From Chitinophaga barathri (GTDB lineage Bacteria; Bacteroidota; Bacteroidia; Chitinophagales; Chitinophagaceae): a DNA stretch of 64,000 bases. Positions 1-64,000 of the stretch are shown one piece after another. A program made the position numbers and the translations under genes. How positions within the stretch are numbered: the first letter of the stretch is position 1; each line of letters starts with the position of its first letter. The notes under the pieces were generated by a model. The model saw nothing but the letters and a program-made list of their open reading frames with translations. It made no database searches and was not told where the DNA came from. The stretch spans positions 558,001 through 622,000 of the forward strand of contig NZ_RMBX01000001.1 of the NCBI RefSeq assembly GCF_003807585.1. The letters are read 5' to 3'.

Positions 1-87
1 AATACGCTTATTGAAAAGGTAAAGGGGCGGTGGAGTGGAGTCCCCTGGGAAGTTTACAGGCAGCAGTTAGTGGAGGCGCTGCGCTGA
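1..87 (+). CDS. C-terminal end of a truncated plus-strand gene
   Basis: Frame 1 is open from the first base to a TGA at 85-87 and encodes 28 residues ending VYRQQLVEALR. The composition (charged, amphipathic, with Trp in WSGVPW) looks protein-like, but a short open frame at a window edge could be chance. No family can be named from so little. If real, it is convergent with the small minus-strand lipoprotein gene that follows. Confidence 0.3.
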   Translation, partial: NTLIEKVKGRWSGVPWEVYRQQLVEALR

Positions 88-184
88 GGTGTCGAACTGC
101 CGTTCGGCAACCAATTATGATGACCGCCATGAAGCGAAAAGGCCGGTCCTATTATAGCAATCGTTATCCTGGGTTGGCTTACTG

Positions 185-562
185 TTACCGCACCGGATAG
201 AATGCGACCTGGTTGATCCTAATATACCCGGAATCGGGCACCAGGAGAACATCCAACTGGTTATCGGCGTGAATTGCGGAGGTGGTTGCATTGTAATAGC
301 CGATCCACGCGCGGTCAGTAACCTTATCGACATTGTCTTCCGTATCCTTGAATCGCTCTACCGAGTGGATCTTCACAGAATATCCGCCGGTCCCTTCCGT
401 CCCCGCCTGGCTGATGGTGACTGTACGAACCATGAGACTCTTCTCGTCGTCCATTGTATCGACAAAAAAGCCGGTCATCGGCGCTTCTTTGGTGGCTGGG
501 CTGCCGCACTTACTAACAGCGACCCCGAGGATGGATATGGCAAGCATGTATGTGAACTTCAT
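185..562 (-). CDS. small putative lipoprotein, unknown function
   Basis: 125 residues. The N-terminus (MKFTYMLAISILGVAVSKCG) is a short basic-hydrophobic signal with a Cys at about residue 19, resembling a lipobox although V-S-K before the Cys is not ideal. The mature part is beta-rich and polar with no recognised domain; residues near 50-75 carry repeated Val/Thr strands. It lies downstream of the 547-residue envelope protein gene and is separated from it by about 400 bases holding a strong hairpin, so it is probably its own transcript. Function unknown; an envelope-anchored accessory protein of the conjugative element is a guess from position. Confidence 0.55.
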   Translation of the reverse strand: MKFTYMLAISILGVAVSKCGSPATKEAPMTGFFVDTMDDEKSLMVRTVTISQAGTEGTGGYSVKIHSVERFKDTEDNVDKVTDRAWIGYYNATTSAIHADNQLDVLLVPDSGYIRINQVAFYPVR

Positions 563-862
563 GGTTTGCTTTTAATTATATCTGCAATTTGTAGGATAAA
601 ATTTTGAAACCTCAAAAAACTTTTTTTCGAGGAAACTCCCATTGATTCTGTGTGCTTTATATATCGGGTTACCTTGTCGGCCTCACAGGATCAGCCTTGG
701 GGAAGCTTCATTTAATGACCTGACAGGCAATGGAACGATCAAAATCGAGGGCGATAAAAATGCTTTCTATTCGTTCGTGGGTATGGTTGATAAATTCAAC
801 TTTTGGTTCAATATTGTTGAACCATAGTAAAGTAATTTTCCGTGCTTGCCTAGCTTATGGGC

Positions 863-902
863 AATACAGCTCCATCATCTGTATATTTGATGGAGCTGTA
901 TT
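863..902 (-). terminator. hairpin terminator in the 563-966 gap
   Basis: A perfect 15-bp inverted repeat (863-877 against 888-902, arms AATACAGCTCCATCA and its complement) with a 10-base loop lies 65 bases beyond the stop of the minus-strand envelope protein gene. It has no long U-tract, so it may act as a weak or bidirectional terminator or as an mRNA 3'-end stabiliser. The rest of 563-966 holds nothing supportable; a short plus-strand frame at 642-827 has only a TTG start and no recognisable family. Confidence 0.5.
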
Positions 903-966
903 CCTTCGCTGAACACTACGTAGTGTTATACGCCGGTTCTTTTTCGTATTAAATAAACAACCATTA

Positions 967-2610
967 TCATTTTTCCTTATCCTCCTTTGGGGCTTCAGCC
1001 GCCGCCTCTTCTTCCTTGGGTTTTTCCCCTACCTTTTCTTTGGACTTCCCAATGGGTATGTTGAATGTCAGCGACCAGAAGCTATTGGTGCGAAAGGTTT
1101 TTTTCGTGATATCCTTGAGGTTGTTGGAGGCGATATCCTGTAAGTTGGAATAGCCATTGGCCAGCGTCTCAACCATTCCGGCCGCGCAGCCATAGGAAAG
1201 AATCAATCTTCCCGACTTGCCAAAGATCAGGCTACCGCCTCCCAGGTACCGAATAGACGGATTGGGGCCAATAGACAGACCAGCACCTATGGTCGCTCCA
1301 ATACTAAACCATGAGCTGATTCTCGGATATACATGCATCATCGCGGCAACGCCCATATCCAGGTTCTTTTCATTTTCCTGCTGAATGATCTGATATCTGC
1401 GGTTGATGACGGAATCCGCCCCTGTAGAGCCTGGCACGATACTACTGTCTGGTTTCAGCAAATAACGATCGTCCACCAGGTTAGTAATAAACGGGCCGGT
1501 ACTGAAGTCGAACTTTATACCGCCGATGGCGCTGACTTTCAGCGGCTGGTTGTCCACAACCCTGACCCCCTGGACGCCGGATTTGGGCAGCACCGAAAAG
1601 TTGAAAATATACTGATCGACATTTTGCACCTGCGGAATCGTGTACACAAAGTAGCTGCGCAGCGTCAGCAGGCTTCGGTAACTGTTGAGCGTCTCGGATA
1701 CCTGTTCACGGTGGTAGGGCGTCAGACCCTGCAGGTTGTACCGAATAAAACTGGCAAGATCAGTAATGGTGGAATCGTACTTTCTAAAATAGTTGAGTGT
1801 TTCGCGGCGGAAGTCGGAGATGTAGGTACATACATCCTTACATTCCGGCATATCCTTGAGTAGCCCTGTAAGCTGGTCAATCTCCTTTTGCAGCTGTAGG
1901 ACATCGGCCAATATGTTGAGCAGGTTGCTATTTTCCGACTGCGTGGCGGGCGCAATAAAGGTTTGATTAAAGAGGGCGGGCACCTCGGTATTGAAGTCTA
2001 TCGTTTCACTACCAACTACGACGCTATCCCGAAAAGGATTGATGCCTCTGATAACAAAAGCATACGAACGGCCGACAACCGGTTTTCTGATACATTGCTT
2101 GCCGCCTTTTGTAACCAACATACTGCTATGATCATACACCAGGTGCCGGATGGACAGCGTACAGGCAGAACAAAAATCAACGGAGAGTTCCTGCAGGTCC
2201 TTCATTTTGTCCTTAATGACCTTAAAGCCGGGCGGCGGCAGCCGTTCCAGTACTACGGAGGCAAATGTCCGGGTTACGCCGTTACCGTTTCTGATCCTGA
2301 AGTTGACGACCTGATTTTCCAGGCTGGTGGGGACGCTAAAAGGGTGGGTACCGCCGGTAACCGATTCAACCAGGATATCACCGACCCCGCTGACGACCGT
2401 CAGGGTATCCTTGTCGGGTAGTGACGTTATCACAATTCTGCCTTTTTTGATCTCCTGGTGCTCGAGGGGTACAACGATTTTTTTTGTCGTGGCTTCAATT
2501 AGCACTGAATCGGACGGATCGACGGATTTGCCCTGGTATTGAAATTTGATGACCTGGGCATGCAGTTGGAAACTAAAAGACAATAGTAAGAGAAAGAAAA
2601 AATGTTTCAT
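967..2610 (-). CDS. exported protein with coiled-coil centre and probable outer-membrane barrel end
   Basis: 547 residues. The Sec signal is clear (MKHFFFLLLLSFSFQLHAQ, cleavage after HAQ). The first 220 residues are beta-rich; residues about 225-320 are helical with heptad-like Leu/Ile spacing and Cys pairs; the last 200 contain alternating Gly-rich strands (for example IGATIGAGLSIG) of the outer-membrane beta-barrel kind. The extreme C-terminus is a Lys/Glu/Ala-rich tail. It starts 11 bases after the trypsin-like gene stops, so the two are likely co-transcribed. It sits where conjugative elements carry late transfer or envelope genes, but it matches no Tra protein I recognise. It could be a surface or pore protein processed by its neighbour; that is inference. 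Confidence 0.65.
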   Translation of the reverse strand: MKHFFFLLLLSFSFQLHAQVIKFQYQGKSVDPSDSVLIEATTKKIVVPLEHQEIKKGRIVITSLPDKDTLTVVSGVGDILVESVTGGTHPFSVPTSLENQVVNFRIRNGNGVTRTFASVVLERLPPPGFKVIKDKMKDLQELSVDFCSACTLSIRHLVYDHSSMLVTKGGKQCIRKPVVGRSYAFVIRGINPFRDSVVVGSETIDFNTEVPALFNQTFIAPATQSENSNLLNILADVLQLQKEIDQLTGLLKDMPECKDVCTYISDFRRETLNYFRKYDSTITDLASFIRYNLQGLTPYHREQVSETLNSYRSLLTLRSYFVYTIPQVQNVDQYIFNFSVLPKSGVQGVRVVDNQPLKVSAIGGIKFDFSTGPFITNLVDDRYLLKPDSSIVPGSTGADSVINRRYQIIQQENEKNLDMGVAAMMHVYPRISSWFSIGATIGAGLSIGPNPSIRYLGGGSLIFGKSGRLILSYGCAAGMVETLANGYSNLQDIASNNLKDITKKTFRTNSFWSLTFNIPIGKSKEKVGEKPKEEEAAAEAPKEDKEK

Positions 2611-2621
2611 GTTGTGCGCTT

Positions 2622-3581
2622 TTAAAGTATCGTCAATTTAAACTCATCGAATATTTTATAGTATGGAACGATATAGGTATAGAGATCGTCGCCGCCGAGC
2701 ACAATACCTACGATCATGCCATCTTGCAGCAGTAGGCTGCCGGAGTCTCCTAAGACGGTGCATCGGGTTATCATGATCATGTCTAAAAACTCGAATGGTA
2801 CCGCATCCCGGAAGGGTTTTAACACATCAATAATCGGGGTGGTGAACCTCCCCCCTTTGCTGCGGACGTAGAGCTCCGCCGGCTTGTTTTTAATGGCGCC
2901 AAGGTTCTTTTTTTGGTGAAAATCATTTCGAATAAACGCTCTGCCGTCCGGCAATACATTGTGCACTATGGCGCCTTCCTGCAGCAGCACAATGGCCGCG
3001 TCGATCTGCTGGGTAAATTTCCCTTTATACAACGTTCCTATCAGATTACCGACAGCTACCCGGTGAATGGCAGGATTGGTGGCTCTATCGAAAACAAACT
3101 GCCCGCTCCGCTTCAGGGAGTTGGCGGCGACATGATAGTTGGTCAGGGCAAAAAGGTCATTGCGGCTATTGCGTAAAAACAGGCCGATGGTTCCGGGATC
3201 GTTGGTACCCACCTCTTTAATTGAGTCCATGATCGCGGCATGCAACTGGAATTCACCAGACTGCCGTACGTCGGTCTTGATTCTTTTCACCTGGCCGTCC
3301 GGAAACCGTATATCAAAATATGGGGGAATGTACTCTGTTGCCGCCAGCTCGGACTCCGGGATCTTTTTGGCGAAGTTGAAGACGATGACGTAATAGTTGA
3401 GATACCGGTCATTTTTGTACTTCCGCTCCACGCGGACGCTGCGCAGATTGTTACCGTATTTTTTATACCAACGCTTACGTCGTTGTTGAATGTAACCCTG
3501 AAGAAACGCGATCTTCCTGATAGTTTTGGGGTGCATAGTATGGGGTGCTGTGGAAGGGGCAACTGGGTGAGTACTACTCAA
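2622..3581 (-). CDS. trypsin-like serine protease, probably cytoplasmic
   Basis: 319 residues; a second ATG at 3536 (residue 16) is also possible. The C-terminal 200 residues have the chymotrypsin-fold triad in order: His in LTNYHVA, Asp in QQIDAAIVLL, and Ser in LGDSGSLLL, followed by the strand GMIVGIVLGG. This is the layout of trypsin-like peptidase domains. No signal peptide precedes it; the N-terminal 60 residues are very basic (RRKRWYKKYG), which could bind nucleic acid or membrane. Immediately downstream is a secreted coiled-coil/barrel protein. Some cytosolic trypsin-like proteases act as effectors of defence systems, so a protective role in this mobile element is possible, but no sensor gene is adjacent. 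Peptidase assignment is firm, role unknown. Confidence 0.75.
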   Translation of the reverse strand: MSSTHPVAPSTAPHTMHPKTIRKIAFLQGYIQQRRKRWYKKYGNNLRSVRVERKYKNDRYLNYYVIVFNFAKKIPESELAATEYIPPYFDIRFPDGQVKRIKTDVRQSGEFQLHAAIMDSIKEVGTNDPGTIGLFLRNSRNDLFALTNYHVAANSLKRSGQFVFDRATNPAIHRVAVGNLIGTLYKGKFTQQIDAAIVLLQEGAIVHNVLPDGRAFIRNDFHQKKNLGAIKNKPAELYVRSKGGRFTTPIIDVLKPFRDAVPFEFLDMIMITRCTVLGDSGSLLLQDGMIVGIVLGGDDLYTYIVPYYKIFDEFKLTIL

Positions 3582-3746
3582 ATGCCGTTCCTAGATAAAC
3601 ATAGATTAGGAAATCCATACCAAGATAGACATATTCCGTTATTTTTCAAACGGTCATGGACAACGCGATATAGCGACCGAAAAGTTGGCTCAAATGCTCC
3701 GGAACAACCGATGGAGTTTCACAACCGACTGCATTACCGCCGCATT

Positions 3747-3776
3747 AAAAAACTCCCGCCAGGCGTTCGGCAGGAG
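3747..3776 (-). terminator. rho-independent terminator after traG
   Basis: Read on the minus strand: stem CTCCTGCC / GGCGGGAG (one G-T pair), 8-base loop, then six T. It lies 85 bases after the traG stop and ends the tra transcript before the protease gene. The remaining bases of 3582-3860 hold no supported gene. Confidence 0.7.
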
Positions 3777-3860
3777 CATGGCCAATTTACCCACGCCCTT
3801 CACAAGATTGTGGGGGACTTGGCCTGGGGCAATGTCGTTTAGTATGCCATAAGCTATTGG

Positions 3861-6410
3861 TCAGGCAAATCCATCTTGTTTGATTCGCAGATCTTCAATT
3901 AGCGCCCTGATTCCTTTTCGGATGTCCCCGCCAAACCTATCGGCATACTGCTGAACGAGCACTTTCTCCTTTTCCTCCGTTGTATAACAGTAATATTCCT
4001 CCGGTGAAGGTTCATAGCCGAACACCCGCGAGTATTGACCACCCAACTCGATGTATATCTCGCGGTACTTACGGCGGGGATCATTGGCACGATTCAGTGA
4101 CAAAACCATGGTTTTGCCTTTGTCCGTAAGGCCCAAAGTCTCCTGAATCTTATCGAATTTATTGGCAAACTTGCGGATATCGAGGATGATCTTGCAGTCT
4201 GCGTTGTTGAGGATGGCTTCCTTAACCACCGGGGAGGAGATAAGGTCATCGACTTCCTGGGTAACCACAATTGCTTCGCCGAAATGTTTTCTAACAGTCT
4301 TATACAGGTATTTTATGAAGGAAGCCATGCCCGCCTTGGCGATTGCTGACCAGGCTTCTTCAATAATGATCACTTTACGAACGCCTTTGAGTTTGCGCAT
4401 TTTCGAAATGAAGCTCTCCATTATTACCAATGTCGTCACTGCAAATAATGTCCCGTGCTCCTTTAAGGCGTCGATCTCGTAGACTGTCAGCCGCTGATGA
4501 AGTAGGTCGAGATTTTGAGTAGCGTTGAGCAAGTAGCCAAATTCACCATCTTTATAATACGGCCGAAGAACATATAAAAAGTTGTCGATATCGAACTCCT
4601 TTTCCTTTACCTTATCCCCTGCCAGCACGGCCCCGTACTCGTCACGGAGAAAATCGTAGAATGTATTGAAACAAGGTATAATGGCTTTGTTCTTCTCCAG
4701 TTTGCCGAAATACATATGCAAAGCGTTAGAAAGAGCGACATACTCACTGCGTCGGAACTGTTCATCCTCGCGCTTCCATAGGGCAACGAGCAATGTCTTT
4801 AGGGACTCCTTTTTTTCGGTATCCATGCTGTCACCCGGTGACAGGTAGAAAGGGTTAAAGCGGATGGGATCGCTCTCCTTGTGGGTAAAGTAGTAACCGC
4901 CCAAAAGGCCGGTCAACCCTTGGTAGGAATGCCCGACATCGACGATTACGACATGTGCACCCTGCTCGACATAAGATCGAACTAAATGATTGACTGCCAG
5001 AGATTTGCCAGCTCCTGAGCTCCCAAGAATGACCTTATTGCGATTACTGGTATAGCGTCCCATCGGCCAATCGCTGATATCGGTCCATACAGGACAGCCC
5101 ATTTGTCGGTCTACGAGTCGAAGGCCAAAAGAGGATACTGAATCGCGATAGGAGGTTTCCTGGGCCAGAAAGCAGGACGCCTGCTCGCAGAAAGTGTCGA
5201 AGGTTTCATTGAAAGGTAACTCACCTTCATTGCCCGGCATAGCTGCCCAATGCAATTGGGCTGCACCGCGGATTTCTTCTCTCGGGTTGGCATCCATCTG
5301 CGCCAGGGCTGATGAGGCCATGTTACGAATGTCTTTGAGCTTATCTCGATCGTCGGTCCAAACCAACAGATTGAAATGGGCACGGACTGGCTGGCGCGAC
5401 TCCGATATCGCCTCGTTGAGGTAGGCATTTACGGCGTCGCGGGCGATGGCATTCTCACGGCTGTATGCACTGAGCGAGTGAAGGCGACGGCGCTTGGCCT
5501 CGAGTTTCTTGTAGGTTTTGTGGGTATCTTCAATGACGATGTACTGGTTGTAGATGTGATCGCAGTCCAGTAGCTGACCGACCGGTGCGGCGAAACTGAC
5601 GAAAAATTTAGTTCGATCGGTAGAATACTTATCATACGCCAGTTTGGAACCAACCAGGCTGGGAAGATCTTCAAGCTGGCTCATGGAGTAGAGCTGACAC
5701 AGCTTCTCCCCTATGCGAAACTCAGGCTTATACGAAATATCCCGTTGCAGGGGCTCGCTTTCGGCGTCGAGTAAAAAGCAATACTTCTCCAGTAATCCCG
5801 GTTTTTCGGTGGTGCCGGCCAGCTCGTCTGCGGCAAGGCGACGTAGTTGAATAAAACTCCCTTCAGACAAGAGCTTTTCGAATTGACCGACCTTATCTTC
5901 AAAATCAGCGAATGCCTGGCCTTTAGCGGCAGGCTGCACCAATGACGGGCGTAACAGGTTGTTGAAAACTGAACTGGCAGGCTTGCGGCCATCAGCACGC
6001 CGTGTGACCATCAGGTAACAGGCGTGTTGCCGAATGGGACGCTGGTAAAAGAAACGCTCGCTTGCCTGGTTCAAAAATGTGATCTCGTCTTCGGTGTTTT
6101 CCTTCGACCGGAAGTTACCTTTTGTGTACCAATCCTGCTTATGCAGGATGGTACCGGGCGGCAGGATACGAATGGCACGTATCCAGTTATGGTGCACGGT
6201 CTCCAGTTCATCGGCTGCCAGGGTAAAGACTTCGGGTAGCAGTACCTCGAATACAACAGTGATATCGCCCTGCTTTGAAAGCAGGCAGTCGTCCTCTATC
6301 TTATAAATGGGAAATCGGTCGGCAAGGGAATAAGTTTTGGATGCGACAGGGCGTACCTGTAGCACCAGCGCTGCGAGTAACAGCGTTGCAATGCAGATGA
6401 TGGTGAACAT
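3861..6410 (-). CDS. traG: TraG, VirB4-like conjugation ATPase
   Basis: 849 residues from the ATG at 6410, which lies 2 bases after the traF stop; upstream in-frame starts would overlap traF. The protein begins with a membrane segment (MFTIICIATLLLAALVLQV). It carries Walker A GSSGAGKS near residue 465 and Walker B with the EEAW signature (IIIEEAW) near residue 683, plus the TQEVDDL motif after it, as in TraG/VirB4 ATPases of Bacteroides conjugative transposons. This class powers assembly and substrate passage of the type IV secretion channel at the inner membrane. Length and position directly after traF fit the CTnDOT-type order E-F-G. The usual traH-traQ genes do not follow in recognisable form; the operon ends at a terminator. 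Confidence 0.93.
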   Translation of the reverse strand: MFTIICIATLLLAALVLQVRPVASKTYSLADRFPIYKIEDDCLLSKQGDITVVFEVLLPEVFTLAADELETVHHNWIRAIRILPPGTILHKQDWYTKGNFRSKENTEDEITFLNQASERFFYQRPIRQHACYLMVTRRADGRKPASSVFNNLLRPSLVQPAAKGQAFADFEDKVGQFEKLLSEGSFIQLRRLAADELAGTTEKPGLLEKYCFLLDAESEPLQRDISYKPEFRIGEKLCQLYSMSQLEDLPSLVGSKLAYDKYSTDRTKFFVSFAAPVGQLLDCDHIYNQYIVIEDTHKTYKKLEAKRRRLHSLSAYSRENAIARDAVNAYLNEAISESRQPVRAHFNLLVWTDDRDKLKDIRNMASSALAQMDANPREEIRGAAQLHWAAMPGNEGELPFNETFDTFCEQASCFLAQETSYRDSVSSFGLRLVDRQMGCPVWTDISDWPMGRYTSNRNKVILGSSGAGKSLAVNHLVRSYVEQGAHVVIVDVGHSYQGLTGLLGGYYFTHKESDPIRFNPFYLSPGDSMDTEKKESLKTLLVALWKREDEQFRRSEYVALSNALHMYFGKLEKNKAIIPCFNTFYDFLRDEYGAVLAGDKVKEKEFDIDNFLYVLRPYYKDGEFGYLLNATQNLDLLHQRLTVYEIDALKEHGTLFAVTTLVIMESFISKMRKLKGVRKVIIIEEAWSAIAKAGMASFIKYLYKTVRKHFGEAIVVTQEVDDLISSPVVKEAILNNADCKIILDIRKFANKFDKIQETLGLTDKGKTMVLSLNRANDPRRKYREIYIELGGQYSRVFGYEPSPEEYYCYTTEEKEKVLVQQYADRFGGDIRKGIRALIEDLRIKQDGFA

Positions 6411-6412
6411 GA

Positions 6413-6681
6413 TTAACGAGTTTTGGAAAGAGAAAGAAAGATGTGCCTTCCGGGAGGGTGCAGGCACTCAGGAAGCCGGCGGTAGCCGATTTCTTTGATC
6501 AGGCCATGTTCGCCGTAGCGATGACTGTAGCGGATTACCCACGTAACGAGTGCGTACCCCAGCACTCCGGTTACGGCTGCACATATGAAGGTGGGAATGC
6601 CGGCGATATAAAGGATGGAAAAAAGAATCAACAGGGCCACCAGGCCGAGGCCCAGATACATGATGTATTGGGCCTTTATCC
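6413..6681 (-). CDS. traF: traF 3' exon (DUF4133), interrupted by a group II intron
   Basis: This segment encodes the main part of TraF, a small bitopic or polytopic inner-membrane protein (DUF4133) of the mating-pair channel. It begins with the KAQYIMYLG motif, then two hydrophobic segments (LVALLILFSILYIAGI and FICAAVTGVLGYALV), then RYGEHGLIKEIG. The conserved N-terminus is missing here and is found 2.5 kb upstream at 9175-9232. Joining G from 9175 to GG at 6681-6680 makes a Gly codon and restores the frame as EFKG-IKAQYI, giving a 108-residue protein of normal size. The apparent N-terminal extension of the uninterrupted frame up to 6757 is intron domain V/VI sequence, not protein. Confidence 0.9.
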
Positions 6682-6742
6682 GTGGGCTAAGCATCCGGCG
6701 CCTTGCTATATTGCTATAGTAGGTTTCCAAATACTCGCCCCC

Positions 6743-6776
6743 AAACCGTACGTACACCTCTCAGCGTATACGGCTT
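6743..6776 (-). ncRNA. group II intron domain V (catalytic hairpin)
   Basis: On the minus strand the 34-base hairpin opens AAAGCCGTATAC and closes GTACGTACGGTTT. It carries the AGC catalytic triad and the bulge and tetraloop arrangement of domain V. It lies just after the maturase stop codon and about 60 bases before the 3' splice site. This is the diagnostic element for calling a group II intron rather than only a free-standing reverse transcriptase. Confidence 0.88.
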
Positions 6777-6790
6777 TCCATTAATATTAC

Positions 6791-8608
6791 TCAGTCTAAC
6801 CGACCGGCATGAATCTTCTTGTGACAAGGCGGGCAGACGGCTATCGTCTTCCTTCTTCTGGCGTGCATCAGGATTTGCCAAGGTTGCTTACGGGCAACAT
6901 CTTTGAGCTTCCTGACATGGTGCATTTCCAGATCGCCTTCACTGCCGCATACTTCACAAACTTTCGCTTTCAACCGGTCTACCAGACTGGTGGTAGCGTT
7001 GTTCATGATCATATTGGGCAGGTTGTCACTAAAGAACTGATTCGTGTCTGTCTTTCGCTTGAACCCAGCATTGTAGAAAAGTTTGACTTTCTGATTTCCG
7101 AGTCTATCTCTGTACGTTACACCAAAGTTCTTTCCGATACGGAGTTTGGCGATGGCTTCGCGTTGGCTCATGCTGTACTTCTTAGCGAATGTTTTGAACA
7201 TGCTGTACTGCATGATGTGATAGAAGTCGTTAATCGAAGAGCTATTATTGGCTATCGAATAGTAATTGTAAAAGCCCCTGATTTCTGCGTTGTAGTTGTC
7301 TATAATCTCCAGATCGTCATTGTTGATCAGTTTCGTCCTGCTGAGAGGTTTCCAGATTTGGCGGCCTTCGTGAGTGACCATAGTAATCGCCTCGTATTCG
7401 GCCAGTTTCCGCCTCATGGTTTCGGTCGGTATGTTCAACACGACTTTGTGATCATAGACCCGCATTTTATTGCCGGTTTTACTACTACGTTTCGTTGCCT
7501 GACTGGCTTTCCGGACATGGATCTCGTACCCTAAGAACTTTGCAGGTGTCTGCGCATGCGTAATGAGCGTTTTGTCGTCTGACAGTGCGAGTTTCAGTTT
7601 ATCGGAGAGGAAGTTCTTAATATCCCCTTTGATCTGCTCACACTCCTGTTTGCTCCCGATGACGCCGATCAGAAAATCATCTGCGTACCTTGTGTATTTG
7701 ATCCGTTTGAATCCGCTGTCCATTTCATCAACGCTTTTGTGGGCTAATCGCTCCTTTTTGATAGCTTCAATCTTAGCGATTCTTGAAAGCCTTTCACTTT
7801 CATCCTTTACTCTGTCCAGTTTGTAGTTGAGCTTCGCAATCTTCTGCGTGAGCTTGAAGTAGGCTACGTTGCTCTTTCTTGTAGAACCTTTGTCGAACTG
7901 ATTGATGTACTCCTTCATGAACTTGTCCAGCTTGTCGAGGTAGATATTTGCCAGTATTGGGCTGACTATACCTCCCTGCGGTGTTCCGCTGTAGGTTCTG
8001 TGGAATACCCAGTCTTCGACGTACCCGGCGCGGAGGAATTTTCTGACCAGCCGTAGGAAGCGTTCATCTTCGATTCTTTCGCGGAGGATTCCGATCAGTA
8101 CATCGTGATCGATGTTGTCGAAAAACCCTTTGATGTCCCCTTCAATGAACCACTTTGTGGCTGTGAAGTTCTTCTGCACCTGGTTTAGTGCGGTGTGGCT
8201 GCTTCTGTTTGGCCGGAAGCCGTGAGAGCTGTCTTCGAATTGCTTCTCGAATATGGATTCCAGAATCATTCGGAGTACCTCCTGCACTAATTTGTCGTTG
8301 AACGATGGGATGCCAAGAGGACGCATTTTGCCATTCTTTTTAGGAATGTATGTCCTGCGGGCCGGGGCTGGCTGGTATGATTCGTTTTTTAACGATTCGA
8401 TCAGCATTGCGATACGTTCCAAACTCATATCGTCTACGGTTTGGCCGTCTGCCCCTTTCGTCATGTTCCCTGCCTTCGCATAAATGCGTTGGTAGGCGAC
8501 ATAGAACAGTTCTTCGTTAAAGAACAAGCGGTAGAGCCTTTCAAACTTGTACGCAGGCGTTTTACTATGCTCTGCCAGACTGTTTAATACGCTTTGTGGA
8601 TTTCTCAT
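6791..8608 (-). CDS. ltrA: group II intron reverse transcriptase/maturase with HNH endonuclease
   Basis: 605 residues. Order: RT fingers/palm with GTPQGGIVSP and the catalytic YADDFLIG, a basic maturase (X) region, then a C-terminal zinc-finger HNH domain (CEVCGSEGD, HHV, CHKKIH). The four parts together are those of a fully mobile intron-encoded protein: it stabilises the folded intron RNA for splicing, nicks the bottom strand of target DNA and primes cDNA synthesis. No frameshift or stop is seen. It is encoded inside the intron (domain IV) and is expressed from the traF transcript or an internal promoter. Symbol ltrA is used in the generic sense of intron-encoded protein. Confidence 0.95.
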   Translation of the reverse strand: MRNPQSVLNSLAEHSKTPAYKFERLYRLFFNEELFYVAYQRIYAKAGNMTKGADGQTVDDMSLERIAMLIESLKNESYQPAPARRTYIPKKNGKMRPLGIPSFNDKLVQEVLRMILESIFEKQFEDSSHGFRPNRSSHTALNQVQKNFTATKWFIEGDIKGFFDNIDHDVLIGILRERIEDERFLRLVRKFLRAGYVEDWVFHRTYSGTPQGGIVSPILANIYLDKLDKFMKEYINQFDKGSTRKSNVAYFKLTQKIAKLNYKLDRVKDESERLSRIAKIEAIKKERLAHKSVDEMDSGFKRIKYTRYADDFLIGVIGSKQECEQIKGDIKNFLSDKLKLALSDDKTLITHAQTPAKFLGYEIHVRKASQATKRSSKTGNKMRVYDHKVVLNIPTETMRRKLAEYEAITMVTHEGRQIWKPLSRTKLINNDDLEIIDNYNAEIRGFYNYYSIANNSSSINDFYHIMQYSMFKTFAKKYSMSQREAIAKLRIGKNFGVTYRDRLGNQKVKLFYNAGFKRKTDTNQFFSDNLPNMIMNNATTSLVDRLKAKVCEVCGSEGDLEMHHVRKLKDVARKQPWQILMHARRRKTIAVCPPCHKKIHAGRLD

Positions 8609-9174
8609 AAAGTCTCACACTTTTTCCAAAAATTGTATTAAAGAATATTAACTGCCTCCCTTCGCCATGTACAGGGCTTTCCCCTGCTCGGACTACTACG
8701 GAGGCTCCGTTACCATGCCGGATATTCAGAGGTCTGTACCTCATAGCCGCGCCAGCGGCGTTCCGGTTTAGGTAATCCCCGGTAAGATTTTTTGACAATA
8801 GCTTGACAAACTGTCGGATACCACTTTCGTTATTTCCTGCTGACGGCAGTTGCGCTGTAGCTTGTCCGTTGCTTTCTCCCCTCAAAGGCTGGGGAGGAAG
8901 TGCTACAGAGTGACGATTCAGATACCTTACGTCACCGGTTCGAGACGTCCCGCTCTAACTATGGTTGAACCAGTATAGGCTTTATCCTCGTGTTTGTCTT
9001 TTCACCTTCAGGTTCAGTCGCAGGTTGGTAACTACCTGACTTTCCCGTTCACCGGCATGCTATACTCCCCGTCTGCTTTCGCTTTCGGATAAGCCGGTTG
9101 GTGATAGGTCGTGTCGGACACTAACCTAATATGTTGCTAATCACGTAATTATCAAAGAACTTTCTCGGGCGCAC

Positions 9175-9232
9175 CTTTAAACTCGACAGGCTTATTGACG
9201 TTTTTGTTGAGGGTGTATATGCTTGAAGACAT
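9175..9232 (-). CDS. traF: traF 5' exon
   Basis: Fifty-eight bases, ATG at 9232, encoding MSSSIYTLNKNVNKPVEFK plus the first base of a Gly codon, the conserved start of DUF4133/TraF proteins. The frame would run into the intron and stop after a few codons (APEKVL-stop) without splicing. It starts 17 bases after the stop of the preceding 161-codon gene, consistent with an operon. This short exon explains why the downstream part of traF appears to lack its N-terminus. Confidence 0.9.
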
Positions 9233-9249
9233 GTCCTATGTTTTAATCG

Positions 9250-9735
9250 CTAATTCGTTTCAGGCTGATCATCAGCCTCAAATTCTTCACGGTGTACCGA
9301 CCCGATAAATTCAACCAGGGTAGCGTCGAGGTAATAAAAAGGACTTGCCGGGTCATCAAACCGAACCAGCTCGAAGACATAAGCTCCCTTGCGCGCTACT
9401 TTAAGGATTAGATCGCGCAGCGATCCCCGATCGGTCCATTTCTTGTAAATTTCAGGCAAACGGGTGCGTAGCAACATTTCAATCAGGTCCATCTGACTGG
9501 GACCGCTATGCTGTATCTGAAGATCCAGACAGTAAGCGACAATCTGCTCCGGAGGTATCTGTTCTTTCATCTGTTCATCGATCAAACTGTCCACCAGCTC
9601 CCAGTCTTCCTTGAAGAATGCGTCGTATTTTCCTTGCGCGCACAGGTTTTCCAGCAACGGTTGGTAGTGTTGCGACAAAAACTTAAGGTATTGTTCTCTA
9701 ATCTCGCTCCGCATCTTTTGAATGTCGTATTGCAT
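9250..9735 (-). CDS. unrecognised soluble protein in the tra operon
   Basis: 161 residues, strongly helical and charged, with no signal peptide or membrane segment. It opens MQYDIQKMRSEIREQYLKFL and ends with an acidic tail (EEFEADDQPETN). The central part holds LVDSLIDEQMKEQIPPEQIV and RDLILKVARKG. I do not recognise the family. It lies between traE and traF, 17 bases ahead of traF, where CTnDOT-like elements usually have no gene, so it is a lineage-specific addition. A cytoplasmic accessory factor for transfer is possible by position only. Confidence 0.7.
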   Translation of the reverse strand: MQYDIQKMRSEIREQYLKFLSQHYQPLLENLCAQGKYDAFFKEDWELVDSLIDEQMKEQIPPEQIVAYCLDLQIQHSGPSQMDLIEMLLRTRLPEIYKKWTDRGSLRDLILKVARKGAYVFELVRFDDPASPFYYLDATLVEFIGSVHREEFEADDQPETN

Positions 9736-9941
9736 GAGTGGTAAAATTTATCCAGGTGAAAAGCTCCATTCTACGCTCGGGCGACCGGTGGCAGTTGGGT
9801 GAGATGTGTTTCATTGACCACCGGCCACTTTAGAGCGTAGCCTATAACCCTTATGATGATAATAAGGGAGATGTAGACACATCCCCCTGACATTTGTTGA
9901 TCTTCTTCAATCAACCGGAAAACATGCGAATTTTGATTAAA

Positions 9942-10006
9942 AGGGCCGCCTGCCACCATCCATGTCATGCGTCACGATATCTGTCAATCACCGGGCAGGC
10001 AGCCCT
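9942..10006 (-). terminator. hairpin between traE and the 161-residue gene (gap 9736-10118)
   Basis: Arms 9942-9954 and 9994-10006 pair over 13 bases with one mismatch (AGGGC-C-GCCTGCC against GGCAGGC-A-GCCCT), with a 39-base loop. On the minus strand the stem is followed by TTTTAATC. It lies 112 bases after the traE stop. It may end or attenuate the traE transcript, leaving a separate start for the traF-traG unit. No gene is supported in the rest of 9736-10118. Confidence 0.5.
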
Positions 10007-10118
10007 CTTTTGTTGAGCTTTTGGCAACCGGCTGCTCCACACTGCCGGCATGTCATCGCTCAGGTCTCTTCGGCAGTCGCTGGACGCTTGCCAGTAGCAT
10101 GCCTCTTTGCCGCTGGCA

Positions 10119-10472
10119 TCAAGAGATGCCGAAGAAAGTTTTAATGGCGACACCGATCAGCACCAGGAAAATGCAGCTCGAAAACCACGCAGCGGCGATT
10201 TTTCCTGTATTGTTGTCGCCCTCGTTCCATTTACTGTAAACCTTGATGGCCCCCACGAGCCCCACGATGCCTCCGCAGGCGTACATGATCTGCGATGCGG
10301 TGGTAAAATAGGTACGGATAGAAGTGTTTGCGTTGTTGAGCGCAGTCCCTGCATTGGGCTGCTGTTGTGCGACGACATCTACGCCAGCCAGCAGTACCAT
10401 CGCTGCACATAGCAGCAGGCTTTTGGCGTAGTCGTTCTGATAATTGTTGCATACGATGCCTTCACGTTTCAT
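10119..10472 (-). CDS. traE: TraE, small membrane protein of the conjugation channel (DUF4134)
   Basis: 117 residues from the ATG at 10472; an upstream GTG at 10496 is less likely. It has an N-terminal signal or membrane segment (LLLCAAMVLLAGVDVVAQQ), then TYFTTASQIMYACGGIVGLVGAIKVYSKWNEGD, here read as two parts: a hydrophobic span ending in GAIKVYSKW and the polar GDNNTGK link. A second span, WFSSCIFLVLIGVAIKTFF, closes the protein. This is the VirB2-like two-span layout of DUF4134/TraE. It precedes traF-traG as in CTnDOT-type elements, though with an extra gene and a hairpin between. About 260 bases upstream (10473-10733) carry no supported gene. Confidence 0.88.
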   Translation of the reverse strand: MKREGIVCNNYQNDYAKSLLLCAAMVLLAGVDVVAQQQPNAGTALNNANTSIRTYFTTASQIMYACGGIVGLVGAIKVYSKWNEGDNNTGKIAAAWFSSCIFLVLIGVAIKTFFGIS

Positions 10473-10733
10473 CTTCACATTTCTTTTAATGGTCACGGGG
10501 ATAGTGGTATGGGCCGGCCACCCTGACGCTTATTGCATTCGTCAGCCAGTGCGCATGCCACGGGCAGAGTCGCTGGCAGGCAGCCAGGTCCCATACACCT
10601 TTGAATCAATCCATACTTGTCGGGAATAGATAGTGGTCCCCGTTCAGCGGCAGGCATGCGCCTGGCTGTCGAGGGAGCCACTACCTGGGCCGGGGGCTCA
10701 ACGATGAAAACTAAACTGTGCTACGAAAACGAA

Positions 10734-11288
10734 TTATCCTTCCTGTTGCCAAAGTGTGTCGAGCTCGGCGGTGGTAAGCGACAGACCGCATTCCTGGAAT
10801 GCCGCCCGCGCGATCATGTTTTGAATAGCTGCCCGTAGGCTTGGATGGCCTAAGTCGGGATAGCTGGCAATGATAGGTTTGATTTTATCGAGCAGACCTA
10901 AGTTGGAACCGATTTCTCGGCTGTCGGTGATGGTCTGCCGGATGGAGATAGCAATTTCTTCCAGCGCTTCGAACTCCCCATCCTCGGGGCCGTCCTCCAT
11001 GTCATCCTCTTCATCAAATAACTTTTGCCGATATGCGCTGTGCGTTTCAAAAGGCGGTAGCTGGTAGCTAGGATTCCCGGCCACCGCGGCAGGAACAGGC
11101 TGTGTTGCAGGGTCGGACTCTTCACTAACCTGCCAGATTCGCTTCGGCCCTGGTGGGGGCGGCGGCGTACCGGGCACGGGAGGCTTTTCCCTTCGCAAAA
11201 TTTCATCGCGGTATACGTATGCAATCCAGCCAAGTGATACTACTGCGAATCCGCCGATGAACTCCAGCCAACTAACAGATGATAACAT
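10734..11288 (-). CDS. single-span membrane protein with proline-rich linker
   Basis: 184 residues from the ATG at 11288 (MLSSVSW); a longer frame to 11537 would overlap the rteC-like gene and lacks a sensible start. One N-terminal transmembrane segment (FIGGFAVVSLGWIAYVY) is followed by a Pro-rich linker (PGTPPPPPGPKR), an acidic stretch (DEEDDMEDGPEDGEFE) and a C-terminal helical part near ILEEIA/LLDKIKPIIASYP. The layout suggests a TonB- or VirB10-like tether reaching through the periplasm or a cytoplasmic effector anchored to the membrane. No named family. It lies 107 bases downstream of the RteC-like gene. Confidence 0.65.
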   Translation of the reverse strand: MLSSVSWLEFIGGFAVVSLGWIAYVYRDEILRREKPPVPGTPPPPPGPKRIWQVSEESDPATQPVPAAVAGNPSYQLPPFETHSAYRQKLFDEEDDMEDGPEDGEFEALEEIAISIRQTITDSREIGSNLGLLDKIKPIIASYPDLGHPSLRAAIQNMIARAAFQECGLSLTTAELDTLWQQEG

Positions 11289-11395
11289 AAGTCGGTGTTT
11301 TTGCGGTGATGGTTTGTAATCGTGTTTACGAAGACAAAAATGGGCCATCACGAAAACGAAAAAAACCAGTTCCATACACTGTATGAAAATATTTT

Positions 11396-12226
11396 TCAAA
11401 GTGCGTGCAAATCGTCGTGGTCGAGACGACGAAGGAGTGCTGTCACCAGGCCGGAAATAAACGGCGTCCGGTCCTTTTTCCGAATGCGAATGCCTTCGTA
11501 CGCTTTGTAGATATTGCCGAGATCTACGCCGAACCACTCGCTGACGGCTGAGGCAATCCGGCTGATCTCGGGACGCCCATCAAATGCACCGTATTCATGG
11601 AGGGCATAAACCAGTTCTGTAAGGGATGCTTTGGATAAAACCCATCGAAGCTGATGCTGCCCCCTCCCTACCCTGCCGGGACCGCTCAGGCGGTCGATCT
11701 GTGCCATCAGATAATCTGCCAGGCGTTGATAGGCCCAACTGGAAGCAAGGTGCTGCGAATGCTCATTCCTGGGCAGCACCATGTTCGCTGGCAGATTAGG
11801 AAAGGCCGCCAATTGGAGGATGGTTGGTGTGTTGAAAAAGAAGAAGCTGAGCTTGTCCTCTGGCATATTTTCCAGCCAGGCTGCAACGCCCTGCCGTCGG
11901 CTAATAATCGGAGCAATACCTTTGAGCAGCCCGGAATAAAAGAGAATGGACATTTCAGCGGTTCCAAGCGGATGTATTTCTTCGACCAGATGTACCTGCG
12001 ACCAGAACATCCAATGGGCAAGTGCTGCCGGATAGGTATGGCGAAAAAAAGAAAGCTCCTCCGCGGCGTCACGAAAGTCATTCTGTTGCCAGTAGGCTAT
12101 TGTTTCCTCCAGTGCAACCTGGCACTGTCCGGCTGCGCGAGCGGCGATTGAGATGTCTGCATAGCTGGTATATTCGGGCAAGTGGAGCTCTAACTTTGCC
12201 AAGATCTGTTGGTAGTGGGAAGGCAT
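11396..12226 (-). CDS. rteC: RteC-like regulator of conjugative transposon excision/transfer
   Basis: 276 residues from ATG 12226; the upstream frame is read-through. The C-terminal half carries the pattern seen in RteC proteins: LRWVLSKASLTELVYALHEY (KxxLTELIYAL), GAFDGRPEISRIASAVSEWF, then LGNIYKAYEGIRIRKKDRT with a basic RKKDRTPFI end. RteC in CTnDOT activates the excision operon by binding DNA upstream. The N-terminal 150 residues are helical and variable, as usual. It sits upstream of tra genes in the same orientation. The symbol is given by family resemblance; paralogue function may differ. Confidence 0.8.
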   Translation of the reverse strand: MPSHYQQILAKLELHLPEYTSYADISIAARAAGQCQVALEETIAYWQQNDFRDAAEELSFFRHTYPAALAHWMFWSQVHLVEEIHPLGTAEMSILFYSGLLKGIAPIISRRQGVAAWLENMPEDKLSFFFFNTPTILQLAAFPNLPANMVLPRNEHSQHLASSWAYQRLADYLMAQIDRLSGPGRVGRGQHQLRWVLSKASLTELVYALHEYGAFDGRPEISRIASAVSEWFGVDLGNIYKAYEGIRIRKKDRTPFISGLVTALLRRLDHDDLHAL

Positions 12227-12361
12227 GGTGGTTCGTGATTTTGAACCACCAAGGTGAAAAGAAGAAAAATTGTGCGGATGGGGAGGGGTATATGATACCC
12301 CATGCAACATATTGAAAATTAAGTCACAGCAATTTCAAATTCATGTATTCGGGTAGTGATT

Positions 12362-13021
12362 TTAATGGCGCCGCCGCCGTTTTCGCAGGCACCATTGCCG
12401 GTAAAAGGTTTTGGCTGGCTGGTATTTGGCGTGTTCGTGCTCAGTCTGATGGAAGGCCAGGTCGGCAAAAGTATCCGGCTCCACGGCGAAGAGGGTATCG
12501 AGGTCTACCAACTGCTGAGCACCAAGCTGACCAGGATGGGAAAGAATGTAGTGCGCGCGCCCTGCGGAGATGCCGAGTACCCTGGCTATCAGGGTCGGCT
12601 TTAAGCCACGGCGCACCAACGCATGCACCGTTGTCACTGACCTGTTAAACAGTAGCTCCCGGTACGGTATAAGTTCATCCACCGGGCGGGCATACCGTTG
12701 CTTGCGACGGTCAATTTCCACTTGTACCCTGGTCATGGCCGCGAACGTGCCGGCTTCGGCGCCAAAATATTCATCGAGCATCTGTAATCGCTCTGCCCAA
12801 ATTGCACTTGGCACCTTCAGGAAAAAATCAGCGACCTGCTCGGTGGTGCCGAACACATCTGCCATCTGGCTGATGGTGGCATGCCGGGTGAAAAACGTAC
12901 GCAATGATGGCGGTTGCCTTCCTTTTTTTGGCAAGCCTAAGTAGATGATCTGATTCACCCTGGAAAAATAAGGCAATTCGGATTTGGTTGCTGCTTTTAA
13001 TGACGCAGTGAAAGTAGACAT
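12362..13021 (-). CDS. basic protein with predicted helix-turn-helix, unknown
   Basis: 219 residues; ATG at 13021. Two similar helix-turn-helix-like stretches are visible: HATISQMADVFGTTEQVADFF near residues 48-68 (written here as HATISQMADVF then GTTEQVADFF) and GLKPTLIARVLGISAGRAHY near 140-160. The C-terminus is very basic (LRKRRRRH). It is likely a DNA-binding protein, possibly a regulator or partition-type factor of the element. It begins 136 bases upstream of the RteC-like gene and is divergent from the nuclease gene on the plus strand, across a 164-base intergenic region that should hold both promoters. No family name can be given. Confidence 0.6.
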   Translation of the reverse strand: MSTFTASLKAATKSELPYFSRVNQIIYLGLPKKGRQPPSLRTFFTRHATISQMADVFGTTEQVADFFLKVPSAIWAERLQMLDEYFGAEAGTFAAMTRVQVEIDRRKQRYARPVDELIPYRELLFNRSVTTVHALVRRGLKPTLIARVLGISAGRAHYILSHPGQLGAQQLVDLDTLFAVEPDTFADLAFHQTEHEHAKYQPAKTFYRQWCLRKRRRRH

Positions 13022-13185
13022 TGTCGTATTAACTTGGACGTATTGTCGCTCCGACTCAAGGATGGTAACGCAATGAGCAATTTAGGCTACGGACTATATT
13101 TTGCGTATATTCAACGGAAAGCTGCGCACTACAATGCGCATGCGTTATATCTCACCTAAAAACTGCTAATTCTAAGAATAGAGTC

Positions 13186-14847
13186 ATGACAATTTATGAA
13201 GCTACCGACGCACTGAACAGTCTTGCTCGATTTTCGCCTGTATTGTCCGGATTTCAATCCCGAATGAAGACCCTGCACGGTAATACCCGCGTCCAGACTT
13301 ACAAGATTTTCAGCGGGCACACCATTTTCGGAGGCAATGAATGTTATGCCTATCATGCTGGTGGCAGAAGTGACCTTCAACTTAATATTGGGGCAGAATG
13401 GCTGGATGATAGGGAAATATTCAGATATGGAGTAGGGTTCTCACTTTACCCAAATCAAAGCCAGCCCGACCCTATGAATTTCCTGCCGCCGAAGATCAAA
13501 GCACTTAATGAATACATTAAGAAAAACAAATCCACTTTTGACGATCTTTGGATGTGGCATTATGATAGTCCCGACGGCCATAATCGCTCAGATAATTTCC
13601 CGGTCGGGCCCATCCCTCCTGAATGGGAAACCTTTGAAAATTTCATTTTCATTGGAAAATTCATCAACAAGCCGCTCTCCGAAGCGAATACTGATGATAT
13701 CCAAAGCATGTTGGCGTTGCTGGAGCGCCTGGCGCCGGTTGTAGAATACGTAGAGGCGCAATATCATCATTTCAAACCGGCCCATGACGGGAACCGGATA
13801 TCTCGTATTTGCTGGAATGACAACGGATGGGTGGAACCTTCCGGGTGGCCCGGGAAAAGCACCGATCCCAAATCGCATGAAGGAAAGTACGGATATGGGC
13901 ATGAGGAATGGCTTTGTGATACGTCCAAGACGATCGACGGATTTCACTATGCTTTTCTCGAATCTGTCCGAGGGCTCGAAGAATCAGCCGAAGATAAAGT
14001 TTACAACATCGATCTTTTTACAGTAGATGGACGAACAGCCAAAAGATATGCGGTAGGGATTATAAGGAATGTGGAAATTGTCGGTCACGAGCGAGCAGAT
14101 GAGATCGTAGCAGAATATGAGCGGCGTGGATGGATGCAGTTGATGGACCAACAAATTGAAGCGGTCCAAGCAATCAGGTCCGAGTTCTCGCAAAACGAAG
14201 GTTTCAAGCTGTTCAACATTCGTTTCATGCCGCAGGATCTTCAGTTGTTCGAAAGCTACCGGTTAATTGAAGATAACAGGATCGCTAAATCTCATCGCTA
14301 TGAATTGATGCACAAGCACGCAGAAATCGGTCTGGCAAACCCCATGAATGACGCCATAGCATTCGAACCGGACGCCTCCCGAGAACCAGATGTCGATGAC
14401 AGCATCGAGACGACGATCTATCACCGTGAGCCAAAACCAGTTGAAAACCTGTACCTGCATAAAAAGGTAAGAGATCGGCTTAAAAACTACCTGATCGACC
14501 AGTATGGCTTCTGTGTCGGCAAAGAATGCGGAACAGGGCAAGGCACCAGCGTTGATGTAATCAGGGTTCGCCAAGGCCGAAGAATTTACTACGAAGTAAA
14601 AGTCTACAGCAGTATAAAAGCAAGTATTCGAGAGGCATTGGGCCAACTTTTAGAATATTCGGACTGGCCCGACACAAACCACGCAAAGGCGATGGTTGTC
14701 GTTGGTGTCGCCCCACTCTGCAATGAAAGCAGGGGTTATCTGGATTCATTGAGGTCCAGATATAAACTTCCACTATACTACCAACAGTTTGACCTCCAAA
14801 GTAAAGCGATAGTTGACGGGGATTTTTCCGACTCCATCTTCGACTGA
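13186..14847 (+). CDS. PD-(D/E)XK nuclease-domain protein, candidate restriction/defence factor
   Basis: 553 residues. The C-terminal 130 residues read as a PD-(D/E)XK nuclease: Asp in TSVDVIRV, then YYEVKVYSS (E-x-K) and a helix with the Gln-Leu-Leu pair (EALGQLLEYSDW). The middle (about 205-300) contains NDNGWVEPSGWPGKS and YGHEEWLCD, a motif set I associate with proteins fused to modification-dependent restriction enzymes. The N-terminal 100 residues (LNIGAEWLDDREIFRYGVGF) resemble an MrcB-like specificity region. The gene stands alone on the plus strand among minus-strand transfer genes, which suggests cargo. It may cut modified or incoming DNA; no methyltransferase partner is adjacent. 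The nuclease fold is seen; the target is inferred. Confidence 0.7.
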   Translation: MTIYEATDALNSLARFSPVLSGFQSRMKTLHGNTRVQTYKIFSGHTIFGGNECYAYHAGGRSDLQLNIGAEWLDDREIFRYGVGFSLYPNQSQPDPMNFLPPKIKALNEYIKKNKSTFDDLWMWHYDSPDGHNRSDNFPVGPIPPEWETFENFIFIGKFINKPLSEANTDDIQSMLALLERLAPVVEYVEAQYHHFKPAHDGNRISRICWNDNGWVEPSGWPGKSTDPKSHEGKYGYGHEEWLCDTSKTIDGFHYAFLESVRGLEESAEDKVYNIDLFTVDGRTAKRYAVGIIRNVEIVGHERADEIVAEYERRGWMQLMDQQIEAVQAIRSEFSQNEGFKLFNIRFMPQDLQLFESYRLIEDNRIAKSHRYELMHKHAEIGLANPMNDAIAFEPDASREPDVDDSIETTIYHREPKPVENLYLHKKVRDRLKNYLIDQYGFCVGKECGTGQGTSVDVIRVRQGRRIYYEVKVYSSIKASIREALGQLLEYSDWPDTNHAKAMVVVGVAPLCNESRGYLDSLRSRYKLPLYYQQFDLQSKAIVDGDFSDSIFD

Positions 14848-14858
14848 TGGCAGTAGTG

Positions 14859-16052
14859 CTACAGCCATTTCCGCAGTGCCGCGTTGAGTCTGAAGGTCAT
14901 GTCGATGAGGCGACCGGCCGCGGCCTTCTTCTTGCCGAGGTTGTTTCCAAGGGCGGTGAGCGAATTGACCGACGGCTGGTCACTGCCTTTGGTTTCGGTC
15001 ACCTGCGCCAGGGTGCGACGCAGGTATATCTTGCTCGGACTTTTAACGACATCGATTTCCTGCATCGTATCGAAGAGCAGGTCCAGTTCGGCGACGCTGA
15101 TATTGAAGCGCAGCTTGAATACCTCGAGCGGGTTTTCCAGATGGGGCATCAGGTAGCGCTGCAGGTCGATCAGTTGGGCTTTAACCCATTTAGAAAGTTG
15201 CGTACGCGCCGACTTCCTACCGGTGTAAAGGTGCATATCAGGATGGGGTGTCATCATTTCCAGTTTGGTGTCGTACCATAGCAGGATCTCGAGTTTCTGC
15301 TCATGGGGTAAGTTATCTGCCTTGACCAGCAGTTTGAGGTTGCAATGGTTGATGTATTCTGGATCGTTGAAGTTGTGGGTAATGAGCTGGAGGTGTAGCT
15401 GCAGGTTCGTGTCAATGCCTGCTATTGGCTTAATGGTTGCCAGCGCCTCGAACAATTGGCGGTAATATCGTAGTCGACCGAACGGCACGAACGTGCCCTG
15501 TTCAATGAATGGTCGCAGATGAGCCAGAACGATTGAAACAATGGGCGCGTTGTGCTCATCGAGGATGGACTGCAGTTGCTCCACCTCCCCTTTCAGGTTT
15601 ATCAGCCTAATTCCGTCAGCAAAAGGCGTAAGCCAGGTCCATTCATAATCCTTCGGCACATGCTCCAGCAACAGGCGTTGCATTAAACCTATCTGTTCGT
15701 CAGCGCGCTGGTATAATGCCAGCAATTGTCCGCGATTATATTCTTCAGTGACAACGGCAGTGCAGAACCTAAACACCAGCTTTCCAGAAATCGCCTCCAG
15801 AAGTCGCCCCTGTCCGGCAATGTAGTGGCGCAATTTTCTCTTCCCCGTGATCTGGCTCAGCTCCAAAGAGAGCGATTTGGCCGCACTGTTACTGAGGTGA
15901 CGAATCGTCGTTTCATGCTCCTCGACGGATTTACTGGTTGCGCCGGTAGTGCCGGATGACACAATTGTCATTTCTGTGATGTAGTTTGAAAATGCGCCAA
16001 GTTCATTCATGTCGTTTGGATTTTGCTCGGCATTTGGGTGGGGCTCATTCAA
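14859..16052 (-). CDS. element-encoded helical protein, RteC-like C-terminus possible
   Basis: 397 residues (alternative ATG at 16010). Predicted almost wholly helical, no signal peptide. The C-terminal portion holds FNISVAELDLLFDTMQEIDV followed by SKIYLRRTLAQV and SVNSLTALGNN, a pattern loosely like the last domain of RteC-type or other Bacteroidota transposon regulators. The centre has hydrophobic-charged repeats (LKLLVKADNLPHEQKLEILL). It is convergent with the nuclease gene, stop codons 11 bases apart, and lies 30 bases from the next upstream minus gene, probably one operon. Function not recognised. Confidence 0.6.
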   Translation of the reverse strand: MNEPHPNAEQNPNDMNELGAFSNYITEMTIVSSGTTGATSKSVEEHETTIRHLSNSAAKSLSLELSQITGKRKLRHYIAGQGRLLEAISGKLVFRFCTAVVTEEYNRGQLLALYQRADEQIGLMQRLLLEHVPKDYEWTWLTPFADGIRLINLKGEVEQLQSILDEHNAPIVSIVLAHLRPFIEQGTFVPFGRLRYYRQLFEALATIKPIAGIDTNLQLHLQLITHNFNDPEYINHCNLKLLVKADNLPHEQKLEILLWYDTKLEMMTPHPDMHLYTGRKSARTQLSKWVKAQLIDLQRYLMPHLENPLEVFKLRFNISVAELDLLFDTMQEIDVVKSPSKIYLRRTLAQVTETKGSDQPSVNSLTALGNNLGKKKAAAGRLIDMTFRLNAALRKWL

Positions 16053-16082
16053 ATTTATGCCAAAAACACATGACCGTGTCCG

Positions 16083-16673
16083 TCACGGTGCATTAAAATT
16101 TCGACGATACTGGTAGCAACCCGAGCCAGCCGCCATCTGGCCGGCTGCCATTTTGAGCGGCTCGAATCCGGCCATAATCGCAAGATGATGATACCGTTGC
16201 TGATAGCGATCGAGGACCAGAAAGACCCTCTCAACACCTTTAAACTGGAAGCAGCAGTCAAGGGCGACGCGAATGGGCAATAGTAGTCGGGCAATTGGTA
16301 CGGCAAAATCAGCCCGCGGATACCATACATAGTTGTTTTGCTGTCGGCTAACCTGGCGGTAAGGATTGGTTTCCAATCCTACGGTTATCAAAAGGCGCGG
16401 AATATCGTTTTCAATGACGACCAGGTGCTGGTAATACGGATCGCGCGCTTCGCGTTCCAGGTCGCTTATCAGTTCGTCATAAAGGCGCTGGTGAGCAGCA
16501 ACATCTTTATCTTCCTCCGTCCCGGTCCAACGGATCATCCAAAGCATATCCGCTGGCAGATCGAGGGTGCGAACAATGTAAGTTGTCTTAATCTTAGGCT
16601 GGTAAGAGGAAAAGTAGGTCACAGGCTGGTATGGATCTTCCGGCCTGCAAAGCAATGGATAAGGTATGCTCAT
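16083..16673 (-). CDS. unrecognised protein, weak GNAT-like layout
   Basis: About 196 residues from ATG 16673 (MSIPYPLLCRP); the frame extends to 16721. The order of strands and helices, HLVVIENDIPRLLITVGL, then LPIRVALDCCFQFKGVERV, then LVLDRYQQRYHHLAIMAGFEPL, resembles the final two thirds of GNAT acetyltransferases, where the acceptor-side strand precedes a conserved GFE. The acetyl-CoA loop motif is not clear, so this is tentative. It is the first gene of the pair with the 397-residue helical protein and marks the upstream limit of coding sequence before a 1-kb gap. Confidence 0.5.
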   Translation of the reverse strand: MSIPYPLLCRPEDPYQPVTYFSSYQPKIKTTYIVRTLDLPADMLWMIRWTGTEEDKDVAAHQRLYDELISDLEREARDPYYQHLVVIENDIPRLLITVGLETNPYRQVSRQQNNYVWYPRADFAVPIARLLLPIRVALDCCFQFKGVERVFLVLDRYQQRYHHLAIMAGFEPLKMAAGQMAAGSGCYQYRRNFNAP

Positions 16674-17231
16674 AGTGGACCAATTCATACTTGAAGTTTT
16701 AGGGTAAACTGGTCGAAACATGGTTGTGTAGCCCGATAGGGCCCACAGAATGTGTGGATTCCACCCGAGGAGCGTGGACCCGAGCTTTTTGAAAAGAGCC
16801 TTAACCTATTGGAAGTTTTCTACTTGGTATGGATAGTCAGAGCGTAGCCAAAACTTAACTTTATGAATAAGAAACTTCACAATAATACCATCATTGCACG
16901 GGCTAGCCGCGGTTGAAGGCTGTAAAATTGCCCTTCTAAGTATTTCCCCTTACGGAAGATGGTTGGTTGAGGCATCTGATAAAGCAAACGGTCACGCGAT
17001 TACTTATGCGATCAGGAGGTTGATCATTCCATTCCCATTAACGGGTTACAATACCTTTGATTTCAGCCAATGCTGATATAAACTGTCCAGCGAGAGCACC
17101 AAAAGGTCATAAAACATACCCGGGAGAGACGGCAAAATTAGCCGCCGCTGCGCTTCTGTCCAATTGCAGTGGCGGCAGCTCCCGGAAACATATCATACTC
17201 CAACCCACGTTCGACCAACATGTCGCCGTTA

Positions 17232-17338
17232 GTGACTACCGCAGCCTGGACTGTTCAGGTTATTCAAGACCGACCTCTACTATGCGTATGGTAACCGAAC
17301 AGTCCGTGATGCTGCGGATTCGGGCAATTGGTAGTCAC
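17232..17338. other. nested inverted repeat in the non-coding 16722-17727 gap
   Basis: Four pairs of arms nest perfectly: GTGACTACC 17232-17240 with 17330-17338; GCAGC 17241-17245 with 17311-17315; GGACTGTTC 17248-17256 with 17297-17305; GGTTA 17258-17262 with 17292-17296. The inner two form an almost continuous 14-bp stem with one bulged A and a 29-base loop. It could be a structured RNA, a DNA site for recombination or nicking, or a remnant. It lies beyond the terminator that ends the sigma/FecR operon, so it is not its terminator. Otherwise 16722-17727 holds only short, unsupported frames, including one at 17401-17637. Confidence 0.6.
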
Positions 17339-17343
17339 AGGTC

Positions 17344-17376
17344 AAAAAAAAGCCTGCAGGATATTCTGCAAGGCTT
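17344..17376 (-). terminator. rho-independent terminator of the first FecR operon
   Basis: Minus strand: AAGCCTTGCAG, loop, CTGCAGGCTT, then seven T in a row. One bulged A in the stem. It lies about 350 bases after the FecR stop and is the first clear terminator downstream. Confidence 0.7.
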
Positions 17377-17727
17377 TCGGTAAGTGTATTTGATAGGTGG
17401 TTAGAATAGCGACGAAGGGCGGCTACTGTCAGGATTAATCTGGATCTCCGCTTCCCTTCTGGAAAGGCGGGATAACAAAAACGGGTTTGCAGCAGAAATC
17501 CAGAATAAATCCAAGGTTCTTTTCCTCATAGGCGTTTGGACTGCTAAAAGAAAGCGATGGAAATTCACAAGGCCCGCATTTGACGGGAACGTGGAAAGTA
17601 TGGAACTGGTAGAGACCAATTCCCTACAATAGGACATAGTTAAACCATCACCTTACAGACAACTTATCAAAGCGGCCTTCAGGCTACAGGTTACCAAAAT
17701 CTAAATCAAACTTGAATTTGTCAAGAA

Positions 17728-18915
17728 TTATTTGCCAACTATGAGAGTCCTCCCCTCACGTCGCACTTTCAGCGACGCATTTTGTAGCAAGCTGATAAGG
17801 GAGTCCAAGGGAATATCGGGGTCGCCAGCGGTAAACAACACAGCCACTTTGGCGTGCTGCTCATCAAGTTCTACCTCCAGATCATACCTGCGGGCAATAT
17901 CATTTGCAACTTCTCCGAGCTGTTCACCGTTATAAACGAAATATCCCTCCTTCCAGGCTACAACATCTGCGAGATTTCTTACCTGGGCAGTTTCAATCTG
18001 GTCTCCCTGCCGGGCCACCATCGACTGTTGTCCGGGAACAAGCTCGCGCACCTGGCTTCCCTTGGAGATTCGTACGGAACCCTCCAGCAGAGTGGTTTTT
18101 ATTAATCCTCGCTCAGCATAGGCGTTTATGTTGAAATGGGTACCCAGAACATCCACTTGCATTTTGCCGATAGTTGTTGGCACTTCCACCCGAAACGGAC
18201 GCTGCGGATCTTTAGCCACTTCGAAATATGCTTCCCCTTCAATGCTGACATTTCGGGTGGCCTGTCCGAAGTTGGCTGGATAACGGATGGACGACTGCGC
18301 GTTGAGCCATACCCGCGTACCATCCGGCAGCCGCACTGCATACTTACCGCCGCGCGGCGTGCGCAGGGTATTATACTCGGCGGACCGCTGGCTCCCTTCT
18401 GCCCCGAGGTAAGAAAGTTCGCCGGTGGTGTCGTTGGAAACAACCAGTCCGCCCTGATGGGCAACTATGCCGCTATTGTTACCAAGCGCAACCTCCCTCC
18501 CATCTGCCAATGTCAGTGTAGCCACGTCCTTTGCAGGCATTACAGGCATTTGCGCCATATCAGCCCTATGCTCCAGCTTTCCAACCATATAGAATACGGC
18601 CACGCCCAAAAGCACAAGGATTGCAGCGGCGGCAGACAACCGTACAAACGAGAACATTCGTCGCGCCGGCGAAAGCCGCTGCTGCATTTTTTTCCATTCC
18701 TGATCGCGCGTGTTTATGACGTAGGCGGCATCATCCAACAAAGAATGACCGTTCAGTACATCTTTAAAAAGTTGCCTGTTACTGTCGCTTTCGGCAAGCC
18801 ACACGACCAAAATAGTTTTTTCTTCCTCCGATAGCGGCTCTTCAGGAGCGCCCCCAATGTGCTTCATCAGTATCGCAGTGGGGATCTCCATCCGATTGTT
18901 ACGAGATTCTTTCAT
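17728..18915 (-). CDS. FecR-family anti-sigma/transmembrane regulator 1
   Basis: About 395 residues from ATG 18915 (a Met 7 codons later is also possible). N-terminal cytoplasmic helical part, one transmembrane segment (LSAAAAILVLLGVAVFYMV near residue 105), then a periplasmic FecR domain with the family's TLADGREVALG, RTPRGGKYAVRLPDGTRVWL and GEAYFEVAKDPQRPF motifs, and a C-terminal DUF4974-type segment ending GRTLIVGK. FecR proteins relay outer-membrane SusC/FecA signals to an ECF sigma factor. The paired sigma gene is directly upstream. Unusually, no susC follows it; the next 350 bases end in a terminator, so its receptor must lie elsewhere or be lost. Confidence 0.92.
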   Translation of the reverse strand: MKESRNNRMEIPTAILMKHIGGAPEEPLSEEEKTILVVWLAESDSNRQLFKDVLNGHSLLDDAAYVINTRDQEWKKMQQRLSPARRMFSFVRLSAAAAILVLLGVAVFYMVGKLEHRADMAQMPVMPAKDVATLTLADGREVALGNNSGIVAHQGGLVVSNDTTGELSYLGAEGSQRSAEYNTLRTPRGGKYAVRLPDGTRVWLNAQSSIRYPANFGQATRNVSIEGEAYFEVAKDPQRPFRVEVPTTIGKMQVDVLGTHFNINAYAERGLIKTTLLEGSVRISKGSQVRELVPGQQSMVARQGDQIETAQVRNLADVVAWKEGYFVYNGEQLGEVANDIARRYDLEVELDEQHAKVAVLFTAGDPDIPLDSLISLLQNASLKVRREGRTLIVGK

Positions 18916-19085
18916 AGACTTGGTGTCATTTTTGAATATTGCTGAAGAAAACACCCTCTTCCTGTTAGAATACTCTTTCCGCTACCTTATAAATGGAAAA
19001 CGGGTAGAAAATCCCGACGATTTCAGGGCAATTTTCAAATATAATTTTAATCCATGTGTTTCGTCATGATTACCAAAATAATTGA

Positions 19086-19667
19086 TCACCTGAGAAAAGT
19101 AGAGGCAATGGTTATCAAGAGGGTTGTGTTGGGATATTTCAACATTGCTTTTCGCAGCATGGCGCGCAGTATTCCGGGGTAATTCTTTGCGGTCTTAGGG
19201 GAAATTTCCAGTTTTTTGCCGATCTCCTGGTGGCTGAGCCCTTGTCGGGCAAGCTCATAGTATTTCCGATACTTTTCAGGAAGAAGAGATAAATGCTGCT
19301 CAATTTCATTGTAGAGGTCTGCTCGAGTGATTGTTTCTGCGCTGGGATCGTCAACAGTTTCCGATAGTATTGCTAAGTTGGCTCTAAATTTTTCTTCCCT
19401 TGGTAATGCTTCGAGATAAGAAAGGCAGTTGTTGCTTACGGTACGCATGAGGAAACCGACAACATGACTTTCGTTATTGAAGTTCCGATGCAGCCACAAT
19501 TTCATAAATGCTTCCTGGACAATATCCTTCGCAACTTCTTCGTCTACAACATATCTGCGTGCCTTAAGGAAGGCATGGGCATAATATTCGTCCCACACAG
19601 CCTTGAAAGCAACAGGGTCCTGCCGGTTGAGTAGCGGGACTACGTCTTTATGTTCAAATGATTTCAT
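19086..19667 (-). CDS. ECF sigma factor 1 (Bacteroidota FecI type)
   Basis: 193 residues from ATG 19667 (MKSFEHKDVVPLL); longer in-frame starts exist but add nothing family-like. Region 2 is at AFLKARRYVVDEEVAKDIVQ followed by EAFMKLWLHR, and region 4 is a helix-turn-helix, GLSHQEIGKKLEISPKTAKN. It would guide RNA polymerase to promoters controlled by the FecR partner. It is divergent from the thioredoxin-like gene of the lanthionine-synthetase operon across 407 bases, and so is placed to control that operon, its own, or both. The C-terminus ends LLITIASTFLR. Confidence 0.9.
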   Translation of the reverse strand: MKSFEHKDVVPLLNRQDPVAFKAVWDEYYAHAFLKARRYVVDEEVAKDIVQEAFMKLWLHRNFNNESHVVGFLMRTVSNNCLSYLEALPREEKFRANLAILSETVDDPSAETITRADLYNEIEQHLSLLPEKYRKYYELARQGLSHQEIGKKLEISPKTAKNYPGILRAMLRKAMLKYPNTTLLITIASTFLR

Positions 19668-20074
19668 GTGCAGTTGCCTTGGAACGTCAACTATTTGGTT
19701 CAATGATATTCCCCGCCCACTCAGCAATCCTGAATCCATTATCAATAGGCCATCGTAAAATCTAAAACGAATAGGGAATTTCTATGATATCTAATAAGGA
19801 AAAGGTCTAAGGTGAGAAAATCGTTGAACTGGTGCCGAATCGGCGGTCAATCCGCCACAATAGTAAGGAAATTTAGCCAATTCGCATACATCTGAAAAAT
19901 CAACGCTACTGAGCACTTCAACGCCTACACACCTGTCCCAAAAAGATTATAACGCTTATGTGAAACCGTACTAAGATTAAAAAATGAGACATTTTCCGAG
20001 GTATACCGAACGCATTCCAGAGGTCGCTTACTTTTATGATGTCAACATTAGTGGAATTAAACCTTTCCATCATC
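19668..20074. promoter_or_regulatory. divergent promoter region between sigma factor and LanKC operon
   Basis: 407 non-coding bases between divergent start codons must hold the promoters of both units. The region is AT-rich with a small hairpin (GGCGG-TCAAT-CCGCC near 19849-19863). I could not assign a confident Bacteroidota -33/-7 pair. In-frame codons before ATG 20075 (from 20036) are not favoured as the start because the signal peptide begins at 20075. Confidence 0.4.
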
Positions 20075-20614
20075 ATGAAACGTGGAGTCACTATCTTCTT
20101 GGTAATTGTTTTCACCTGGTTAAGTTCTTGCAAGTGGGAAGACAACTTTACAGAGGCACAAGTAAAAAACGGAGATGCAATCAACTTCCTCCCAAAATTC
20201 AAGATGCTGCGTCTAGACAGCACCGAGATCAAAAGCACTTCAATTCCTAATGACAAAATCACAATTTTAGTATTGTTCGATCCAACATGTCACAATTGTA
20301 AAGACGAGCTAATTGCGCTGAGTGACAGCATTAACCATTTTTTTTCCGCAAGCATAGCCTTAGTTGCACCATTTCCTATTTCAGATATAAAATCCTGCCC
20401 CGAAATTAAGCGCTTTGAAGGCTTAAACAACGTGACAATAGCAAGTGATCATCATAATGTCACACAGACTATTTTTAATGGAATGCAAGTCCCAATGACT
20501 TTGATCTATGACAAGGATCAACGTCTGCGAGCAGTATTCCGCGGAACAGCCGATATGAATGACTTAATTAAGCAATTCAATAAGGTAAAACAAAAGCCAA
20601 CTATGAAAGGCTAA
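20075..20614 (+). CDS. thioredoxin-like (TlpA/redoxin) lipoprotein
   Basis: 179 residues. MKRGVTIFLVIVFTWLSSC is a lipoprotein signal with lipobox L-S-S-C, so the protein is membrane-anchored in the periplasm or outer membrane. The thioredoxin fold is shown by ILVLFDPTCHNCKDEL, with redox motif CHNC, and by the cis-proline loop VPMTLIYDKD. Such proteins reduce or form disulfides on exported substrates. It is the first gene of the operon, 25 bases before the lanthionine-synthetase gene, and the three peptides encoded downstream each have a conserved Cys pair, so they are the obvious substrates. That partnership is inference. Confidence 0.87.
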   Translation: MKRGVTIFLVIVFTWLSSCKWEDNFTEAQVKNGDAINFLPKFKMLRLDSTEIKSTSIPNDKITILVLFDPTCHNCKDELIALSDSINHFFSASIALVAPFPISDIKSCPEIKRFEGLNNVTIASDHHNVTQTIFNGMQVPMTLIYDKDQRLRAVFRGTADMNDLIKQFNKVKQKPTMKG

Positions 20615-20639
20615 TATAAAAGTTTCATTCTTATAATTT

Positions 20640-23078
20640 ATGCCTACTTCCTTTAAAAATTTAGACATCAAAGATGTCTTTGAGAAAGAAAATGTGCAAT
20701 TCAAAAGTGAAAGCATCTTCCTCACAGTAGGAAACGCTTCACCAGAAGCTCAGGAGATTTTCTATATCTCAATTAGTCCCGCATTTTTAATCGATTTCCT
20801 CCCCTACTATATAAGTTTGGCACACAAAAGGCAAATTAATTATCAGATTGTCAGCACTTTAGCAAATGCTCTAGATGTTGTAGACGGTGTATACGGAATA
20901 ACAACTGTCGGCAAAACGATCACAATTTACTTTTACGACTTTGTTGACCTCCCTTTCATAAAAAATGTGATTCAGGCATGTCAAACATATTCAGGACCAG
21001 ATATTCCAGGAACATATAAAATCGACAATTGCGTTTATTCAAATTTAAAGACGAAGTTCTCAGTCACTGACTTCCCTAACATGGCCGAAGTTCAAGTTTC
21101 CAGGATAGATTTCGGTCACAACTACCAAAACACAGCTATTTTCAGCGAGCGGCCTAAAGGGAATATTCTAACCTCAACATTAATATTACCTGATAAATCC
21201 AAACAATCCGTTTTCATTAAAGAAGGAAAAAAGTGCATGTGGCGCGACAAATCTGGGCGCACAATCATAGATCGAATCAAATGGGAGGGAAATCTTCTCA
21301 AACAACTGCAGTCCATTGTCAAGGTTCCAATTCTTTTCGATGAGTTTTGCATTGACGGCAATGAATACATTGTTTTGGAAAAAATAGAGGGCTCTACATT
21401 TACGGACTTTATTAAGAAACTAAACAAAAACTATGAGGCATGGCGATACTGGAAATATTCAGATCAAACTAAGGCACTAACCACTTTCAGATCAATAATA
21501 CTAATATTAAACAAGCTATTTATTAATGGATATATACACCGTGATATTTCGAGCGAAAATTTTATAGTTGGGAAAAATGGAGAAGTGACCCTTATAGACA
21601 CTGAATCCATAGTTGATTTAAACGAACATCTGCCTGAACCACCTTTTGAAACAGGAACGAAAGGCTTCTCGAGTCCTGCGGTATTTGATAATCTAATGCC
21701 GTCGCTAAACGACCATATTTATTCAATAGGCAAATTAGCGCTATTTCTATCCACTACAATTCATCCTCTCTATTTTGACCAATACTCTTCAGACAAGCTT
21801 GCCTGGCATCTCGAAAAGTTTATTGGTCGCCATGAAATTGGACACTTCATAATATCGTGTTTGGATTATCCTAATGAATATACCCATGATCGGTTAATTT
21901 CGGAAATTGATAAAATTATAAATGAGCAAACTAATGTAAATAACCTTGGAAAGGTTGATAAATTCCATCCAAATAGAGACTCTTTGCATTCAGTGATAAA
22001 ATCAGATTTAAGCACAATTGATCTGAAGAACATTCTTTCATTTGATTTGGGGCAACTGAACTTTCTCAAAAGTAATGAATCATCATCAGATCTGGGATGG
22101 CATAACGGGGTTCTTGGTCTGGTGCATACCTTTATTAAAGCTCATAACCATAGTGGTCTATTAACCAATGCGAATGAAAGTAAAATAATAAATGAGTTCC
22201 TGACGAACATTATGGAGTTCCATATGGATAAGATAAATGACTGTAAGGTTGGACTAAAGGATGGCGTATATAGTCTGCTCTATACATGTGCGAAGGCCAT
22301 GGGGGTCTCTATCCTTAAGTCAAATGATATGTTTACCGATTTCTTTCAGCGCGTTGTATGGCTAAAGCCAAATAATACAAGCTACAACTACGGCTCGCTT
22401 GGCATCGTTCCGTCGCTACTTATAACTTCCGAGGCCCCATTTGAACCACAAATTAGAGAAATAAGCAAGGCTTTATTGTATAACCTATACCAAAATCTGG
22501 CCATCAATTTCGAAAATATAGTCAAGGACAACGATCAAAGCAACTTTATTCTTGAAAACTATTTAGCCATTTTACAGATTAAATCTTCAATCGATATTCC
22601 CTACTCACATCACATATTCAGGAGCATAACTAACAATATAAACACTTTGACAAATTCACTTCAACGTGAAATACAAATAGAAGGATTAAATAATCATAAT
22701 AAGGCTAATTATAATCGACTAATCAAATACCTAACAGTTGCTTCAGCAGGATCTGGTGCAATGTTACCAATTATTCTAGAAGAAATTAAAGACACCCTTC
22801 CAAATTTCTTGGTTCTTAACAATCCCTCCCGATTTAATGGCTTAGCCTTTTTCGGAAATATCTTTTTGCAATCATTAAAGACCAATCATTCTGAAGAAAT
22901 ACATAAAAGGCTTTTAAACATTCTCGCGTGCCTTGAATCAATGCGTATGGGTTCAAGTCAAGGTACAACTTGGTACTTACCAAATAAAACAGAAAGATTT
23001 TTCGGGTTTGATAACGGTAACAGTGGAATTTTGGATTTCTATTTGGAGGTAATTGATAGCAATGTACATCTAAATTAA
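20640..23078 (+). CDS. class III-type lanthionine synthetase (LanKC): lyase, kinase and cyclase-like domains
   Basis: 812 residues, no signal peptide. Residues 36-135 match the N-terminal LanKC region, including GVYGITTVGKTITIYF and the SGPDIPG segment. Residues about 175-430 are a protein kinase without a clear Gly loop: Lys194 (VFIKEG), Glu216 (KWEGN), HRDISSEN at 300-307, and IDTES with Asp320. Residues 480-812 repeat LanC-like turns (GWHNGVLGLVHTF, YNYGSLGIVPSLL, GNSGILDFYLEV) but lack the Cys/Cys/His zinc ligands, as do many class III cyclases. LanKC enzymes phosphorylate Ser/Thr, eliminate phosphate and add Cys to make (methyl)lanthionine or labionin. The gene is visibly AT-rich. Family assignment is strong; activity is unproven. 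Confidence 0.85.
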   Translation: MPTSFKNLDIKDVFEKENVQFKSESIFLTVGNASPEAQEIFYISISPAFLIDFLPYYISLAHKRQINYQIVSTLANALDVVDGVYGITTVGKTITIYFYDFVDLPFIKNVIQACQTYSGPDIPGTYKIDNCVYSNLKTKFSVTDFPNMAEVQVSRIDFGHNYQNTAIFSERPKGNILTSTLILPDKSKQSVFIKEGKKCMWRDKSGRTIIDRIKWEGNLLKQLQSIVKVPILFDEFCIDGNEYIVLEKIEGSTFTDFIKKLNKNYEAWRYWKYSDQTKALTTFRSIILILNKLFINGYIHRDISSENFIVGKNGEVTLIDTESIVDLNEHLPEPPFETGTKGFSSPAVFDNLMPSLNDHIYSIGKLALFLSTTIHPLYFDQYSSDKLAWHLEKFIGRHEIGHFIISCLDYPNEYTHDRLISEIDKIINEQTNVNNLGKVDKFHPNRDSLHSVIKSDLSTIDLKNILSFDLGQLNFLKSNESSSDLGWHNGVLGLVHTFIKAHNHSGLLTNANESKIINEFLTNIMEFHMDKINDCKVGLKDGVYSLLYTCAKAMGVSILKSNDMFTDFFQRVVWLKPNNTSYNYGSLGIVPSLLITSEAPFEPQIREISKALLYNLYQNLAINFENIVKDNDQSNFILENYLAILQIKSSIDIPYSHHIFRSITNNINTLTNSLQREIQIEGLNNHNKANYNRLIKYLTVASAGSGAMLPIILEEIKDTLPNFLVLNNPSRFNGLAFFGNIFLQSLKTNHSEEIHKRLLNILACLESMRMGSSQGTTWYLPNKTERFFGFDNGNSGILDFYLEVIDSNVHLN

Positions 23079-23180
23079 CTAAACGTCTGCAATAACGATT
23101 TGTGTCCCGTTATAAATGCAATTCTAAGCTGCTTTTGAAATGAGTTTGCAGTTTTATCCTCTTATTACAAAACCGAATGT

Positions 23181-23471
23181 ATGAAGAAAATAAAACCTCT
23201 ATTTGCAGTATGCTTATTTCTTTTTATAGTGAAAATAAATGAAAGCCATCCAAAGAATAGCCATAGAGCCATTCCATCTGCAATCTACTTCAAAGCGTCA
23301 TTCTCCTGTATTTTATTATTCTCAGGGTGCATACCAGGTTATTTTCAAGACGGAGCAAATGTAAGCAACCAAGCATACATCATTTCTTCAACCGGCACAT
23401 ATCATAGTCTATATGGAAACAATAATTGCGACAACCCCTCAGGTACTATCATGAGAGTAAAATTCTATTAG
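23181..23471 (+). CDS. small exported Cys peptide 1, paralogue and candidate LanKC substrate
   Basis: 96 residues. N-terminal hydrophobic signal (MKKIKPLFAVCLFLFIVKI), then a mature part of about 65 residues. It shares with the next two genes the core layout: S/A-I/L-Y near the processed start, a Cys about 20 residues in (SFSCILLFSGC, here with an extra Cys), an FQDGAN or WQDGAT turn, and the C-terminal motif YGNNNCDNPSGTIMRVKF. This is the most divergent copy. It starts 102 bases after the LanKC stop. The type recalls DUF6520-like short exported Bacteroidota proteins, but I cannot assign it. Confidence 0.75.
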   Translation: MKKIKPLFAVCLFLFIVKINESHPKNSHRAIPSAIYFKASFSCILLFSGCIPGYFQDGANVSNQAYIISSTGTYHSLYGNNNCDNPSGTIMRVKFY

Positions 23472-23626
23472 AAAAATGAACTATTGTCATATTAAATAAA
23501 TTCCAGAAACTAATAAATAAAGTAGTAAACTAATTTCAATAACATGGTGCGGTATAAAAATAGTTATCGAACCAGATAGAAAAATATTGCTCCAAAATCT
23601 TCAAATTTAAACCAAATACTTCTTTT

Positions 23627-23914
23627 ATGACTCACCTTACGACCAAAACATTAACCCTGATTTTCCTTATGACAATTTTATTGTCTCTAAATGATCCTGG
23701 GCTATTACGTGCTACTCCACCTTCACTCTATGCCAAAATTGGCGCTGCATGCGTCTTAATTCAAGCTTCAGGTGTATTACCTATATGGCAGGACAATGCG
23801 ACAATAACCGAGCAAGCACTCATAAGAGACAAAAATGGAAATTTTTGGCGAGTTTACGGAACGAGTAATTGCGATGGTCCCAATGGTAACATAATTCGTG
23901 TAAAGTTTGGGTAA
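23627..23914 (+). CDS. small exported Cys peptide 2
   Basis: 95 residues: signal MTHLTTKTLTLIFLMTILLS, then RATPPSLYAKIGAACVLIQA, IWQDNAT and finally VYGTSNCDGPNGNIIRVKFG. Two Cys only in the mature part, at the same positions as in copy 3. The many Ser/Thr before Cys1 and between the Cys residues could be dehydrated and cyclised by the upstream LanKC, or the pair could form a disulfide handled by the thioredoxin-like protein. 155 bases separate it from copy 1, leaving room for a separate promoter. Confidence 0.75.
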   Translation: MTHLTTKTLTLIFLMTILLSLNDPGLLRATPPSLYAKIGAACVLIQASGVLPIWQDNATITEQALIRDKNGNFWRVYGTSNCDGPNGNIIRVKFG

Positions 23915-24096
23915 CATCCCAAATCGAGAATCTTCTCGACGTATCAGTCAAATCGATATTGAGTAGCTACCAGTATAATGCTCCTCCAGGCATCTGATTC
24001 TGAAAAATGGAGAAAGGAATACGCCGAAAACCTTAAAACAAAGTAGGCATTTCGATTTGTTCAAAAAATCATTTTTAAATCTAAAATCATTAAACA

Positions 24097-24384
24097 ATGA
24101 AACGTACATTCTTAGCTTTTGGAGCTATTGCCCTCACTGCAGGAACCGTAGTTGTAGCAAACAACAAGGAAGACGTTAGAGCAACTCCATCATCGTTATA
24201 CGCAAAAATTGGAGCATCCTGCACATTAGTACAAGCGTCTGGTGTCAATGCAATCTGGCAAGATGGCGCAACAACGTTCGACCAGGCGAAAATTCAGTCC
24301 AATACAGGCAACCTGCATACTGTGTATGGAAACAACAACTGCGACAACGTCAGCGGTACGATCATTCGCGTGAAATTCAACTAA
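24097..24384 (+). CDS. small exported Cys peptide 3
   Basis: 95 residues. The signal is the cleanest of the three (MKRTFLAFGAIALTAGTVVV, cleavage after VVVA). The mature part has RATPSSLYAKIGASCTLVQA, the turn AIWQDGAT and the ending YGNNNCDNVSGTIIRVKFN. The two Cys match copy 2. Copies 2 and 3 agree over most of the mature chain but differ in their signals, so selection acts on the exported part. The perfect palindromic terminator follows 19 bases after the stop. It is the last gene of the operon and probably the most highly conserved copy. Confidence 0.78.
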   Translation: MKRTFLAFGAIALTAGTVVVANNKEDVRATPSSLYAKIGASCTLVQASGVNAIWQDGATTFDQAKIQSNTGNLHTVYGNNNCDNVSGTIIRVKFN

Positions 24385-24403
24385 TATAGCAGAAACTGCT
24401 TAA

Positions 24404-24445
24404 TTAGAAGCAAATGGCAGCCTGATGGCTGCCATTTGCTTCTAA
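24404..24445. terminator. perfect 19-bp palindromic bidirectional terminator
   Basis: Arms 24404-24422 and 24427-24445 (TTAGAAGCAAATGGCAGCC and its exact complement) with a 4-base loop TGAT. It lies 19 bases after peptide 3 and 3 bases after the susD stop, between converging operons, and can end transcription on both strands. The arm length and perfection are unusual. Confidence 0.9.
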
Positions 24446-24448
24446 ACC

Positions 24449-25876
24449 TCAGTAACCTGGATTCTGCGATAATGACGGATTTCGTCTAATCTCATCAAAA
24501 GGTATGGGTAGCAACTGAGCTGAACTTTTCCAACTTGGCTTGAGAGCAGGAATTATCTTGTCGGCAAGATCCCACCTTATTAAATCTAACCATCGATGAC
24601 CATACTCGACGAAAAATTCAATTCTCCTTTCTTGTACTATGTCGTTAAAAAGCTGGGTAGCATCGGAGTTAGATTTAGGACCGAGTTCCGCTCTTTGTCT
24701 AATTCTATTCAGATACGAATATCCATCGGATACCTTCCCCAGCCTAAGGGATGCTTCAGCAAGAATCATATACAACTCAGACAACCTAAATAGCACAATA
24801 TGCTCCGTTGCATCCTCTCGGGGAACCTGTTGTTCTCTACCCATTTTATACTTATAAGGGAAATACCATCTTTTTCCATTTCTTTCAATTGAACCAAGCC
24901 ATTTTTCCTTTCGCTTATCTCCTGGCTCAAACTCCTGTATCAAAGTAGAATCAAGGTAGTAGTCTATAATTCCTCCTTGAGAAACATTATAAACAACAAA
25001 TTGTCGACCTTCATTGGTCAAATTGAATGGAGCCCTCCTTACATCCTGAGCAAGCGAAAAAACCACTTCACTGCTATTTCTTTTGAACACATTATCCAAA
25101 TCCGCCTCCAAGGAGAAAAGGGCTTCATTTTTTGCTACCGTGGCAGCGTACTTTTCAGCATCAGCCCATTTTTTTCGATAAAGAGACACTCTTGATAATA
25201 GAGCAGCCGCGACCCATTTATTTACCTTTGCTCTTTCCCCATTAGAAATGCTATAATCAGTATATCCATTGTCAAATCCGAAAAGAAGATCTTCTGAAAT
25301 AAAATCATAAATTTTATCAGTTTTTTCTCTCGCCTTCTTTGCCTCTATTTTCCAATCTGTAGAAGAAATAAGAGGCACATCACCAAAATAAGATATAAGA
25401 TAAAAATAATAGAAAGCTCGAAGCGTTCGTGCTTCCGACAGCAAGCCTTTCTGAACACTTGTCTTTAAGGTTTTGCTTTTTTCCAAGCCTTCAATGCAAG
25501 CATTAGCCTGATAAATGACGGAGTATGCAGCATTCCAGAATTTGCTTACACCAGGATCATTTGATGGAATAGTATTCAATTCATAAGGGGAAATATCACC
25601 GCTGAAAACGTGAAGTTCATCCGCCATCATTCCTCCCATCATAGTCAGTTGCGCTGATAAGAAACGAGGTTGCGTTCCAACATTGACAACTTCCGAATAC
25701 AGAGTATTTACGGCTGCGGTAGCATTCGCACTATCCAAAAACGCCTTTTCAGTGTCAATACTACTTATGGGTGGCGGTATTTCCACAAGAGACTCAACCA
25801 GTTTATTGCAACTGCTAAATATAGGGAAGCAAATTCCCAATGCTAAGTGGAGGAAAAGTTTATATTTTTTATACAT
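24449..25876 (-). CDS. susD: SusD/RagB-family outer-membrane lipoprotein
   Basis: 475 residues. Lipoprotein signal ending IFSSCNKLVE, then the SusD fold: N-terminal ANATAAVNTLYSEVVN helix, TPR-like helices with YQANACIEGLEK and LLSEARTLRAFYYFYLISYF, the typical FGDVPL loop, and RLSELYMILAEASLRLGK and ERRIEFFVEYGHRWLDLIRW near the end. SusD forms a lid over the SusC barrel and binds the imported ligand. It starts 21 bases after susC stops, one operon. The ligand is not indicated: no glycosidase is nearby. RagAB-like pairs import oligopeptides, so a peptide ligand is possible given the neighbouring peptide genes. Confidence 0.93.
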   Translation of the reverse strand: MYKKYKLFLHLALGICFPIFSSCNKLVESLVEIPPPISSIDTEKAFLDSANATAAVNTLYSEVVNVGTQPRFLSAQLTMMGGMMADELHVFSGDISPYELNTIPSNDPGVSKFWNAAYSVIYQANACIEGLEKSKTLKTSVQKGLLSEARTLRAFYYFYLISYFGDVPLISSTDWKIEAKKAREKTDKIYDFISEDLLFGFDNGYTDYSISNGERAKVNKWVAAALLSRVSLYRKKWADAEKYAATVAKNEALFSLEADLDNVFKRNSSEVVFSLAQDVRRAPFNLTNEGRQFVVYNVSQGGIIDYYLDSTLIQEFEPGDKRKEKWLGSIERNGKRWYFPYKYKMGREQQVPREDATEHIVLFRLSELYMILAEASLRLGKVSDGYSYLNRIRQRAELGPKSNSDATQLFNDIVQERRIEFFVEYGHRWLDLIRWDLADKIIPALKPSWKSSAQLLPIPFDEIRRNPSLSQNPGY

Positions 25877-25897
25877 TGGAATCGTTTTGAAAATATC

Positions 25898-28800
25898 CTA
25901 AAAAGAAAGCTTGGCACCTGCAGTCAGTGCAGACATAATCGGCAATGAGCCAAATGATTGAAGTTCCGGATCAGACCCTTTATACCCTGTGATTAGCAAT
26001 AGATTATTCCCGCGGATAAATACATTACAACTGGTCATTCCCAGCTTTTTTGAAGCACCTTCTGGCAAATTATACCTAAACTCCAGGTTGTTCAACCGAA
26101 CAAAGTTGGCATTTGTAATTACTCCATCTGATATCTGAAATGCAACGTCAGATTCCTGCTGGATGACCCTTAATCTTGCAGATTTTGCAATGTCGCCTGG
26201 CTTTTGCCATCGGCTATCGTATACTTCCTTTGGAATATTGGCCGCTTCTCCGGGAACCAGGCCTCGGTATAGAGCGTTTTGTCCGTCGGCTATTCGGAAT
26301 TGAAAGAAAATACTGATTTCAAATTTTCTGTACCGGAAGTCGATGCCGACACCACCATCAGATCGTATGCTGAGATCCTTTGAAATTAAATCGTTATCAG
26401 CAGAAAAAGCATTATAGTCAATTCGTCCATCTTTGTTTCTATCTTCGAAAGTATAATTACCTGTTTGTGGGTCAACTCCTGTTAACTTTAATACTCGAGT
26501 AATTTTTATTGGTTGACCAACTTCAAATATTGACGCGTAAGGAGATTCTTCGATGCCAGGATATTTTAATAGAATATTCTTGTTAGAGAATGCGTTTGCA
26601 TAGATTTTCAAATCAATGTTACTTTTTCTTATGGGATTAAAAGATACACTTAATTCAATTCCACGATTCTGTACAGTTGCTGGAAAATTTGCTGTTACAG
26701 ACTGAAAACCGGTAGCAGAAGGCAATGCGAACTCCAACAATTGATTACCAGAGCGTCTTTGGTACCAACTTGCTTCAATACCGATTCTATCGTCAAGTAT
26801 TCCCAATTGAATACCGAAGTCAATCATTTTGTCCGTTTGCCACTCGAGATATGGGTTTGCATGTTGTACCGATCTATACGTGACAGAGCTAAGATATGTT
26901 GCGGCTGAAGGCAAAGACTGCCATCGAGTGAGATACTTGTAATCTGCTATCCGATCAGAACCTGTAACGCCGTAGCTACCTCGAATTTTAGCAAAATTTA
27001 CAAACGGGAGCGAGCGTTTGAAATAATTATCCTCTGAGATGATGTAGCCCAATCCTGCAGAATAGAAGTTTCCAATGTTTCTCCCCGCCGCAAACCTTGA
27101 TGAGCCATCCCTCCTACCTGTTAAGTTGGCAGTTAACTTAGATTTCCAGATATATGAAATTCGCCCGAATGCGGCGGCATACTTATATTCCCCTCCAACG
27201 TTACTGCCATATTGAATGGGAGCATTTTCAATCGATCTTATCAGGTTGTCATTTACAAATCCATCTCCCCTTGAATTGCTTCCATTTTGGGCAACTGTTT
27301 GATACGTTGCACCAACCTGAGCTCTGAAATCACCGTTTAAGAAAAATTTTCTAAATTCAAGTTGCGGCTCAATAATTATTCGTCCTGAATTTGCTTGCCC
27401 AATTATTGAACTACCTGTTGGATTATCCAATGGATTCTTAGAGGCAATAGGAAATATCATAATTTGGTTTTGGAAATTCTGCGAATAACCAAAATCAATC
27501 TTGAAAAGAAGTGGTTGAAGTATTTTGTATGATGCGCTTAACTGGGAATTAATATATGTCGTTTTAGCTGTATAGGGCTGCCAAATGGAACCAAAAGGAT
27601 AGCGATCAGAAATAGGATACCATCCTTTATAGTTTAGCCGGTTCTCCTCATCAAACACTTCAGGTGCATTAGGAGGCAACACTACTGATCCGACCATTGA
27701 AATCATATCTGATTTCATGAAAGAAAAATAATTAACAAAGGACAATGACAATTTCCTGTTTAAGCTTTTATGTTCAATAGCAATTTGATTGGTTATTTTT
27801 TGATCAGAGCCTGCTAATGTATTTAATGCCTGGAAATTCACAAATGATCCTGACACCCTAAATGTCGTTAGTTTGTCACCGCCACTAACACTCACATCCG
27901 CTTGAGTGAGGTTGCTGGTGCCGTTCCAGAAGTATCTCTGCCAATCCGTGTACCGGGTTGAGTCCCATAATTTCAAATCGTAGGCATTCGATTCGTCCGG
28001 CGCTATGCCGTCGTTCGCAAATGCTTCACGACGCATCTCAAAATATGTCTTTGTGTCCAACATTGGATAGTTGCGTGGCACAAAGTTCACACCACTTGAT
28101 GCTGTTATATCAAATCTTGTTTTTCCGGGCTTTCCGCGCTTTGTGGTTACCATAATGACCCCCTTGCCCCCTCTTGATCCCCAAATAGCAGTAGCCTCAC
28201 CATCTTTCAAAACCTCAATTGATTCAATATCACTTGGCGAAAGACTGTATAGTGGGCTTTGGCCTCCAGAAGGACCCGTGATTCCACTTTGATTAAAACC
28301 AGAGTATTCACTAACTACATTGGCATCAGTAACAATTGTAAGTGGGTTCAAAGGCACTCCATCGATCACTATCAGAGGATCACTTGGACCATTAATTGTG
28401 CTTTCACCTCGTATTACGAACCGAAAAGGGCCGGATTTGTATCCTGATGTCGGAGTAACTGTTAACCCTGGTACTCGACCTTGTAATGCTGTTGCGATGT
28501 TCGCGACAGGATATCTTTCGATTACGGTGCCCTTGACTGTGGTTACGTTTGCATTACTGTATCTCTTCGAAGTAATTTGGTAGCCTTCTTTCTGGACGGC
28601 ATTTAATCCTACAGTTTCGACCTTCAATCTCAAATTGACCTCTCGGTTAGAACCAACGGTAAAAAGCTGATCAGCATATCCTACGTATGAAACGCGAACA
28701 CGATCTCCTAGGTTTACATTTTGAAGGATAAAGACGCCGCTCGCCTTCGTATAGGTCCCTTTACCCGTAGTTAAATTCTGGACTGTCACATCCGAAAGCG

Positions 28801-29257
28801 GTACGTCCCCTTCGCCAATAATTAACCCGGTTATTGGGAACCCTGATCGCCTGGAAGTATCATCAACAATGTTAGGGGGCTCTGCAGTCGCGATCGCAAA
28901 TCTCTCATTTATCAAAATGCTCCGCCCCATTAATGATAGCCTAAGATCCTGTCCAACTTCTAATAGCCGAAGAGCTTCAGCGAGATCGACACTGTCCCGG
29001 CTTATCGTCACCGGTCGGGCCGTTTTCACTAAATTGTATTTACCAGCTAGGTTGAATCCAGTTGCGCGTTGAATATCGCGCAGCACAGTAGCCAAATCGG
29101 CGCCGTCATATTTCAGCCGGACTCGCTGTCCGTACGTCTCCGCACTAAGCTGTAGCGAAGCTACAAGGATAAGAAAAAAGGAGAGCTTCATAATCAGTAA
29201 AGGTTTGACAATTAACCACATACGTGGCTTAATTTCGATTTTGGCGAAAAAAAACAT
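25898..29257 (-). CDS. susC: SusC/RagA-family TonB-dependent transporter with STN domain
   Basis: 1,119 residues. After a signal (KLSFFLILVASLQLSAETYG) come an STN domain (LATVLRDIQRATGFNLAGKY and following), a carboxypeptidase-regulatory-like domain (ITGLIIGEGDVPLSDVTVQN), a plug with the SusC box (IEVLKDGEATAIWGSRGGKG) and a long 22-strand barrel ending LTAGAKLSF. The STN domain marks a transducer: ligand binding signals to FecR 2 and sigma factor 2, encoded just upstream. The extra N-terminal 22 residues before the signal suggest that a start at the later Met (MKLSFFL) may be used. Barrel passages with NYPMLDTKTYFEMRREAF are typical of the family. Confidence 0.95.
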   Translation of the reverse strand: MFFFAKIEIKPRMWLIVKPLLIMKLSFFLILVASLQLSAETYGQRVRLKYDGADLATVLRDIQRATGFNLAGKYNLVKTARPVTISRDSVDLAEALRLLEVGQDLRLSLMGRSILINERFAIATAEPPNIVDDTSRRSGFPITGLIIGEGDVPLSDVTVQNLTTGKGTYTKASGVFILQNVNLGDRVRVSYVGYADQLFTVGSNREVNLRLKVETVGLNAVQKEGYQITSKRYSNANVTTVKGTVIERYPVANIATALQGRVPGLTVTPTSGYKSGPFRFVIRGESTINGPSDPLIVIDGVPLNPLTIVTDANVVSEYSGFNQSGITGPSGGQSPLYSLSPSDIESIEVLKDGEATAIWGSRGGKGVIMVTTKRGKPGKTRFDITASSGVNFVPRNYPMLDTKTYFEMRREAFANDGIAPDESNAYDLKLWDSTRYTDWQRYFWNGTSNLTQADVSVSGGDKLTTFRVSGSFVNFQALNTLAGSDQKITNQIAIEHKSLNRKLSLSFVNYFSFMKSDMISMVGSVVLPPNAPEVFDEENRLNYKGWYPISDRYPFGSIWQPYTAKTTYINSQLSASYKILQPLLFKIDFGYSQNFQNQIMIFPIASKNPLDNPTGSSIIGQANSGRIIIEPQLEFRKFFLNGDFRAQVGATYQTVAQNGSNSRGDGFVNDNLIRSIENAPIQYGSNVGGEYKYAAAFGRISYIWKSKLTANLTGRRDGSSRFAAGRNIGNFYSAGLGYIISEDNYFKRSLPFVNFAKIRGSYGVTGSDRIADYKYLTRWQSLPSAATYLSSVTYRSVQHANPYLEWQTDKMIDFGIQLGILDDRIGIEASWYQRRSGNQLLEFALPSATGFQSVTANFPATVQNRGIELSVSFNPIRKSNIDLKIYANAFSNKNILLKYPGIEESPYASIFEVGQPIKITRVLKLTGVDPQTGNYTFEDRNKDGRIDYNAFSADNDLISKDLSIRSDGGVGIDFRYRKFEISIFFQFRIADGQNALYRGLVPGEAANIPKEVYDSRWQKPGDIAKSARLRVIQQESDVAFQISDGVITNANFVRLNNLEFRYNLPEGASKKLGMTSCNVFIRGNNLLLITGYKGSDPELQSFGSLPIMSALTAGAKLSF

Positions 29258-29937
29258 AACTTCGAAAAGTTGAAGGTTAGTGAAAGGTGATTACTATAAA
29301 TTAGCCTGCAACACTATGGTACCGCGACGGGTCACGACCGTTTCGGTACTTTTTTATGTTCAGTATTTTGTTTGCGGATATCGTACCGGTAGCGTGACGG
29401 GTACCGGAACATATCCGGGCTCCGAAAGACTACCAGGCAGGAGGTTTAATGGTCAAGCTAAAGGGAAGAAAATAGCCGGTTTCAGGTTGGGACGTAAGCG
29501 CTTGATAATCTTACGTACACGCACCATTGACGGCTCATGTCTACTGTCAACGCATAATGGCTTTCGCGGGAAATGGTCTCGAATTTAACTTTCTTGGGGC
29601 TAAACAAATCGTAGATGAAAATAGTGGAATTACACTTCAAATCAACACAGGCATAAATTTCGACACCTTTTGCCTGCTTCCGGACACTGATAACTTACTT
29701 CACAATCAATTTTATATCAACGTCTTTCGACGATTTTCTTCTTAGGGTCAGGGGGAAAGATTTCGCCCCTGCACGCTGATATACAGTTGTAATCTAAACT
29801 CTAAATCAAAAGAACAAATTACTACTGTGCATATTCGTTAACCTTGTATTGTGGGGATCGGAAGATTCCGATCCCGGTGCTTGCAAATGTGGATAGTTCT
29901 AACAAGTTTAAAATCAAATGCTTTATGTTTCAAACAA
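29258..29937. other. non-coding gap between FecR 2 and susC
   Basis: 680 bases hold the likely sigma-factor-dependent promoter of susCD. A 72-codon plus-strand frame at 29527-29745 ends in a protein-like stretch (ITLQINTGINFDTF) but lacks a recognisable family and is not called. I see no clear repeat or RNA gene. Confidence 0.4.
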
Positions 29938-31140
29938 TCAATTCTTCAATACATGGATATGCCTACCATCCCGCTCAAAACGTAGCCCGATGTCACTCTG
30001 CTCCAGCAGGCGGAGCGTCTGGTCTATTCCTTCGTTGCGGCCGATAATGAGCATCATATTGATCTCTGGCACCGGCGTTTCCCAAAGAAAAGTGACATCA
30101 TACCATCTACCAACCTCCCCAATGATCTCGGCTACCGGGATATTGTCCGCCCTGAAGAAGCCATCTCGCCAGTCGATGGCATCCTGGGTGGGCACTTGCT
30201 TAACCTCTATGTCGTCATTACTACGGCTACGCTTTACCGACGCCTGTTGCCCTGGCTTAAGCACTTTGTCGCTGTCGCCGTGTCGGACGCGCACGGCACC
30301 TTCCAGTAAGGTCGTCCTGATATCTCCCACACCCGGGTAGGCTTTCACGTTGAAATGGGTCCCCAGTACATCCACGGTCGTTGGCTTTTCACCGTTAAAC
30401 CCCAGTATTGTCACCTGGAAAGGACGGTGGTGATCCTTGGCCACTTCGAAGTATGCCTCTCCCTGTAATTCCACTTTGCGCGCATCGGCGAAGCGAGTTG
30501 GATAAATGAGCCGCGAATCTGCATTAAGCCAAACGAGCGTACCGTCGGATAGTGTCACCTGGAATACGCCTGAGCGTGGCGTCACCAAGGTATGGGTAGC
30601 TGAATAATCGCCGGTTGTGAGCTCATCGGTGTATTGAAGTTGCGTCCCGGTAATCGAGCGCACGGCTACACCGTTAGCGGTCAGCGCCAGGCTGGCGCCA
30701 GAATCCAAAGGTATCTTTCGGCCATCACCCAGTATCAGCGTTGCGCGCGAGCCTGCAGGCTTAACCGGTACTGTCATTGCTGCCTTATCGGCCATCAGCG
30801 AATTGGATGTATGAGCAATATTCTGACGCCAAAACAGCAGCGCGAACGATGTAATCAATAATGCCAAAGAGCAGGCCGCAATCAGTAAGGACCAACGGAT
30901 CTTCCTGACCTTGCCTTGTTTTCCTATGCGGCTCATGATCGCTGCATAGTTCTCGCGCCTTACCTCCAATACTTCCTTATACGAGTGCAATACATCTTTA
31001 GATGTAAGGTCTTTATAAAATCGTTTATGAAGAGGGTGTGCGGATTGCCACTGCCGCAAAAGTCCTTCTTCGTCAGGGGTAAGCTGCTGACCCAGCATTT
31101 GCCGGGCAATCAGCGCTTCTATCGCTGATGTATCCTCCAT
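29938..31140 (-). CDS. FecR-family anti-sigma/transmembrane regulator 2
   Basis: 400 residues from ATG 31140 (MEDTSAIEALIARQ). One transmembrane segment (LLIAACSLALLITSFALLF) separates a short cytoplasmic part from a periplasmic FecR domain with TLILGDGRKIPLDSG, VTPRSGVFQVTLSDGTLVWL and GEAYFEVAKDHHRPFQV, followed by a DUF4974-like tail with LRLLEQSDIGLRFERDGRHI. It would receive the signal from the STN domain of SusC encoded downstream, and control sigma factor 2. The order sigma-FecR-SusC-SusD is the standard trans-envelope regulatory operon of Bacteroidota. Confidence 0.93.
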   Translation of the reverse strand: MEDTSAIEALIARQMLGQQLTPDEEGLLRQWQSAHPLHKRFYKDLTSKDVLHSYKEVLEVRRENYAAIMSRIGKQGKVRKIRWSLLIAACSLALLITSFALLFWRQNIAHTSNSLMADKAAMTVPVKPAGSRATLILGDGRKIPLDSGASLALTANGVAVRSITGTQLQYTDELTTGDYSATHTLVTPRSGVFQVTLSDGTLVWLNADSRLIYPTRFADARKVELQGEAYFEVAKDHHRPFQVTILGFNGEKPTTVDVLGTHFNVKAYPGVGDIRTTLLEGAVRVRHGDSDKVLKPGQQASVKRSRSNDDIEVKQVPTQDAIDWRDGFFRADNIPVAEIIGEVGRWYDVTFLWETPVPEINMMLIIGRNEGIDQTLRLLEQSDIGLRFERDGRHIHVLKN

Positions 31141-31280
31141 TGGAGTTGGTTTAATAATTAATACTATACCATCGATCTTCACTACTGCTTTTCGGCTTCT
31201 TTCCCGTGGTATACATAATCAATACACAGAAGTGGGCGATTTGTCCCGGTACTTTGAAAAAAAGTCTTTATGCCTCCGAA

Positions 31281-31868
31281 TTACCCGGCGCCGGCATTGG
31301 ATAGCCATGCCACCGTCTCCGATCCCATCAGGCAAAATGCAACAAGCGCCCAATCTCCTCGGGCTAGTTCCTCGCGCATGTAGCGCTTGGCAATGGAAAA
31401 TCTGTTTTTAATTGTCTTTGGATGAGTCGCCAGCAGGACGCCGATTTCATCAGTGTGATACCCCTCAACGTATAGTCGTATAATCTTTCGGTCGATATCG
31501 CTCAGCTTCAAGAGCTCTGATTCGACCAATTCAATCACCCTAGCGCGAATGTTGGCCAACATGGCGCAATGCGCATCGGAGATCAGGAACGAAGCCTCGA
31601 TGTCCATTTTTTTCAACCGAAGGTTTTTGGAATGCCGCGACACATATTCGCACCGGTTTTTTACCGCGATCATTGCGCAGCCTTCTAAATGTGCCCGGCT
31701 GGCGAAATCCTTACGAATAAGGGACACAAATACGTCCTGAACGACATCTTTGGCGTCTTCGTTGCCCACAAAGGTTGACGCGTAGTAGAATAACTTGTCA
31801 TGCAGTCTTAAGTACAGTTCCTGGAAGTCCTCGGCGGAGCCGTCGCCGAACCTCATAATCTTTTCCAT
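31281..31868 (-). CDS. ECF sigma factor 2
   Basis: 195 residues from ATG 31868 (MEKIMRFGDGSAEDF). Region 2: YYASTFVGNEDAKDVVQDVF; region 4 helix-turn-helix: GYHTDEIGVLLATHPKTIKN. It precedes FecR 2 by about 140 bases. It differs in sequence from sigma factor 1, so the two pairs are not a recent duplication. Its C-terminal tail contains a hydrophobic ALVAFCLMGSETVAW stretch of unknown meaning. Confidence 0.9.
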   Translation of the reverse strand: MEKIMRFGDGSAEDFQELYLRLHDKLFYYASTFVGNEDAKDVVQDVFVSLIRKDFASRAHLEGCAMIAVKNRCEYVSRHSKNLRLKKMDIEASFLISDAHCAMLANIRARVIELVESELLKLSDIDRKIIRLYVEGYHTDEIGVLLATHPKTIKNRFSIAKRYMREELARGDWALVAFCLMGSETVAWLSNAGAG

Positions 31869-32959
31869 GTTGAGCCTTTTATCACTACTATTCAAATTCG
31901 AACTCCCCACGTATGACGATGGTCCCAGCAGTCTACGATAGCATCGGCAGATGGCAACGACACCGCGAGGGCGGTTAGGGTTGTAGCAGAAAAATGTATT
32001 CTAAAGGAAAAGGAGGCGCTACGGCGTTTTGGGGCGCAACCGCCTGCTGCAATCCGGGCGAGGCTATGCCTCTGCCAGGTTCAGGTTGGAAAGGAATGTA
32101 TTTTCTTCAGCAATATTCAGAGGTAAATATACTCGAATTTTTTTTAACTATCATCTACTTTTATTCAACCTTATTTAAAAAACATTGAATAATACATAGA
32201 AATTATATGAAAACGTTAAATAGTGTTCAAATTCCCGATGCAATAAAAGATTTTGACCTCACTTAAGAGGCCGAGCTGTTCGGGGAAAGCACCTATCCAT
32301 TATTTTTGTTTCTGCAATTTCTACAAACGGGTAGCATGTCTTTTGCCGGAATACGTGCTCGATGTCTCACTACTGTGCCACGGAGATAGTCAGGGTCAAT
32401 CCCCCTGTTTATCCCTGGTCCACCGGTCAACCATGCGGGAATAACGGCCCCGCCTTTTAGAGATCAATCACCATTTACAACCGCAACGCGTTTTTCCTCC
32501 TCAGACGCGTGGCAAATTTTTCGCTCCGTCGGAACGTTCCCTCGGTGTCTTGGTGTGCACCTGCACGCTAAGCACACGATCGAGTTCTAACCGGAACAGG
32601 CCGACACATGTTCATTAACCAAAAATCGCCCATGTATCCAAACAATGTCAATACCCGTATTCCTTCATACGATGATCTGCGCGATTCCTTTTGCCAGCCA
32701 CAAAGTTCGTCTACCAGTCCTTCTTCCGCACTGTGGCACTCACCGTTAGGAATACGCCAGTGGTTGCAGGAGTATGTTGCTGCCTTTACTTGCCGACCTG
32801 GCCGTCAATGCCTTTTACTGGCCATCCGAACTTACGGAATAGTAGTCGCATACAAAAAATATCTTATACACACCCGTACCGGTCCGAACGACTTCCGAAC
32901 CGGACAACTGCAAATACGGCTGAATCTGACACTTCAACTTTCGTAATAAACCATCAATC
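31869..32959. other. non-coding gap
   Basis: About 1.1 kb between sigma factor 2 and the next plus-strand gene. Only short frames occur (longest about 110 codons at 32608-32946, antisense to another frame, low protein likeness). No tRNA, repeat or insertion-sequence end is evident. It may carry the promoters of the sigma 2 operon and the 266-residue gene. Confidence 0.4.
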
Positions 32960-33760
32960 ATGACCTCATCCAAATTTACAAACCAACCTCCCCCGGTGAC
33001 CTGGGTTACCGGCAAGGATATCATTGCGGTGGCTGAAGAAGCCATCGAACATCATATGGATTGTGTGATTACAAAGGCATTTGGACCGATTCGTTCCAAA
33101 CCAGTGATCGAATGGCTAACCAATGGAGTGCAGGTTTCATATGCTACCGTTGTGGAACTGTACGCACTATGTTTAAGGGACCTTCAACATGAGATAAAGA
33201 GCGTACGTTACGAATCTCTTGACGTCGCCTTAAAGGATCAATTGCATGTACCAGCATGCGGGGACATTGAAGATGGAATGCAACAATTGTTGGAACGCCG
33301 GCAAGCCATAACCTACAACCTTCATCTGTACCGGCAAGGCAGCGACAAACGCGGGTTCTTAGTTGAATCACTATTCAACCAGCTCAACGAATATTTTGGT
33401 AGAAAATTTGGCATTACCGGAACGATCAAAGAAAAAAGACGACGCTGTTTTATAGTTACCTCCTTGCAGGGTTCCTCAAAAGCTCCTATTCCTACAGCCA
33501 CTAAACAGGGCGAAAATCAGTTGACTTTTATCAAATTCTGCGCCGCACTTTACCGGCGTACACAGATGTATGTATCCGTTGAAGTCGATCGTGAAGTACC
33601 CGATTTGTTCCCCTCCCGTTGGATCAAATTCCTTGAACTTGAACCACTCAACGAAGTCCTCGTTACACGCGGGCTTCAAATCTCCATCGGGGAAAGAAAT
33701 TACAGCACCATTTATCTCACCAAAAAAACTAACAACATAACTAAAGAAAGCGGAGCCTAA
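32960..33760 (+). CDS. unrecognised soluble protein
   Basis: 266 residues, ATG 32960, no signal or membrane span. The centre contains DGMQQLLERRQAITYNLHLY and FLVESLFNQLNEYFGRKFGI, and the C-terminal third is beta-rich with YRRTQMYVSVEVDREV and LVTRGLQISIGERNYSTIYL. I do not recognise it. It is followed by a good intrinsic terminator, so it is monocistronic. It sits between the SusCD island and the mobilisation module, probably as cargo. Confidence 0.6.
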   Translation: MTSSKFTNQPPPVTWVTGKDIIAVAEEAIEHHMDCVITKAFGPIRSKPVIEWLTNGVQVSYATVVELYALCLRDLQHEIKSVRYESLDVALKDQLHVPACGDIEDGMQQLLERRQAITYNLHLYRQGSDKRGFLVESLFNQLNEYFGRKFGITGTIKEKRRRCFIVTSLQGSSKAPIPTATKQGENQLTFIKFCAALYRRTQMYVSVEVDREVPDLFPSRWIKFLELEPLNEVLVTRGLQISIGERNYSTIYLTKKTNNITKESGA

Positions 33761-33787
33761 GTTGGAAATTCACAAAGGCTTCCTACC

Positions 33788-33819
33788 GGCATCCGGTGTT
33801 TACCGGGTGCCCTTTTTTC
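33788..33819 (+). terminator. rho-independent terminator after the 266-residue gene
   Basis: Stem GGCATCCGG / CCGGGTGCC (one T-G pair), loop TGTTTA, then CTTTTTT. 28 bases after the stop codon. Confidence 0.85.
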
Positions 33820-33862
33820 TCGCAACTATTAAACTAAATCCCCACTTCCTAATCAGTCTCCA

Positions 33863-34639
33863 ATGAAATCTATTCTTTTCGCAATCCTGCTTTTATCCGT
33901 GACCTATACTTCCTGCTTACCCATCCGCAACACTTCCCTGACGGACCTGGAAAAGGAAGGCCGGTTGATCTACCAGTTAGAAAGGTGCCACGATTCGGCG
34001 CAAACCTACTGCCTCGATCTCCTCAGATTCGGGAAAAAAGTCAGGATCACGGTCTATGATATAATCTCCTACCTCGAAGATGGTAAGCTCCTCTTCGTCG
34101 CCTACGACACAGCGAAGATTGCAATTCTCCAAGGAGAATTTGACATTGCCTCAGGAAATATTGTTAACGCCGTGGTAAGAGATAGGACGTTGACGCCCCG
34201 GGAAGATTCACTCGCCCAGATCTGCAAAAAGGTGGATAGTCTCCGTTCAGCGCTCGAACCTGACGGCGCACAACGATACCGTCTTATTGCCTATATCGGA
34301 GACGACCATGTAGCCAGGGTATATATTTACCCGCGAGAGGAAAATCGCCGTGAGCTGGTTTGGGGCAACGACTATCTTGTTACTTTTAATAGCCTGACCA
34401 CCTCCGGCGAGGTAAGACAGTTGCACAACACGGCAAATCGGAACGCATATGCAGCCTCTGAGCTCACCAGCCATAACCACAATGAAGACGATTTTTTTAT
34501 TGCCGCCGATTATTTCCGATTGCTAAAGGTAAGAGATAAAGTGACTTGGAAACAGCACACCATTTACGGAAAAAGCAGGCATCGGTCATGGACCATTGAT
34601 ATGAATACGATGGGAGTATCCCAGCTCATTGTGCCCTGA
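33863..34639 (+). CDS. putative lipoprotein, unknown
   Basis: 258 residues. MKSILFAILLLSVTYTSCLP is a lipoprotein signal (lipobox T-S-C). The mature part is mixed alpha/beta with VYDIISYLEDGKLLFVAYDT and a C-terminal segment that ends FRLLKVRDKVTWKQHTIYGK and RSWTIDMNTMG. No known domain. Convergent with the coupling-protein gene, 82 bases apart. Envelope-anchored and of unknown role. Confidence 0.65.
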   Translation: MKSILFAILLLSVTYTSCLPIRNTSLTDLEKEGRLIYQLERCHDSAQTYCLDLLRFGKKVRITVYDIISYLEDGKLLFVAYDTAKIAILQGEFDIASGNIVNAVVRDRTLTPREDSLAQICKKVDSLRSALEPDGAQRYRLIAYIGDDHVARVYIYPREENRRELVWGNDYLVTFNSLTTSGEVRQLHNTANRNAYAASELTSHNHNEDDFFIAADYFRLLKVRDKVTWKQHTIYGKSRHRSWTIDMNTMGVSQLIVP

Positions 34640-34721
34640 GAGGCCACCGCATCTACACACAACTCTGTGCGCATTGTCTACCGGCATGATGCTCCTGCAT
34701 TCGGCGTCAGGTGGCAGTATC

Positions 34722-36701
34722 TCACTTCTTGGTGAATAGCAAATAAGCAAGCTCTGGGTCGGATTTAATGCGTTCCATGGTCTCCTGGACGATCATCGCC
34801 ACTTCGTTTTTGATACGGATATAATTATCCATCACATCCTGCTGCGTGACATTACGGATTTGGGGTAACGGCTCGTAGGCGTCTTCCTCGCGCTTGATTG
34901 CCTCCCAGTCATTTTGTATCTGGCAATGAAACGCTTTGAGCGGCACTGGTTGAGACGGCATGTCGGTAACCACCCCGGCGAACTCGCCGGCTGACAGGTT
35001 TGAAATTCTCGAAGCAGGAACCGCGAACTCCAAATTCGTATTACGGGACATCGAGGTGTCCGTTCGGTTAATACTGACGCTTTCCCGTTCCTGAACGATC
35101 TTTCCGATCCTTTCGCTTACCGTCCGCGCCGTGTCGCCGGTACCTTGTCCGGCGATGATATTGCCACAAATATTGATGACTACATCCGCCTGCTCTTTTG
35201 TGTAGTCCTTGCGGAGTTGCTCGATGCTTTGAACTATAACGAAGATGCTGACCTTATTCTGCCGACAGGTAGCGATTGTCGTATCCAGTGGCTGGAATAT
35301 GGTGGGGTACTCTTCAAAAACCACGGTGCAAGGCTCCATTTTCTGGCGATTCACCAGCTTGAGCATTCTGCTTGTGTAAAGGCTGATGACCGCGCCGTAG
35401 GTCTGCAACTTCACCGGGTTGTTGCCGATACAAAGGATTTTCGGGTCTTCAGGATTGTTTATATCCAAGGAGAAATCGTTGCCGCTCATCACGTAGTAGA
35501 GCTGCGGCGACGACAGGCGAGCCAGACCGATTTTTGCTGAGGCGATCTGTCCTTCGAGTTGCTCCATCGCTCTGTTCGTGTAGGCATTAATATAGGGACT
35601 AAGATATGCGTCCAACTCGCCAGCCTCAACGCTCCCGAGCACAGGAAAGAGCATTTCATAGTCAGCCTGCAGGAGCTCCAGCACATGTGGCAGCGTGCAG
35701 TACCTGCCGTCCTGGTACTGGCGTAAAAACCAGATTACGGCGGTGACAAAATTAATGGCACTTTCCACGAAAAAATCCCCTGCCTTAGCGACAAATGACT
35801 TATTCAATCCGAACAAAATGCTTCGGCTTGCTTCGGCCGCATCGGTAATATCATCCATCATGGTGGGGTCAAGCGGATTGCAGCGGTGGGATTCATTGAG
35901 CCGGTCGAAGTTGATGACACAAAAGCGAGGGATACGCTCGTAACAATGCCGGTTCTTCAGGAAAGCGTTATAGGCCACACGCGTCAGATCATCGTACTTG
36001 AAATCATACACAAATAGCGTTTGCGCGTTTGCAGTACTTTGATAGAGCAGGGATTTAACGATGTAGGCGGTCTTACCAGCGCCGGGACTTCCGCAAATCA
36101 ACGTCCCCCTCAGGCCGTAGATATTAATGAACATATCCCGGACCTTACCCCCGAATCGATACTTACCCGGGAGGTTAATGACAAACCGATCCCGGATGGC
36201 TTGCTCCATCTGCGGGAATGTCTCGTTTTCCAGGTTGAAAATGTCTTTGCGCATTCTCAACTTGATGTAGCGGCTCAACTGTGAGCCACCGGCCAGCATC
36301 ATCAGGAAGCCTACACCGCTAAAGGCGATATAGTAGACAGTCAGGACTGCTGGGGGCAGCGAAACATAGAAGAAAAGAATACTCGCGAAATAGATCGCTG
36401 TGCCAGCGATCACCATGGTGATGACTACCTGCAGGCGGATCTTCTCGTCTTTTTTACCGCGGGTGCCGATCATCGAAACGGCCAGCACAACCCAGATGAA
36501 GAGTTTTGAAAAGTGAACATCTCCAATAAATGCAGCCTGCGCAAAATGCGAAAGAAACCGGGCCACCATTGGGTGGGCAAGTCCCCAACCCTGGAAAGCG
36601 GCGTAGCAAAAGATATAGTAATGGAGCACCAGCAACACGACGCTGGCTTTACGGACAAAGTCGGTAATGGCCCGCAACGCGGGATCAATATCAGGGCCCA
36701 T
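34722..36701 (-). CDS. mobC: VirD4/TraG-type coupling protein (T4CP)
   Basis: 659 residues. Two or three N-terminal membrane segments (VVLLVLHYYIFCYAAF; LFIWVVLAVSMIG; VITMVIAGTAIYFASILFFY) anchor a cytoplasmic ATPase with Walker A GSPGAGKTA and Walker B VVFEEYPTI. Downstream NICGNIIAGQGTGDTARTVS matches the conserved C-terminal motif. Coupling proteins bring the relaxase-DNA complex to the conjugation channel. It is 47 bases downstream of the relaxase gene, the usual mobA-mobB-mobC order. In Bacteroidota this coupling protein is called MobC; other authors use that name for the relaxosome protein, hence caution. Confidence 0.93.
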   Translation of the reverse strand: MGPDIDPALRAITDFVRKASVVLLVLHYYIFCYAAFQGWGLAHPMVARFLSHFAQAAFIGDVHFSKLFIWVVLAVSMIGTRGKKDEKIRLQVVITMVIAGTAIYFASILFFYVSLPPAVLTVYYIAFSGVGFLMMLAGGSQLSRYIKLRMRKDIFNLENETFPQMEQAIRDRFVINLPGKYRFGGKVRDMFINIYGLRGTLICGSPGAGKTAYIVKSLLYQSTANAQTLFVYDFKYDDLTRVAYNAFLKNRHCYERIPRFCVINFDRLNESHRCNPLDPTMMDDITDAAEASRSILFGLNKSFVAKAGDFFVESAINFVTAVIWFLRQYQDGRYCTLPHVLELLQADYEMLFPVLGSVEAGELDAYLSPYINAYTNRAMEQLEGQIASAKIGLARLSSPQLYYVMSGNDFSLDINNPEDPKILCIGNNPVKLQTYGAVISLYTSRMLKLVNRQKMEPCTVVFEEYPTIFQPLDTTIATCRQNKVSIFVIVQSIEQLRKDYTKEQADVVINICGNIIAGQGTGDTARTVSERIGKIVQERESVSINRTDTSMSRNTNLEFAVPASRISNLSAGEFAGVVTDMPSQPVPLKAFHCQIQNDWEAIKREEDAYEPLPQIRNVTQQDVMDNYIRIKNEVAMIVQETMERIKSDPELAYLLFTKK

Positions 36702-36748
36702 AGCCTCGTTTTTTTAAGTGATGGAATGGCATGGCGCCTGGCCCGAGG

Positions 36749-38245
36749 CTATAGCCGGCGCTGCCTTTTCTTCTTCTTTTTCTTGGTCAGGAAGTGGTGT
36801 GGAGTATAATTTGAAGTGTAGGTGTAATCCAAGGCATCCTGTGTACCCTTGACGATCTCTTGCCAACCGGCCCGGATTTGCTGGCGGCCGAATCTTTCCA
36901 GCGCTCTGGCTATCCCTGTGGTCGGTTGGGGCGTACGGTGACGTGCTTTAGAGGGGGCCCCGGCCATGGTCGCCAGCCATGCCCGTACCCGCGGCGGCAT
37001 ACGCACGTAAGCATCAGTAGGGGTATCGACCCTACCCATCCAGTATTGCGATTTGCCGTCTTTTCCCTGGCTCACATGGATAAAGAGCCCCTGCTCGGCC
37101 CATGCTTTCAGGATGGATTGCGGCGTGCGGCGAAAATCAGTCCGGGCTATCACGTTGCGTACGTAAACACCATTGAAAGCGGTATCCGGCGTTTGAGGCG
37201 GCGAGAGCTTGCGAAGGACCGCTGCTGCACCTAAGTCTTTCCGCAAATCTGACCCGGAAAATACGACGCGGGTATGCGTATCTATAAAGGTCAGCCCGAA
37301 GATCCGGTCGTTTTTCCCGCGATGGAAGTGCGCCTTAATGCCGAACCGGCCGATCTCATCGCAGAAAGATTCAAGGCTGGAGCAGGACCTGACCGCGTCC
37401 GATACTATACGGGTAACCCGGCCCCGGAAGCGCTCGCGCTGCTCTTCCTTTACACTGAAGATTTGGCGTAACACCTTCATGGTTGGCCGTTCATGGATGG
37501 CTGAAGCGTTGACCTGCCGGCCTACTTTTTCGCCATGAGGGCCGAGCATACTATATACAAGACCATCTACGTCGCGCCGCTTGCTGCCCGACTCACCAGG
37601 GTCGGCCATGATGTTATATTGCCGCAAGACAGCGTTGAAGTCGCCAAGCGAGGCGAACTTGTACTGGGCAATCACCATGCGCACGATATTGGATATGGCG
37701 CGCTTGGTTTCCTGGTGACCATAGCGGAGCGCCTCTGCATCTAAGGACAGGTTTTGCTCTCCCTGCCTCTGGCCCCTTCCCTCTGCTTTTATCAGTGCAA
37801 ACTCATCTTCTATCTGCTTGCGGGCGGGCTCGGCGACATCGCGGATAAACCAGTCTTCCGGCATTTGCGTGCCGTCCCGACGAATATTAGTGGTTACGAT
37901 ATGCAGGTGCGGATGGGCAGTATCCGTGTGCTGGTAAATCAGCGCCGGTTGGTCGCCGTACCCCACCAGGTCGATGTATCGCTGAGCGATTTCAATCATC
38001 CGCTCAGGAGAGAGCATTTCTTCCGGCGGGAAGCTCAAAACAAAATGCACAGCGTTGCGCATCGCTCCTGCATTAAGGCTCGTTATTTTTTGGAAGCGCC
38101 GGGATTTTTGCAGTGCATTGAGCGCATCGGGATCGGCGCCAAAACCCGATGCCTCCAGGCATATGCCGGTACCTTCCTGAACCTTGGCCTCATTGTACCG
38201 GATCAGTCCATCGAGGTCGCAACCATATATCACTTTTGCAACCAC
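36749..38245 (-). CDS. mobB: relaxase/mobilisation nuclease (MobB type)
   Basis: 498 residues. The N-terminal 160 residues hold the relaxase fold: VHFVLSFPPEEM, RYIDLVGYGDQPALIYQHTD and the metal-binding histidine triad TDTAHPHLHIVTTNI (H-x-H). The catalytic Tyr is probably in the N-terminal YGCDLDGLIRY region. A linker and a C-terminal very basic tail (KKKKKKRQRRL) follow. The enzyme nicks the transfer origin and stays bound to the 5' end. The start at 38245 lies inside the 3' end of the ribbon-helix-helix gene (16-base overlap), so the two are translationally coupled. Confidence 0.93.
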   Translation of the reverse strand: MVAKVIYGCDLDGLIRYNEAKVQEGTGICLEASGFGADPDALNALQKSRRFQKITSLNAGAMRNAVHFVLSFPPEEMLSPERMIEIAQRYIDLVGYGDQPALIYQHTDTAHPHLHIVTTNIRRDGTQMPEDWFIRDVAEPARKQIEDEFALIKAEGRGQRQGEQNLSLDAEALRYGHQETKRAISNIVRMVIAQYKFASLGDFNAVLRQYNIMADPGESGSKRRDVDGLVYSMLGPHGEKVGRQVNASAIHERPTMKVLRQIFSVKEEQRERFRGRVTRIVSDAVRSCSSLESFCDEIGRFGIKAHFHRGKNDRIFGLTFIDTHTRVVFSGSDLRKDLGAAAVLRKLSPPQTPDTAFNGVYVRNVIARTDFRRTPQSILKAWAEQGLFIHVSQGKDGKSQYWMGRVDTPTDAYVRMPPRVRAWLATMAGAPSKARHRTPQPTTGIARALERFGRQQIRAGWQEIVKGTQDALDYTYTSNYTPHHFLTKKKKKKRQRRL

Positions 38246-38634
38246 TGCTTGGAAAATTGGGCGATAATCGAAAGCAGCGCGTCGGTCTTCATCCCGACTT
38301 CGCGGTACGCCGTAGCCACCTCCTGCAGCCGTTCCATCCTCGCCGCTGTACCCGCCGTAGAATGGAAAACCCGCGTAGTTTGATTTACATTTTGACCAAT
38401 GGCCTGCAGCTCACGACGGATACGAACCAACTCCTCCATCACCAGGTCAAGGCTGCCGTCAACCGTGAAAATGGTGACCTTCTGCTCACACAGTATGGTG
38501 CGCACCAGCTCACTCATACTACGATGGTGGCTTTGGTTTAGGAGTCCGGTTAGCCGCTGAAAATGCTCATCGTTAATACGCGTTTTGACGATATTGCGCA
38601 GGTGTCTCCCCTCCTCTTTCTTTTTCCTTCCCAT
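38230..38634 (-). CDS. mobA: ribbon-helix-helix relaxosome accessory protein (MobA/MobC family)
   Basis: 134 residues from ATG 38634 (MGRKKKEEGRHLRN), chosen because upstream codons have no protein character. The N-terminal NIVKTRINDEHFQRLTGLLN followed by HRSMSELVRTILCEQ is a ribbon-helix-helix DNA-binding domain. The C-terminal half is a helical repeat (LDLVMEELVRIRRELQAIGQ, then NVNQTTR), the plasmid-mobilisation MobC domain. It binds near the transfer origin and helps relaxase to nick. Overlaps mobB by 16 bases. Confidence 0.88.
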   Translation of the reverse strand: MGRKKKEEGRHLRNIVKTRINDEHFQRLTGLLNQSHHRSMSELVRTILCEQKVTIFTVDGSLDLVMEELVRIRRELQAIGQNVNQTTRVFHSTAGTAARMERLQEVATAYREVGMKTDALLSIIAQFSKQWLQK

Positions 38635-38734
38635 AACTACACATTGTAAGCGCTGCCATGATGGCAAACGCCTGTAACAACTACACAGCCGACTTCGGAG
38701 GCCATTTTTGTGTACATTTTCACATCTTGCTGGG

Positions 38735-38750
38735 CAGCGCAAACGCGCTG
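38735..38750. repeat. inverted repeat upstream of mobA, candidate transfer-origin hairpin
   Basis: CAGCGC-AAAC-GCGCTG: perfect 6-bp stem with a 4-base loop, about 100 bases upstream of the mobA start in the only gap (38635-38849) of the mobilisation operon. Transfer origins of related elements usually lie beside the relaxosome genes and contain an inverted repeat near the nick site. No nick motif can be recognised, so this is only a candidate. Confidence 0.3.
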
Positions 38751-38849
38751 TTCCCCTGCGGTGAGGCGAGTCCTCAGCAACCCGGTGTCCAACAAAACAG
38801 CGTTGCAGATCGGAAACGCTGACAGCCTGACACATAGATACTGCCCATC

Positions 38850-39158
38850 CTATCCAACGTTTACCCGTCGAAAAATGGCAATATCCCGGACACCTTTCTC
38901 CCGGACATTATCTTTTAGATCCATCCAGAGCCGGATGTTGTAATCTGCTAATTCAATAACGTCTTCAACGGTGAGGCCAAAGGGATTGGCGACGGATCGC
39001 TTCCTGTTATCTCCTTCCGGGACTTCTACCAAACCGAGTATGCTGGTAGTAAATCCTTCGCCCACTTCCAGGGTCGGCGTGATGGTTATGCTGTTGCCAG
39101 CCATCTTTATCACACGGTCGTTGCTGAGTACCAGCGTGCGTTTCTTTTGCGTTGCCAT
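38850..39158 (-). CDS. small element-encoded protein, unknown
   Basis: 102 residues, ATG 39158: MATQKKRTLVLSNDRVIKMA then beta-rich SITITPTLEVGEGFTTSILG and a helical middle (VEDVIELADYNIRLWMDLKD). No signal peptide. Third of three closely spaced minus-strand genes before the mobilisation genes (24 bases from the preceding stop). Family not recognised. Confidence 0.65.
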   Translation of the reverse strand: MATQKKRTLVLSNDRVIKMAGNSITITPTLEVGEGFTTSILGLVEVPEGDNRKRSVANPFGLTVEDVIELADYNIRLWMDLKDNVREKGVRDIAIFRRVNVG

Positions 39159-39182
39159 AATTTAAAATTTGATCGTTCACTC

Positions 39183-39806
39183 TTACATCTTGCGGCCAAC
39201 TCGATCCTTCAATACCGGCCGCCGGCCAACTTGGCGTGTGGGGAAATTCAATTTGAGGGGATTATAAATGGAGCTCAACCTATCCACCATAAAAAAAGTT
39301 GCACTCCGTTTGATGGACTCTGGCAGTTCGCTTTCAACGAGAAAATCCCCCGGTTTTATATCACGCATCATTAACCGTACTACTATGCGCTGAAGTTGAC
39401 TTTCTCCCTCCTCCGTGCTGGCTATTTCCTGAACCGGCTTGTGGAGCCGCCAAACCCGAAAACGCATCGACTGGCCTTTATAAATGGATAAGCAGTCCTT
39501 GAGCCATGATGGCCGAAACACCTCGCTGGTAAACTCTTCTTTTACCATACGGTGATGCAACCAGGCATCGTAAACAGCGGTGTTTAGCGTTTGTAAGGAA
39601 CGCTGTTTCGAATAAAATAACTCCGCTTTAAGCTCCAAGCGACGCGCATTTTCATTGGAATCAACTCTTATCCAAAACTCATTTGAACCGGCCCTCTTTC
39701 GTGTTTGGCCTACACGGCGACCATTGATGTATAGATCGGCCGTTACCTCTCCGTTTGATTCGGCGCCCACATAATTGTCTATTACATTTTTAATTTTCAC
39801 CCTCAT
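39183..39806 (-). CDS. element-encoded protein, unknown
   Basis: 207 residues from ATG 39806 (a TTG 9 bases upstream is less likely). N-terminal beta-rich domain (EVTADLYINGRRVGQTRKRA; ARRLELKAELFYSKQRSLQT), basic C-terminus (VGRRPVLKDRVGRKM). No signal or membrane segment. Starts 12 bases after the stop of the gene before it, same operon. Possibly a DNA-binding or replication accessory protein because of the basic end; not recognised. Confidence 0.65.
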   Translation of the reverse strand: MRVKIKNVIDNYVGAESNGEVTADLYINGRRVGQTRKRAGSNEFWIRVDSNENARRLELKAELFYSKQRSLQTLNTAVYDAWLHHRMVKEEFTSEVFRPSWLKDCLSIYKGQSMRFRVWRLHKPVQEIASTEEGESQLQRIVVRLMMRDIKPGDFLVESELPESIKRSATFFMVDRLSSIYNPLKLNFPTRQVGRRPVLKDRVGRKM

Positions 39807-39818
39807 GCCAACCAATTT

Positions 39819-40286
39819 TTATCGTGACCGCCTTGCATTCCAGCCTCTTAGCTGCACTGGTTCGCTTCTCCATTTCCAACGCATCATCCGGTCGAAAAAT
39901 TCCCGCATCGATGCGGCAGGCGCATTACTTTGCTGGAAGTATACTGGTGGTAGCCGGAAACGTTCCGCTCGAACGACGGCCGGCGCAATCCCGGGTGGCG
40001 GGTCTACCTTGTGGAGGGTAGCGTATCCAACCGGGTCGAGTTTATCGGGACCGTCGAAGCGATATAAGCGGGTGCCAGAGGGAAGCCCTTCGGCCAACAA
40101 TTCCGGACTGACAATGCCGGTACCTTCCCTATAAAAGATGAGAAATTTGTTTTCGGCTTGCAGGTATGGTAAGTCTGCCAACGGAATAACAGCGCTGTTG
40201 TCTCCGACCTTGGTAAGCAGCCCCGCAGCAACATTTGCCTCATAGATATCTCTACCGAACTGGATCATTGGGAACTGTCGCGTCAT
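39819..40286 (-). CDS. element-encoded protein, unknown
   Basis: 155 residues from ATG 40286 (MTRQFPMIQFGRDIYEANVA). Contains VIPLADLPYLQAENKFLIFY and ends with a basic segment (MMRWKWRSEPVQLRGWNARRSR, trimmed here to WKWRSEPVQLRGWNARR). The start region IYEANVAAGLLTK reads as a compact globular domain. First gene of the three-gene unit before the mobilisation genes. Family not recognised. Confidence 0.65.
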   Translation of the reverse strand: MTRQFPMIQFGRDIYEANVAAGLLTKVGDNSAVIPLADLPYLQAENKFLIFYREGTGIVSPELLAEGLPSGTRLYRFDGPDKLDPVGYATLHKVDPPPGIAPAVVRAERFRLPPVYFQQSNAPAASMREFFDRMMRWKWRSEPVQLRGWNARRSR

Positions 40287-41265
40287 GGACAAATTAATTT
40301 AGGGATGAAAGAAATAGTTAAGAGTTTTGAAGTCATAAAACCCATGGGATCATCTTGGGGGCAAGCAGAAACAGGTCGAAGCTCTCCTGCTGTCCGTCTG
40401 TCGTAATGAAACATAAAGTCGGAGGAAAAGCAGGTGCAACTAGCCCGTCCCGCATCCTGATTTCCGGGACATTTTCCAATGCTTTTTTGCAGTCGACGAT
40501 GGTTTCATGGGCATTTTTATTTCAATTAGTTAACCGGTGCCGTGAGTTACCAAGTGAGGCAACCAGTACAAGGTCAAAAGTGCGACACCTTGGAAAAGAA
40601 AAAGTACAGGTTAATGGAGTGGTGATTAATTTCGTAACGGTTTCTACGAGGTTTTTAGCGATGATTCCAGTCTCGCACCCACGAAAAACCTTCTGGGATC
40701 TTGCAACTTTTTTTTGTAAAATGTAGCAGAATGCCTAACCTTGTATTGAATTTCCAACTTAAATATCTCCGCTAAAAAATTCCAGCCGACGCCGCTGGGA
40801 TAATTCACAAAATGCCTTGAACCGGAAAATTTTTCCGGAAGCCTTCGTGAACAATTTGACTGTTTACCGGTCTGCATTTCCCTGCCGTGATCGACCGGAA
40901 GTATTCGGATGATCACCGGTTTGATGTTGGCGTATGCAACTTGAGGAGTGACAATTTGCGCTCAGGAATGCCCAACGCAATGGGGTTTTGATGCACATCT
41001 TCGGGAGCAATATCCCGCAGTGTTGCCAGAAATTCCCTTATACGTGCCCCAGCAGTGGCCATGGGCGAACCTCAAGAAAAAACTGACGTCCCGCATGCTC
41101 AGGGGAAAGTGTTTGCGCTCATTGCTGCGGCATCATCTCAACCGATTTTCCGGGCAAATCCATCTCTAAATCAGGAGAAAATGGATCATCGCCTATACAT
41201 AACTACCGGGGATATCGCCTTCGGTGGTATCGGTAAGTTGCCCTTACCTTTTAAAACATGCAATC
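40287..41265. other. non-coding gap
   Basis: About 980 bases between divergent genes. Only short overlapping frames occur (for example 40644-40916 minus and 40948-41169 plus), none protein-like. It separates the mobilisation block from the plus-strand envelope/RHS block and probably contains promoters for both directions. No repeat or insertion-sequence end was seen. Confidence 0.4.
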
Positions 41266-41760
41266 ATGTACAGCGAAAGTCACGAAGGGATTATTGCTGA
41301 GACAAACTGGTCGTGCGACGAGCTGGGAATAATCCTTTCGGTAAGTACGCATCAATTGCCATTGACCCCTCCTGGGCCGCGGGGTGAGCTCACGGAGCTG
41401 ACCGGCTTTTACTTCCGTCCCTACCTTGGTTGGGTGCTCATCAGCTACCGGGGTTACCGATCAGCCTGCCAGTTTTGCGCTCATGAAATGCCTTCGCGGA
41501 TTGAATGGCCGCTATCAATAATGCAATTAAATGTGACCAACCATACAACGCAGGAAACCGAAAAAATGGCGTATCTGTTGACTGACGCAGCTCGCCGGCA
41601 AATGAGGGATATGTTGGAGAAGCAACGATTAAGATATCGTAATGCTACTGATCTGGCGGCGGAGTATAATGCTGTTGAGAACATCGTCCCTGTATCGTTC
41701 ATGTTTTTCATGGCCGGACTGCCATCGCTATCGGGAGGTAGGACCACTTTGCCGTTATAA
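41266..41760 (+). CDS. unrecognised protein
   Basis: 164 residues from ATG 41266 (MYSESHEGIIAETN); a GTG at 41224 could extend it. Holds GFYFRPYLGWVLISYRGYRS and, later, LTDAARRQMRDMLEKQRLRY, then a C-terminal NIVPVSFMFFMAGLP. No signal peptide is clear. The reverse strand also has a long frame here, so coding status is less certain than for its neighbours. Confidence 0.45.
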   Translation: MYSESHEGIIAETNWSCDELGIILSVSTHQLPLTPPGPRGELTELTGFYFRPYLGWVLISYRGYRSACQFCAHEMPSRIEWPLSIMQLNVTNHTTQETEKMAYLLTDAARRQMRDMLEKQRLRYRNATDLAAEYNAVENIVPVSFMFFMAGLPSLSGGRTTLPL

Positions 41761-42025
41761 GTGGTCAGGTGGCAGCTCCGACCATGAATGTCGTTTTCCC
41801 CTTTTCCAGGAGGGATGGCCCAACCAAACATTTGTGGTTCTCTTTTAGACCACATTTCATTCCGGGATCAACCGATACGGTTGTGCATTTTGTATACGCA
41901 TTAAAGGATACCCAATTGTTTTTCTTTTAAGAGAAATACTGGCGATAAGAATACAACCAGAAAGAAATCAAAAAGTGTCAACAAGGGGTGCTATTAAGCG
42001 GCCACTTGAAAAGCTTGATTCTATT

Positions 42026-42505
42026 ATGATCAACAATACAAATAAATTATCCCTCCGTATCTCCGTGATTTTGTGCATGCTCAGTGCATGTAAGAAGGGG
42101 TCCCTGGATGTGAATCCTAGCTATGCCATCGCCACCATTACGGCGAGACAGCACCTGAACGCTGCCATTTACGCCAGTAAATGGAGTAGCGAGACTTTAT
42201 TGGAAGTTAAGGGCACAACTTTTCGATTCAGGAATAATTTCAACGGACGGCTGGGGGATTCTGTTTCAGTGGGCTACTATCAGGGAGGACAATTAATCCG
42301 TACGAAAGTATACTGTGATTGGGATTATATCAACGCTGAAGTCAGGAAAAAGCTAACAGCGGCAGTCTTCAAGATACTGACAGATGACGCTGATCCTCGT
42401 CGGTGGAGGACAATTTTGAAGTTTGACCTGGAACTTCAGGTCCCCCGTTTGCGCCAAACAGACACTGTCGTTTATTTCAAATATCCATTCTCAGCATTCT
42501 ACTAA
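42026..42505 (+). CDS. small putative lipoprotein before the 382-residue envelope protein
   Basis: 159 residues from ATG 42026. MINNTNKLSLRISVILCMLSACKKG has a lipoprotein signal with lipobox L-S-A-C (first part given as NKLSLRISVILCMLSACK). The mature part contains beta strands with TLLEVKGTTFRFRNNFNGRL and KFDLELQVPRLRQTDTVVYF. Stop codon three bases before the next gene, so co-translated with it. Function unknown. Confidence 0.65.
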   Translation: MINNTNKLSLRISVILCMLSACKKGSLDVNPSYAIATITARQHLNAAIYASKWSSETLLEVKGTTFRFRNNFNGRLGDSVSVGYYQGGQLIRTKVYCDWDYINAEVRKKLTAAVFKILTDDADPRRWRTILKFDLELQVPRLRQTDTVVYFKYPFSAFY

Positions 42506-42508
42506 CCC

Positions 42509-43657
42509 ATGAAGCATCTTGTTGTAACATTAACTGTAGCATTTTGCATGATTGCTACTTCCTTCTCCCAAGTGAAACTCAATGCCTTCATGAAGCATAG
42601 AGATTTGGGTTCGCTTAAAGGAGCAATAAGAAACTGCGAACCCTGTTTTTACGATCCCTCGAATCTTTTCTTTTACGAAGATAGTACCGGTAGGAAGATC
42701 TCTGTCAATCCTGATGTGGTGGACTTGATTAAAGTAGATGGCCTTGGCGTTTTCCGTAGCTTTCCGTTAAAGATTAATGGACCTGGAAATTTTGTCTTGG
42801 ACGAGCGGAGATTTGTACGAACGGTCTTTAAAGGCATGCCTTTTTCTCTCTTGGAAAGTGAGATTGAAGGTTACCGGTATTTTCTTTATGAAGACCGAAC
42901 GAAGGGCAAAGTAGGAATCTGGAGATGGAGTCAAATTGAGGAGCAACAGTATGAACAAGCAGGTGATTACCTAAATCAACTACAACAATTTGCGGCGCGG
43001 GAGCAGGTTATTATTCCCCTGGAATTTTTGCAGAATGGCCGCTATGAGGTGGGACAACTGATTTGGGTGACCAAATTACTCAATAGGGATTCCAGTTGGA
43101 TCAAACCCCTCGATACATCAGATTATGACCGTTGCCCCACCCGTTGGTCTGTTTCTGTCCGGGGCACTTTTGGCCGGCAGCAATATTTTTCTCCAATTAA
43201 ACAATCAGGACCAACAATCGAATTTGGTATTGCTCGGGATTTTCAGGATGAAGCAGAAGAAAGTATTGTTAGTCTTGGTGCTGCATTCGGGTACTCTGTC
43301 AGTTCGGGTCGAGGAAACTTGGGAGGTAAAAACATACAACTGGCTTTTGAGGAATTCTTTATAAAACCAAGTATCATGGGAGCGCTCGATGTGGGTGAAC
43401 CGATCGTGGGCATGCCGCTCTATCTTGGCCTGAGATACGGATATTATTTCTCTTATTATAATCAGGCATTCACTATCGATGGGCAGTTGGGGGAAGAAGG
43501 TTTGAAGAGGGACCAGAAACGAAGCTCCATTGAAGTAGACTTACAATTAAAATTGAAGCGCAACTTGGCGGCGGAGATTGCATTTGCGTTAAACACAAAT
43601 AGAGAAGACCTGCCAAGTGTAAATTTATTTGTAGGCGCCTATTTCAGGTGGCACTGA
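42509..43657 (+). CDS. exported protein with outer-membrane barrel-like C-terminus
   Basis: 382 residues. Signal MKHLVVTLTVAFCMIATSFS, cleavage near SFSQ. Residues 20-200 are mixed, with a Cys-rich NCEPCFYDPSN; from about 210 a beta-barrel-like region (GTFGRQQYFSPIKQSGPTIE; LGLRYGYYFSYYNQAF; LQLKLKRNLAAEIAF) ends FVGAYFRWH, a terminal aromatic as in outer-membrane proteins. Three bases after the small lipoprotein gene. Not a named family. Confidence 0.65.
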   Translation: MKHLVVTLTVAFCMIATSFSQVKLNAFMKHRDLGSLKGAIRNCEPCFYDPSNLFFYEDSTGRKISVNPDVVDLIKVDGLGVFRSFPLKINGPGNFVLDERRFVRTVFKGMPFSLLESEIEGYRYFLYEDRTKGKVGIWRWSQIEEQQYEQAGDYLNQLQQFAAREQVIIPLEFLQNGRYEVGQLIWVTKLLNRDSSWIKPLDTSDYDRCPTRWSVSVRGTFGRQQYFSPIKQSGPTIEFGIARDFQDEAEESIVSLGAAFGYSVSSGRGNLGGKNIQLAFEEFFIKPSIMGALDVGEPIVGMPLYLGLRYGYYFSYYNQAFTIDGQLGEEGLKRDQKRSSIEVDLQLKLKRNLAAEIAFALNTNREDLPSVNLFVGAYFRWH

Positions 43658-44298
43658 CCAATCAAATGAAGCGGTATGGGATTCGACGAAAAGGAAATAC
43701 AGAGATAAGAAGATAACAAAAAATGCCCATGTTCAATTTTTACCTTTTCCGTACGACACCCTTACGACGAAATGGCGATAATATCCCATGTTGCCGTCCG
43801 ATAGAACGCAAGGTACCAGCGGTATTTCGATGGCGCTTTTGCCAGAGGGTGCCAGATCTCCTGCAGTCAGATCCGATAATCATAGCATGCGACTGAATAG
43901 GCTCACTACAATACCTCCGGCCTCCATTACGCGCATGCGCAATGGCGACCTGCAACTGGCCGCTACGCTTGGCAGTGTGACCCAGCAATCATTGCTACTG
44001 TCCAGATTGGGACGAGAAGAGCACCTAAAATGGCAATTTGTGCCTACGGTAGGTACAGGCTGTAACACTGAGGCCGAAGCAGCCTGGGAAAAAAATGATG
44101 GCTCCTTCAGTCTAACGGGAACAACGGAAGGCGCTCCCTTCTGTGTAAGGGTTGAGGAAAAATGATAGCAGAATGGCAATGCACATGATCCGAAAACGAA
44201 AGATGTGAAGGTTCAAGAGTAGTTATGCCCTTGGCTGCTATGCAGCCAAACTCATTATAGAAGGAAACTAAATTGCTTATTCACCAAAACCTCTGCTT
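43658..44298 (+). other. gap with hairpin before the RHS operon
   Basis: A 125-codon plus frame at 43788-44165 ends with a protein-like stretch (LTGTTEGAPFCVRVEE) but overlaps a frame on the other strand and has no recognised family, so I do not call it. A perfect hairpin (TTGGCTGC-TAT-GCAGCCAA, 44231-44249) lies 50 bases before the RHS operon start and could be an operator or a 5'-leader structure. Confidence 0.4.
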
Positions 44299-45708
44299 AT
44301 GCGTCTTTCGGCTTTCAGCATCATGCTGATGTGCATATTCTATGCACCATGGTCCTTCGGGCAATCCGCCGCCACAACGGACATTGCAGTATTCGGAGCA
44401 TACGCGGACAGATGCGCCAGGATCGAACAGGATCTGAACGCTTATACCAGTAAACAGCTCAAAAAAATTGAACGGCTGGCGCAACGGCTACAGTCTGGTC
44501 AGGGCACTGCGCGTACCGATACCGCCAGCCAACCCGGTTATGCCGAGCGTCTGAGGAACCCAGTGGCCAGCAACCTGGCTGCCCTCGCAGACGGAAAGGA
44601 CCGGGCCCTGCATTACATCGGCTTTCTTGATTCCTTCCAGACGGCCCTCAAACTACACGCCATCAACCCGGGTGCCGTCCAACACATCGAGCGGCTCGGG
44701 CAACTGCTGGAAAAATCAGGACATGTCCAGCAGGCATTCAACGAATCTGCGATGATCGAAGGAAGACTGGTAGGCTATCTACAGACGCTGGCAGGGCAGC
44801 TACCCACCGCAAGGGCCATGCGGCAGCTTCGGGAATTGCAAAACGCCGTGGGGGCGTACCAATTGAAGATCCGGTACTACAAGCAAGCGCTGACCAATCC
44901 CGACCGGGCTTTACGGGAAGTGTTTACGATCCTGAAAAAGACCCGGGTTTTCCAACAGTTTTTCAGACGCTATTCAGCGCTTGCAGCGCTCCTGCCGCCC
45001 GATCCGGCCGAGGCAGTTCTTTTGGAACCTGGTACATTCGGTCTGCAAACGCGCGAGCTGGTCCGCCAGGCAATGTATGACCGGGCAGGCCAGAGCGTTA
45101 ATACTGCTGCTTTCGCGAGTCAAAGCGCCACCGAGTGGAAATCGCAACTCCAGCAACTCAAAAACAAGCTCGAAAATGCTAAATCCCGACCGCTGCCGGA
45201 AGATGTGCAGGGCAACCCTAATCCTGAAAAAACAAAGTCCTTTCTTAAGCGGCTACAGTTCGGTACCAACGTGCAAAGTACCCGCGGCAACGGATTGCTG
45301 CCAGCTACCACCGACCTGGGGATATCGGTGGGCCTTAAACTTAACGCCCAAAGTGTCGTCGGCATCGGCGGTAGTTATAAAGTAGGCTGGGGAGAAAGTA
45401 TCCGCAAAATCCGCCTGAGCCACCAAGGCGCCAGCCTGCGCTCGTTTATCGACTGGAAGATCAAAGGCAGCTTCTATTGCAGCGGTGGCTACGAATACAA
45501 CTATCAGCCAGTAACTACCGAAACACCTCCTACAATACGCTTCTCTTCATGGAAGAACAGCGGCCTTATTGGTGTTTCGAAAACCATCGCTGCCAATCAC
45601 AAATTTTTCAAACAAGCCAAAATGCAGGTACTGTGGGATGCGCTGGCTCGTCAGCAAATGCCGCGCAGCCCTGCCTTTAAATTCCGAATAGGCTACAATT
45701 TAAACTAA
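44299..45708 (+). CDS. exported helical protein with barrel-like end, first gene of RHS operon
   Basis: 469 residues. Signal MRLSAFSIMLMCIFYAPWSF (cleavage near FGQ). Residues 30-300 are helical with Gln/Leu/Lys heptads (QLKKIERLAQRLQ; ATEWKSQLQQLKNKLENAK); the last 150 residues alternate strands (DLGISVGLKLNAQSVVGIGG; SFYCSGGYEYNYQP) and end FRIGYNLN, like a small outer-membrane barrel. Bacteroidota RHS loci commonly start with such a protein; it could anchor or release the RHS shell. Five bases before the next gene, so operonic. Confidence 0.65.
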   Translation: MRLSAFSIMLMCIFYAPWSFGQSAATTDIAVFGAYADRCARIEQDLNAYTSKQLKKIERLAQRLQSGQGTARTDTASQPGYAERLRNPVASNLAALADGKDRALHYIGFLDSFQTALKLHAINPGAVQHIERLGQLLEKSGHVQQAFNESAMIEGRLVGYLQTLAGQLPTARAMRQLRELQNAVGAYQLKIRYYKQALTNPDRALREVFTILKKTRVFQQFFRRYSALAALLPPDPAEAVLLEPGTFGLQTRELVRQAMYDRAGQSVNTAAFASQSATEWKSQLQQLKNKLENAKSRPLPEDVQGNPNPEKTKSFLKRLQFGTNVQSTRGNGLLPATTDLGISVGLKLNAQSVVGIGGSYKVGWGESIRKIRLSHQGASLRSFIDWKIKGSFYCSGGYEYNYQPVTTETPPTIRFSSWKNSGLIGVSKTIAANHKFFKQAKMQVLWDALARQQMPRSPAFKFRIGYNLN

Positions 45709-45713
45709 CCGCA

Positions 45714-48700
45714 ATGAAAAAAAAGATCATCCATTTCCTGTTTGCTATCGTGGCGACACTGCCGCTCTCCGCACAGATCCCCGAACCACTCCGTTCCATT
45801 CCAACGCCTAACGCCTTTTCGTTCCAGGAGTACGGTAAGCACGATGTATCGCACTTCTCCGGTACGCCGGACATCCGGGTGCCGCTGGCCAACATCGCCG
45901 TTAAGACTGGTAGTATCGACATGTCACTATCCTACAATGCCACCGGCTTTCGGCCCGATGTACATGCTTCGTGGGTAGGAACGAACTGGAATCTCAACCT
46001 CGGAGGGGTGATAACACGGCAGGTGAATGGCCTCCCCGACGAGTTTAGTTACTTTATGAACAACTATTGCAATTGCATCAGTTATATGCCCAACAATGTC
46101 AGCGCCACCTATAATTCGGGGTTTGCAAAGCGCACCTACGATACCAGCTACAACGTGGGTTACCTGATGAATGCCACCAATCATTTCCTGAACTTAAATC
46201 CCGGCAGCTCACCGATGGCCTGGACGAAGTATAGCCCGCCTGTACCCTACAAAGGCTATTGGTATAACAATTCCTGCATTGCCTTTGACAAATTCTGGAA
46301 AGATACTCCTTTCGGCAACCTTCCCAACAATGATGATTACTATGACGGTACCAAGGATCTGCAGTCCGATGAATATTCATTTAACGTGATGGGGCATAGC
46401 GGGAAGTTCATGTTTAAAAGCGATGCCACCATTGAGGTGATCTCCAACCGGAAATATCAGGTCGCTATACTCCGATCGGATGATACCATCCCCGGTGCGT
46501 TGCTCAAACCCAACGCCGATCCACAGGCGGGATCAACCTGTCCTAACTGGGTCATGGGATTCAGTCCATGGAAGGCTTGGAATCGATACCCGAAAACAAG
46601 ATCCGGTTTCAGGATTACGGCTGATGATGGCACCCAGTTCGATTTCGGATCACGGTATGCCTACCTGAACGCGGTAGACTATTCCATTGCGGAAAGGTAC
46701 ATGCTCGGACAGAACGGCCACGGCCAGCAGGATTTCCTCGATTATTGGCAGGCTACCTCCTGGTACCTCGCGTCGGTGAAATTCCCCGATGGCAAAAAGG
46801 TATATTTCGAATACGACAGGGCTGAGTACACCCGTGCTATGTATCTCAGCGAGTTCTCTTACGGTATCCAACAGGGCAACTCCGGCTGTCCCATCGCCAA
46901 TGCGAACTACACCTTACCTGGCAACATCGTCCAAAGCAAGATCCAATCCCCGGTGTACCTGTCAAGGGTGTATTCGGACTTGTTGGATATTCGTCTTTTC
47001 TACTCCAATACCGGCGAGTCCAACGCCCTCACGCAAAATGCGATTCAGGATTTCAAATGGAAAAAGCTGGACTCCGTGCGTTTCATTGACAACGAGGGAC
47101 AGGGCGGTGTGTGGCGCTTCCGCTATTACCCCCTAGTCAACTACAGCCAGCGCCTGTTCCTGTCTAACGTGGAGAAATTCTCCCATACTGGGCAGAGGAG
47201 CGGCGAACTCTACCGCTTTCTCTATGATACCACCCTCACCCTGCCGGACTACCTTACAGGCCGGACCGATCACTGGGGTTACTGGAATGGTATCGATACA
47301 CGCAGTGTAATAGGAAAAACCAACGCTGCCCTCGATACGTTACGTAAGGCTGTCCTTGCTAATACCAGAGCGGGCTTGCTGACGCATCTATTCTATCCAA
47401 CCGGCGGCTATACCCAATTTACTTATGAACTAAATACGTACTCCAAACGTGTCAAGTTGGACCGAACCCAAGGCGTAGATCTTGCAGGCGGCAACCAGAA
47501 AGCCGGTGGCCTGCGCATCAGGCGCATCCGAACCGTCGATACGCTGTCGGGGATAGACACGTATAGTGACTATTACTACGTCACTGGATATACCAACCTG
47601 CTTTCGCCTGCCGCCGTGGAGGCCCTCCCTTCCAGCGGCGTCCATAACATCAACAGCTTCGTCTATCATTGGACGGACCAGGTCACCCGGATGTTCAATG
47701 ATCCCATCTGCCTGCAGAATATGAAAATCTCCTTAACTTCTAACCAGCCGCTCAATCCGGTATTTGACGACGGGTATGTGGGATACACTACGGTGATCGA
47801 GCGCCAGCGTGATTCCAGTTACAAAAAGTACACCTATAGCAACCATGACAATGGCTATGTGGATGATCCAGTAGATGCGACAATTAACCCTTGGTCAAGC
47901 CCCTACAATCAATTCTCCAAAAGAACGCAGGATCGTGGCAATCTGTTGGAGGAAGCCTCCTTCAACAGCAAAAACGCCATAGTGCAACGCATTTCCACGC
48001 AATATGCCCCGATTTCGGCAACGCCACTTGGCGGGCCGCGTTCTTTCTTCAAGCACATTACAATCGTCAGCCTGGACGCCACCAGTTGGAACGCTAGTTT
48101 CCCCAATCCGGCGCCGATCAACTACCTGGTCAGCAGTCGGATAAAAGTTTACAGTTACCGGATGCTACCCAGCAGAATTACGACAACCAACTTTAGTATG
48201 ACAACCGGTGATTCCATCACTACTGTCAGGGAGCATGCTTATGATAATCTCGAACACGGACAGCTTACCTCGGTTATCGATTACGACAGTGACGGCTCCA
48301 TTACCCGGGAAATCATGAAATATCCTCGGGACTATGCCCCTACAACGGTGCTCACTAACCTGGTCAATGACCACAGGATCAGCACGGTCTTGGAAAAACT
48401 AAGAACATTCAAGGCAAGCGCTGGCGCTGACGAGAAAGTAACCGAGGCGGTACTGACCGAATACGCCCTAAATCCGGCAGGCACCTACGAGCTTTCGCTG
48501 GTTAAAACCGCATACAAGGCCGAGATAGACAACCCATTCAACCTTTCGACTATGACTGCGACCGTGCCCTCCAGCAACGGCTGGAAGAGCAGCAGCGTTT
48601 GGACCAAGGACAGCCGTTATAAAACGTACCTGAAAATAGATAGTGTCGACAGGTATAATAACATCACCAATTTCGTTGCAAAAAAGGAGCCGCGCATGCA

Positions 48701-49364
48701 GAAGTTCTTCGGTTTCGGAGGCTTAAAGGAATTGGGTTCTTTCGAGGTAAGCCCTTCAAGATCGATATGGTCCCCGGCATACACCAGCTTCGAGACAATC
48801 GTGACAAGGGACGCCGCGGATGACTATAGTACAACCCGGACAATGCTGGATGATAGTACCTGGCTGCCAATCGGCACCTTCAGCACTACCTATTCATTTA
48901 CAGGCAAGCAGTCTTTTGTTGGCAGGGCACGTTACAACGGACCTGTATGGATACAAGGCACCATTTACGTCGCTGCGAGGACAGGTGGCGCCGCACCCAC
49001 CCTTGAGCGCTACACCCCCGGCCCTAACACCTACACCCCTCTCAACGTTCCCGACAGCATTGTCGGCTACCGGGATGGTTGGACCATTTACCGTTTCTAC
49101 TATAGCAATGCGGCGACTGTGATTACAGTCAACAGTAACGGAAATTACATCGATGAACTGCGGATGGGAGCGCGTGAATTTGGAGACGACCAGACGTTCC
49201 AAACATGCAGCTATGTGGATGGCCGGATATCGGAGATCACCAACCATCTCTACCAGCGTGAACGGTATCATTATGATGCGTGGGGACGGCTCATAAGGGT
49301 TGTCAACGAAGACAAGACCATCAAAAACGCATATTCCTATCAACTGGCCGGCCCTAATCAATAG
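45714..49364 (+). CDS. SpvB/TcB-like RHS-associated shell protein
   Basis: 1,216 residues. Signal MKKKIIHFLFAIVATLPLSA. The N-terminus (FSGTPDIRVPLANIAVKTGS; LSYNATGFRPDVHASWVGTN) has the SpvB-like pattern of many Bacteroidota RHS partners, followed by long beta-rich YD-containing stretches and, near the end, RHS-type YHYDAWGRLIRV. It lacks a core-closing motif and toxin domain. By analogy with Tc toxin B subunits it would form one half of the cocoon holding the toxin carried by the next gene. The analogy is inference from layout, not sequence match. Confidence 0.82.
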   Translation: MKKKIIHFLFAIVATLPLSAQIPEPLRSIPTPNAFSFQEYGKHDVSHFSGTPDIRVPLANIAVKTGSIDMSLSYNATGFRPDVHASWVGTNWNLNLGGVITRQVNGLPDEFSYFMNNYCNCISYMPNNVSATYNSGFAKRTYDTSYNVGYLMNATNHFLNLNPGSSPMAWTKYSPPVPYKGYWYNNSCIAFDKFWKDTPFGNLPNNDDYYDGTKDLQSDEYSFNVMGHSGKFMFKSDATIEVISNRKYQVAILRSDDTIPGALLKPNADPQAGSTCPNWVMGFSPWKAWNRYPKTRSGFRITADDGTQFDFGSRYAYLNAVDYSIAERYMLGQNGHGQQDFLDYWQATSWYLASVKFPDGKKVYFEYDRAEYTRAMYLSEFSYGIQQGNSGCPIANANYTLPGNIVQSKIQSPVYLSRVYSDLLDIRLFYSNTGESNALTQNAIQDFKWKKLDSVRFIDNEGQGGVWRFRYYPLVNYSQRLFLSNVEKFSHTGQRSGELYRFLYDTTLTLPDYLTGRTDHWGYWNGIDTRSVIGKTNAALDTLRKAVLANTRAGLLTHLFYPTGGYTQFTYELNTYSKRVKLDRTQGVDLAGGNQKAGGLRIRRIRTVDTLSGIDTYSDYYYVTGYTNLLSPAAVEALPSSGVHNINSFVYHWTDQVTRMFNDPICLQNMKISLTSNQPLNPVFDDGYVGYTTVIERQRDSSYKKYTYSNHDNGYVDDPVDATINPWSSPYNQFSKRTQDRGNLLEEASFNSKNAIVQRISTQYAPISATPLGGPRSFFKHITIVSLDATSWNASFPNPAPINYLVSSRIKVYSYRMLPSRITTTNFSMTTGDSITTVREHAYDNLEHGQLTSVIDYDSDGSITREIMKYPRDYAPTTVLTNLVNDHRISTVLEKLRTFKASAGADEKVTEAVLTEYALNPAGTYELSLVKTAYKAEIDNPFNLSTMTATVPSSNGWKSSSVWTKDSRYKTYLKIDSVDRYNNITNFVAKKEPRMQKFFGFGGLKELGSFEVSPSRSIWSPAYTSFETIVTRDAADDYSTTRTMLDDSTWLPIGTFSTTYSFTGKQSFVGRARYNGPVWIQGTIYVAARTGGAAPTLERYTPGPNTYTPLNVPDSIVGYRDGWTIYRFYYSNAATVITVNSNGNYIDELRMGAREFGDDQTFQTCSYVDGRISEITNHLYQRERYHYDAWGRLIRVVNEDKTIKNAYSYQLAGPNQ

Positions 49365-49390
49365 GCAAATCAAAATTCAATTCAAAATTC

Positions 49391-52300
49391 ATGAAACTAC
49401 TCATCATATTCTGCGCGATGCTGCTCTTGTACGCTCCGCTGGTGGCGCAGCAACCGCTGGGTTCACCATACGGCGCCGGCGCAAAAATTACCTTCGTCAG
49501 GAAGCTGGAACCACAGATGGCCATCATCAACCCCGACAGCCTTGTGGGCCGTTCGCATCGCGAACAAAAGCAGACCACCGTGTACTATGACGGCCTGGGT
49601 CGTCCGGTGCAAACGGTGGTCAAGCAAGGCAGCCTTGCCACTGGTATCGCGGCTACGGATCTTGTGACCCCCGTGCTGTACGATTCTATGGGACGCCCAT
49701 CCCTGACTTACCTGCCTTTTGGCGCCAACGCGACCGGGGGCAATACCTCTCTTAGCGACGGGCTATTCAAAAGTAATCCCTACCAGCAACAAGTAGCTTT
49801 TTACAATACCCAGCTCGCCGGACAAGCCGGAGAGACAAACCTCGGCGGAGGTAACCTTAACTGGGCCTATAGCCATCAGCTCTTCGAAAAGTCTCCGCTT
49901 GGACGGCAGGTGAAGCAATTACCGCAGGGTGCAAGCTGGATCGGCTCCGGTCGTGGTACCAGGATCATAGAAGCAGTCAACACGGACGCTGATAGCGTCA
50001 AAATCATCACCTGGACATATGTGGCAAGCAACTGGAGCGGCTTCTCGATACCCGGGCAGTATCCCAAAGGAACGCTTTTCAAGACCATTACCGTCGACGA
50101 GGCGGGGCGGTGCCATATCCTGTTTCGGACCAAAGGCGGGCAACCGGTGCTGGAAAAACGGCAGGTCACCGCTGCGGCTGACACCGGCCAGGGAAGCGGG
50201 CATGTCGGGTGGCAGTGCGTTTATAAGGCGTTCGATCCCATGGGCAGAATGAGGCTCGCTATCCAGCCGGTAGGCGTAGATCTGGCTATGGCCAATAGCT
50301 GGAACCTGAGTGCCCTTTCCGGCGCGATCCTTACCCAGCAATGCTTCCGATATGAATACGACGGGCGGGGGCTGATGATCAGGAAGATGGAGCCTGGTGG
50401 CAAGGAAGAGAGCTTTGTATATGACAGAAAGGAGCGGCTTGTTCAAAAACAAACCGGCGTGATGAAAGCTGCCGGTTCGTTTCAGTGGCAGTATTTCACC
50501 TACGATGAACTGAACCGCCCGGTATCCTCTGGTGTCTTCACCAGTGCAAGCAACGTATACAGCGATAATGCGAACGCTGCAAACGCATCGGGTGATTGGC
50601 CCGATCTGCCCAGCTATACTTACGAAGAGCATACACTTATCCATTACGACAACTATAAGGATATACCTGGTGGTCTGCCGGCCACGCTTACTTCGAGTGC
50701 GTACGAAACGGCCAATTTCCTAACTTCTTATAATAGTGCGCCCCACTACGCCGAACCGTGGACAGCGGTAACCTGGGTGCAGAACCGGGAAACGTGGCGA
50801 AAAGTCCGCGTGCTGGGAACATCCGATTACATCTACGAGGTATCCTTCTACGATAAGAGGGGTCGCAAAATCCAAACGGTGGTCAAGTATCCCTCCGGTG
50901 CACTGACGCGCACGAGTACCCAATTTAATTTCCGCGACAAGCCCGTCAAAATGAGCATTGCCCATGCAAAGACGGGGGCCAATAATTATGATTTTGCGCT
51001 GATTTCCCATTTTAACTACGATGATGCCGGTCGGGTGCTAAAGCTCAACCGTGGATTCACCAACATGAGTAACCCGACGAGGATTTTCGAACATAAGTTC
51101 GATGCACTGGGTCAGATGGTCGGCAAAAACCTGGGCAACGCGGACGGTCAATCCCCTGACAACACCGCCATTTTGCAGAATATCTACGAATATAACGTGC
51201 GAGGGTGGGTTACGGCGATGAATAAGTCCTATGCCACTGACTCGTCGAGCACTTTGACCTGGTCGCCTTTCGGTTACCAACTTTTTTACGATAAGACACA
51301 AGGGGCTATCAGTGGAACCCCGTTTACGGTTGCTGCGCCGATGTATAATGGCAGTATCGCTTCGATGATCTGGAAGAGCTACGGCGACAGCCGGGTGCGC
51401 CGATACGATTATACTTACGACGCGCTTGACCGGTTGACAGCTGCGGATTTCCGCGAGTTCTCCGCCAACAGTTTCTCCAGATTTCAAGGCCGAGACTATA
51501 GCATGAGCGGCGTTAGCTATGATAAAAACGGCAACATACTGACGCTTAACCAGCGAGGATGGAAGCCTGGCGGCGCTGTAACCATAGACTCCCTGCTGTA
51601 CAGTTATGTCCCTTTTAGCAGCCAGCTCAAAAATGTCCTCGACAGGACCAATGATACCGCTACAGCGCTTTCAGATTTCCGCAGCTCGAAAAACTATATA
51701 ACCGCACTGGGGGGCACCAAAACTACGGCAGCGACCGATTTCGGGTATGATGCAAACGGGAACCTTACCAGCGACAAAAACAAAGACCTGCAGGTAATCC
51801 AATACAACTTCCTGAATCTGCCGACGGTGGTCAACAGTCCGGGGAGGGGATCAATTATCTATGGTTACGATGCGACCGGCCAGCGCATAAAAAAAATAAT
51901 CCGTGACTCGACCGGTACATATCCCGTTGAAAAAACGTTCCTTTATTATGGTGCCTTCTGCTATGAATCGCAGCAAACCAACCCGGCGGCCCCCTCGGAC
52001 AAAACTGAGGTGCTGACCCTAATCGAGCATGAAGAAGGGCGCATCCGCTTCAAGACCTCGACGACAGATGCCGAATGGGATTGGTTTATTAAGGACCATT
52101 TAGGGAATGTTCGACAAGTGTGGACCAATAAAGCCAAAAATATCATTTATCCTGATCTTACTTTCGAGGGACAGCCTGGATCTGCACAGGTTCAGAACCA
52201 GGATGCCTATTATGAGAACAGGACCGGGCAGGCGATCAACGTGGCAGGGGTCCGGATATCCCGTCCCGCCGCGATGGGCGACACGGTTTTAAACGGGCAT

Positions 52301-53731
52301 AATGTACATCTGGTTCGCAGAAGCACGGGCAGCGTCGGTGCTGCAAAACTGCTAAAAGTGATGCCAGGGCAATACATCACTGCAACCGTCGAATACTTCT
52401 ATCCGTCCACCAATACGGATAATTCGGGTGTTCAGCCCCTCAATGCGTTTCTCACCTCGATGGCCTCAGCTTTTTCGGGCGCCTCTGCAATTTCGGATCT
52501 GCTGAAGGGGCAAGGGACGGCCATTACCAACACCCTATTGTCAGATGTCGCCCTGGCTTCAATGCTTAACAAACCAGCAGCCAGCCAGGGCGCCAACCAG
52601 GCGCCGAAGGCTTATCTCCATGTCCTCTACTTCGACGAGCAGTTCAATTTCGATCCGGTAGCCAGCCAGGTGGGAGTGGTAGCCTACCAACCCGGACAAA
52701 AAGGAATACTGGGGACCGGTTTTACGGCAAACATCACCAAAAGCGGGTATGCTTACATTTACTATAGCAACGAATCCGATGCACTCGTTTATTTTGATAA
52801 TTTAAAGATTGGCATCACTGGACATATGTTCATGCAGGATAATCATTACTATCCTTTCGGATTGATCGCTAAGTCTATCTCTGCCGAGTCGCTCCGCGAG
52901 CCAGTCAATGTGCAAAATAATAGGCGTTTTAACGATGCTTCGGAACTCCACCAAAAAGAAATGAAGAATGTAAGCCTGGAATGGTATATGACCGATATGA
53001 GGCCCTACGATCCCCAGCTCGGCCGTTGGAATGCCGTGGATACCAAGCCGACTCATGCTGAAAGCCCCTACGTTGGCATGCGCAACAATCCGATCCGCTA
53101 CAATGACCCAATGGGCGATACGATCCGGGTCGCCGGAGACATCTACGCCCAGGTCATTATCGGGGCCATACTTCAGAAAGCTGAGCAAAGCAGTGCCAAG
53201 GCAGCCAAGCAGTTTGATGATTTAAAACGAAATAAGAACACCGTCACCATTCAATTGGGCGGAGACAACCACACTGAAGCAACAAACATCAACAAATCAC
53301 ATGCAAAACAGCAGGTGGAACGTGGTGATGTAAAGGAAGGCCCCAATAATACTGGCGGATCAGGCAGTATTGTAACATTTAAAGTGTCAGGGACGAAACT
53401 GATTACCACAAATGGCGTCGAAGTCAATCCGGTCACGGATTTTATGCACGAAGTGCTTGGGCATGCCGGACTTAACGCAACAGGAGATAACCGCGGTGGA
53501 GATATTGAGGGTCTTGATGAGGGTGAATGGCAGGCTACCCACATTGAAAATGATCTACGCGCCGCAGCGGGGTTGTCACTAAGGCTATTTTATAAGAAGA
53601 TTGATTACCACAATATCGACGAAGATACACATACTTACGTCGGTGACGGGCCGCGGATGGTTGACCGAAAAGGAAATAGCATCTACAAGCCAGGGTTTAA
53701 CTATTATAAAGAAAATCCTCGAACACCATGA
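49391..53731 (+). CDS. RHS polymorphic toxin with C-terminal HExxH metallopeptidase domain
   Basis: 1,446 residues. Signal MKLLIIFCAMLLLYAPLVAQ, a DUF6443-type start (TTVYYDGLGRPVQTVVKQGS), many YD/RHS repeats (for example FRYEYDGRGLMIRKMEPGGK), and the core end YDPQLGRWNAVD through NPIRYNDPMGD at about residue 1243. The last 203 residues are the variable toxin: an Ala/Lys helix, then DFMHEVLGHAGL with HExxH at residues 1353-1357 and a downstream EGEWQATHIEND acidic/His segment that may give the third zinc ligand. It is probably a zinc protease delivered to a target cell. No type IX C-terminal domain was seen. Stop overlaps the next start (ATGA). Confidence 0.9.
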   Translation: MKLLIIFCAMLLLYAPLVAQQPLGSPYGAGAKITFVRKLEPQMAIINPDSLVGRSHREQKQTTVYYDGLGRPVQTVVKQGSLATGIAATDLVTPVLYDSMGRPSLTYLPFGANATGGNTSLSDGLFKSNPYQQQVAFYNTQLAGQAGETNLGGGNLNWAYSHQLFEKSPLGRQVKQLPQGASWIGSGRGTRIIEAVNTDADSVKIITWTYVASNWSGFSIPGQYPKGTLFKTITVDEAGRCHILFRTKGGQPVLEKRQVTAAADTGQGSGHVGWQCVYKAFDPMGRMRLAIQPVGVDLAMANSWNLSALSGAILTQQCFRYEYDGRGLMIRKMEPGGKEESFVYDRKERLVQKQTGVMKAAGSFQWQYFTYDELNRPVSSGVFTSASNVYSDNANAANASGDWPDLPSYTYEEHTLIHYDNYKDIPGGLPATLTSSAYETANFLTSYNSAPHYAEPWTAVTWVQNRETWRKVRVLGTSDYIYEVSFYDKRGRKIQTVVKYPSGALTRTSTQFNFRDKPVKMSIAHAKTGANNYDFALISHFNYDDAGRVLKLNRGFTNMSNPTRIFEHKFDALGQMVGKNLGNADGQSPDNTAILQNIYEYNVRGWVTAMNKSYATDSSSTLTWSPFGYQLFYDKTQGAISGTPFTVAAPMYNGSIASMIWKSYGDSRVRRYDYTYDALDRLTAADFREFSANSFSRFQGRDYSMSGVSYDKNGNILTLNQRGWKPGGAVTIDSLLYSYVPFSSQLKNVLDRTNDTATALSDFRSSKNYITALGGTKTTAATDFGYDANGNLTSDKNKDLQVIQYNFLNLPTVVNSPGRGSIIYGYDATGQRIKKIIRDSTGTYPVEKTFLYYGAFCYESQQTNPAAPSDKTEVLTLIEHEEGRIRFKTSTTDAEWDWFIKDHLGNVRQVWTNKAKNIIYPDLTFEGQPGSAQVQNQDAYYENRTGQAINVAGVRISRPAAMGDTVLNGHNVHLVRRSTGSVGAAKLLKVMPGQYITATVEYFYPSTNTDNSGVQPLNAFLTSMASAFSGASAISDLLKGQGTAITNTLLSDVALASMLNKPAASQGANQAPKAYLHVLYFDEQFNFDPVASQVGVVAYQPGQKGILGTGFTANITKSGYAYIYYSNESDALVYFDNLKIGITGHMFMQDNHYYPFGLIAKSISAESLREPVNVQNNRRFNDASELHQKEMKNVSLEWYMTDMRPYDPQLGRWNAVDTKPTHAESPYVGMRNNPIRYNDPMGDTIRVAGDIYAQVIIGAILQKAEQSSAKAAKQFDDLKRNKNTVTIQLGGDNHTEATNINKSHAKQQVERGDVKEGPNNTGGSGSIVTFKVSGTKLITTNGVEVNPVTDFMHEVLGHAGLNATGDNRGGDIEGLDEGEWQATHIENDLRAAAGLSLRLFYKKIDYHNIDEDTHTYVGDGPRMVDRKGNSIYKPGFNYYKENPRTP

Positions 53732-54270
53732 AATATCTTTTAATAGCCATGCTTGTTGCCATCTCTACCGAAAGACCTTTCGAAAAAGTGAGGGACCAGA
53801 TTTACAAGAGTCAACAGCGCGCATTAAAGCCTATCAAACGCGACCCTAGGCGATGGGAATATGAACGAACCATGACACACGACCGTTCCATATCGAACTA
53901 CGCCCTGCGAAAGGGAGATAGTGCACTACGAGCGCATGGAATACTTGAGCCTTTTAAGGATAGCCTGATGTTTTTGGTGGACTTTCAGACGCATGGGTTT
54001 TATGGCGGCCTAATGTGGTGTGATAGCACCAAAATTTTTATCTGGGACTGGAGCAACGGTTTTTCTTGCAAGGTCAGGAGCGTGGACTACCTGACGCGCT
54101 ATGAACAAAGAATTGTACGAAGCTCAATGGATTTTTCTGACAGCCTATTTGTTCAAAAGCGTGCATTGCTGGGTCAGGAACACGGGAAGTACACGTCCCT
54201 TACCAAATGGTATGCACCGGCTTTGAAAAAACCGACCATTACGCGCCTGTTCTTCGTCCCGCCACACTAA
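53728..54270 (+). CDS. probable immunity protein to the RHS metallopeptidase
   Basis: 180 residues. Starts inside the RHS stop codon (ATGA), the usual toxin-immunity coupling. Opens with a hydrophobic MKYLLIAMLVAISTE, a short possible signal, then charged helices (FEKVRDQIYKSQQRALKPIK) and a beta-rich half (LMFLVDFQTHGFYGGLMWCD; TKIFIWDWSNGFSCKVRSVD). No known immunity family recognised. If the signal is real, the toxin acts in the envelope or periplasm. Confidence 0.75.
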   Translation: MKYLLIAMLVAISTERPFEKVRDQIYKSQQRALKPIKRDPRRWEYERTMTHDRSISNYALRKGDSALRAHGILEPFKDSLMFLVDFQTHGFYGGLMWCDSTKIFIWDWSNGFSCKVRSVDYLTRYEQRIVRSSMDFSDSLFVQKRALLGQEHGKYTSLTKWYAPALKKPTITRLFFVPPH

Positions 54271-54370
54271 GAGTGAGACATCAATTATTGACGATCAATG
54301 AGGATCATCAGTTAAAGGTTAGACCTGTATATCGCCTTTTTCCAAATAAATAAATCCCCATGGGAACATC

Positions 54371-54399
54371 GCCGCGCCGGCCAGGCGCGGCTTTTTTTT
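54371..54399 (+). terminator. strong rho-independent terminator of the RHS operon
   Basis: Perfect 8-bp GC stem GCCGCGCC / GGCGCGGC, loop GGCCA, then eight T. It lies 100 bases after the immunity stop and before the DUF4262-like gene. Confidence 0.95.
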
Positions 54400-54465
54400 G
54401 CCCAGTCCTTGAACCTGTGTCCTTGTCCTACGGCACCAGGCTACCTTCAACCGAAAGTAAAAGTA

Positions 54466-55173
54466 ATGGCCGAACACTGGCAGACGATATTATTAGAGCG
54501 GTACGGCTGGTATTACAGCGCAAATTTCGATGCGGCCGGCATGCCCAACAACGTCGATATTCATACCCATGGCCTTTTCGAGCGATTCAATCACTACGAT
54601 CTGCAGATATGCCTGCCGGTAACGGCTGGTGAACTGGAGCTGGTGAATGGATTGTTTGGCATCGTCGTTGATGAAATTGCCTTGGGCAACCGCTTTCTTC
54701 CAGGCATACCTTACCTTGGTCTGCTTGCCGCTCCGGTAGCTGTATCCTTTGCCATGGCTTCGGTGGCAGGCAGACGCTACCTGCGGATCATCTACCCTGA
54801 CATTGACGGCGAAGTAACAGCTTTCCCCTTCTGCACACAATCAACGCAGTTGACCGATCACCGACCACTGTTACCAGTTTTCCATGAACCCGGCGATATC
54901 GTCGATATCGGAGACGTCGCGCATTTCATCCTTGCCCTCAATACTGCCCACGGCCTGGTGTACCGAACCGGCTTGGAGCTGGCTACTTTCTGCCTACCGG
55001 GCGAAGAAGAGCCAGCCTTTGGCTGGGGTGCCGTCGAGAGATTGGAGGCGGTGTTGCATAAATGTCGGGAAATATGCGGGGTCGAGTTCGATATGGATAA
55101 AATAGCCATCCAGATGGAAGTCGTTCGCAAGGCAATGCTGCCAGTATCTTGGTTAGTGGAAAAAGGGCTTTAA
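54466..55173 (+). CDS. DUF4262-like protein
   Basis: 235 residues from ATG 54466 (MAEHWQTILLERYG). The pattern YGWYYSANFDAAGMPNNVDI then HTHGLFERFNHYDLQICLPV followed by LELVNGLFGIVVDEIALGNR is that of DUF4262, in which a Gly-rich 'T-x-G-L' segment precedes a lipid- or substrate-facing pocket. Function of the family is unknown. It is the only plus-strand gene between the RHS operon and the minus-strand maintenance genes; a hairpin terminator follows. Confidence 0.65.
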   Translation: MAEHWQTILLERYGWYYSANFDAAGMPNNVDIHTHGLFERFNHYDLQICLPVTAGELELVNGLFGIVVDEIALGNRFLPGIPYLGLLAAPVAVSFAMASVAGRRYLRIIYPDIDGEVTAFPFCTQSTQLTDHRPLLPVFHEPGDIVDIGDVAHFILALNTAHGLVYRTGLELATFCLPGEEEPAFGWGAVERLEAVLHKCREICGVEFDMDKIAIQMEVVRKAMLPVSWLVEKGL

Positions 55174-55297
55174 CAAAAGTTCCTCATCCTGATCTATCGT
55201 TTTTTCCGCTATGAAAAGATTTGTGTGTGGCGCCTTTTCTTTGGGTGCCGGTTTTCTTTTTGGCTTTGGAAAAAGAAAAGCGGCGGCGGGCACGCCA

Positions 55298-55323
55298 AAA
55301 GCGCCCCTTTGATGGGGCGCTTT
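55298..55323. terminator. bidirectional terminator hairpin
   Basis: AAAGCGCCCC-TTTGAT-GGGGCGCTTT: 10-bp perfect stem with A/T ends, between convergent genes, usable in both directions. Confidence 0.85.
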
Positions 55324-55342
55324 CGCGGGTCCAGGTCAGCCG

Positions 55343-56017
55343 TTACAGAAGCGACTTAGCTAACTGGCGGGCGCATTGCTCTGCCGCAGGATTGAGCTTG
55401 CGCTGCCATGCCATTTCAATGCGATGAAAATGAAATCCCCTTTTACCTAACAGTTCAATGACTTCTCTGGAAGGCTTATTCGGCCATTTCAGTTGCACTC
55501 GGTTCTTCTCCGGGTCAACGATGAGGGTAACTTCGCCGTATTCCTCCATTTGGTAAGCCATCGCGGCAATGCTGTGTAGCTGCGCTATGCGCTGTTTTTT
55601 TGTCCGGATATTCTGACTGTTATTCGTGAGCCTGTAGCGTGGATAGCCCTTAACATTGCCGAAACGCGGGTTCATCAGTTCGTGCCAGTTTTCCTCAGTT
55701 GCCCCTTCCAGATGTAGGAAAGCCTCCTTGTCATTTTTGCGGACGCACTTGTTAGCCGCAACCATAAATTCATGGATTTTCTCCAGTTCGGCCACCTGCG
55801 CGATGAGTTTTTCAATGGCATCAGGGTCGTCGCTCGAAACGGATCGGTCGTTGCGGATGCCTTCAGCCTTGGCGGTGAAATAGCTGGCGGTTTGCTGATG
55901 GCTGAAGTTGCTCCCAAAAACACCATCGATGTCATCAGCCTGCTGCTGATGTTTGGCGGCCTGGCCTTCAGCGTAGTCAATTCGGTTCTGTTTGCGTTGT
56001 TCAAAATCGTTCTTCAT
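55343..56017 (-). CDS. DUF3560-like protein
   Basis: 224 residues from ATG 56017 (MKNDFEQRKQNRIDYAEGQA); six earlier codons are less likely. The N-terminal helical 'FEQRKQNRIDYAEGQAAKHQ' pattern and the repeated charged helices (LIAQVAELEKIHEFMVAANK) resemble DUF3560 proteins of mobile elements; the C-terminal part GFHFHRIEMAWQRKLNPAAE matches the family's ending. Function unknown. Next to the J-domain, SWIM and SSB genes of the maintenance module. Confidence 0.7.
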   Translation of the reverse strand: MKNDFEQRKQNRIDYAEGQAAKHQQQADDIDGVFGSNFSHQQTASYFTAKAEGIRNDRSVSSDDPDAIEKLIAQVAELEKIHEFMVAANKCVRKNDKEAFLHLEGATEENWHELMNPRFGNVKGYPRYRLTNNSQNIRTKKQRIAQLHSIAAMAYQMEEYGEVTLIVDPEKNRVQLKWPNKPSREVIELLGKRGFHFHRIEMAWQRKLNPAAEQCARQLAKSLL

Positions 56018-56074
56018 AATAAAAGTGCATCGCATATACCGGCGACGCGGCGGGAAAGTGAAAAAAATGGTTTA

Positions 56075-56395
56075 TTAATCATTTCGGAGCAGCTCATAAG
56101 CTGCAAGAATTTCGCGGGTCATGGCGGCTGCCAGCGCTTCGCCGTTAGCGTTGTGGTCAGGGTGCCATTTCATGATGGATTTGCGGAAAGCCTGTTTTAT
56201 TTGCTGTCCGCTGGCTCCCGGCTCAATGCCCAGCACGCTCCACGGGCTATTTTGTGTTTCCTTCAGGACTGCCTCGGCCTCATCCCGGCTCATTCGCTGA
56301 TCGAATGCTGTTTTCCATTGGCTGGCACTGCCATGTCCGTCTGTTGTGTCATAGGTAGGGTAACCGGATAAAAACGGGCGTTTGCTCTTAGCCAT
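56075..56395 (-). CDS. short J-domain protein
   Basis: 106 residues from ATG 56395 (MAKSKRPFLSGYPTYDTTDG). Residues 50-100 form a J domain: SVLGIEPGASGQQIKQAFRK, then KWHPDHN with the HPD motif needed to stimulate Hsp70 ATPase, then MTREILAAYELL. It lacks Gly/Phe, zinc and client domains, as for element-encoded J proteins. It may recruit host DnaK to element proteins such as the helicase. Confidence 0.85.
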   Translation of the reverse strand: MAKSKRPFLSGYPTYDTTDGHGSASQWKTAFDQRMSRDEAEAVLKETQNSPWSVLGIEPGASGQQIKQAFRKSIMKWHPDHNANGEALAAAMTREILAAYELLRND

Positions 56396-56400
56396 AACTG

Positions 56401-56643
56401 TTATTGTTTTATGTATTCGACTTCGTGGGGACGTTCCTTGCCGGGCAGATTCATGGCGGTGAGGTGCTTGCAAGTGCGGTGCGCACGCCACCCCGGGCAG
56501 TCACATCCCCAGTGTTTTTTCTGTTTGTACTGAGCGATGGTATAGAGGCGGTTAGAGCTTTCACTACGGATTTGAAAACGAAACCGCCATTGGTCGTTAT
56601 CGGGTAGTGTCATGGCGCTGTTGACTTTGAGTTGTGGTAACAT
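56401..56643 (-). CDS. SWIM zinc-finger protein
   Basis: 80 residues: MLPQLKVNSAMTLPDNDQWR at the start, then a SWIM finger, HWGCDCPGWRAHRTCKHL, with pattern C-x-C...C-x-H. SWIM fingers bind DNA or proteins and often accompany helicases of mobile elements. It overlaps no neighbour and ends 5 bases before the J-domain gene start, in the same orientation as the large methylase/helicase upstream. Confidence 0.85.
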   Translation of the reverse strand: MLPQLKVNSAMTLPDNDQWRFRFQIRSESSNRLYTIAQYKQKKHWGCDCPGWRAHRTCKHLTAMNLPGKERPHEVEYIKQ

Positions 56644-56752
56644 GCCTTTTTGTTTTAGAAGTGGATAGAATGCTGGTATTCATACCGGGTAACCGGAAAG
56701 GGGCTGGCGTGGCCCCCGGTACGAAACCGGGGGAGCCAGCCTCAAGGGGAGG

Positions 56753-57151
56753 TTAAAAAGGGAGATCGTCAGCAGTCGCACCGGTGGTAAAAGCTGCGGC
56801 AGCAACAGTTGGCCGAGGCGTACCCTTATGGGGGCTATTGGCCCAGCCTTTCCATTCGAAGTCGTTTACATCGATTATCAGCCGCCCGACCGGTTCACCC
56901 GCCGTATTGTTGTAGGCGCGTACGCCTATTATGCCGGTGATGGTCATGACCTGGCCTTTGAGGATGTGTTTTCCTGCCCCAGTCCTGTGCCATAAGCGGC
57001 ATTCGAAGAACCGGTTGCGTTCTTTCCATTCGTTAAGCGTCTGGGAAAAATACTTGTCGGTAACGACCATGTTGAAATTGACTACCGTTTTGCCACTTTC
57101 TAAGTTGGTGGTGGTGGCATCGGCTACGATTGTACCTACGATGAGTTCCAT
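56753..57151 (-). CDS. ssb: single-stranded DNA-binding protein
   Basis: 132 residues with the OB-fold pattern MELIVGTIVADATTTNLESG, VVNFNMVVTDKYF, FFECRLWHRTGAGKHILKGQ, VMTITGIIGV and the acidic C-terminal tip DDLPF. The tip binds partner proteins in the replisome. Element-encoded SSB coats the transferred strand in the recipient. Clearly complete and of normal length for a short bacterial SSB. Confidence 0.93.
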   Translation of the reverse strand: MELIVGTIVADATTTNLESGKTVVNFNMVVTDKYFSQTLNEWKERNRFFECRLWHRTGAGKHILKGQVMTITGIIGVRAYNNTAGEPVGRLIIDVNDFEWKGWANSPHKGTPRPTVAAAAFTTGATADDLPF

Positions 57152-57284
57152 GGTGAATTGATTTTAAAATGATGAATAAGTATTAATGCGTTCGGTTTTT
57201 GCCGCACTCGGCTACGCCTCGCGCTTCACCATCGTAGCATACCAATTCCTATCGGGGCCAGTCGGAAGTCAAGGTTTTCGCAGC

Positions 57285-57317
57285 AATTTTTTTTTGACGC
57301 TTCGGCAAAAAAAAATT
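57285..57317. repeat. A/T-tract inverted repeat in the 57152-57663 gap
   Basis: AATTTTTTTTTG (57285-57296) pairs with CAAAAAAAAATT (57306-57317) around ACGCTTCGG: a perfect 12-bp arm with runs of nine. It lies upstream of ssb in a 512-base gap with no supported gene. It could be a terminator of the helicase gene, an A-tract bend or a replication-related element; the poly-T/poly-A ends make a terminator on either strand plausible. Confidence 0.5.
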
Positions 57318-57663
57318 CAAGAAACCTGCGCGGCAAAGTGCAACGGCGCCGCAGACCTTTACTTTCGACTGGAAACGATCGGACCTTCGCGACCGAATGG
57401 TCGTTAGAGGCGCAGCCGAATCAGCGGTGAGGGAGAAGGCGGATACGCCTTAACGAAAAGGGAAGAGTTTGAAAACCACCTCAAAAAAGGAAAGTAACAC
57501 TACCGGTATGACAGTGAATATGAAAACAAGAAGGTATCTCCCGACCGCAGAAAACCGTCTGGCGTCCCGCAATCAGGGCCAACTGGACACCGATATGGGT
57601 TCCAGCTTCGTTCATTGCTAATCCGATGTAAGGGGAAAGATTGATAATTAATAATCAGCAAGC

Positions 57664-60600
57664 TCAAGGCCGCAAACGAGGTTCATTGGAAGGTTGAATA
57701 ACCCGGTTACCTTGCAACATGCGTGCTGCAGCATTTAACTGTTCAACTGTTTTCGTAGCCGGAGCCATGGTCTGCGCACCCTGTAAATCCAACGTCATAG
57801 TATCTGGCGCTTCATCCTGGCTCTCCGCGGCTGCTATGGCTGCCAGGTCAAGTTCACCAGTCTGCTGCATCTGGTTTTTCTGAATACTAATGGCTATTTC
57901 CCGCTCCAGGCGACGAAGTTCCTCCTTCATCGATGCGAGCTCTGCCTCCTTAGTAAACGTATTGTCAAGTATTTTTTCAAGCACCGGCAACTCGCGCTCG
58001 ATGTCCAATAGATCCTTTTGCCGCATTTGAAGCAGATGATCGACATTGTCAATTGCATGAAGGAAATACCGAGCCGCCATTTTTGCATTACCATCGATCG
58101 GCTTTCCGTTGGATGACATGTAGCGAATTTCGGTACCTTGGCGTTGTGCGAATAGCTTATTCTCCTGGGTGGTGTATTCTGCATACTTATCGCTATGCCT
58201 GCTGCGAATGCCCTGGATAAAAAGATCAAAACCGTAAAGTTGTCCGATGTGGGATGTTTTGGTGCCAGTGAAATTTTTATACAGATCAATGATATAATTC
58301 CCCATGTGTTCCGGGTCACTACTGCGACAGTCTTTCAGCAAAATAGGATTGGCTTTGGTATCATCTTTTTCAAAGTATAGCTCATTATGATAATGCTGAA
58401 AATCTGCCTGTAAAGCAGAAACCTGTCCAGCAATTGTAGTTCGTTGGCTGCGAAGATTGGCCGCCACTTGGCGGTTTTTGAATTGATCCCGTTGATGCGC
58501 AACCTTGAGAGCCTCCAGTACTGCAATCTTCTTTTCCAGCTTTGACTTTTCCAAAAGGGAAGTATCACCGGATAGGATGGCGATGTATTCGGAAAAATTC
58601 ATCCCAGTCTGTTCATCGATTGCTCCCTCATCAATCGTCCGAACCTGGAGCGAACAGTTCTTCATCTGACTGATAAAGGTTTGCTTGTTTTTCAACAAGT
58701 TAAACCTGTAGTTATCAAGAGAACGTTCAGTAGCGTAGATGTAACGGAATACTTTGCCCTCTAAGAATTGCAGAGCCACGAGGTTCCCTTGTCGGGCTCC
58801 GCGTCCGCCGCGCTGTTCCATTTCAGATGGCTTCCAGGGAATATCGAGCTCGTGCATGGCAACGACGCGTTCTTGTACATTGGTACCGGTACCTAACTTG
58901 GGCGTACTGCCCAATAGCACCCGAATGTCCCCACGATTAAACCGGGTGAAAAGCTCGTGTTTTTTTGATTGCGCCCAGTCGTGGATAAAGGATATCTCTT
59001 TTTCCGGTATCCCATGTATATCAACGAGCTTTCGTTTAATGTCTGCATAGACGTTAAAACCATCACCACCAGGGGTACCCATGTCACAGAATATCAGTTG
59101 TGTCCCTCTATATGGGGTACTTTCTTGGTAAATTTGAGCCACTTTCGCACAGCACAAGGATATTTTATTCCGGGCATCGTCCTGATAGCGAGCTGAAATG
59201 AGTCGCATGTCCAATGACATTTTCTTAGCGTAATTGGTTGCGATAAGCATGCGGGCTTTGTCTTCCCGAGGGGAAAGAGGGCCTCGCCCGAGTAGTTTGC
59301 CGTTACCGGTCTTAGCGAACTCGATGAGCCGCACCATAAATTGTGCCTGGTCGTCTGTTGGTGGGATATTGACCAGTACATCTTCCAAGACAGGTTTACT
59401 CAGGTTGATATGTGCAGCCGTCTTATAATCTGCTATTTCGTTATAAAACATCGCCAATTCCGGCACCTTGATAAAATGGCGGAATCGTTCCTTAGAAATG
59501 ATTTCATTGGTGACAGAAAATTCAAAGTCGGTAGTCTTCCGGGCGAACACGGCCGCCCATGAGTCAAAATTGCCGATTCCTTGCCGCTCTAACTCACGGG
59601 GTCGGAGGTATTTAAACAACAGGTACATTTCCGTAAGTGAATTGGAGATGGGTGTGCCTGATAGGAATGTCGCATTAAGGTCACTATTGAAACGCATCTG
59701 GAGGCTGCGTATGGCAAAAAGCATATTAAGAGCTTTCTGGCTGCCTTCCATGTTGCCCAACCCGGCGACGCGATTGTGTCGGGTGCTAAAAGTAAGGTTC
59801 TTGAACTGATGGGATTCGTCAACAAAGAGGTGGTCAATTCCCAATTCAGCAAACGAGATATCAGTATCTTTTTTCTTTTCAATGACGTACTCCAGATCCT
59901 GGAGGGCTCCGCTGAGGTTTTTCTTGCGAATTTCCAAGCCTTTAAACATCCGTTTGGAAACACTCTTTCCGAGGTCCACAAGTGTTTCCAGGTCGCGCTC
60001 TACGTTTTCAAGCTCATCTCGAATAATAATCTGTCGAATTTCGGGGCTCATCGGTATCTTTCCGAATTGTTCATGCGTCAAAATGATACAATCCCAATTG
60101 TTGTTTTTTATTTCATGAAAAAGACGTTGGCGCTGCCGCGGATTAAAATCGTCTTCAGAAGGCGCAAGGATTCTGTCACTCGGATATGCGAGCCGATATG
60201 TATGTGCAATTTGGCTTACATTAGCCTTGAGTGCAAGGATCACCGGTTTGTTGATGATTCCAAGTCGCTTCATCTCGTGGGCAGCAATAATCATGGTCAG
60301 CGTCTTGCCTAATCCTACTTCATGGTCAACTATCCCACCCCTGTTTTGAAGTAGGCGAAAAGCGGCGTCTTTCTGTGAAGGGTAAAGATCCTTAATGCCG
60401 AGTGCATCTTTTCGCAAGCCGGGAAAGGTCATATGACTGCCGTCATATTTCCGCAATACGTAGCAGTTGAAGGTATTGTTGTAGCGCTTTTCAATCTGCA
60501 GCTTCTCGTTTTCTGGAAGTTCCTGGAGAAAGTCAAGAAATCCCGTGCGGATGCTTTCAATTCGATGATGTGCCAATTGAATGGCTTCGTTATCAGGAAC

Positions 60601-62694
60601 CCGGACCTTACTTGAACCGACTCCTACTTCGTAGGTAAAAAACGGTGCAGTATTTTCCAGCGCATGCTCTGCGAGGGCCGTACCGAGCATAGTATGGCCC
60701 TGTTTCGGAGAGACCGCATATTCATTACTGATTTTGGGGTTGTCATACTTTGAAACAACTTTAAAAATATCTACCGACTTAAAGAAGTGGACCTCGGTTG
60801 GCACTTCAAATAGCCTTGTCAGGTATTGTGAGTAGTAATTCGCTGGAATCCACCTTTCACCGAAGTTGAAATCCAGCATTTCAAAGGGAATAGGTTGGGG
60901 TTGAACAAGACGTATTGCCTCCAGTGAATCTTGGAGGTATGGGTTATCTTGGTTATTGGCAGCAGCTATTTCGGCATGCCTCAGTTTTTCAACTACATTG
61001 CCGCTAAGGTAAAGATCGCGTGTTTCCCATGAATCGCCGTCCGGATTTAAGAAAATATGCGTTCGAAGTGCTGCGATCGTATCAGCCTGTGTCGATGAGG
61101 TCGCCAATGCAATAAAATCAATGTTTACTCGTCCGTAATCATTAAGGCTACGGGCTAGCGCTTCCATATGGTCATGGGTTACAAACTCAATATCATTGGA
61201 GCCCAATGCGGAAGTTTGAATATCGGCCGCCACATATCCCTTTTGCTCACGACGCTCCAGCGATGAAAGGATTATATTGCCGAAGGCTGCGTCGTTGAGT
61301 ATCAACCGTCGGTTATCGGGTAGGTTTAATTGACCATACGTATCAGTAAAGGATTGATACTGTTGTCGTAGCTTTTCCCTCAACGCTTCCACATCATCTG
61401 CGTCGTGAGATTGCTCCAACCGCATGTAGGAATCTCTCAGTAAAATGTATCCACTATAAAATTGGGTTTTATTGCCAGACCGTGAAAAGGGAAGGAATGG
61501 AGCGGAACGATAATCTGGTGCGGGTTCCCCGATGCTGCCGGGCACACCGTTGTGGATAACAAGGGTACCTTTGCGATAATATGGCTGCATGTCCCTGAAT
61601 TGCCCTTGCGGTCCGAGATCGAGGCCAAAAGATTCCTTCATCACCAAGTCACCTTCGTATAAGAAGGAACAATCGAACTCCTGCAGTTTCTTGGAAAGCG
61701 CTGCCAGATCCCCGGTGATCGATGTCGAGTTTCTCCATCCAGGAGGGAAAGTAAGTTCAGCTACATTGGAATGAAGCCGAAAAACGGAGTGTTTGCCTTT
61801 AACTGTTTGGGCTGTAACCAGCACTATGGAATCATGATCAGGCTTCTCGTCGGTGCGAATGGTGCTGACAATCCGGGCTGATGCGACCAGTACACCCGTA
61901 TCGACTTTGGCGTTTAAGTAGGCGGAAGCACGGTTCATAGCCTCGGCCGGCGCTGTATCAAAGAGGCCTAACTGCATATTGCCTGAAGGCACTTCAGGAG
62001 CGGGAACCTCCAGGTACGTAAAGACATGCCGTTTAGGAGGTGCAGTAACCGCAACAGCGATGCTCTCAAAACGCTTCCTGCTCAATCTTTGTCGGAATCC
62101 CGCGGTTAGTATCTCACGGAGCTGTGCGGCGATTTCGTCGAGATCGCCATGCTGCCAGATTGCCTGGGTGGCTTTCCCATACTGGTTGGAACCAGCTTTC
62201 ACCTCATTTCCACAAATAAGATGAGTGTGCTGCGAAAGGAATTTGTTCACAGTATATTGCCCGTATTCGTTCTCTTGTGGCACTACATCTTGCAGCAATA
62301 TTTCTTCACTGGTAAGGGCAGTCTTCTGTAGGTTCTTTTGAACAACCAGCAGGTGGGTAGGTGCTTCCGTATTGCCCGTAGTTTTCATAAGATTATCCGG
62401 CATAACGGCCAATGCGACCAGATCCGCCTTAGAAAATAGTCTTGCGCGATTTTCCTGGTTACCAGGGCTATTGAGAAAAGCGTCAGTAGTGAGAAAAGCA
62501 AGTATTCCTCCATCAGCAACAATATCGATGCCTTTTGCGAAAAAGTAGTTGTGAATCCGGGAGGTGTTCCAGTCTTCATACGCACGGTCATAAACAGAGA
62601 AGTTGCCGAATGGAATGTTACTTACAATCAGGTCTGTAATAGCTTCTCGATCTGCCACTTCTTCCAGACCACAGATGTGAATGTTGGTTGGCAC
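57664..62694 (-). CDS. main part of a methylase/helicase fusion, separated from its N-terminus by a stop codon
   Basis: 1,676 residues if read from GTG 62694. Holds motif IV-like IVSNIPFGNF near the start (continuing a methylase begun upstream), ATP helicase I (IVDHEVGLGKTLTM) and II (LFVDESHQFKNL), and helicase C with MEQRGGRGARQGN; then a coiled-coil tail. It belongs to the very large N6-adenine methylase plus SNF2-like helicase proteins of Bacteroidota conjugative elements, thought to protect or remodel element DNA. Upstream codons up to the TAA at 62746 are in the same frame and family-like (KDHLTGNILKAL), so this is one gene of about 1,850 codons broken by a single in-frame stop. Confidence 0.85.
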   Translation of the reverse strand: MPTNIHICGLEEVADREAITDLIVSNIPFGNFSVYDRAYEDWNTSRIHNYFFAKGIDIVADGGILAFLTTDAFLNSPGNQENRARLFSKADLVALAVMPDNLMKTTGNTEAPTHLLVVQKNLQKTALTSEEILLQDVVPQENEYGQYTVNKFLSQHTHLICGNEVKAGSNQYGKATQAIWQHGDLDEIAAQLREILTAGFRQRLSRKRFESIAVAVTAPPKRHVFTYLEVPAPEVPSGNMQLGLFDTAPAEAMNRASAYLNAKVDTGVLVASARIVSTIRTDEKPDHDSIVLVTAQTVKGKHSVFRLHSNVAELTFPPGWRNSTSITGDLAALSKKLQEFDCSFLYEGDLVMKESFGLDLGPQGQFRDMQPYYRKGTLVIHNGVPGSIGEPAPDYRSAPFLPFSRSGNKTQFYSGYILLRDSYMRLEQSHDADDVEALREKLRQQYQSFTDTYGQLNLPDNRRLILNDAAFGNIILSSLERREQKGYVAADIQTSALGSNDIEFVTHDHMEALARSLNDYGRVNIDFIALATSSTQADTIAALRTHIFLNPDGDSWETRDLYLSGNVVEKLRHAEIAAANNQDNPYLQDSLEAIRLVQPQPIPFEMLDFNFGERWIPANYYSQYLTRLFEVPTEVHFFKSVDIFKVVSKYDNPKISNEYAVSPKQGHTMLGTALAEHALENTAPFFTYEVGVGSSKVRVPDNEAIQLAHHRIESIRTGFLDFLQELPENEKLQIEKRYNNTFNCYVLRKYDGSHMTFPGLRKDALGIKDLYPSQKDAAFRLLQNRGGIVDHEVGLGKTLTMIIAAHEMKRLGIINKPVILALKANVSQIAHTYRLAYPSDRILAPSEDDFNPRQRQRLFHEIKNNNWDCIILTHEQFGKIPMSPEIRQIIIRDELENVERDLETLVDLGKSVSKRMFKGLEIRKKNLSGALQDLEYVIEKKKDTDISFAELGIDHLFVDESHQFKNLTFSTRHNRVAGLGNMEGSQKALNMLFAIRSLQMRFNSDLNATFLSGTPISNSLTEMYLLFKYLRPRELERQGIGNFDSWAAVFARKTTDFEFSVTNEIISKERFRHFIKVPELAMFYNEIADYKTAAHINLSKPVLEDVLVNIPPTDDQAQFMVRLIEFAKTGNGKLLGRGPLSPREDKARMLIATNYAKKMSLDMRLISARYQDDARNKISLCCAKVAQIYQESTPYRGTQLIFCDMGTPGGDGFNVYADIKRKLVDIHGIPEKEISFIHDWAQSKKHELFTRFNRGDIRVLLGSTPKLGTGTNVQERVVAMHELDIPWKPSEMEQRGGRGARQGNLVALQFLEGKVFRYIYATERSLDNYRFNLLKNKQTFISQMKNCSLQVRTIDEGAIDEQTGMNFSEYIAILSGDTSLLEKSKLEKKIAVLEALKVAHQRDQFKNRQVAANLRSQRTTIAGQVSALQADFQHYHNELYFEKDDTKANPILLKDCRSSDPEHMGNYIIDLYKNFTGTKTSHIGQLYGFDLFIQGIRSRHSDKYAEYTTQENKLFAQRQGTEIRYMSSNGKPIDGNAKMAARYFLHAIDNVDHLLQMRQKDLLDIERELPVLEKILDNTFTKEAELASMKEELRRLEREIAISIQKNQMQQTGELDLAAIAAAESQDEAPDTMTLDLQGAQTMAPATKTVEQLNAAARMLQGNRVIQPSNEPRLRP

Positions 62695-62745
62695 CGACCA
62701 TGTGCTGGAAAGCGCTTTCAGGATATTGCCGGTTAGGTGGTCTTT

Positions 62746-63216
62746 TTAGACGGCGGTAACCTCTTGCAGGTTGGGAAACGACCGGACGGCCTCGGTGATG
62801 AAAATCCCGGCGCCGGCACTCGGCTCGTATATCCTTTGAGGGGAAAGGCCACTTTCGATCATGGCTTCAAACAGGACTTGTGGAATGACAGTCGGTGTGT
62901 AGAATGCAGACAGCACGCTCTCCTTCATGGCGCTTACCGCCTGCTTGTAGTCATCGGCGGCAAGGTGCTCAGAAAGTAAGAGATGGAGATCCCGATTTAA
63001 AGGTAATAGCTGCAGGTCCGCCTCCTTAGCGCCGGATGCAACCCAGCCTTCCCGCTCAGTGCCGGGAAAAAGGATGGCGGGAATACCTCCGAAGCCCGCG
63101 TATGATTTCAAGGCGGAAACCTCCTGCTCGGATAGCTTCCTTTTTCCGTCCCATTGCAGGGATATCCGTAAAGCCGCAAGGTTGCCCTCCAGCTTACGCT
63201 TCGCATTGTAAGCCAT
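62746..63216 (-). CDS. N-terminal part of the methylase/helicase, ends at an in-frame TAA
   Basis: 156 residues from ATG 63216 (MAYNAKRKLEGNLAALRISL), the family's usual start; the frame runs back 3 codons more. It contains LSEQEVSALKSYAGFGGIP and the methylase motif I, YEPSAGAGIF, then EVTAV and TAA at 62746-62748. The next 17 sense codons are in frame with the downstream part. GAA to TAA, one base, would explain the break. Either a recent nonsense mutation, a sequencing error, or read-through is possible; no frameshift is needed. Confidence 0.85.
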   Translation of the reverse strand: MAYNAKRKLEGNLAALRISLQWDGKRKLSEQEVSALKSYAGFGGIPAILFPGTEREGWVASGAKEADLQLLPLNRDLHLLLSEHLAADDYKQAVSAMKESVLSAFYTPTVIPQVLFEAMIESGLSPQRIYEPSAGAGIFITEAVRSFPNLQEVTAV

Positions 63217-63252
63217 ACCACACAATTCATGTTCACTACGAAGATTTGGAAG

Positions 63253-63690
63253 CTATGCCTCCGCTGAGATGTATTCGCTAATGGCGCCAACTATGGAGTA
63301 GCGCAGCAGGCGATTGTCTTGGGTCTCGAAAGAAAAGCCAAAGCGATCAAACTCTTCTCCACACACCGTTAGGAGACTCATGACGGCGTGTATGCGCACA
63401 CCACTATGCGTAAACTGCGTAAGATAATCGCTAAAATCCTCCTCTAGGATGTCAAGTACATACCTGAAGCGGGAAGGCCCGAGCTCGGAGATCATTTGTG
63501 CCATGCACTGCTCCTCAATTTCATAGGCTGGCATTTCCCTGGCAAGCAGAGAGGCAAGCAGGTGGTCGACGGAATCGACCTTCCCATGCAAATAATCGGT
63601 ATATCCTCCCGTCTGCTGCAGCGAAGAAACAATTTCCGGGCTATGATCAACCAGGTAAGTATGCAGCCGCTGTGTTAGTAATTCTTGCAT
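63253..63690 (-). CDS. small element-encoded protein, unknown
   Basis: 145 residues (MQELLTQRLHTYLVDHSPEI). Helical, acidic, with SLLAREMPAYEIEEQCMAQM and GPSRFRYVLDILEEDFSDYL. Ends 36 bases before the methylase/helicase start, same operon. It recalls the small DUF1896-type proteins found beside such helicases in Bacteroidota elements, but the match is not secure. Confidence 0.6.
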   Translation of the reverse strand: MQELLTQRLHTYLVDHSPEIVSSLQQTGGYTDYLHGKVDSVDHLLASLLAREMPAYEIEEQCMAQMISELGPSRFRYVLDILEEDFSDYLTQFTHSGVRIHAVMSLLTVCGEEFDRFGFSFETQDNRLLRYSIVGAISEYISAEA

Positions 63691-63932
63691 TTGTACTGTT
63701 TTAGTGAATTATTGCATCAAGCCAGTATCAGGGTAAAAATGCGTTTTTTTGTCGTTATCAAAGATCAGATTCATGCAGTGTATAAAAAAATAACTATCTC
63801 CCTGGGCATTAGCTTCAGGTGATAGACGGCATATGTGTCAATCACCATACAACGAGGACCGGGTGAGAACAAACAGAATCAGCGATAGACATGGCGTTCG
63901 AAATGATTTCCTGTAAAACTTGTATATAGGCG

Positions 63933-64000
63933 GCTATTGCGAAAACAGCCGGAACACTTCCGCTGGATCGGCTTCGCCGGAAACCTTATCGCGCAAAGAA
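63933..64000 (-). CDS. C-terminal end of a truncated minus-strand gene
   Basis: Open from the window edge to TAG at 63933: residues SLRDKVSGEADPAEVFRLFS. Amphipathic and plausible as a C-terminus of a gene in the same orientation as the maintenance module. Too short to name. The 240 bases between it and the next gene hold nothing recognisable. Confidence 0.4.

What the first reader, a model, noticed from the sequence alone, without database searches (positions are those of the whole stretch)
19086..31868. LanKC, thioredoxin-like lipoprotein, three paralogous exported peptides and SusC/SusD in one island
A class III-type lanthionine synthetase is linked to three small secreted paralogues with a conserved Cys pair, a CHNC thioredoxin lipoprotein, a converging SusC/SusD transporter pair and two sigma/FecR signalling pairs. 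Lanthipeptide loci normally have an ABC exporter and protease; neither is here. Instead the products have Sec signals and the nearby transporter is TonB-dependent. This would be a peptide modification, export, redox and re-uptake (or sensing) loop not matching the lanthipeptide systems I know. It may alternatively be two unrelated loci side by side. The peptides may be substrates, signals or RiPP products.
Basis: partly seen in the sequence, partly recalled or inferred. Interest (0 to 1): 0.93.

Follow-up and report, generated by a model that had tools for sequence, protein, structure and literature searches.

The report
Lanthipeptide enzyme repurposed for exported peptides
In this Chitinophaga bacterium and many of its relatives, a gene for an enzyme of the lanthipeptide antibiotic family recurs beside genes for small cysteine-paired peptides with predicted export signals and often an outer-membrane SusC/SusD transporter, and here the enzyme has lost most of its dehydration active site, so it likely adds only phosphate to the peptides, which the transporter would then sense or take back up.

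Summary
TlpA lipoprotein, LanKC-like enzyme, three peptides and a tail-to-tail SusD/SusC pair form one recurrent island, not two neighbours. Relatives of the enzyme occur in 63 of 79 genomes of the window's genus, Chitinophaga. Of 82 examined, 62 have a small signal-bearing peptide with at least two Cys within 5 kb, against 1 of 19 control regions; peptide, TlpA or MauE, and SusD together occur in 37 of 82 against 0 of 19. Nearby ABC exporters are rare (1 of 82).

The enzyme has the lyase-kinase-LanC fold of class III synthetases and an intact kinase. The window copy keeps 1 of 6 scored lyase residues; the phosphate-binding Lys is Lys in 0 of 72 relatives. Cys counts are mostly even, the class III core motif is missing from the window peptides, and Thr, not Ser, is enriched and conserved beside LanKC. 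I favour a peptide Thr/Ser kinase acting before Sec export, then disulfide formation, then SusCD recognition, over a lanthionine maker. Against this, the window's own peptides are not Thr-rich, and the module also exists without LanKC. All chemistry is inferred.

The parts
20036..20614 (+). TlpA/AhpC-TSA-like thioredoxin lipoprotein (CHNC), just upstream of LanKC
   Evidence: Pfam AhpC-TSA E 4e-6; lipobox and CxxC read from sequence; a TlpA-like gene lies within 5 kb of 54 of 82 LanKC genes
20640..23078 (+). LanKC-like protein, 812 aa: lyase (about 8-184), kinase (about 188-410), LanC-like (about 440-812)
23181..23471 (+). Exported peptide 1 (96 aa; three Cys after the signal)
   Evidence: signal peptide by heuristic
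23627..23914 (+). Exported peptide 2 (95 aa; Cys pair)
   Evidence: signal peptide by heuristic
24097..24384 (+). Exported peptide 3 (95 aa; Cys pair C42/C82 invariant in the 8-member family)
   Evidence: homologues in two other species beside LanKC
24404..24445 (.). 19-bp perfect hairpin between the tail-to-tail peptide 3 and SusD genes, possibly a shared terminator
   Evidence: fold z-score -9.95, 0 of 200 shuffles as stable; the consensus terminator scan did not list it
24449..25876 (-). SusD-family lipoprotein
   Evidence: Pfam SusD_RagB E 5e-29; 7 of its 10 nearest relatives in the genus search lie within 12 kb of a LanKC
25898..29257 (-). SusC TonB-dependent transporter, 1119 aa; N-terminal STN-like stretch below cut-off
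   Evidence: TIGR04056 E 1e-168; STN E 0.1; of the SusCs in loci L025-L122 the two nearest are those next to the homologous peptides
29938..31182 (-). FecR anti-sigma factor upstream of SusC
   Evidence: Pfam FecR E 6e-16
31281..31910 (-). ECF sigma factor upstream of FecR
   Evidence: TIGR02985 E 6e-17, below its cut-off
17728..19745 (-). Second ECF sigma (19086-19745) and FecR (17728-18954) pair, divergent from the TlpA gene; link to the island unproven
   Evidence: ECF within 5 kb of 9 of 82 and FecR within 5 kb of 7 of 82 LanKC genes

Best explanation
The island is probably one functional unit in which a LanKC-like enzyme likely works as a peptide kinase: it would phosphorylate Ser/Thr of the three signal-bearing peptides in the cytoplasm without making lanthionine. 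Steps: (1) peptides are made with predicted Sec signals (sequence; heuristic); (2) LanKC phosphorylates them (inferred: intact kinase, 1 of 6 scored lyase residues left); (3) Sec exports them (inferred: signal, no ABC exporter); (4) the TlpA lipoprotein, in relatives often with MauE, forms or repairs their disulfides (inferred: invariant Cys pair, mostly even Cys counts); (5) the tail-to-tail SusC/SusD pair binds the mature peptide for re-uptake or sensing, with the adjacent FecR/ECF pair relaying the signal (inferred: peptide similarity tracks SusC similarity). Shown: the genes, their recurrence, the predicted enzyme fold, the residue losses and the Thr signal across relatives. Not shown: any reaction, export or binding.
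For: Recurrence: peptide with at least 2 Cys within 5 kb in 62 of 82 LanKC genes (56 of 72 after 60% dereplication) against 1 of 19 controls; with TlpA or MauE and SusD 37 of 82 against 0 of 19. Where both a peptide and SusD are found, SusD is downstream and convergent in 36 of 42; ABC-signature genes in 1 of 82 against 5 of 19 controls. One unit: a profile of the window peptides picks from 190 pooled peptides the five of loci L067 and L073 (E up to 2.5e-4, next 0.013), the same loci that hold the two SusCs nearest to the window's in loci L025-L122. Peptide similarity follows SusC (r 0.24, 64 loci, 0 of 500 permutations), SusD (0.225, 65 loci, 0 of 500) and LanKC (0.15, 63 loci, p 0.008). Kinase not lyase: catalytic K257, D364, N369 and D382 (ThurKC numbering) in 72 of 72; K65, whose Ala variant has no turnover in ThurKC (PMC10604976, passages), is Lys in 0 of 72; R163 in 36 of 48 full-length and 0 of 24 LanC-less forms; window keeps only K117 of six. 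Thr: 14.8% in full-length-LanKC loci against 10.2% in LanKC-less modules (36 against 29 loci, p 9e-6), unrelated to lyase state (rho -0.12, p 0.5); Thr better conserved than average beside LanKC, not without it. Disulfides: Cys count even 138, odd 14; with three or more Cys, 44 to 14.
Against: The window's own peptides are not Thr-rich (3, 4 and 7 Thr) and their 8-member alignment has no invariant Ser or Thr. 31 of 72 relatives keep at least 3 of 5 scored lyase residues, so dehydration may persist elsewhere. 20 of 82 LanKC genes show no peptide with at least 2 Cys within 5 kb, and a few show nothing of the module. The kinase alpha-C Glu is Gln in 70 of 72 relatives, though Glu in the window. 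MauE was not found near the window island. The window LanKC's nearest relatives are not those of the loci with its peptide and SusC relatives, and it is a long branch, 36% best kinase identity. Gly, Tyr and others are also well conserved beside LanKC, and other residues differ too (Lys+Arg, Gln, His, Gly), without correction for about 26 tests. Loci are related to each other; co-inheritance can mimic co-evolution.
Confidence: 0.45

Rival explanations
1. Sec-exported class III/IV lanthipeptide: LanKC still dehydrates Ser/Thr and forms thioether or labionin rings, with compensating lyase residues.
For: Whole-length fold match to CuvL, ThurKC and SalKC. 14 of 48 full-length relatives keep all five scored lyase residues. 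[ST]xx[ST]x(2-5)C occurs in 39 of 79 peptides of full-length loci against 25.7 in shuffles. S9 prolyl oligopeptidase genes near 9 of 82, an enzyme type proposed as LanPB in class III clusters (PMC7268733, passages).
Against: The window keeps 1 of 6 scored lyase residues, and K65 is Lys in 0 of 72. None of the window's peptides has the motif. Precursors without Cys exist (L025, L046, and one of two in L047). Cys counts are mostly even and Cys are equally conserved without LanKC.
Confidence: 0.25
2. LanKC does not act on these peptides; it is a kinase-type regulator or acts on another substrate, and only the peptide-redox-SusCD part is a unit.
For: The module exists without LanKC: in 12 genomes 13 of 53 short-type MauE places lie beside a LanKC, 39 do not, 1 was not fetched (my tally). 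Some LanKC genes lack any neighbour peptide. The window peptides are not Thr-rich.
Against: The nearest peptide gene is on the LanKC strand in 52 of 62 cases. Thr enrichment and conservation are seen in LanKC loci.
Confidence: 0.2
3. Two unrelated loci side by side (peptide/LanKC operon and SusCD operon).
For: Convergent transcription; SusD-like genes are common in this genus (65-216 first-look candidates per genome).
Against: SusD is downstream and convergent in 36 of 42 loci; 7 of the 10 nearest SusDs in the genus lie within 12 kb of a LanKC, against 0.44% of random positions (baseline for random SusDs not measured); peptide-SusC similarity correlates.
Confidence: 0.05

Closest known systems
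Class III lanthionine synthetases (LanKC: CuvL, ThurKC, SalKC, PneKC) and class IV LanL
   Same: Lyase-kinase-LanC order and overall predicted fold; intact kinase; 10 of 13 aligned relatives match RamC_N and 9 of 13 LANC_like in Pfam.
   Different: Lyase residues largely lost in the window copy; precursors carry predicted Sec signals instead of a leader; no class III core motif in the window peptides; ABC exporters rare nearby; linked to SusCD, TlpA and MauE; family variants lack the LanC or the lyase domain.
MNIO RiPPs with signal peptides (bufferins; ChrH/DybA RiPP-lipoproteins of Bacteroidota)
   Same: Cytoplasmic modifying enzyme acting on precursors that carry Sec or lipoprotein signals; DoxX genes in bufferin clusters; SusCD near DybA-type clusters and a secreted prolyl oligopeptidase in one (passages of PMC12452194 and PMC12636315).
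   Different: The enzyme is an iron oxidase acting on Cys, not a LanKC-like kinase; no shared precursor motif was looked for beyond reading.
MauD/MauE disulfide maturation of methylamine dehydrogenase (recalled)
   Same: A MauE-family membrane protein (PF07291) with a thioredoxin-like protein beside a Cys-containing exported polypeptide.
   Different: The substrates are small peptides, paired with SusCD and optionally LanKC. The window itself has no MauE in the island.
RagAB/SusCD oligopeptide importers with FecR/ECF signalling (recalled)
   Same: SusC and SusD lipoprotein, FecR and ECF sigma upstream.
   Different: The apparent ligand would be a self-made peptide encoded tail-to-tail.

Membership tests
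Class III lanthionine synthetase (LanKC) | Lyase, Ser/Thr kinase and LanC-like domains in one chain | tested here: met
Class III lanthionine synthetase (LanKC) | Intact kinase catalytic residues | tested here: met
   K257, D364, N369, D382 equivalents in 72 of 72; window also has the alpha-C Glu.
Class III lanthionine synthetase (LanKC) | Phosphothreonine-lyase residues K65, H67, K94, K117, D152, R163 (ThurKC) | tested here: not met
   Window keeps K117 only; roles from PMC10604976 (passages), which names eight residues; K108 and R191 were left out because CuvL has Ala at both in my alignment (the window has neither). In full-length relatives (n=48): K65 0, H67 29, K94 21, K117 43, D152 26, R163 36.
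Class III lanthionine synthetase (LanKC) | NCBIfam NF038151 curated score | tested here: not met
   72.7 against 575 bits; three relatives tried scored 111-217.
Class III lanthionine synthetase (LanKC) | LanC domain without zinc ligands | tested here: inconclusive
   In 57 LanC domains only one Cys and one His column pass 60%, and they are not adjacent; the window has Thr and Asp there. Ligand positions were not mapped onto a zinc enzyme.
Class III lanthionine synthetase (LanKC) | Precursor with SxxSx(2-5)C-type core | tested here: not met
   0 of 3 window peptides even with Ser or Thr allowed; strict form in 3 of 79 peptides of full-length loci.
Class III lanthionine synthetase (LanKC) | (Me)lanthionine or labionin in the product | not testable with these tools
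   Needs mass spectrometry.
Class IV lanthionine synthetase (LanL) | NCBIfam NF038150 curated score | tested here: not met
   91.9 against 650 bits for the window, 182-287 for three relatives; in all four the class IV model scores above the class III model.
SusC/SusD TonB-dependent transporter | SusC barrel with plug and partner SusD lipoprotein | tested here: met
   TIGR04056 and TIGR04057 over cut-off, SusD_RagB over cut-off.
SusC with signalling (STN) domain | STN domain linking to FecR | tested here: inconclusive
   STN E 0.1, 12.9 bits against cut-off 28.4.
Sec-exported RiPP | Precursor with functional signal peptide | tested here: inconclusive
   Own hydropathy heuristic only.
Sec-exported RiPP | Backbone or side-chain modification beyond disulfide | not testable with these tools
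   No chemical data; the Thr signal is indirect.

The most novel reading that the evidence does not exclude
A whole lineage of lanthipeptide synthetases in Chitinophagaceae has been turned into dedicated peptide kinases that make phosphorylated, disulfide-bonded, Sec-exported peptides, read by a cognate SusC/SusD-FecR-sigma receptor: an autocrine peptide language outside the cell built from a RiPP enzyme.
Probability: 0.25. Interest if true: 0.92.

Novelty: new variant of a known kind. Interest (0 to 1): 0.7.

Why it matters
One large survey placed most LanKCs and LanLs in Actinobacteria and Firmicutes (PMC7268733, passages). Here relatives are common in one Bacteroidota genus (63 of 79 genomes), in a setting where the usual ABC exporter is seldom nearby. 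If right, it gives lanthipeptide enzymes a second job (phosphorylation), adds LanKC to the short list of RiPP-type enzymes with Sec-signal precursors, and offers SusCD transporters a self-made peptide ligand. The decayed-lyase, lyase-less and cyclase-less natural variants make the role of each domain directly testable.

Tried and rejected
Protein look-ups with one peptide and with the window LanKC found only themselves; the tool needs shared 5-residue words, and profile and whole-genome searches did find relatives. The first genome-contig scan with the window LanKC found none. Phylum-wide, 6 of 395 genomes matched; two are the own genome and one same-family genome. The other four, and the one same-order genome outside the family in the order search (21 of 396 matched), lie in frames of 542-902 aa that match my kinase profile but not my lyase or LanC profile. 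So in these samples the lineage is seen in one bacterial family only; the order and phylum searches scored at most two candidates per genome.

Peptide composition was first tested without cleaning: S+T p 0.013 for full-length loci and p 0.92 for LanC-less loci. Before I dropped 11 ORFs by eye as unlikely or broken family members, dropped peptides with fewer than two Cys in the mature part (which itself favours even counts at two), and kept three Cys-less peptides. Ser is not enriched in LanKC loci. Thr content and lyase state were not correlated. The peptide AF2 model is poor (pLDDT 63.6, pTM 0.49), so I ran no fold search with it. One literature query was badly chosen and returned noise. Searches for a prior description (open-licence library only, capped listings) showed none by title and abstract start. 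I read only passages of PMC7268733, PMC10604976, PMC2843593, PMC12636315 and PMC12452194. A pure chance-neighbour reading was rejected.

Context was counted for 82 LanKC genes in 78 fetched loci plus the window; one further fetched locus (L043) held only fragments, and three fragment ORFs were left out. The genus search lists roughly 100 matches, so not all were examined. One control region (L105) lies about 11 kb from another LanKC.
Full report
What is there. From left to right: an ECF sigma/FecR pair on the minus strand; on the plus strand a TlpA-like lipoprotein, a LanKC-like protein and three small peptides with signal-like N-termini; a perfect 19-bp hairpin (24404-24445; not listed by the consensus terminator scan); and on the minus strand SusD, SusC, FecR and ECF sigma. 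GC is 35-40% over 20-28 kb and 44% at 28-30 kb. The window also holds conjugation genes on both sides: TraG P-loop, T4SS coupling protein, relaxase, SSB and a large helicase. The island is probably cargo of a conjugative element.

The active sites. ThurKC work (PMC10604976, passages) names eight lyase residues, with no turnover in K65A or R163A. I scored six (K65, H67, K94, K117, D152, R163), leaving out K108 and R191, which are Ala in CuvL in my alignment. In 72 relatives with a lyase domain, K65 is never Lys. In 48 full-length forms H67 is kept in 29, K94 in 21, K117 in 43, D152 in 26 and R163 in 36. In 24 forms without the LanC domain R163 and D152 are kept in none. The window copy keeps only K117. 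The kinase residues K257, D364, N369 and D382 are kept in 72 of 72. The lyase-poor state (41 of 72) needs about ten changes on the kinase tree, though well-supported branches force only two. Natural variants lack the LanC domain (24) or the lyase domain (10); on the kinase tree the lyase-less group is one side of a strongly supported branch, the LanC-less group of a weakly supported one. Against a simple story, 31 of 72 keep at least three of five scored lyase residues, and the alpha-C Glu is Gln in 70 of 72, though Glu in the window.

Recurrence. Relatives occur in 63 of 79 genomes of the window's genus, and in 16 of 195 genomes of its family in the first single-sequence search. In the order (21 of 396) and phylum (6 of 395) samples, the five matches outside that family carry only the kinase part. 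The genus is Chitinophaga: locus L094's LanKC is identical to one of C. qingshengii on a contig of the same length. Gene neighbourhoods of 82 LanKC genes were compared with 19 control regions about 100 kb away on the same contigs. A small signal-bearing peptide with at least two Cys lies within 5 kb in 62 of 82 against 1 of 19; TlpA in 54 against 1; MauE in 44 against 1; SusD in 46 against 2; the combination of peptide, TlpA or MauE, and SusD in 37 against 0. After dereplication at 60% identity, 56 of 72 and 34 of 72 remain. An ABC-ATPase signature occurs in 1 of 82 against 5 of 19, the nearest peptide is on the LanKC strand in 52 of 62, and SusD is downstream and convergent in 36 of 42. Tail-to-tail junctions of under 500 bp between a peptide and SusD, TlpA, S8 or S9 were found in 40 places including the window.

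One unit, not two. A profile of the three window peptides searched against 190 other pooled peptides picks the five peptides of L067 and L073 and then falls to E 0.013. Those same two loci hold the two SusCs nearest to the window's SusC among loci L025-L122, and both have the window's gene order. The window's LanKC, however, is nearer to those of other loci (L090, L047, L055), so enzyme and peptide need not move together. Across loci, peptide similarity follows SusC (r 0.24, 64 loci), SusD (0.225, 65 loci), MauE (0.22), TlpA (0.18) and LanKC (0.15, 63 loci). In 43 loci SusC given LanKC is 0.16 (p 0.002), SusD given LanKC 0.12 (p 0.02), LanKC given SusC 0.11 (p 0.06) and LanKC given SusD 0.18 (p 0.002). 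Of the ten nearest SusDs in the genus search (at most 20 candidates scored per genome), seven lie within 12 kb of a LanKC, where 0.44% of random positions would; of the first 20 it is still seven, of the first 50 fourteen. Shared inheritance of a whole locus explains this as well as ligand-receptor co-evolution does. Either way the loci travel as a unit.

The module without LanKC. In the own genome three loci (L123, L124, L125) carry MauE, Cys-pair peptides and SusCD without LanKC. In 12 genomes MauE is found in a short form at 53 places: 13 lie beside a LanKC match, 39 fetched places show none, and one was not fetched (tally). Of 38 such loci pooled, 29 gave a qualifying peptide. So LanKC looks like an optional tailoring enzyme on a wider peptide-redox-SusCD module.

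What LanKC may do to the peptides. Peptides beside full-length LanKC have more Thr (14.8 against 10.2%, p 9e-6), fewer acidic residues (4.0 against 6.0%, p 0.007) and more positive charge (+3.0 against +0.4, p 3e-4) than those of LanKC-less modules (36 against 29 loci). In LanC-less loci Thr is 12.9% (p 0.02). Lys+Arg, Gln, His and Gly also differ in one or both sets, and about 26 tests were made without correction; Thr is the strongest of them. In homologous pairs Thr is conserved in 59% and 58% of positions beside LanKC, against overall 49% and 45% and Ser 35% and 25%; without LanKC Thr (56%) is not above the overall value (60%), but that set has only 15 pairs. Gly and Tyr are also above average beside LanKC. 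Cys are conserved about equally (90-94%) with and without LanKC, and Cys counts are even in 138 and odd in 14; among peptides with at least three Cys, 44 even to 14 odd (p 1e-4), in LanKC loci 28 to 13 (p 0.03). Thr content does not depend on the lyase state. This points to Thr as the target and to disulfides for the Cys. It does not separate phosphorylation from dehydration in lyase-intact relatives. For the window copy, with 1 of 6 scored lyase residues, phosphorylation is the simpler reading. The window peptides themselves hold only 3, 4 and 7 Thr, lack the class III core motif, and their family shows invariant C42, Q63, I66, G71, C82 and V92 but no invariant Ser or Thr. That weakens the claim for this locus.

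Comparison with the known. Sec signals on RiPP precursors are described as rare, with use of Sec shown experimentally for bufferins (PMC12452194, passages). DybA-type RiPP-lipoproteins in Bacteroidota co-occur with SusCD, and one cluster encodes a secreted prolyl oligopeptidase (PMC12636315, passages). So signal-bearing precursors and a SusCD link are not unheard of, but the enzyme here is of a different class and its lyase is in decay. I found no description of this LanKC-peptide-SusCD arrangement in the searches named under Tried and rejected, which cover open-licence papers only.

Verdict. The island interpretation is supported. The lanthipeptide product is doubtful for this copy. Mechanism confidence is 0.45.

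Noticed in passing
window 3861-6467, 34722-38245, 56753-62694: Conjugation and replication genes (TraG P-loop, T4SS coupling protein, MobA-type relaxase, SSB, 1676-aa SNF2/helicase) frame the island: it probably rides on a conjugative element.
   Followed up: partly
window 6791-8608: Group II intron reverse transcriptase/maturase with HNH domain.
   Followed up: no
window 45714-53731: Two adjacent large RHS-repeat proteins (1216 and 1446 aa).
   Followed up: no
L040 (own genome, C22:193500-212500): Second own-genome LanKC relative, kinase plus LanC without a lyase domain, beside an HTH_11 regulator, metallophosphoesterase-like proteins, DUF4221 lipoprotein, TlpA-like protein and a peptide. In this variant type (10 genes) TlpA and DUF4221 are near 9, and the HTH, phosphoesterase and a 270-aa protein near 8.
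   Followed up: partly
L080 and L081: LanKC variants lying together: a lyase-kinase gene and a kinase-LanC gene within a few kb, possibly working as a split pair.
   Followed up: no
L131, L132, L134, L137, L140-L148, L152, L162-L165; also L026, L041, L052, L053, L060, L076: A family of about 350 aa without a Pfam match for the one member tried recurs with MauE/peptide modules, with and without LanKC.
   Followed up: no
L025, L046, L047: LanKC loci whose exported peptide has no Cys at all (in L047 one of two), each with a subtilase-like S8 gene next door (Pfam for L025 only).
   Followed up: partly
L170:1297-6660: Two adjacent frames of 888 and 895 aa in another family of the phylum match the kinase profile only; what they are was not looked into.
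   Followed up: no
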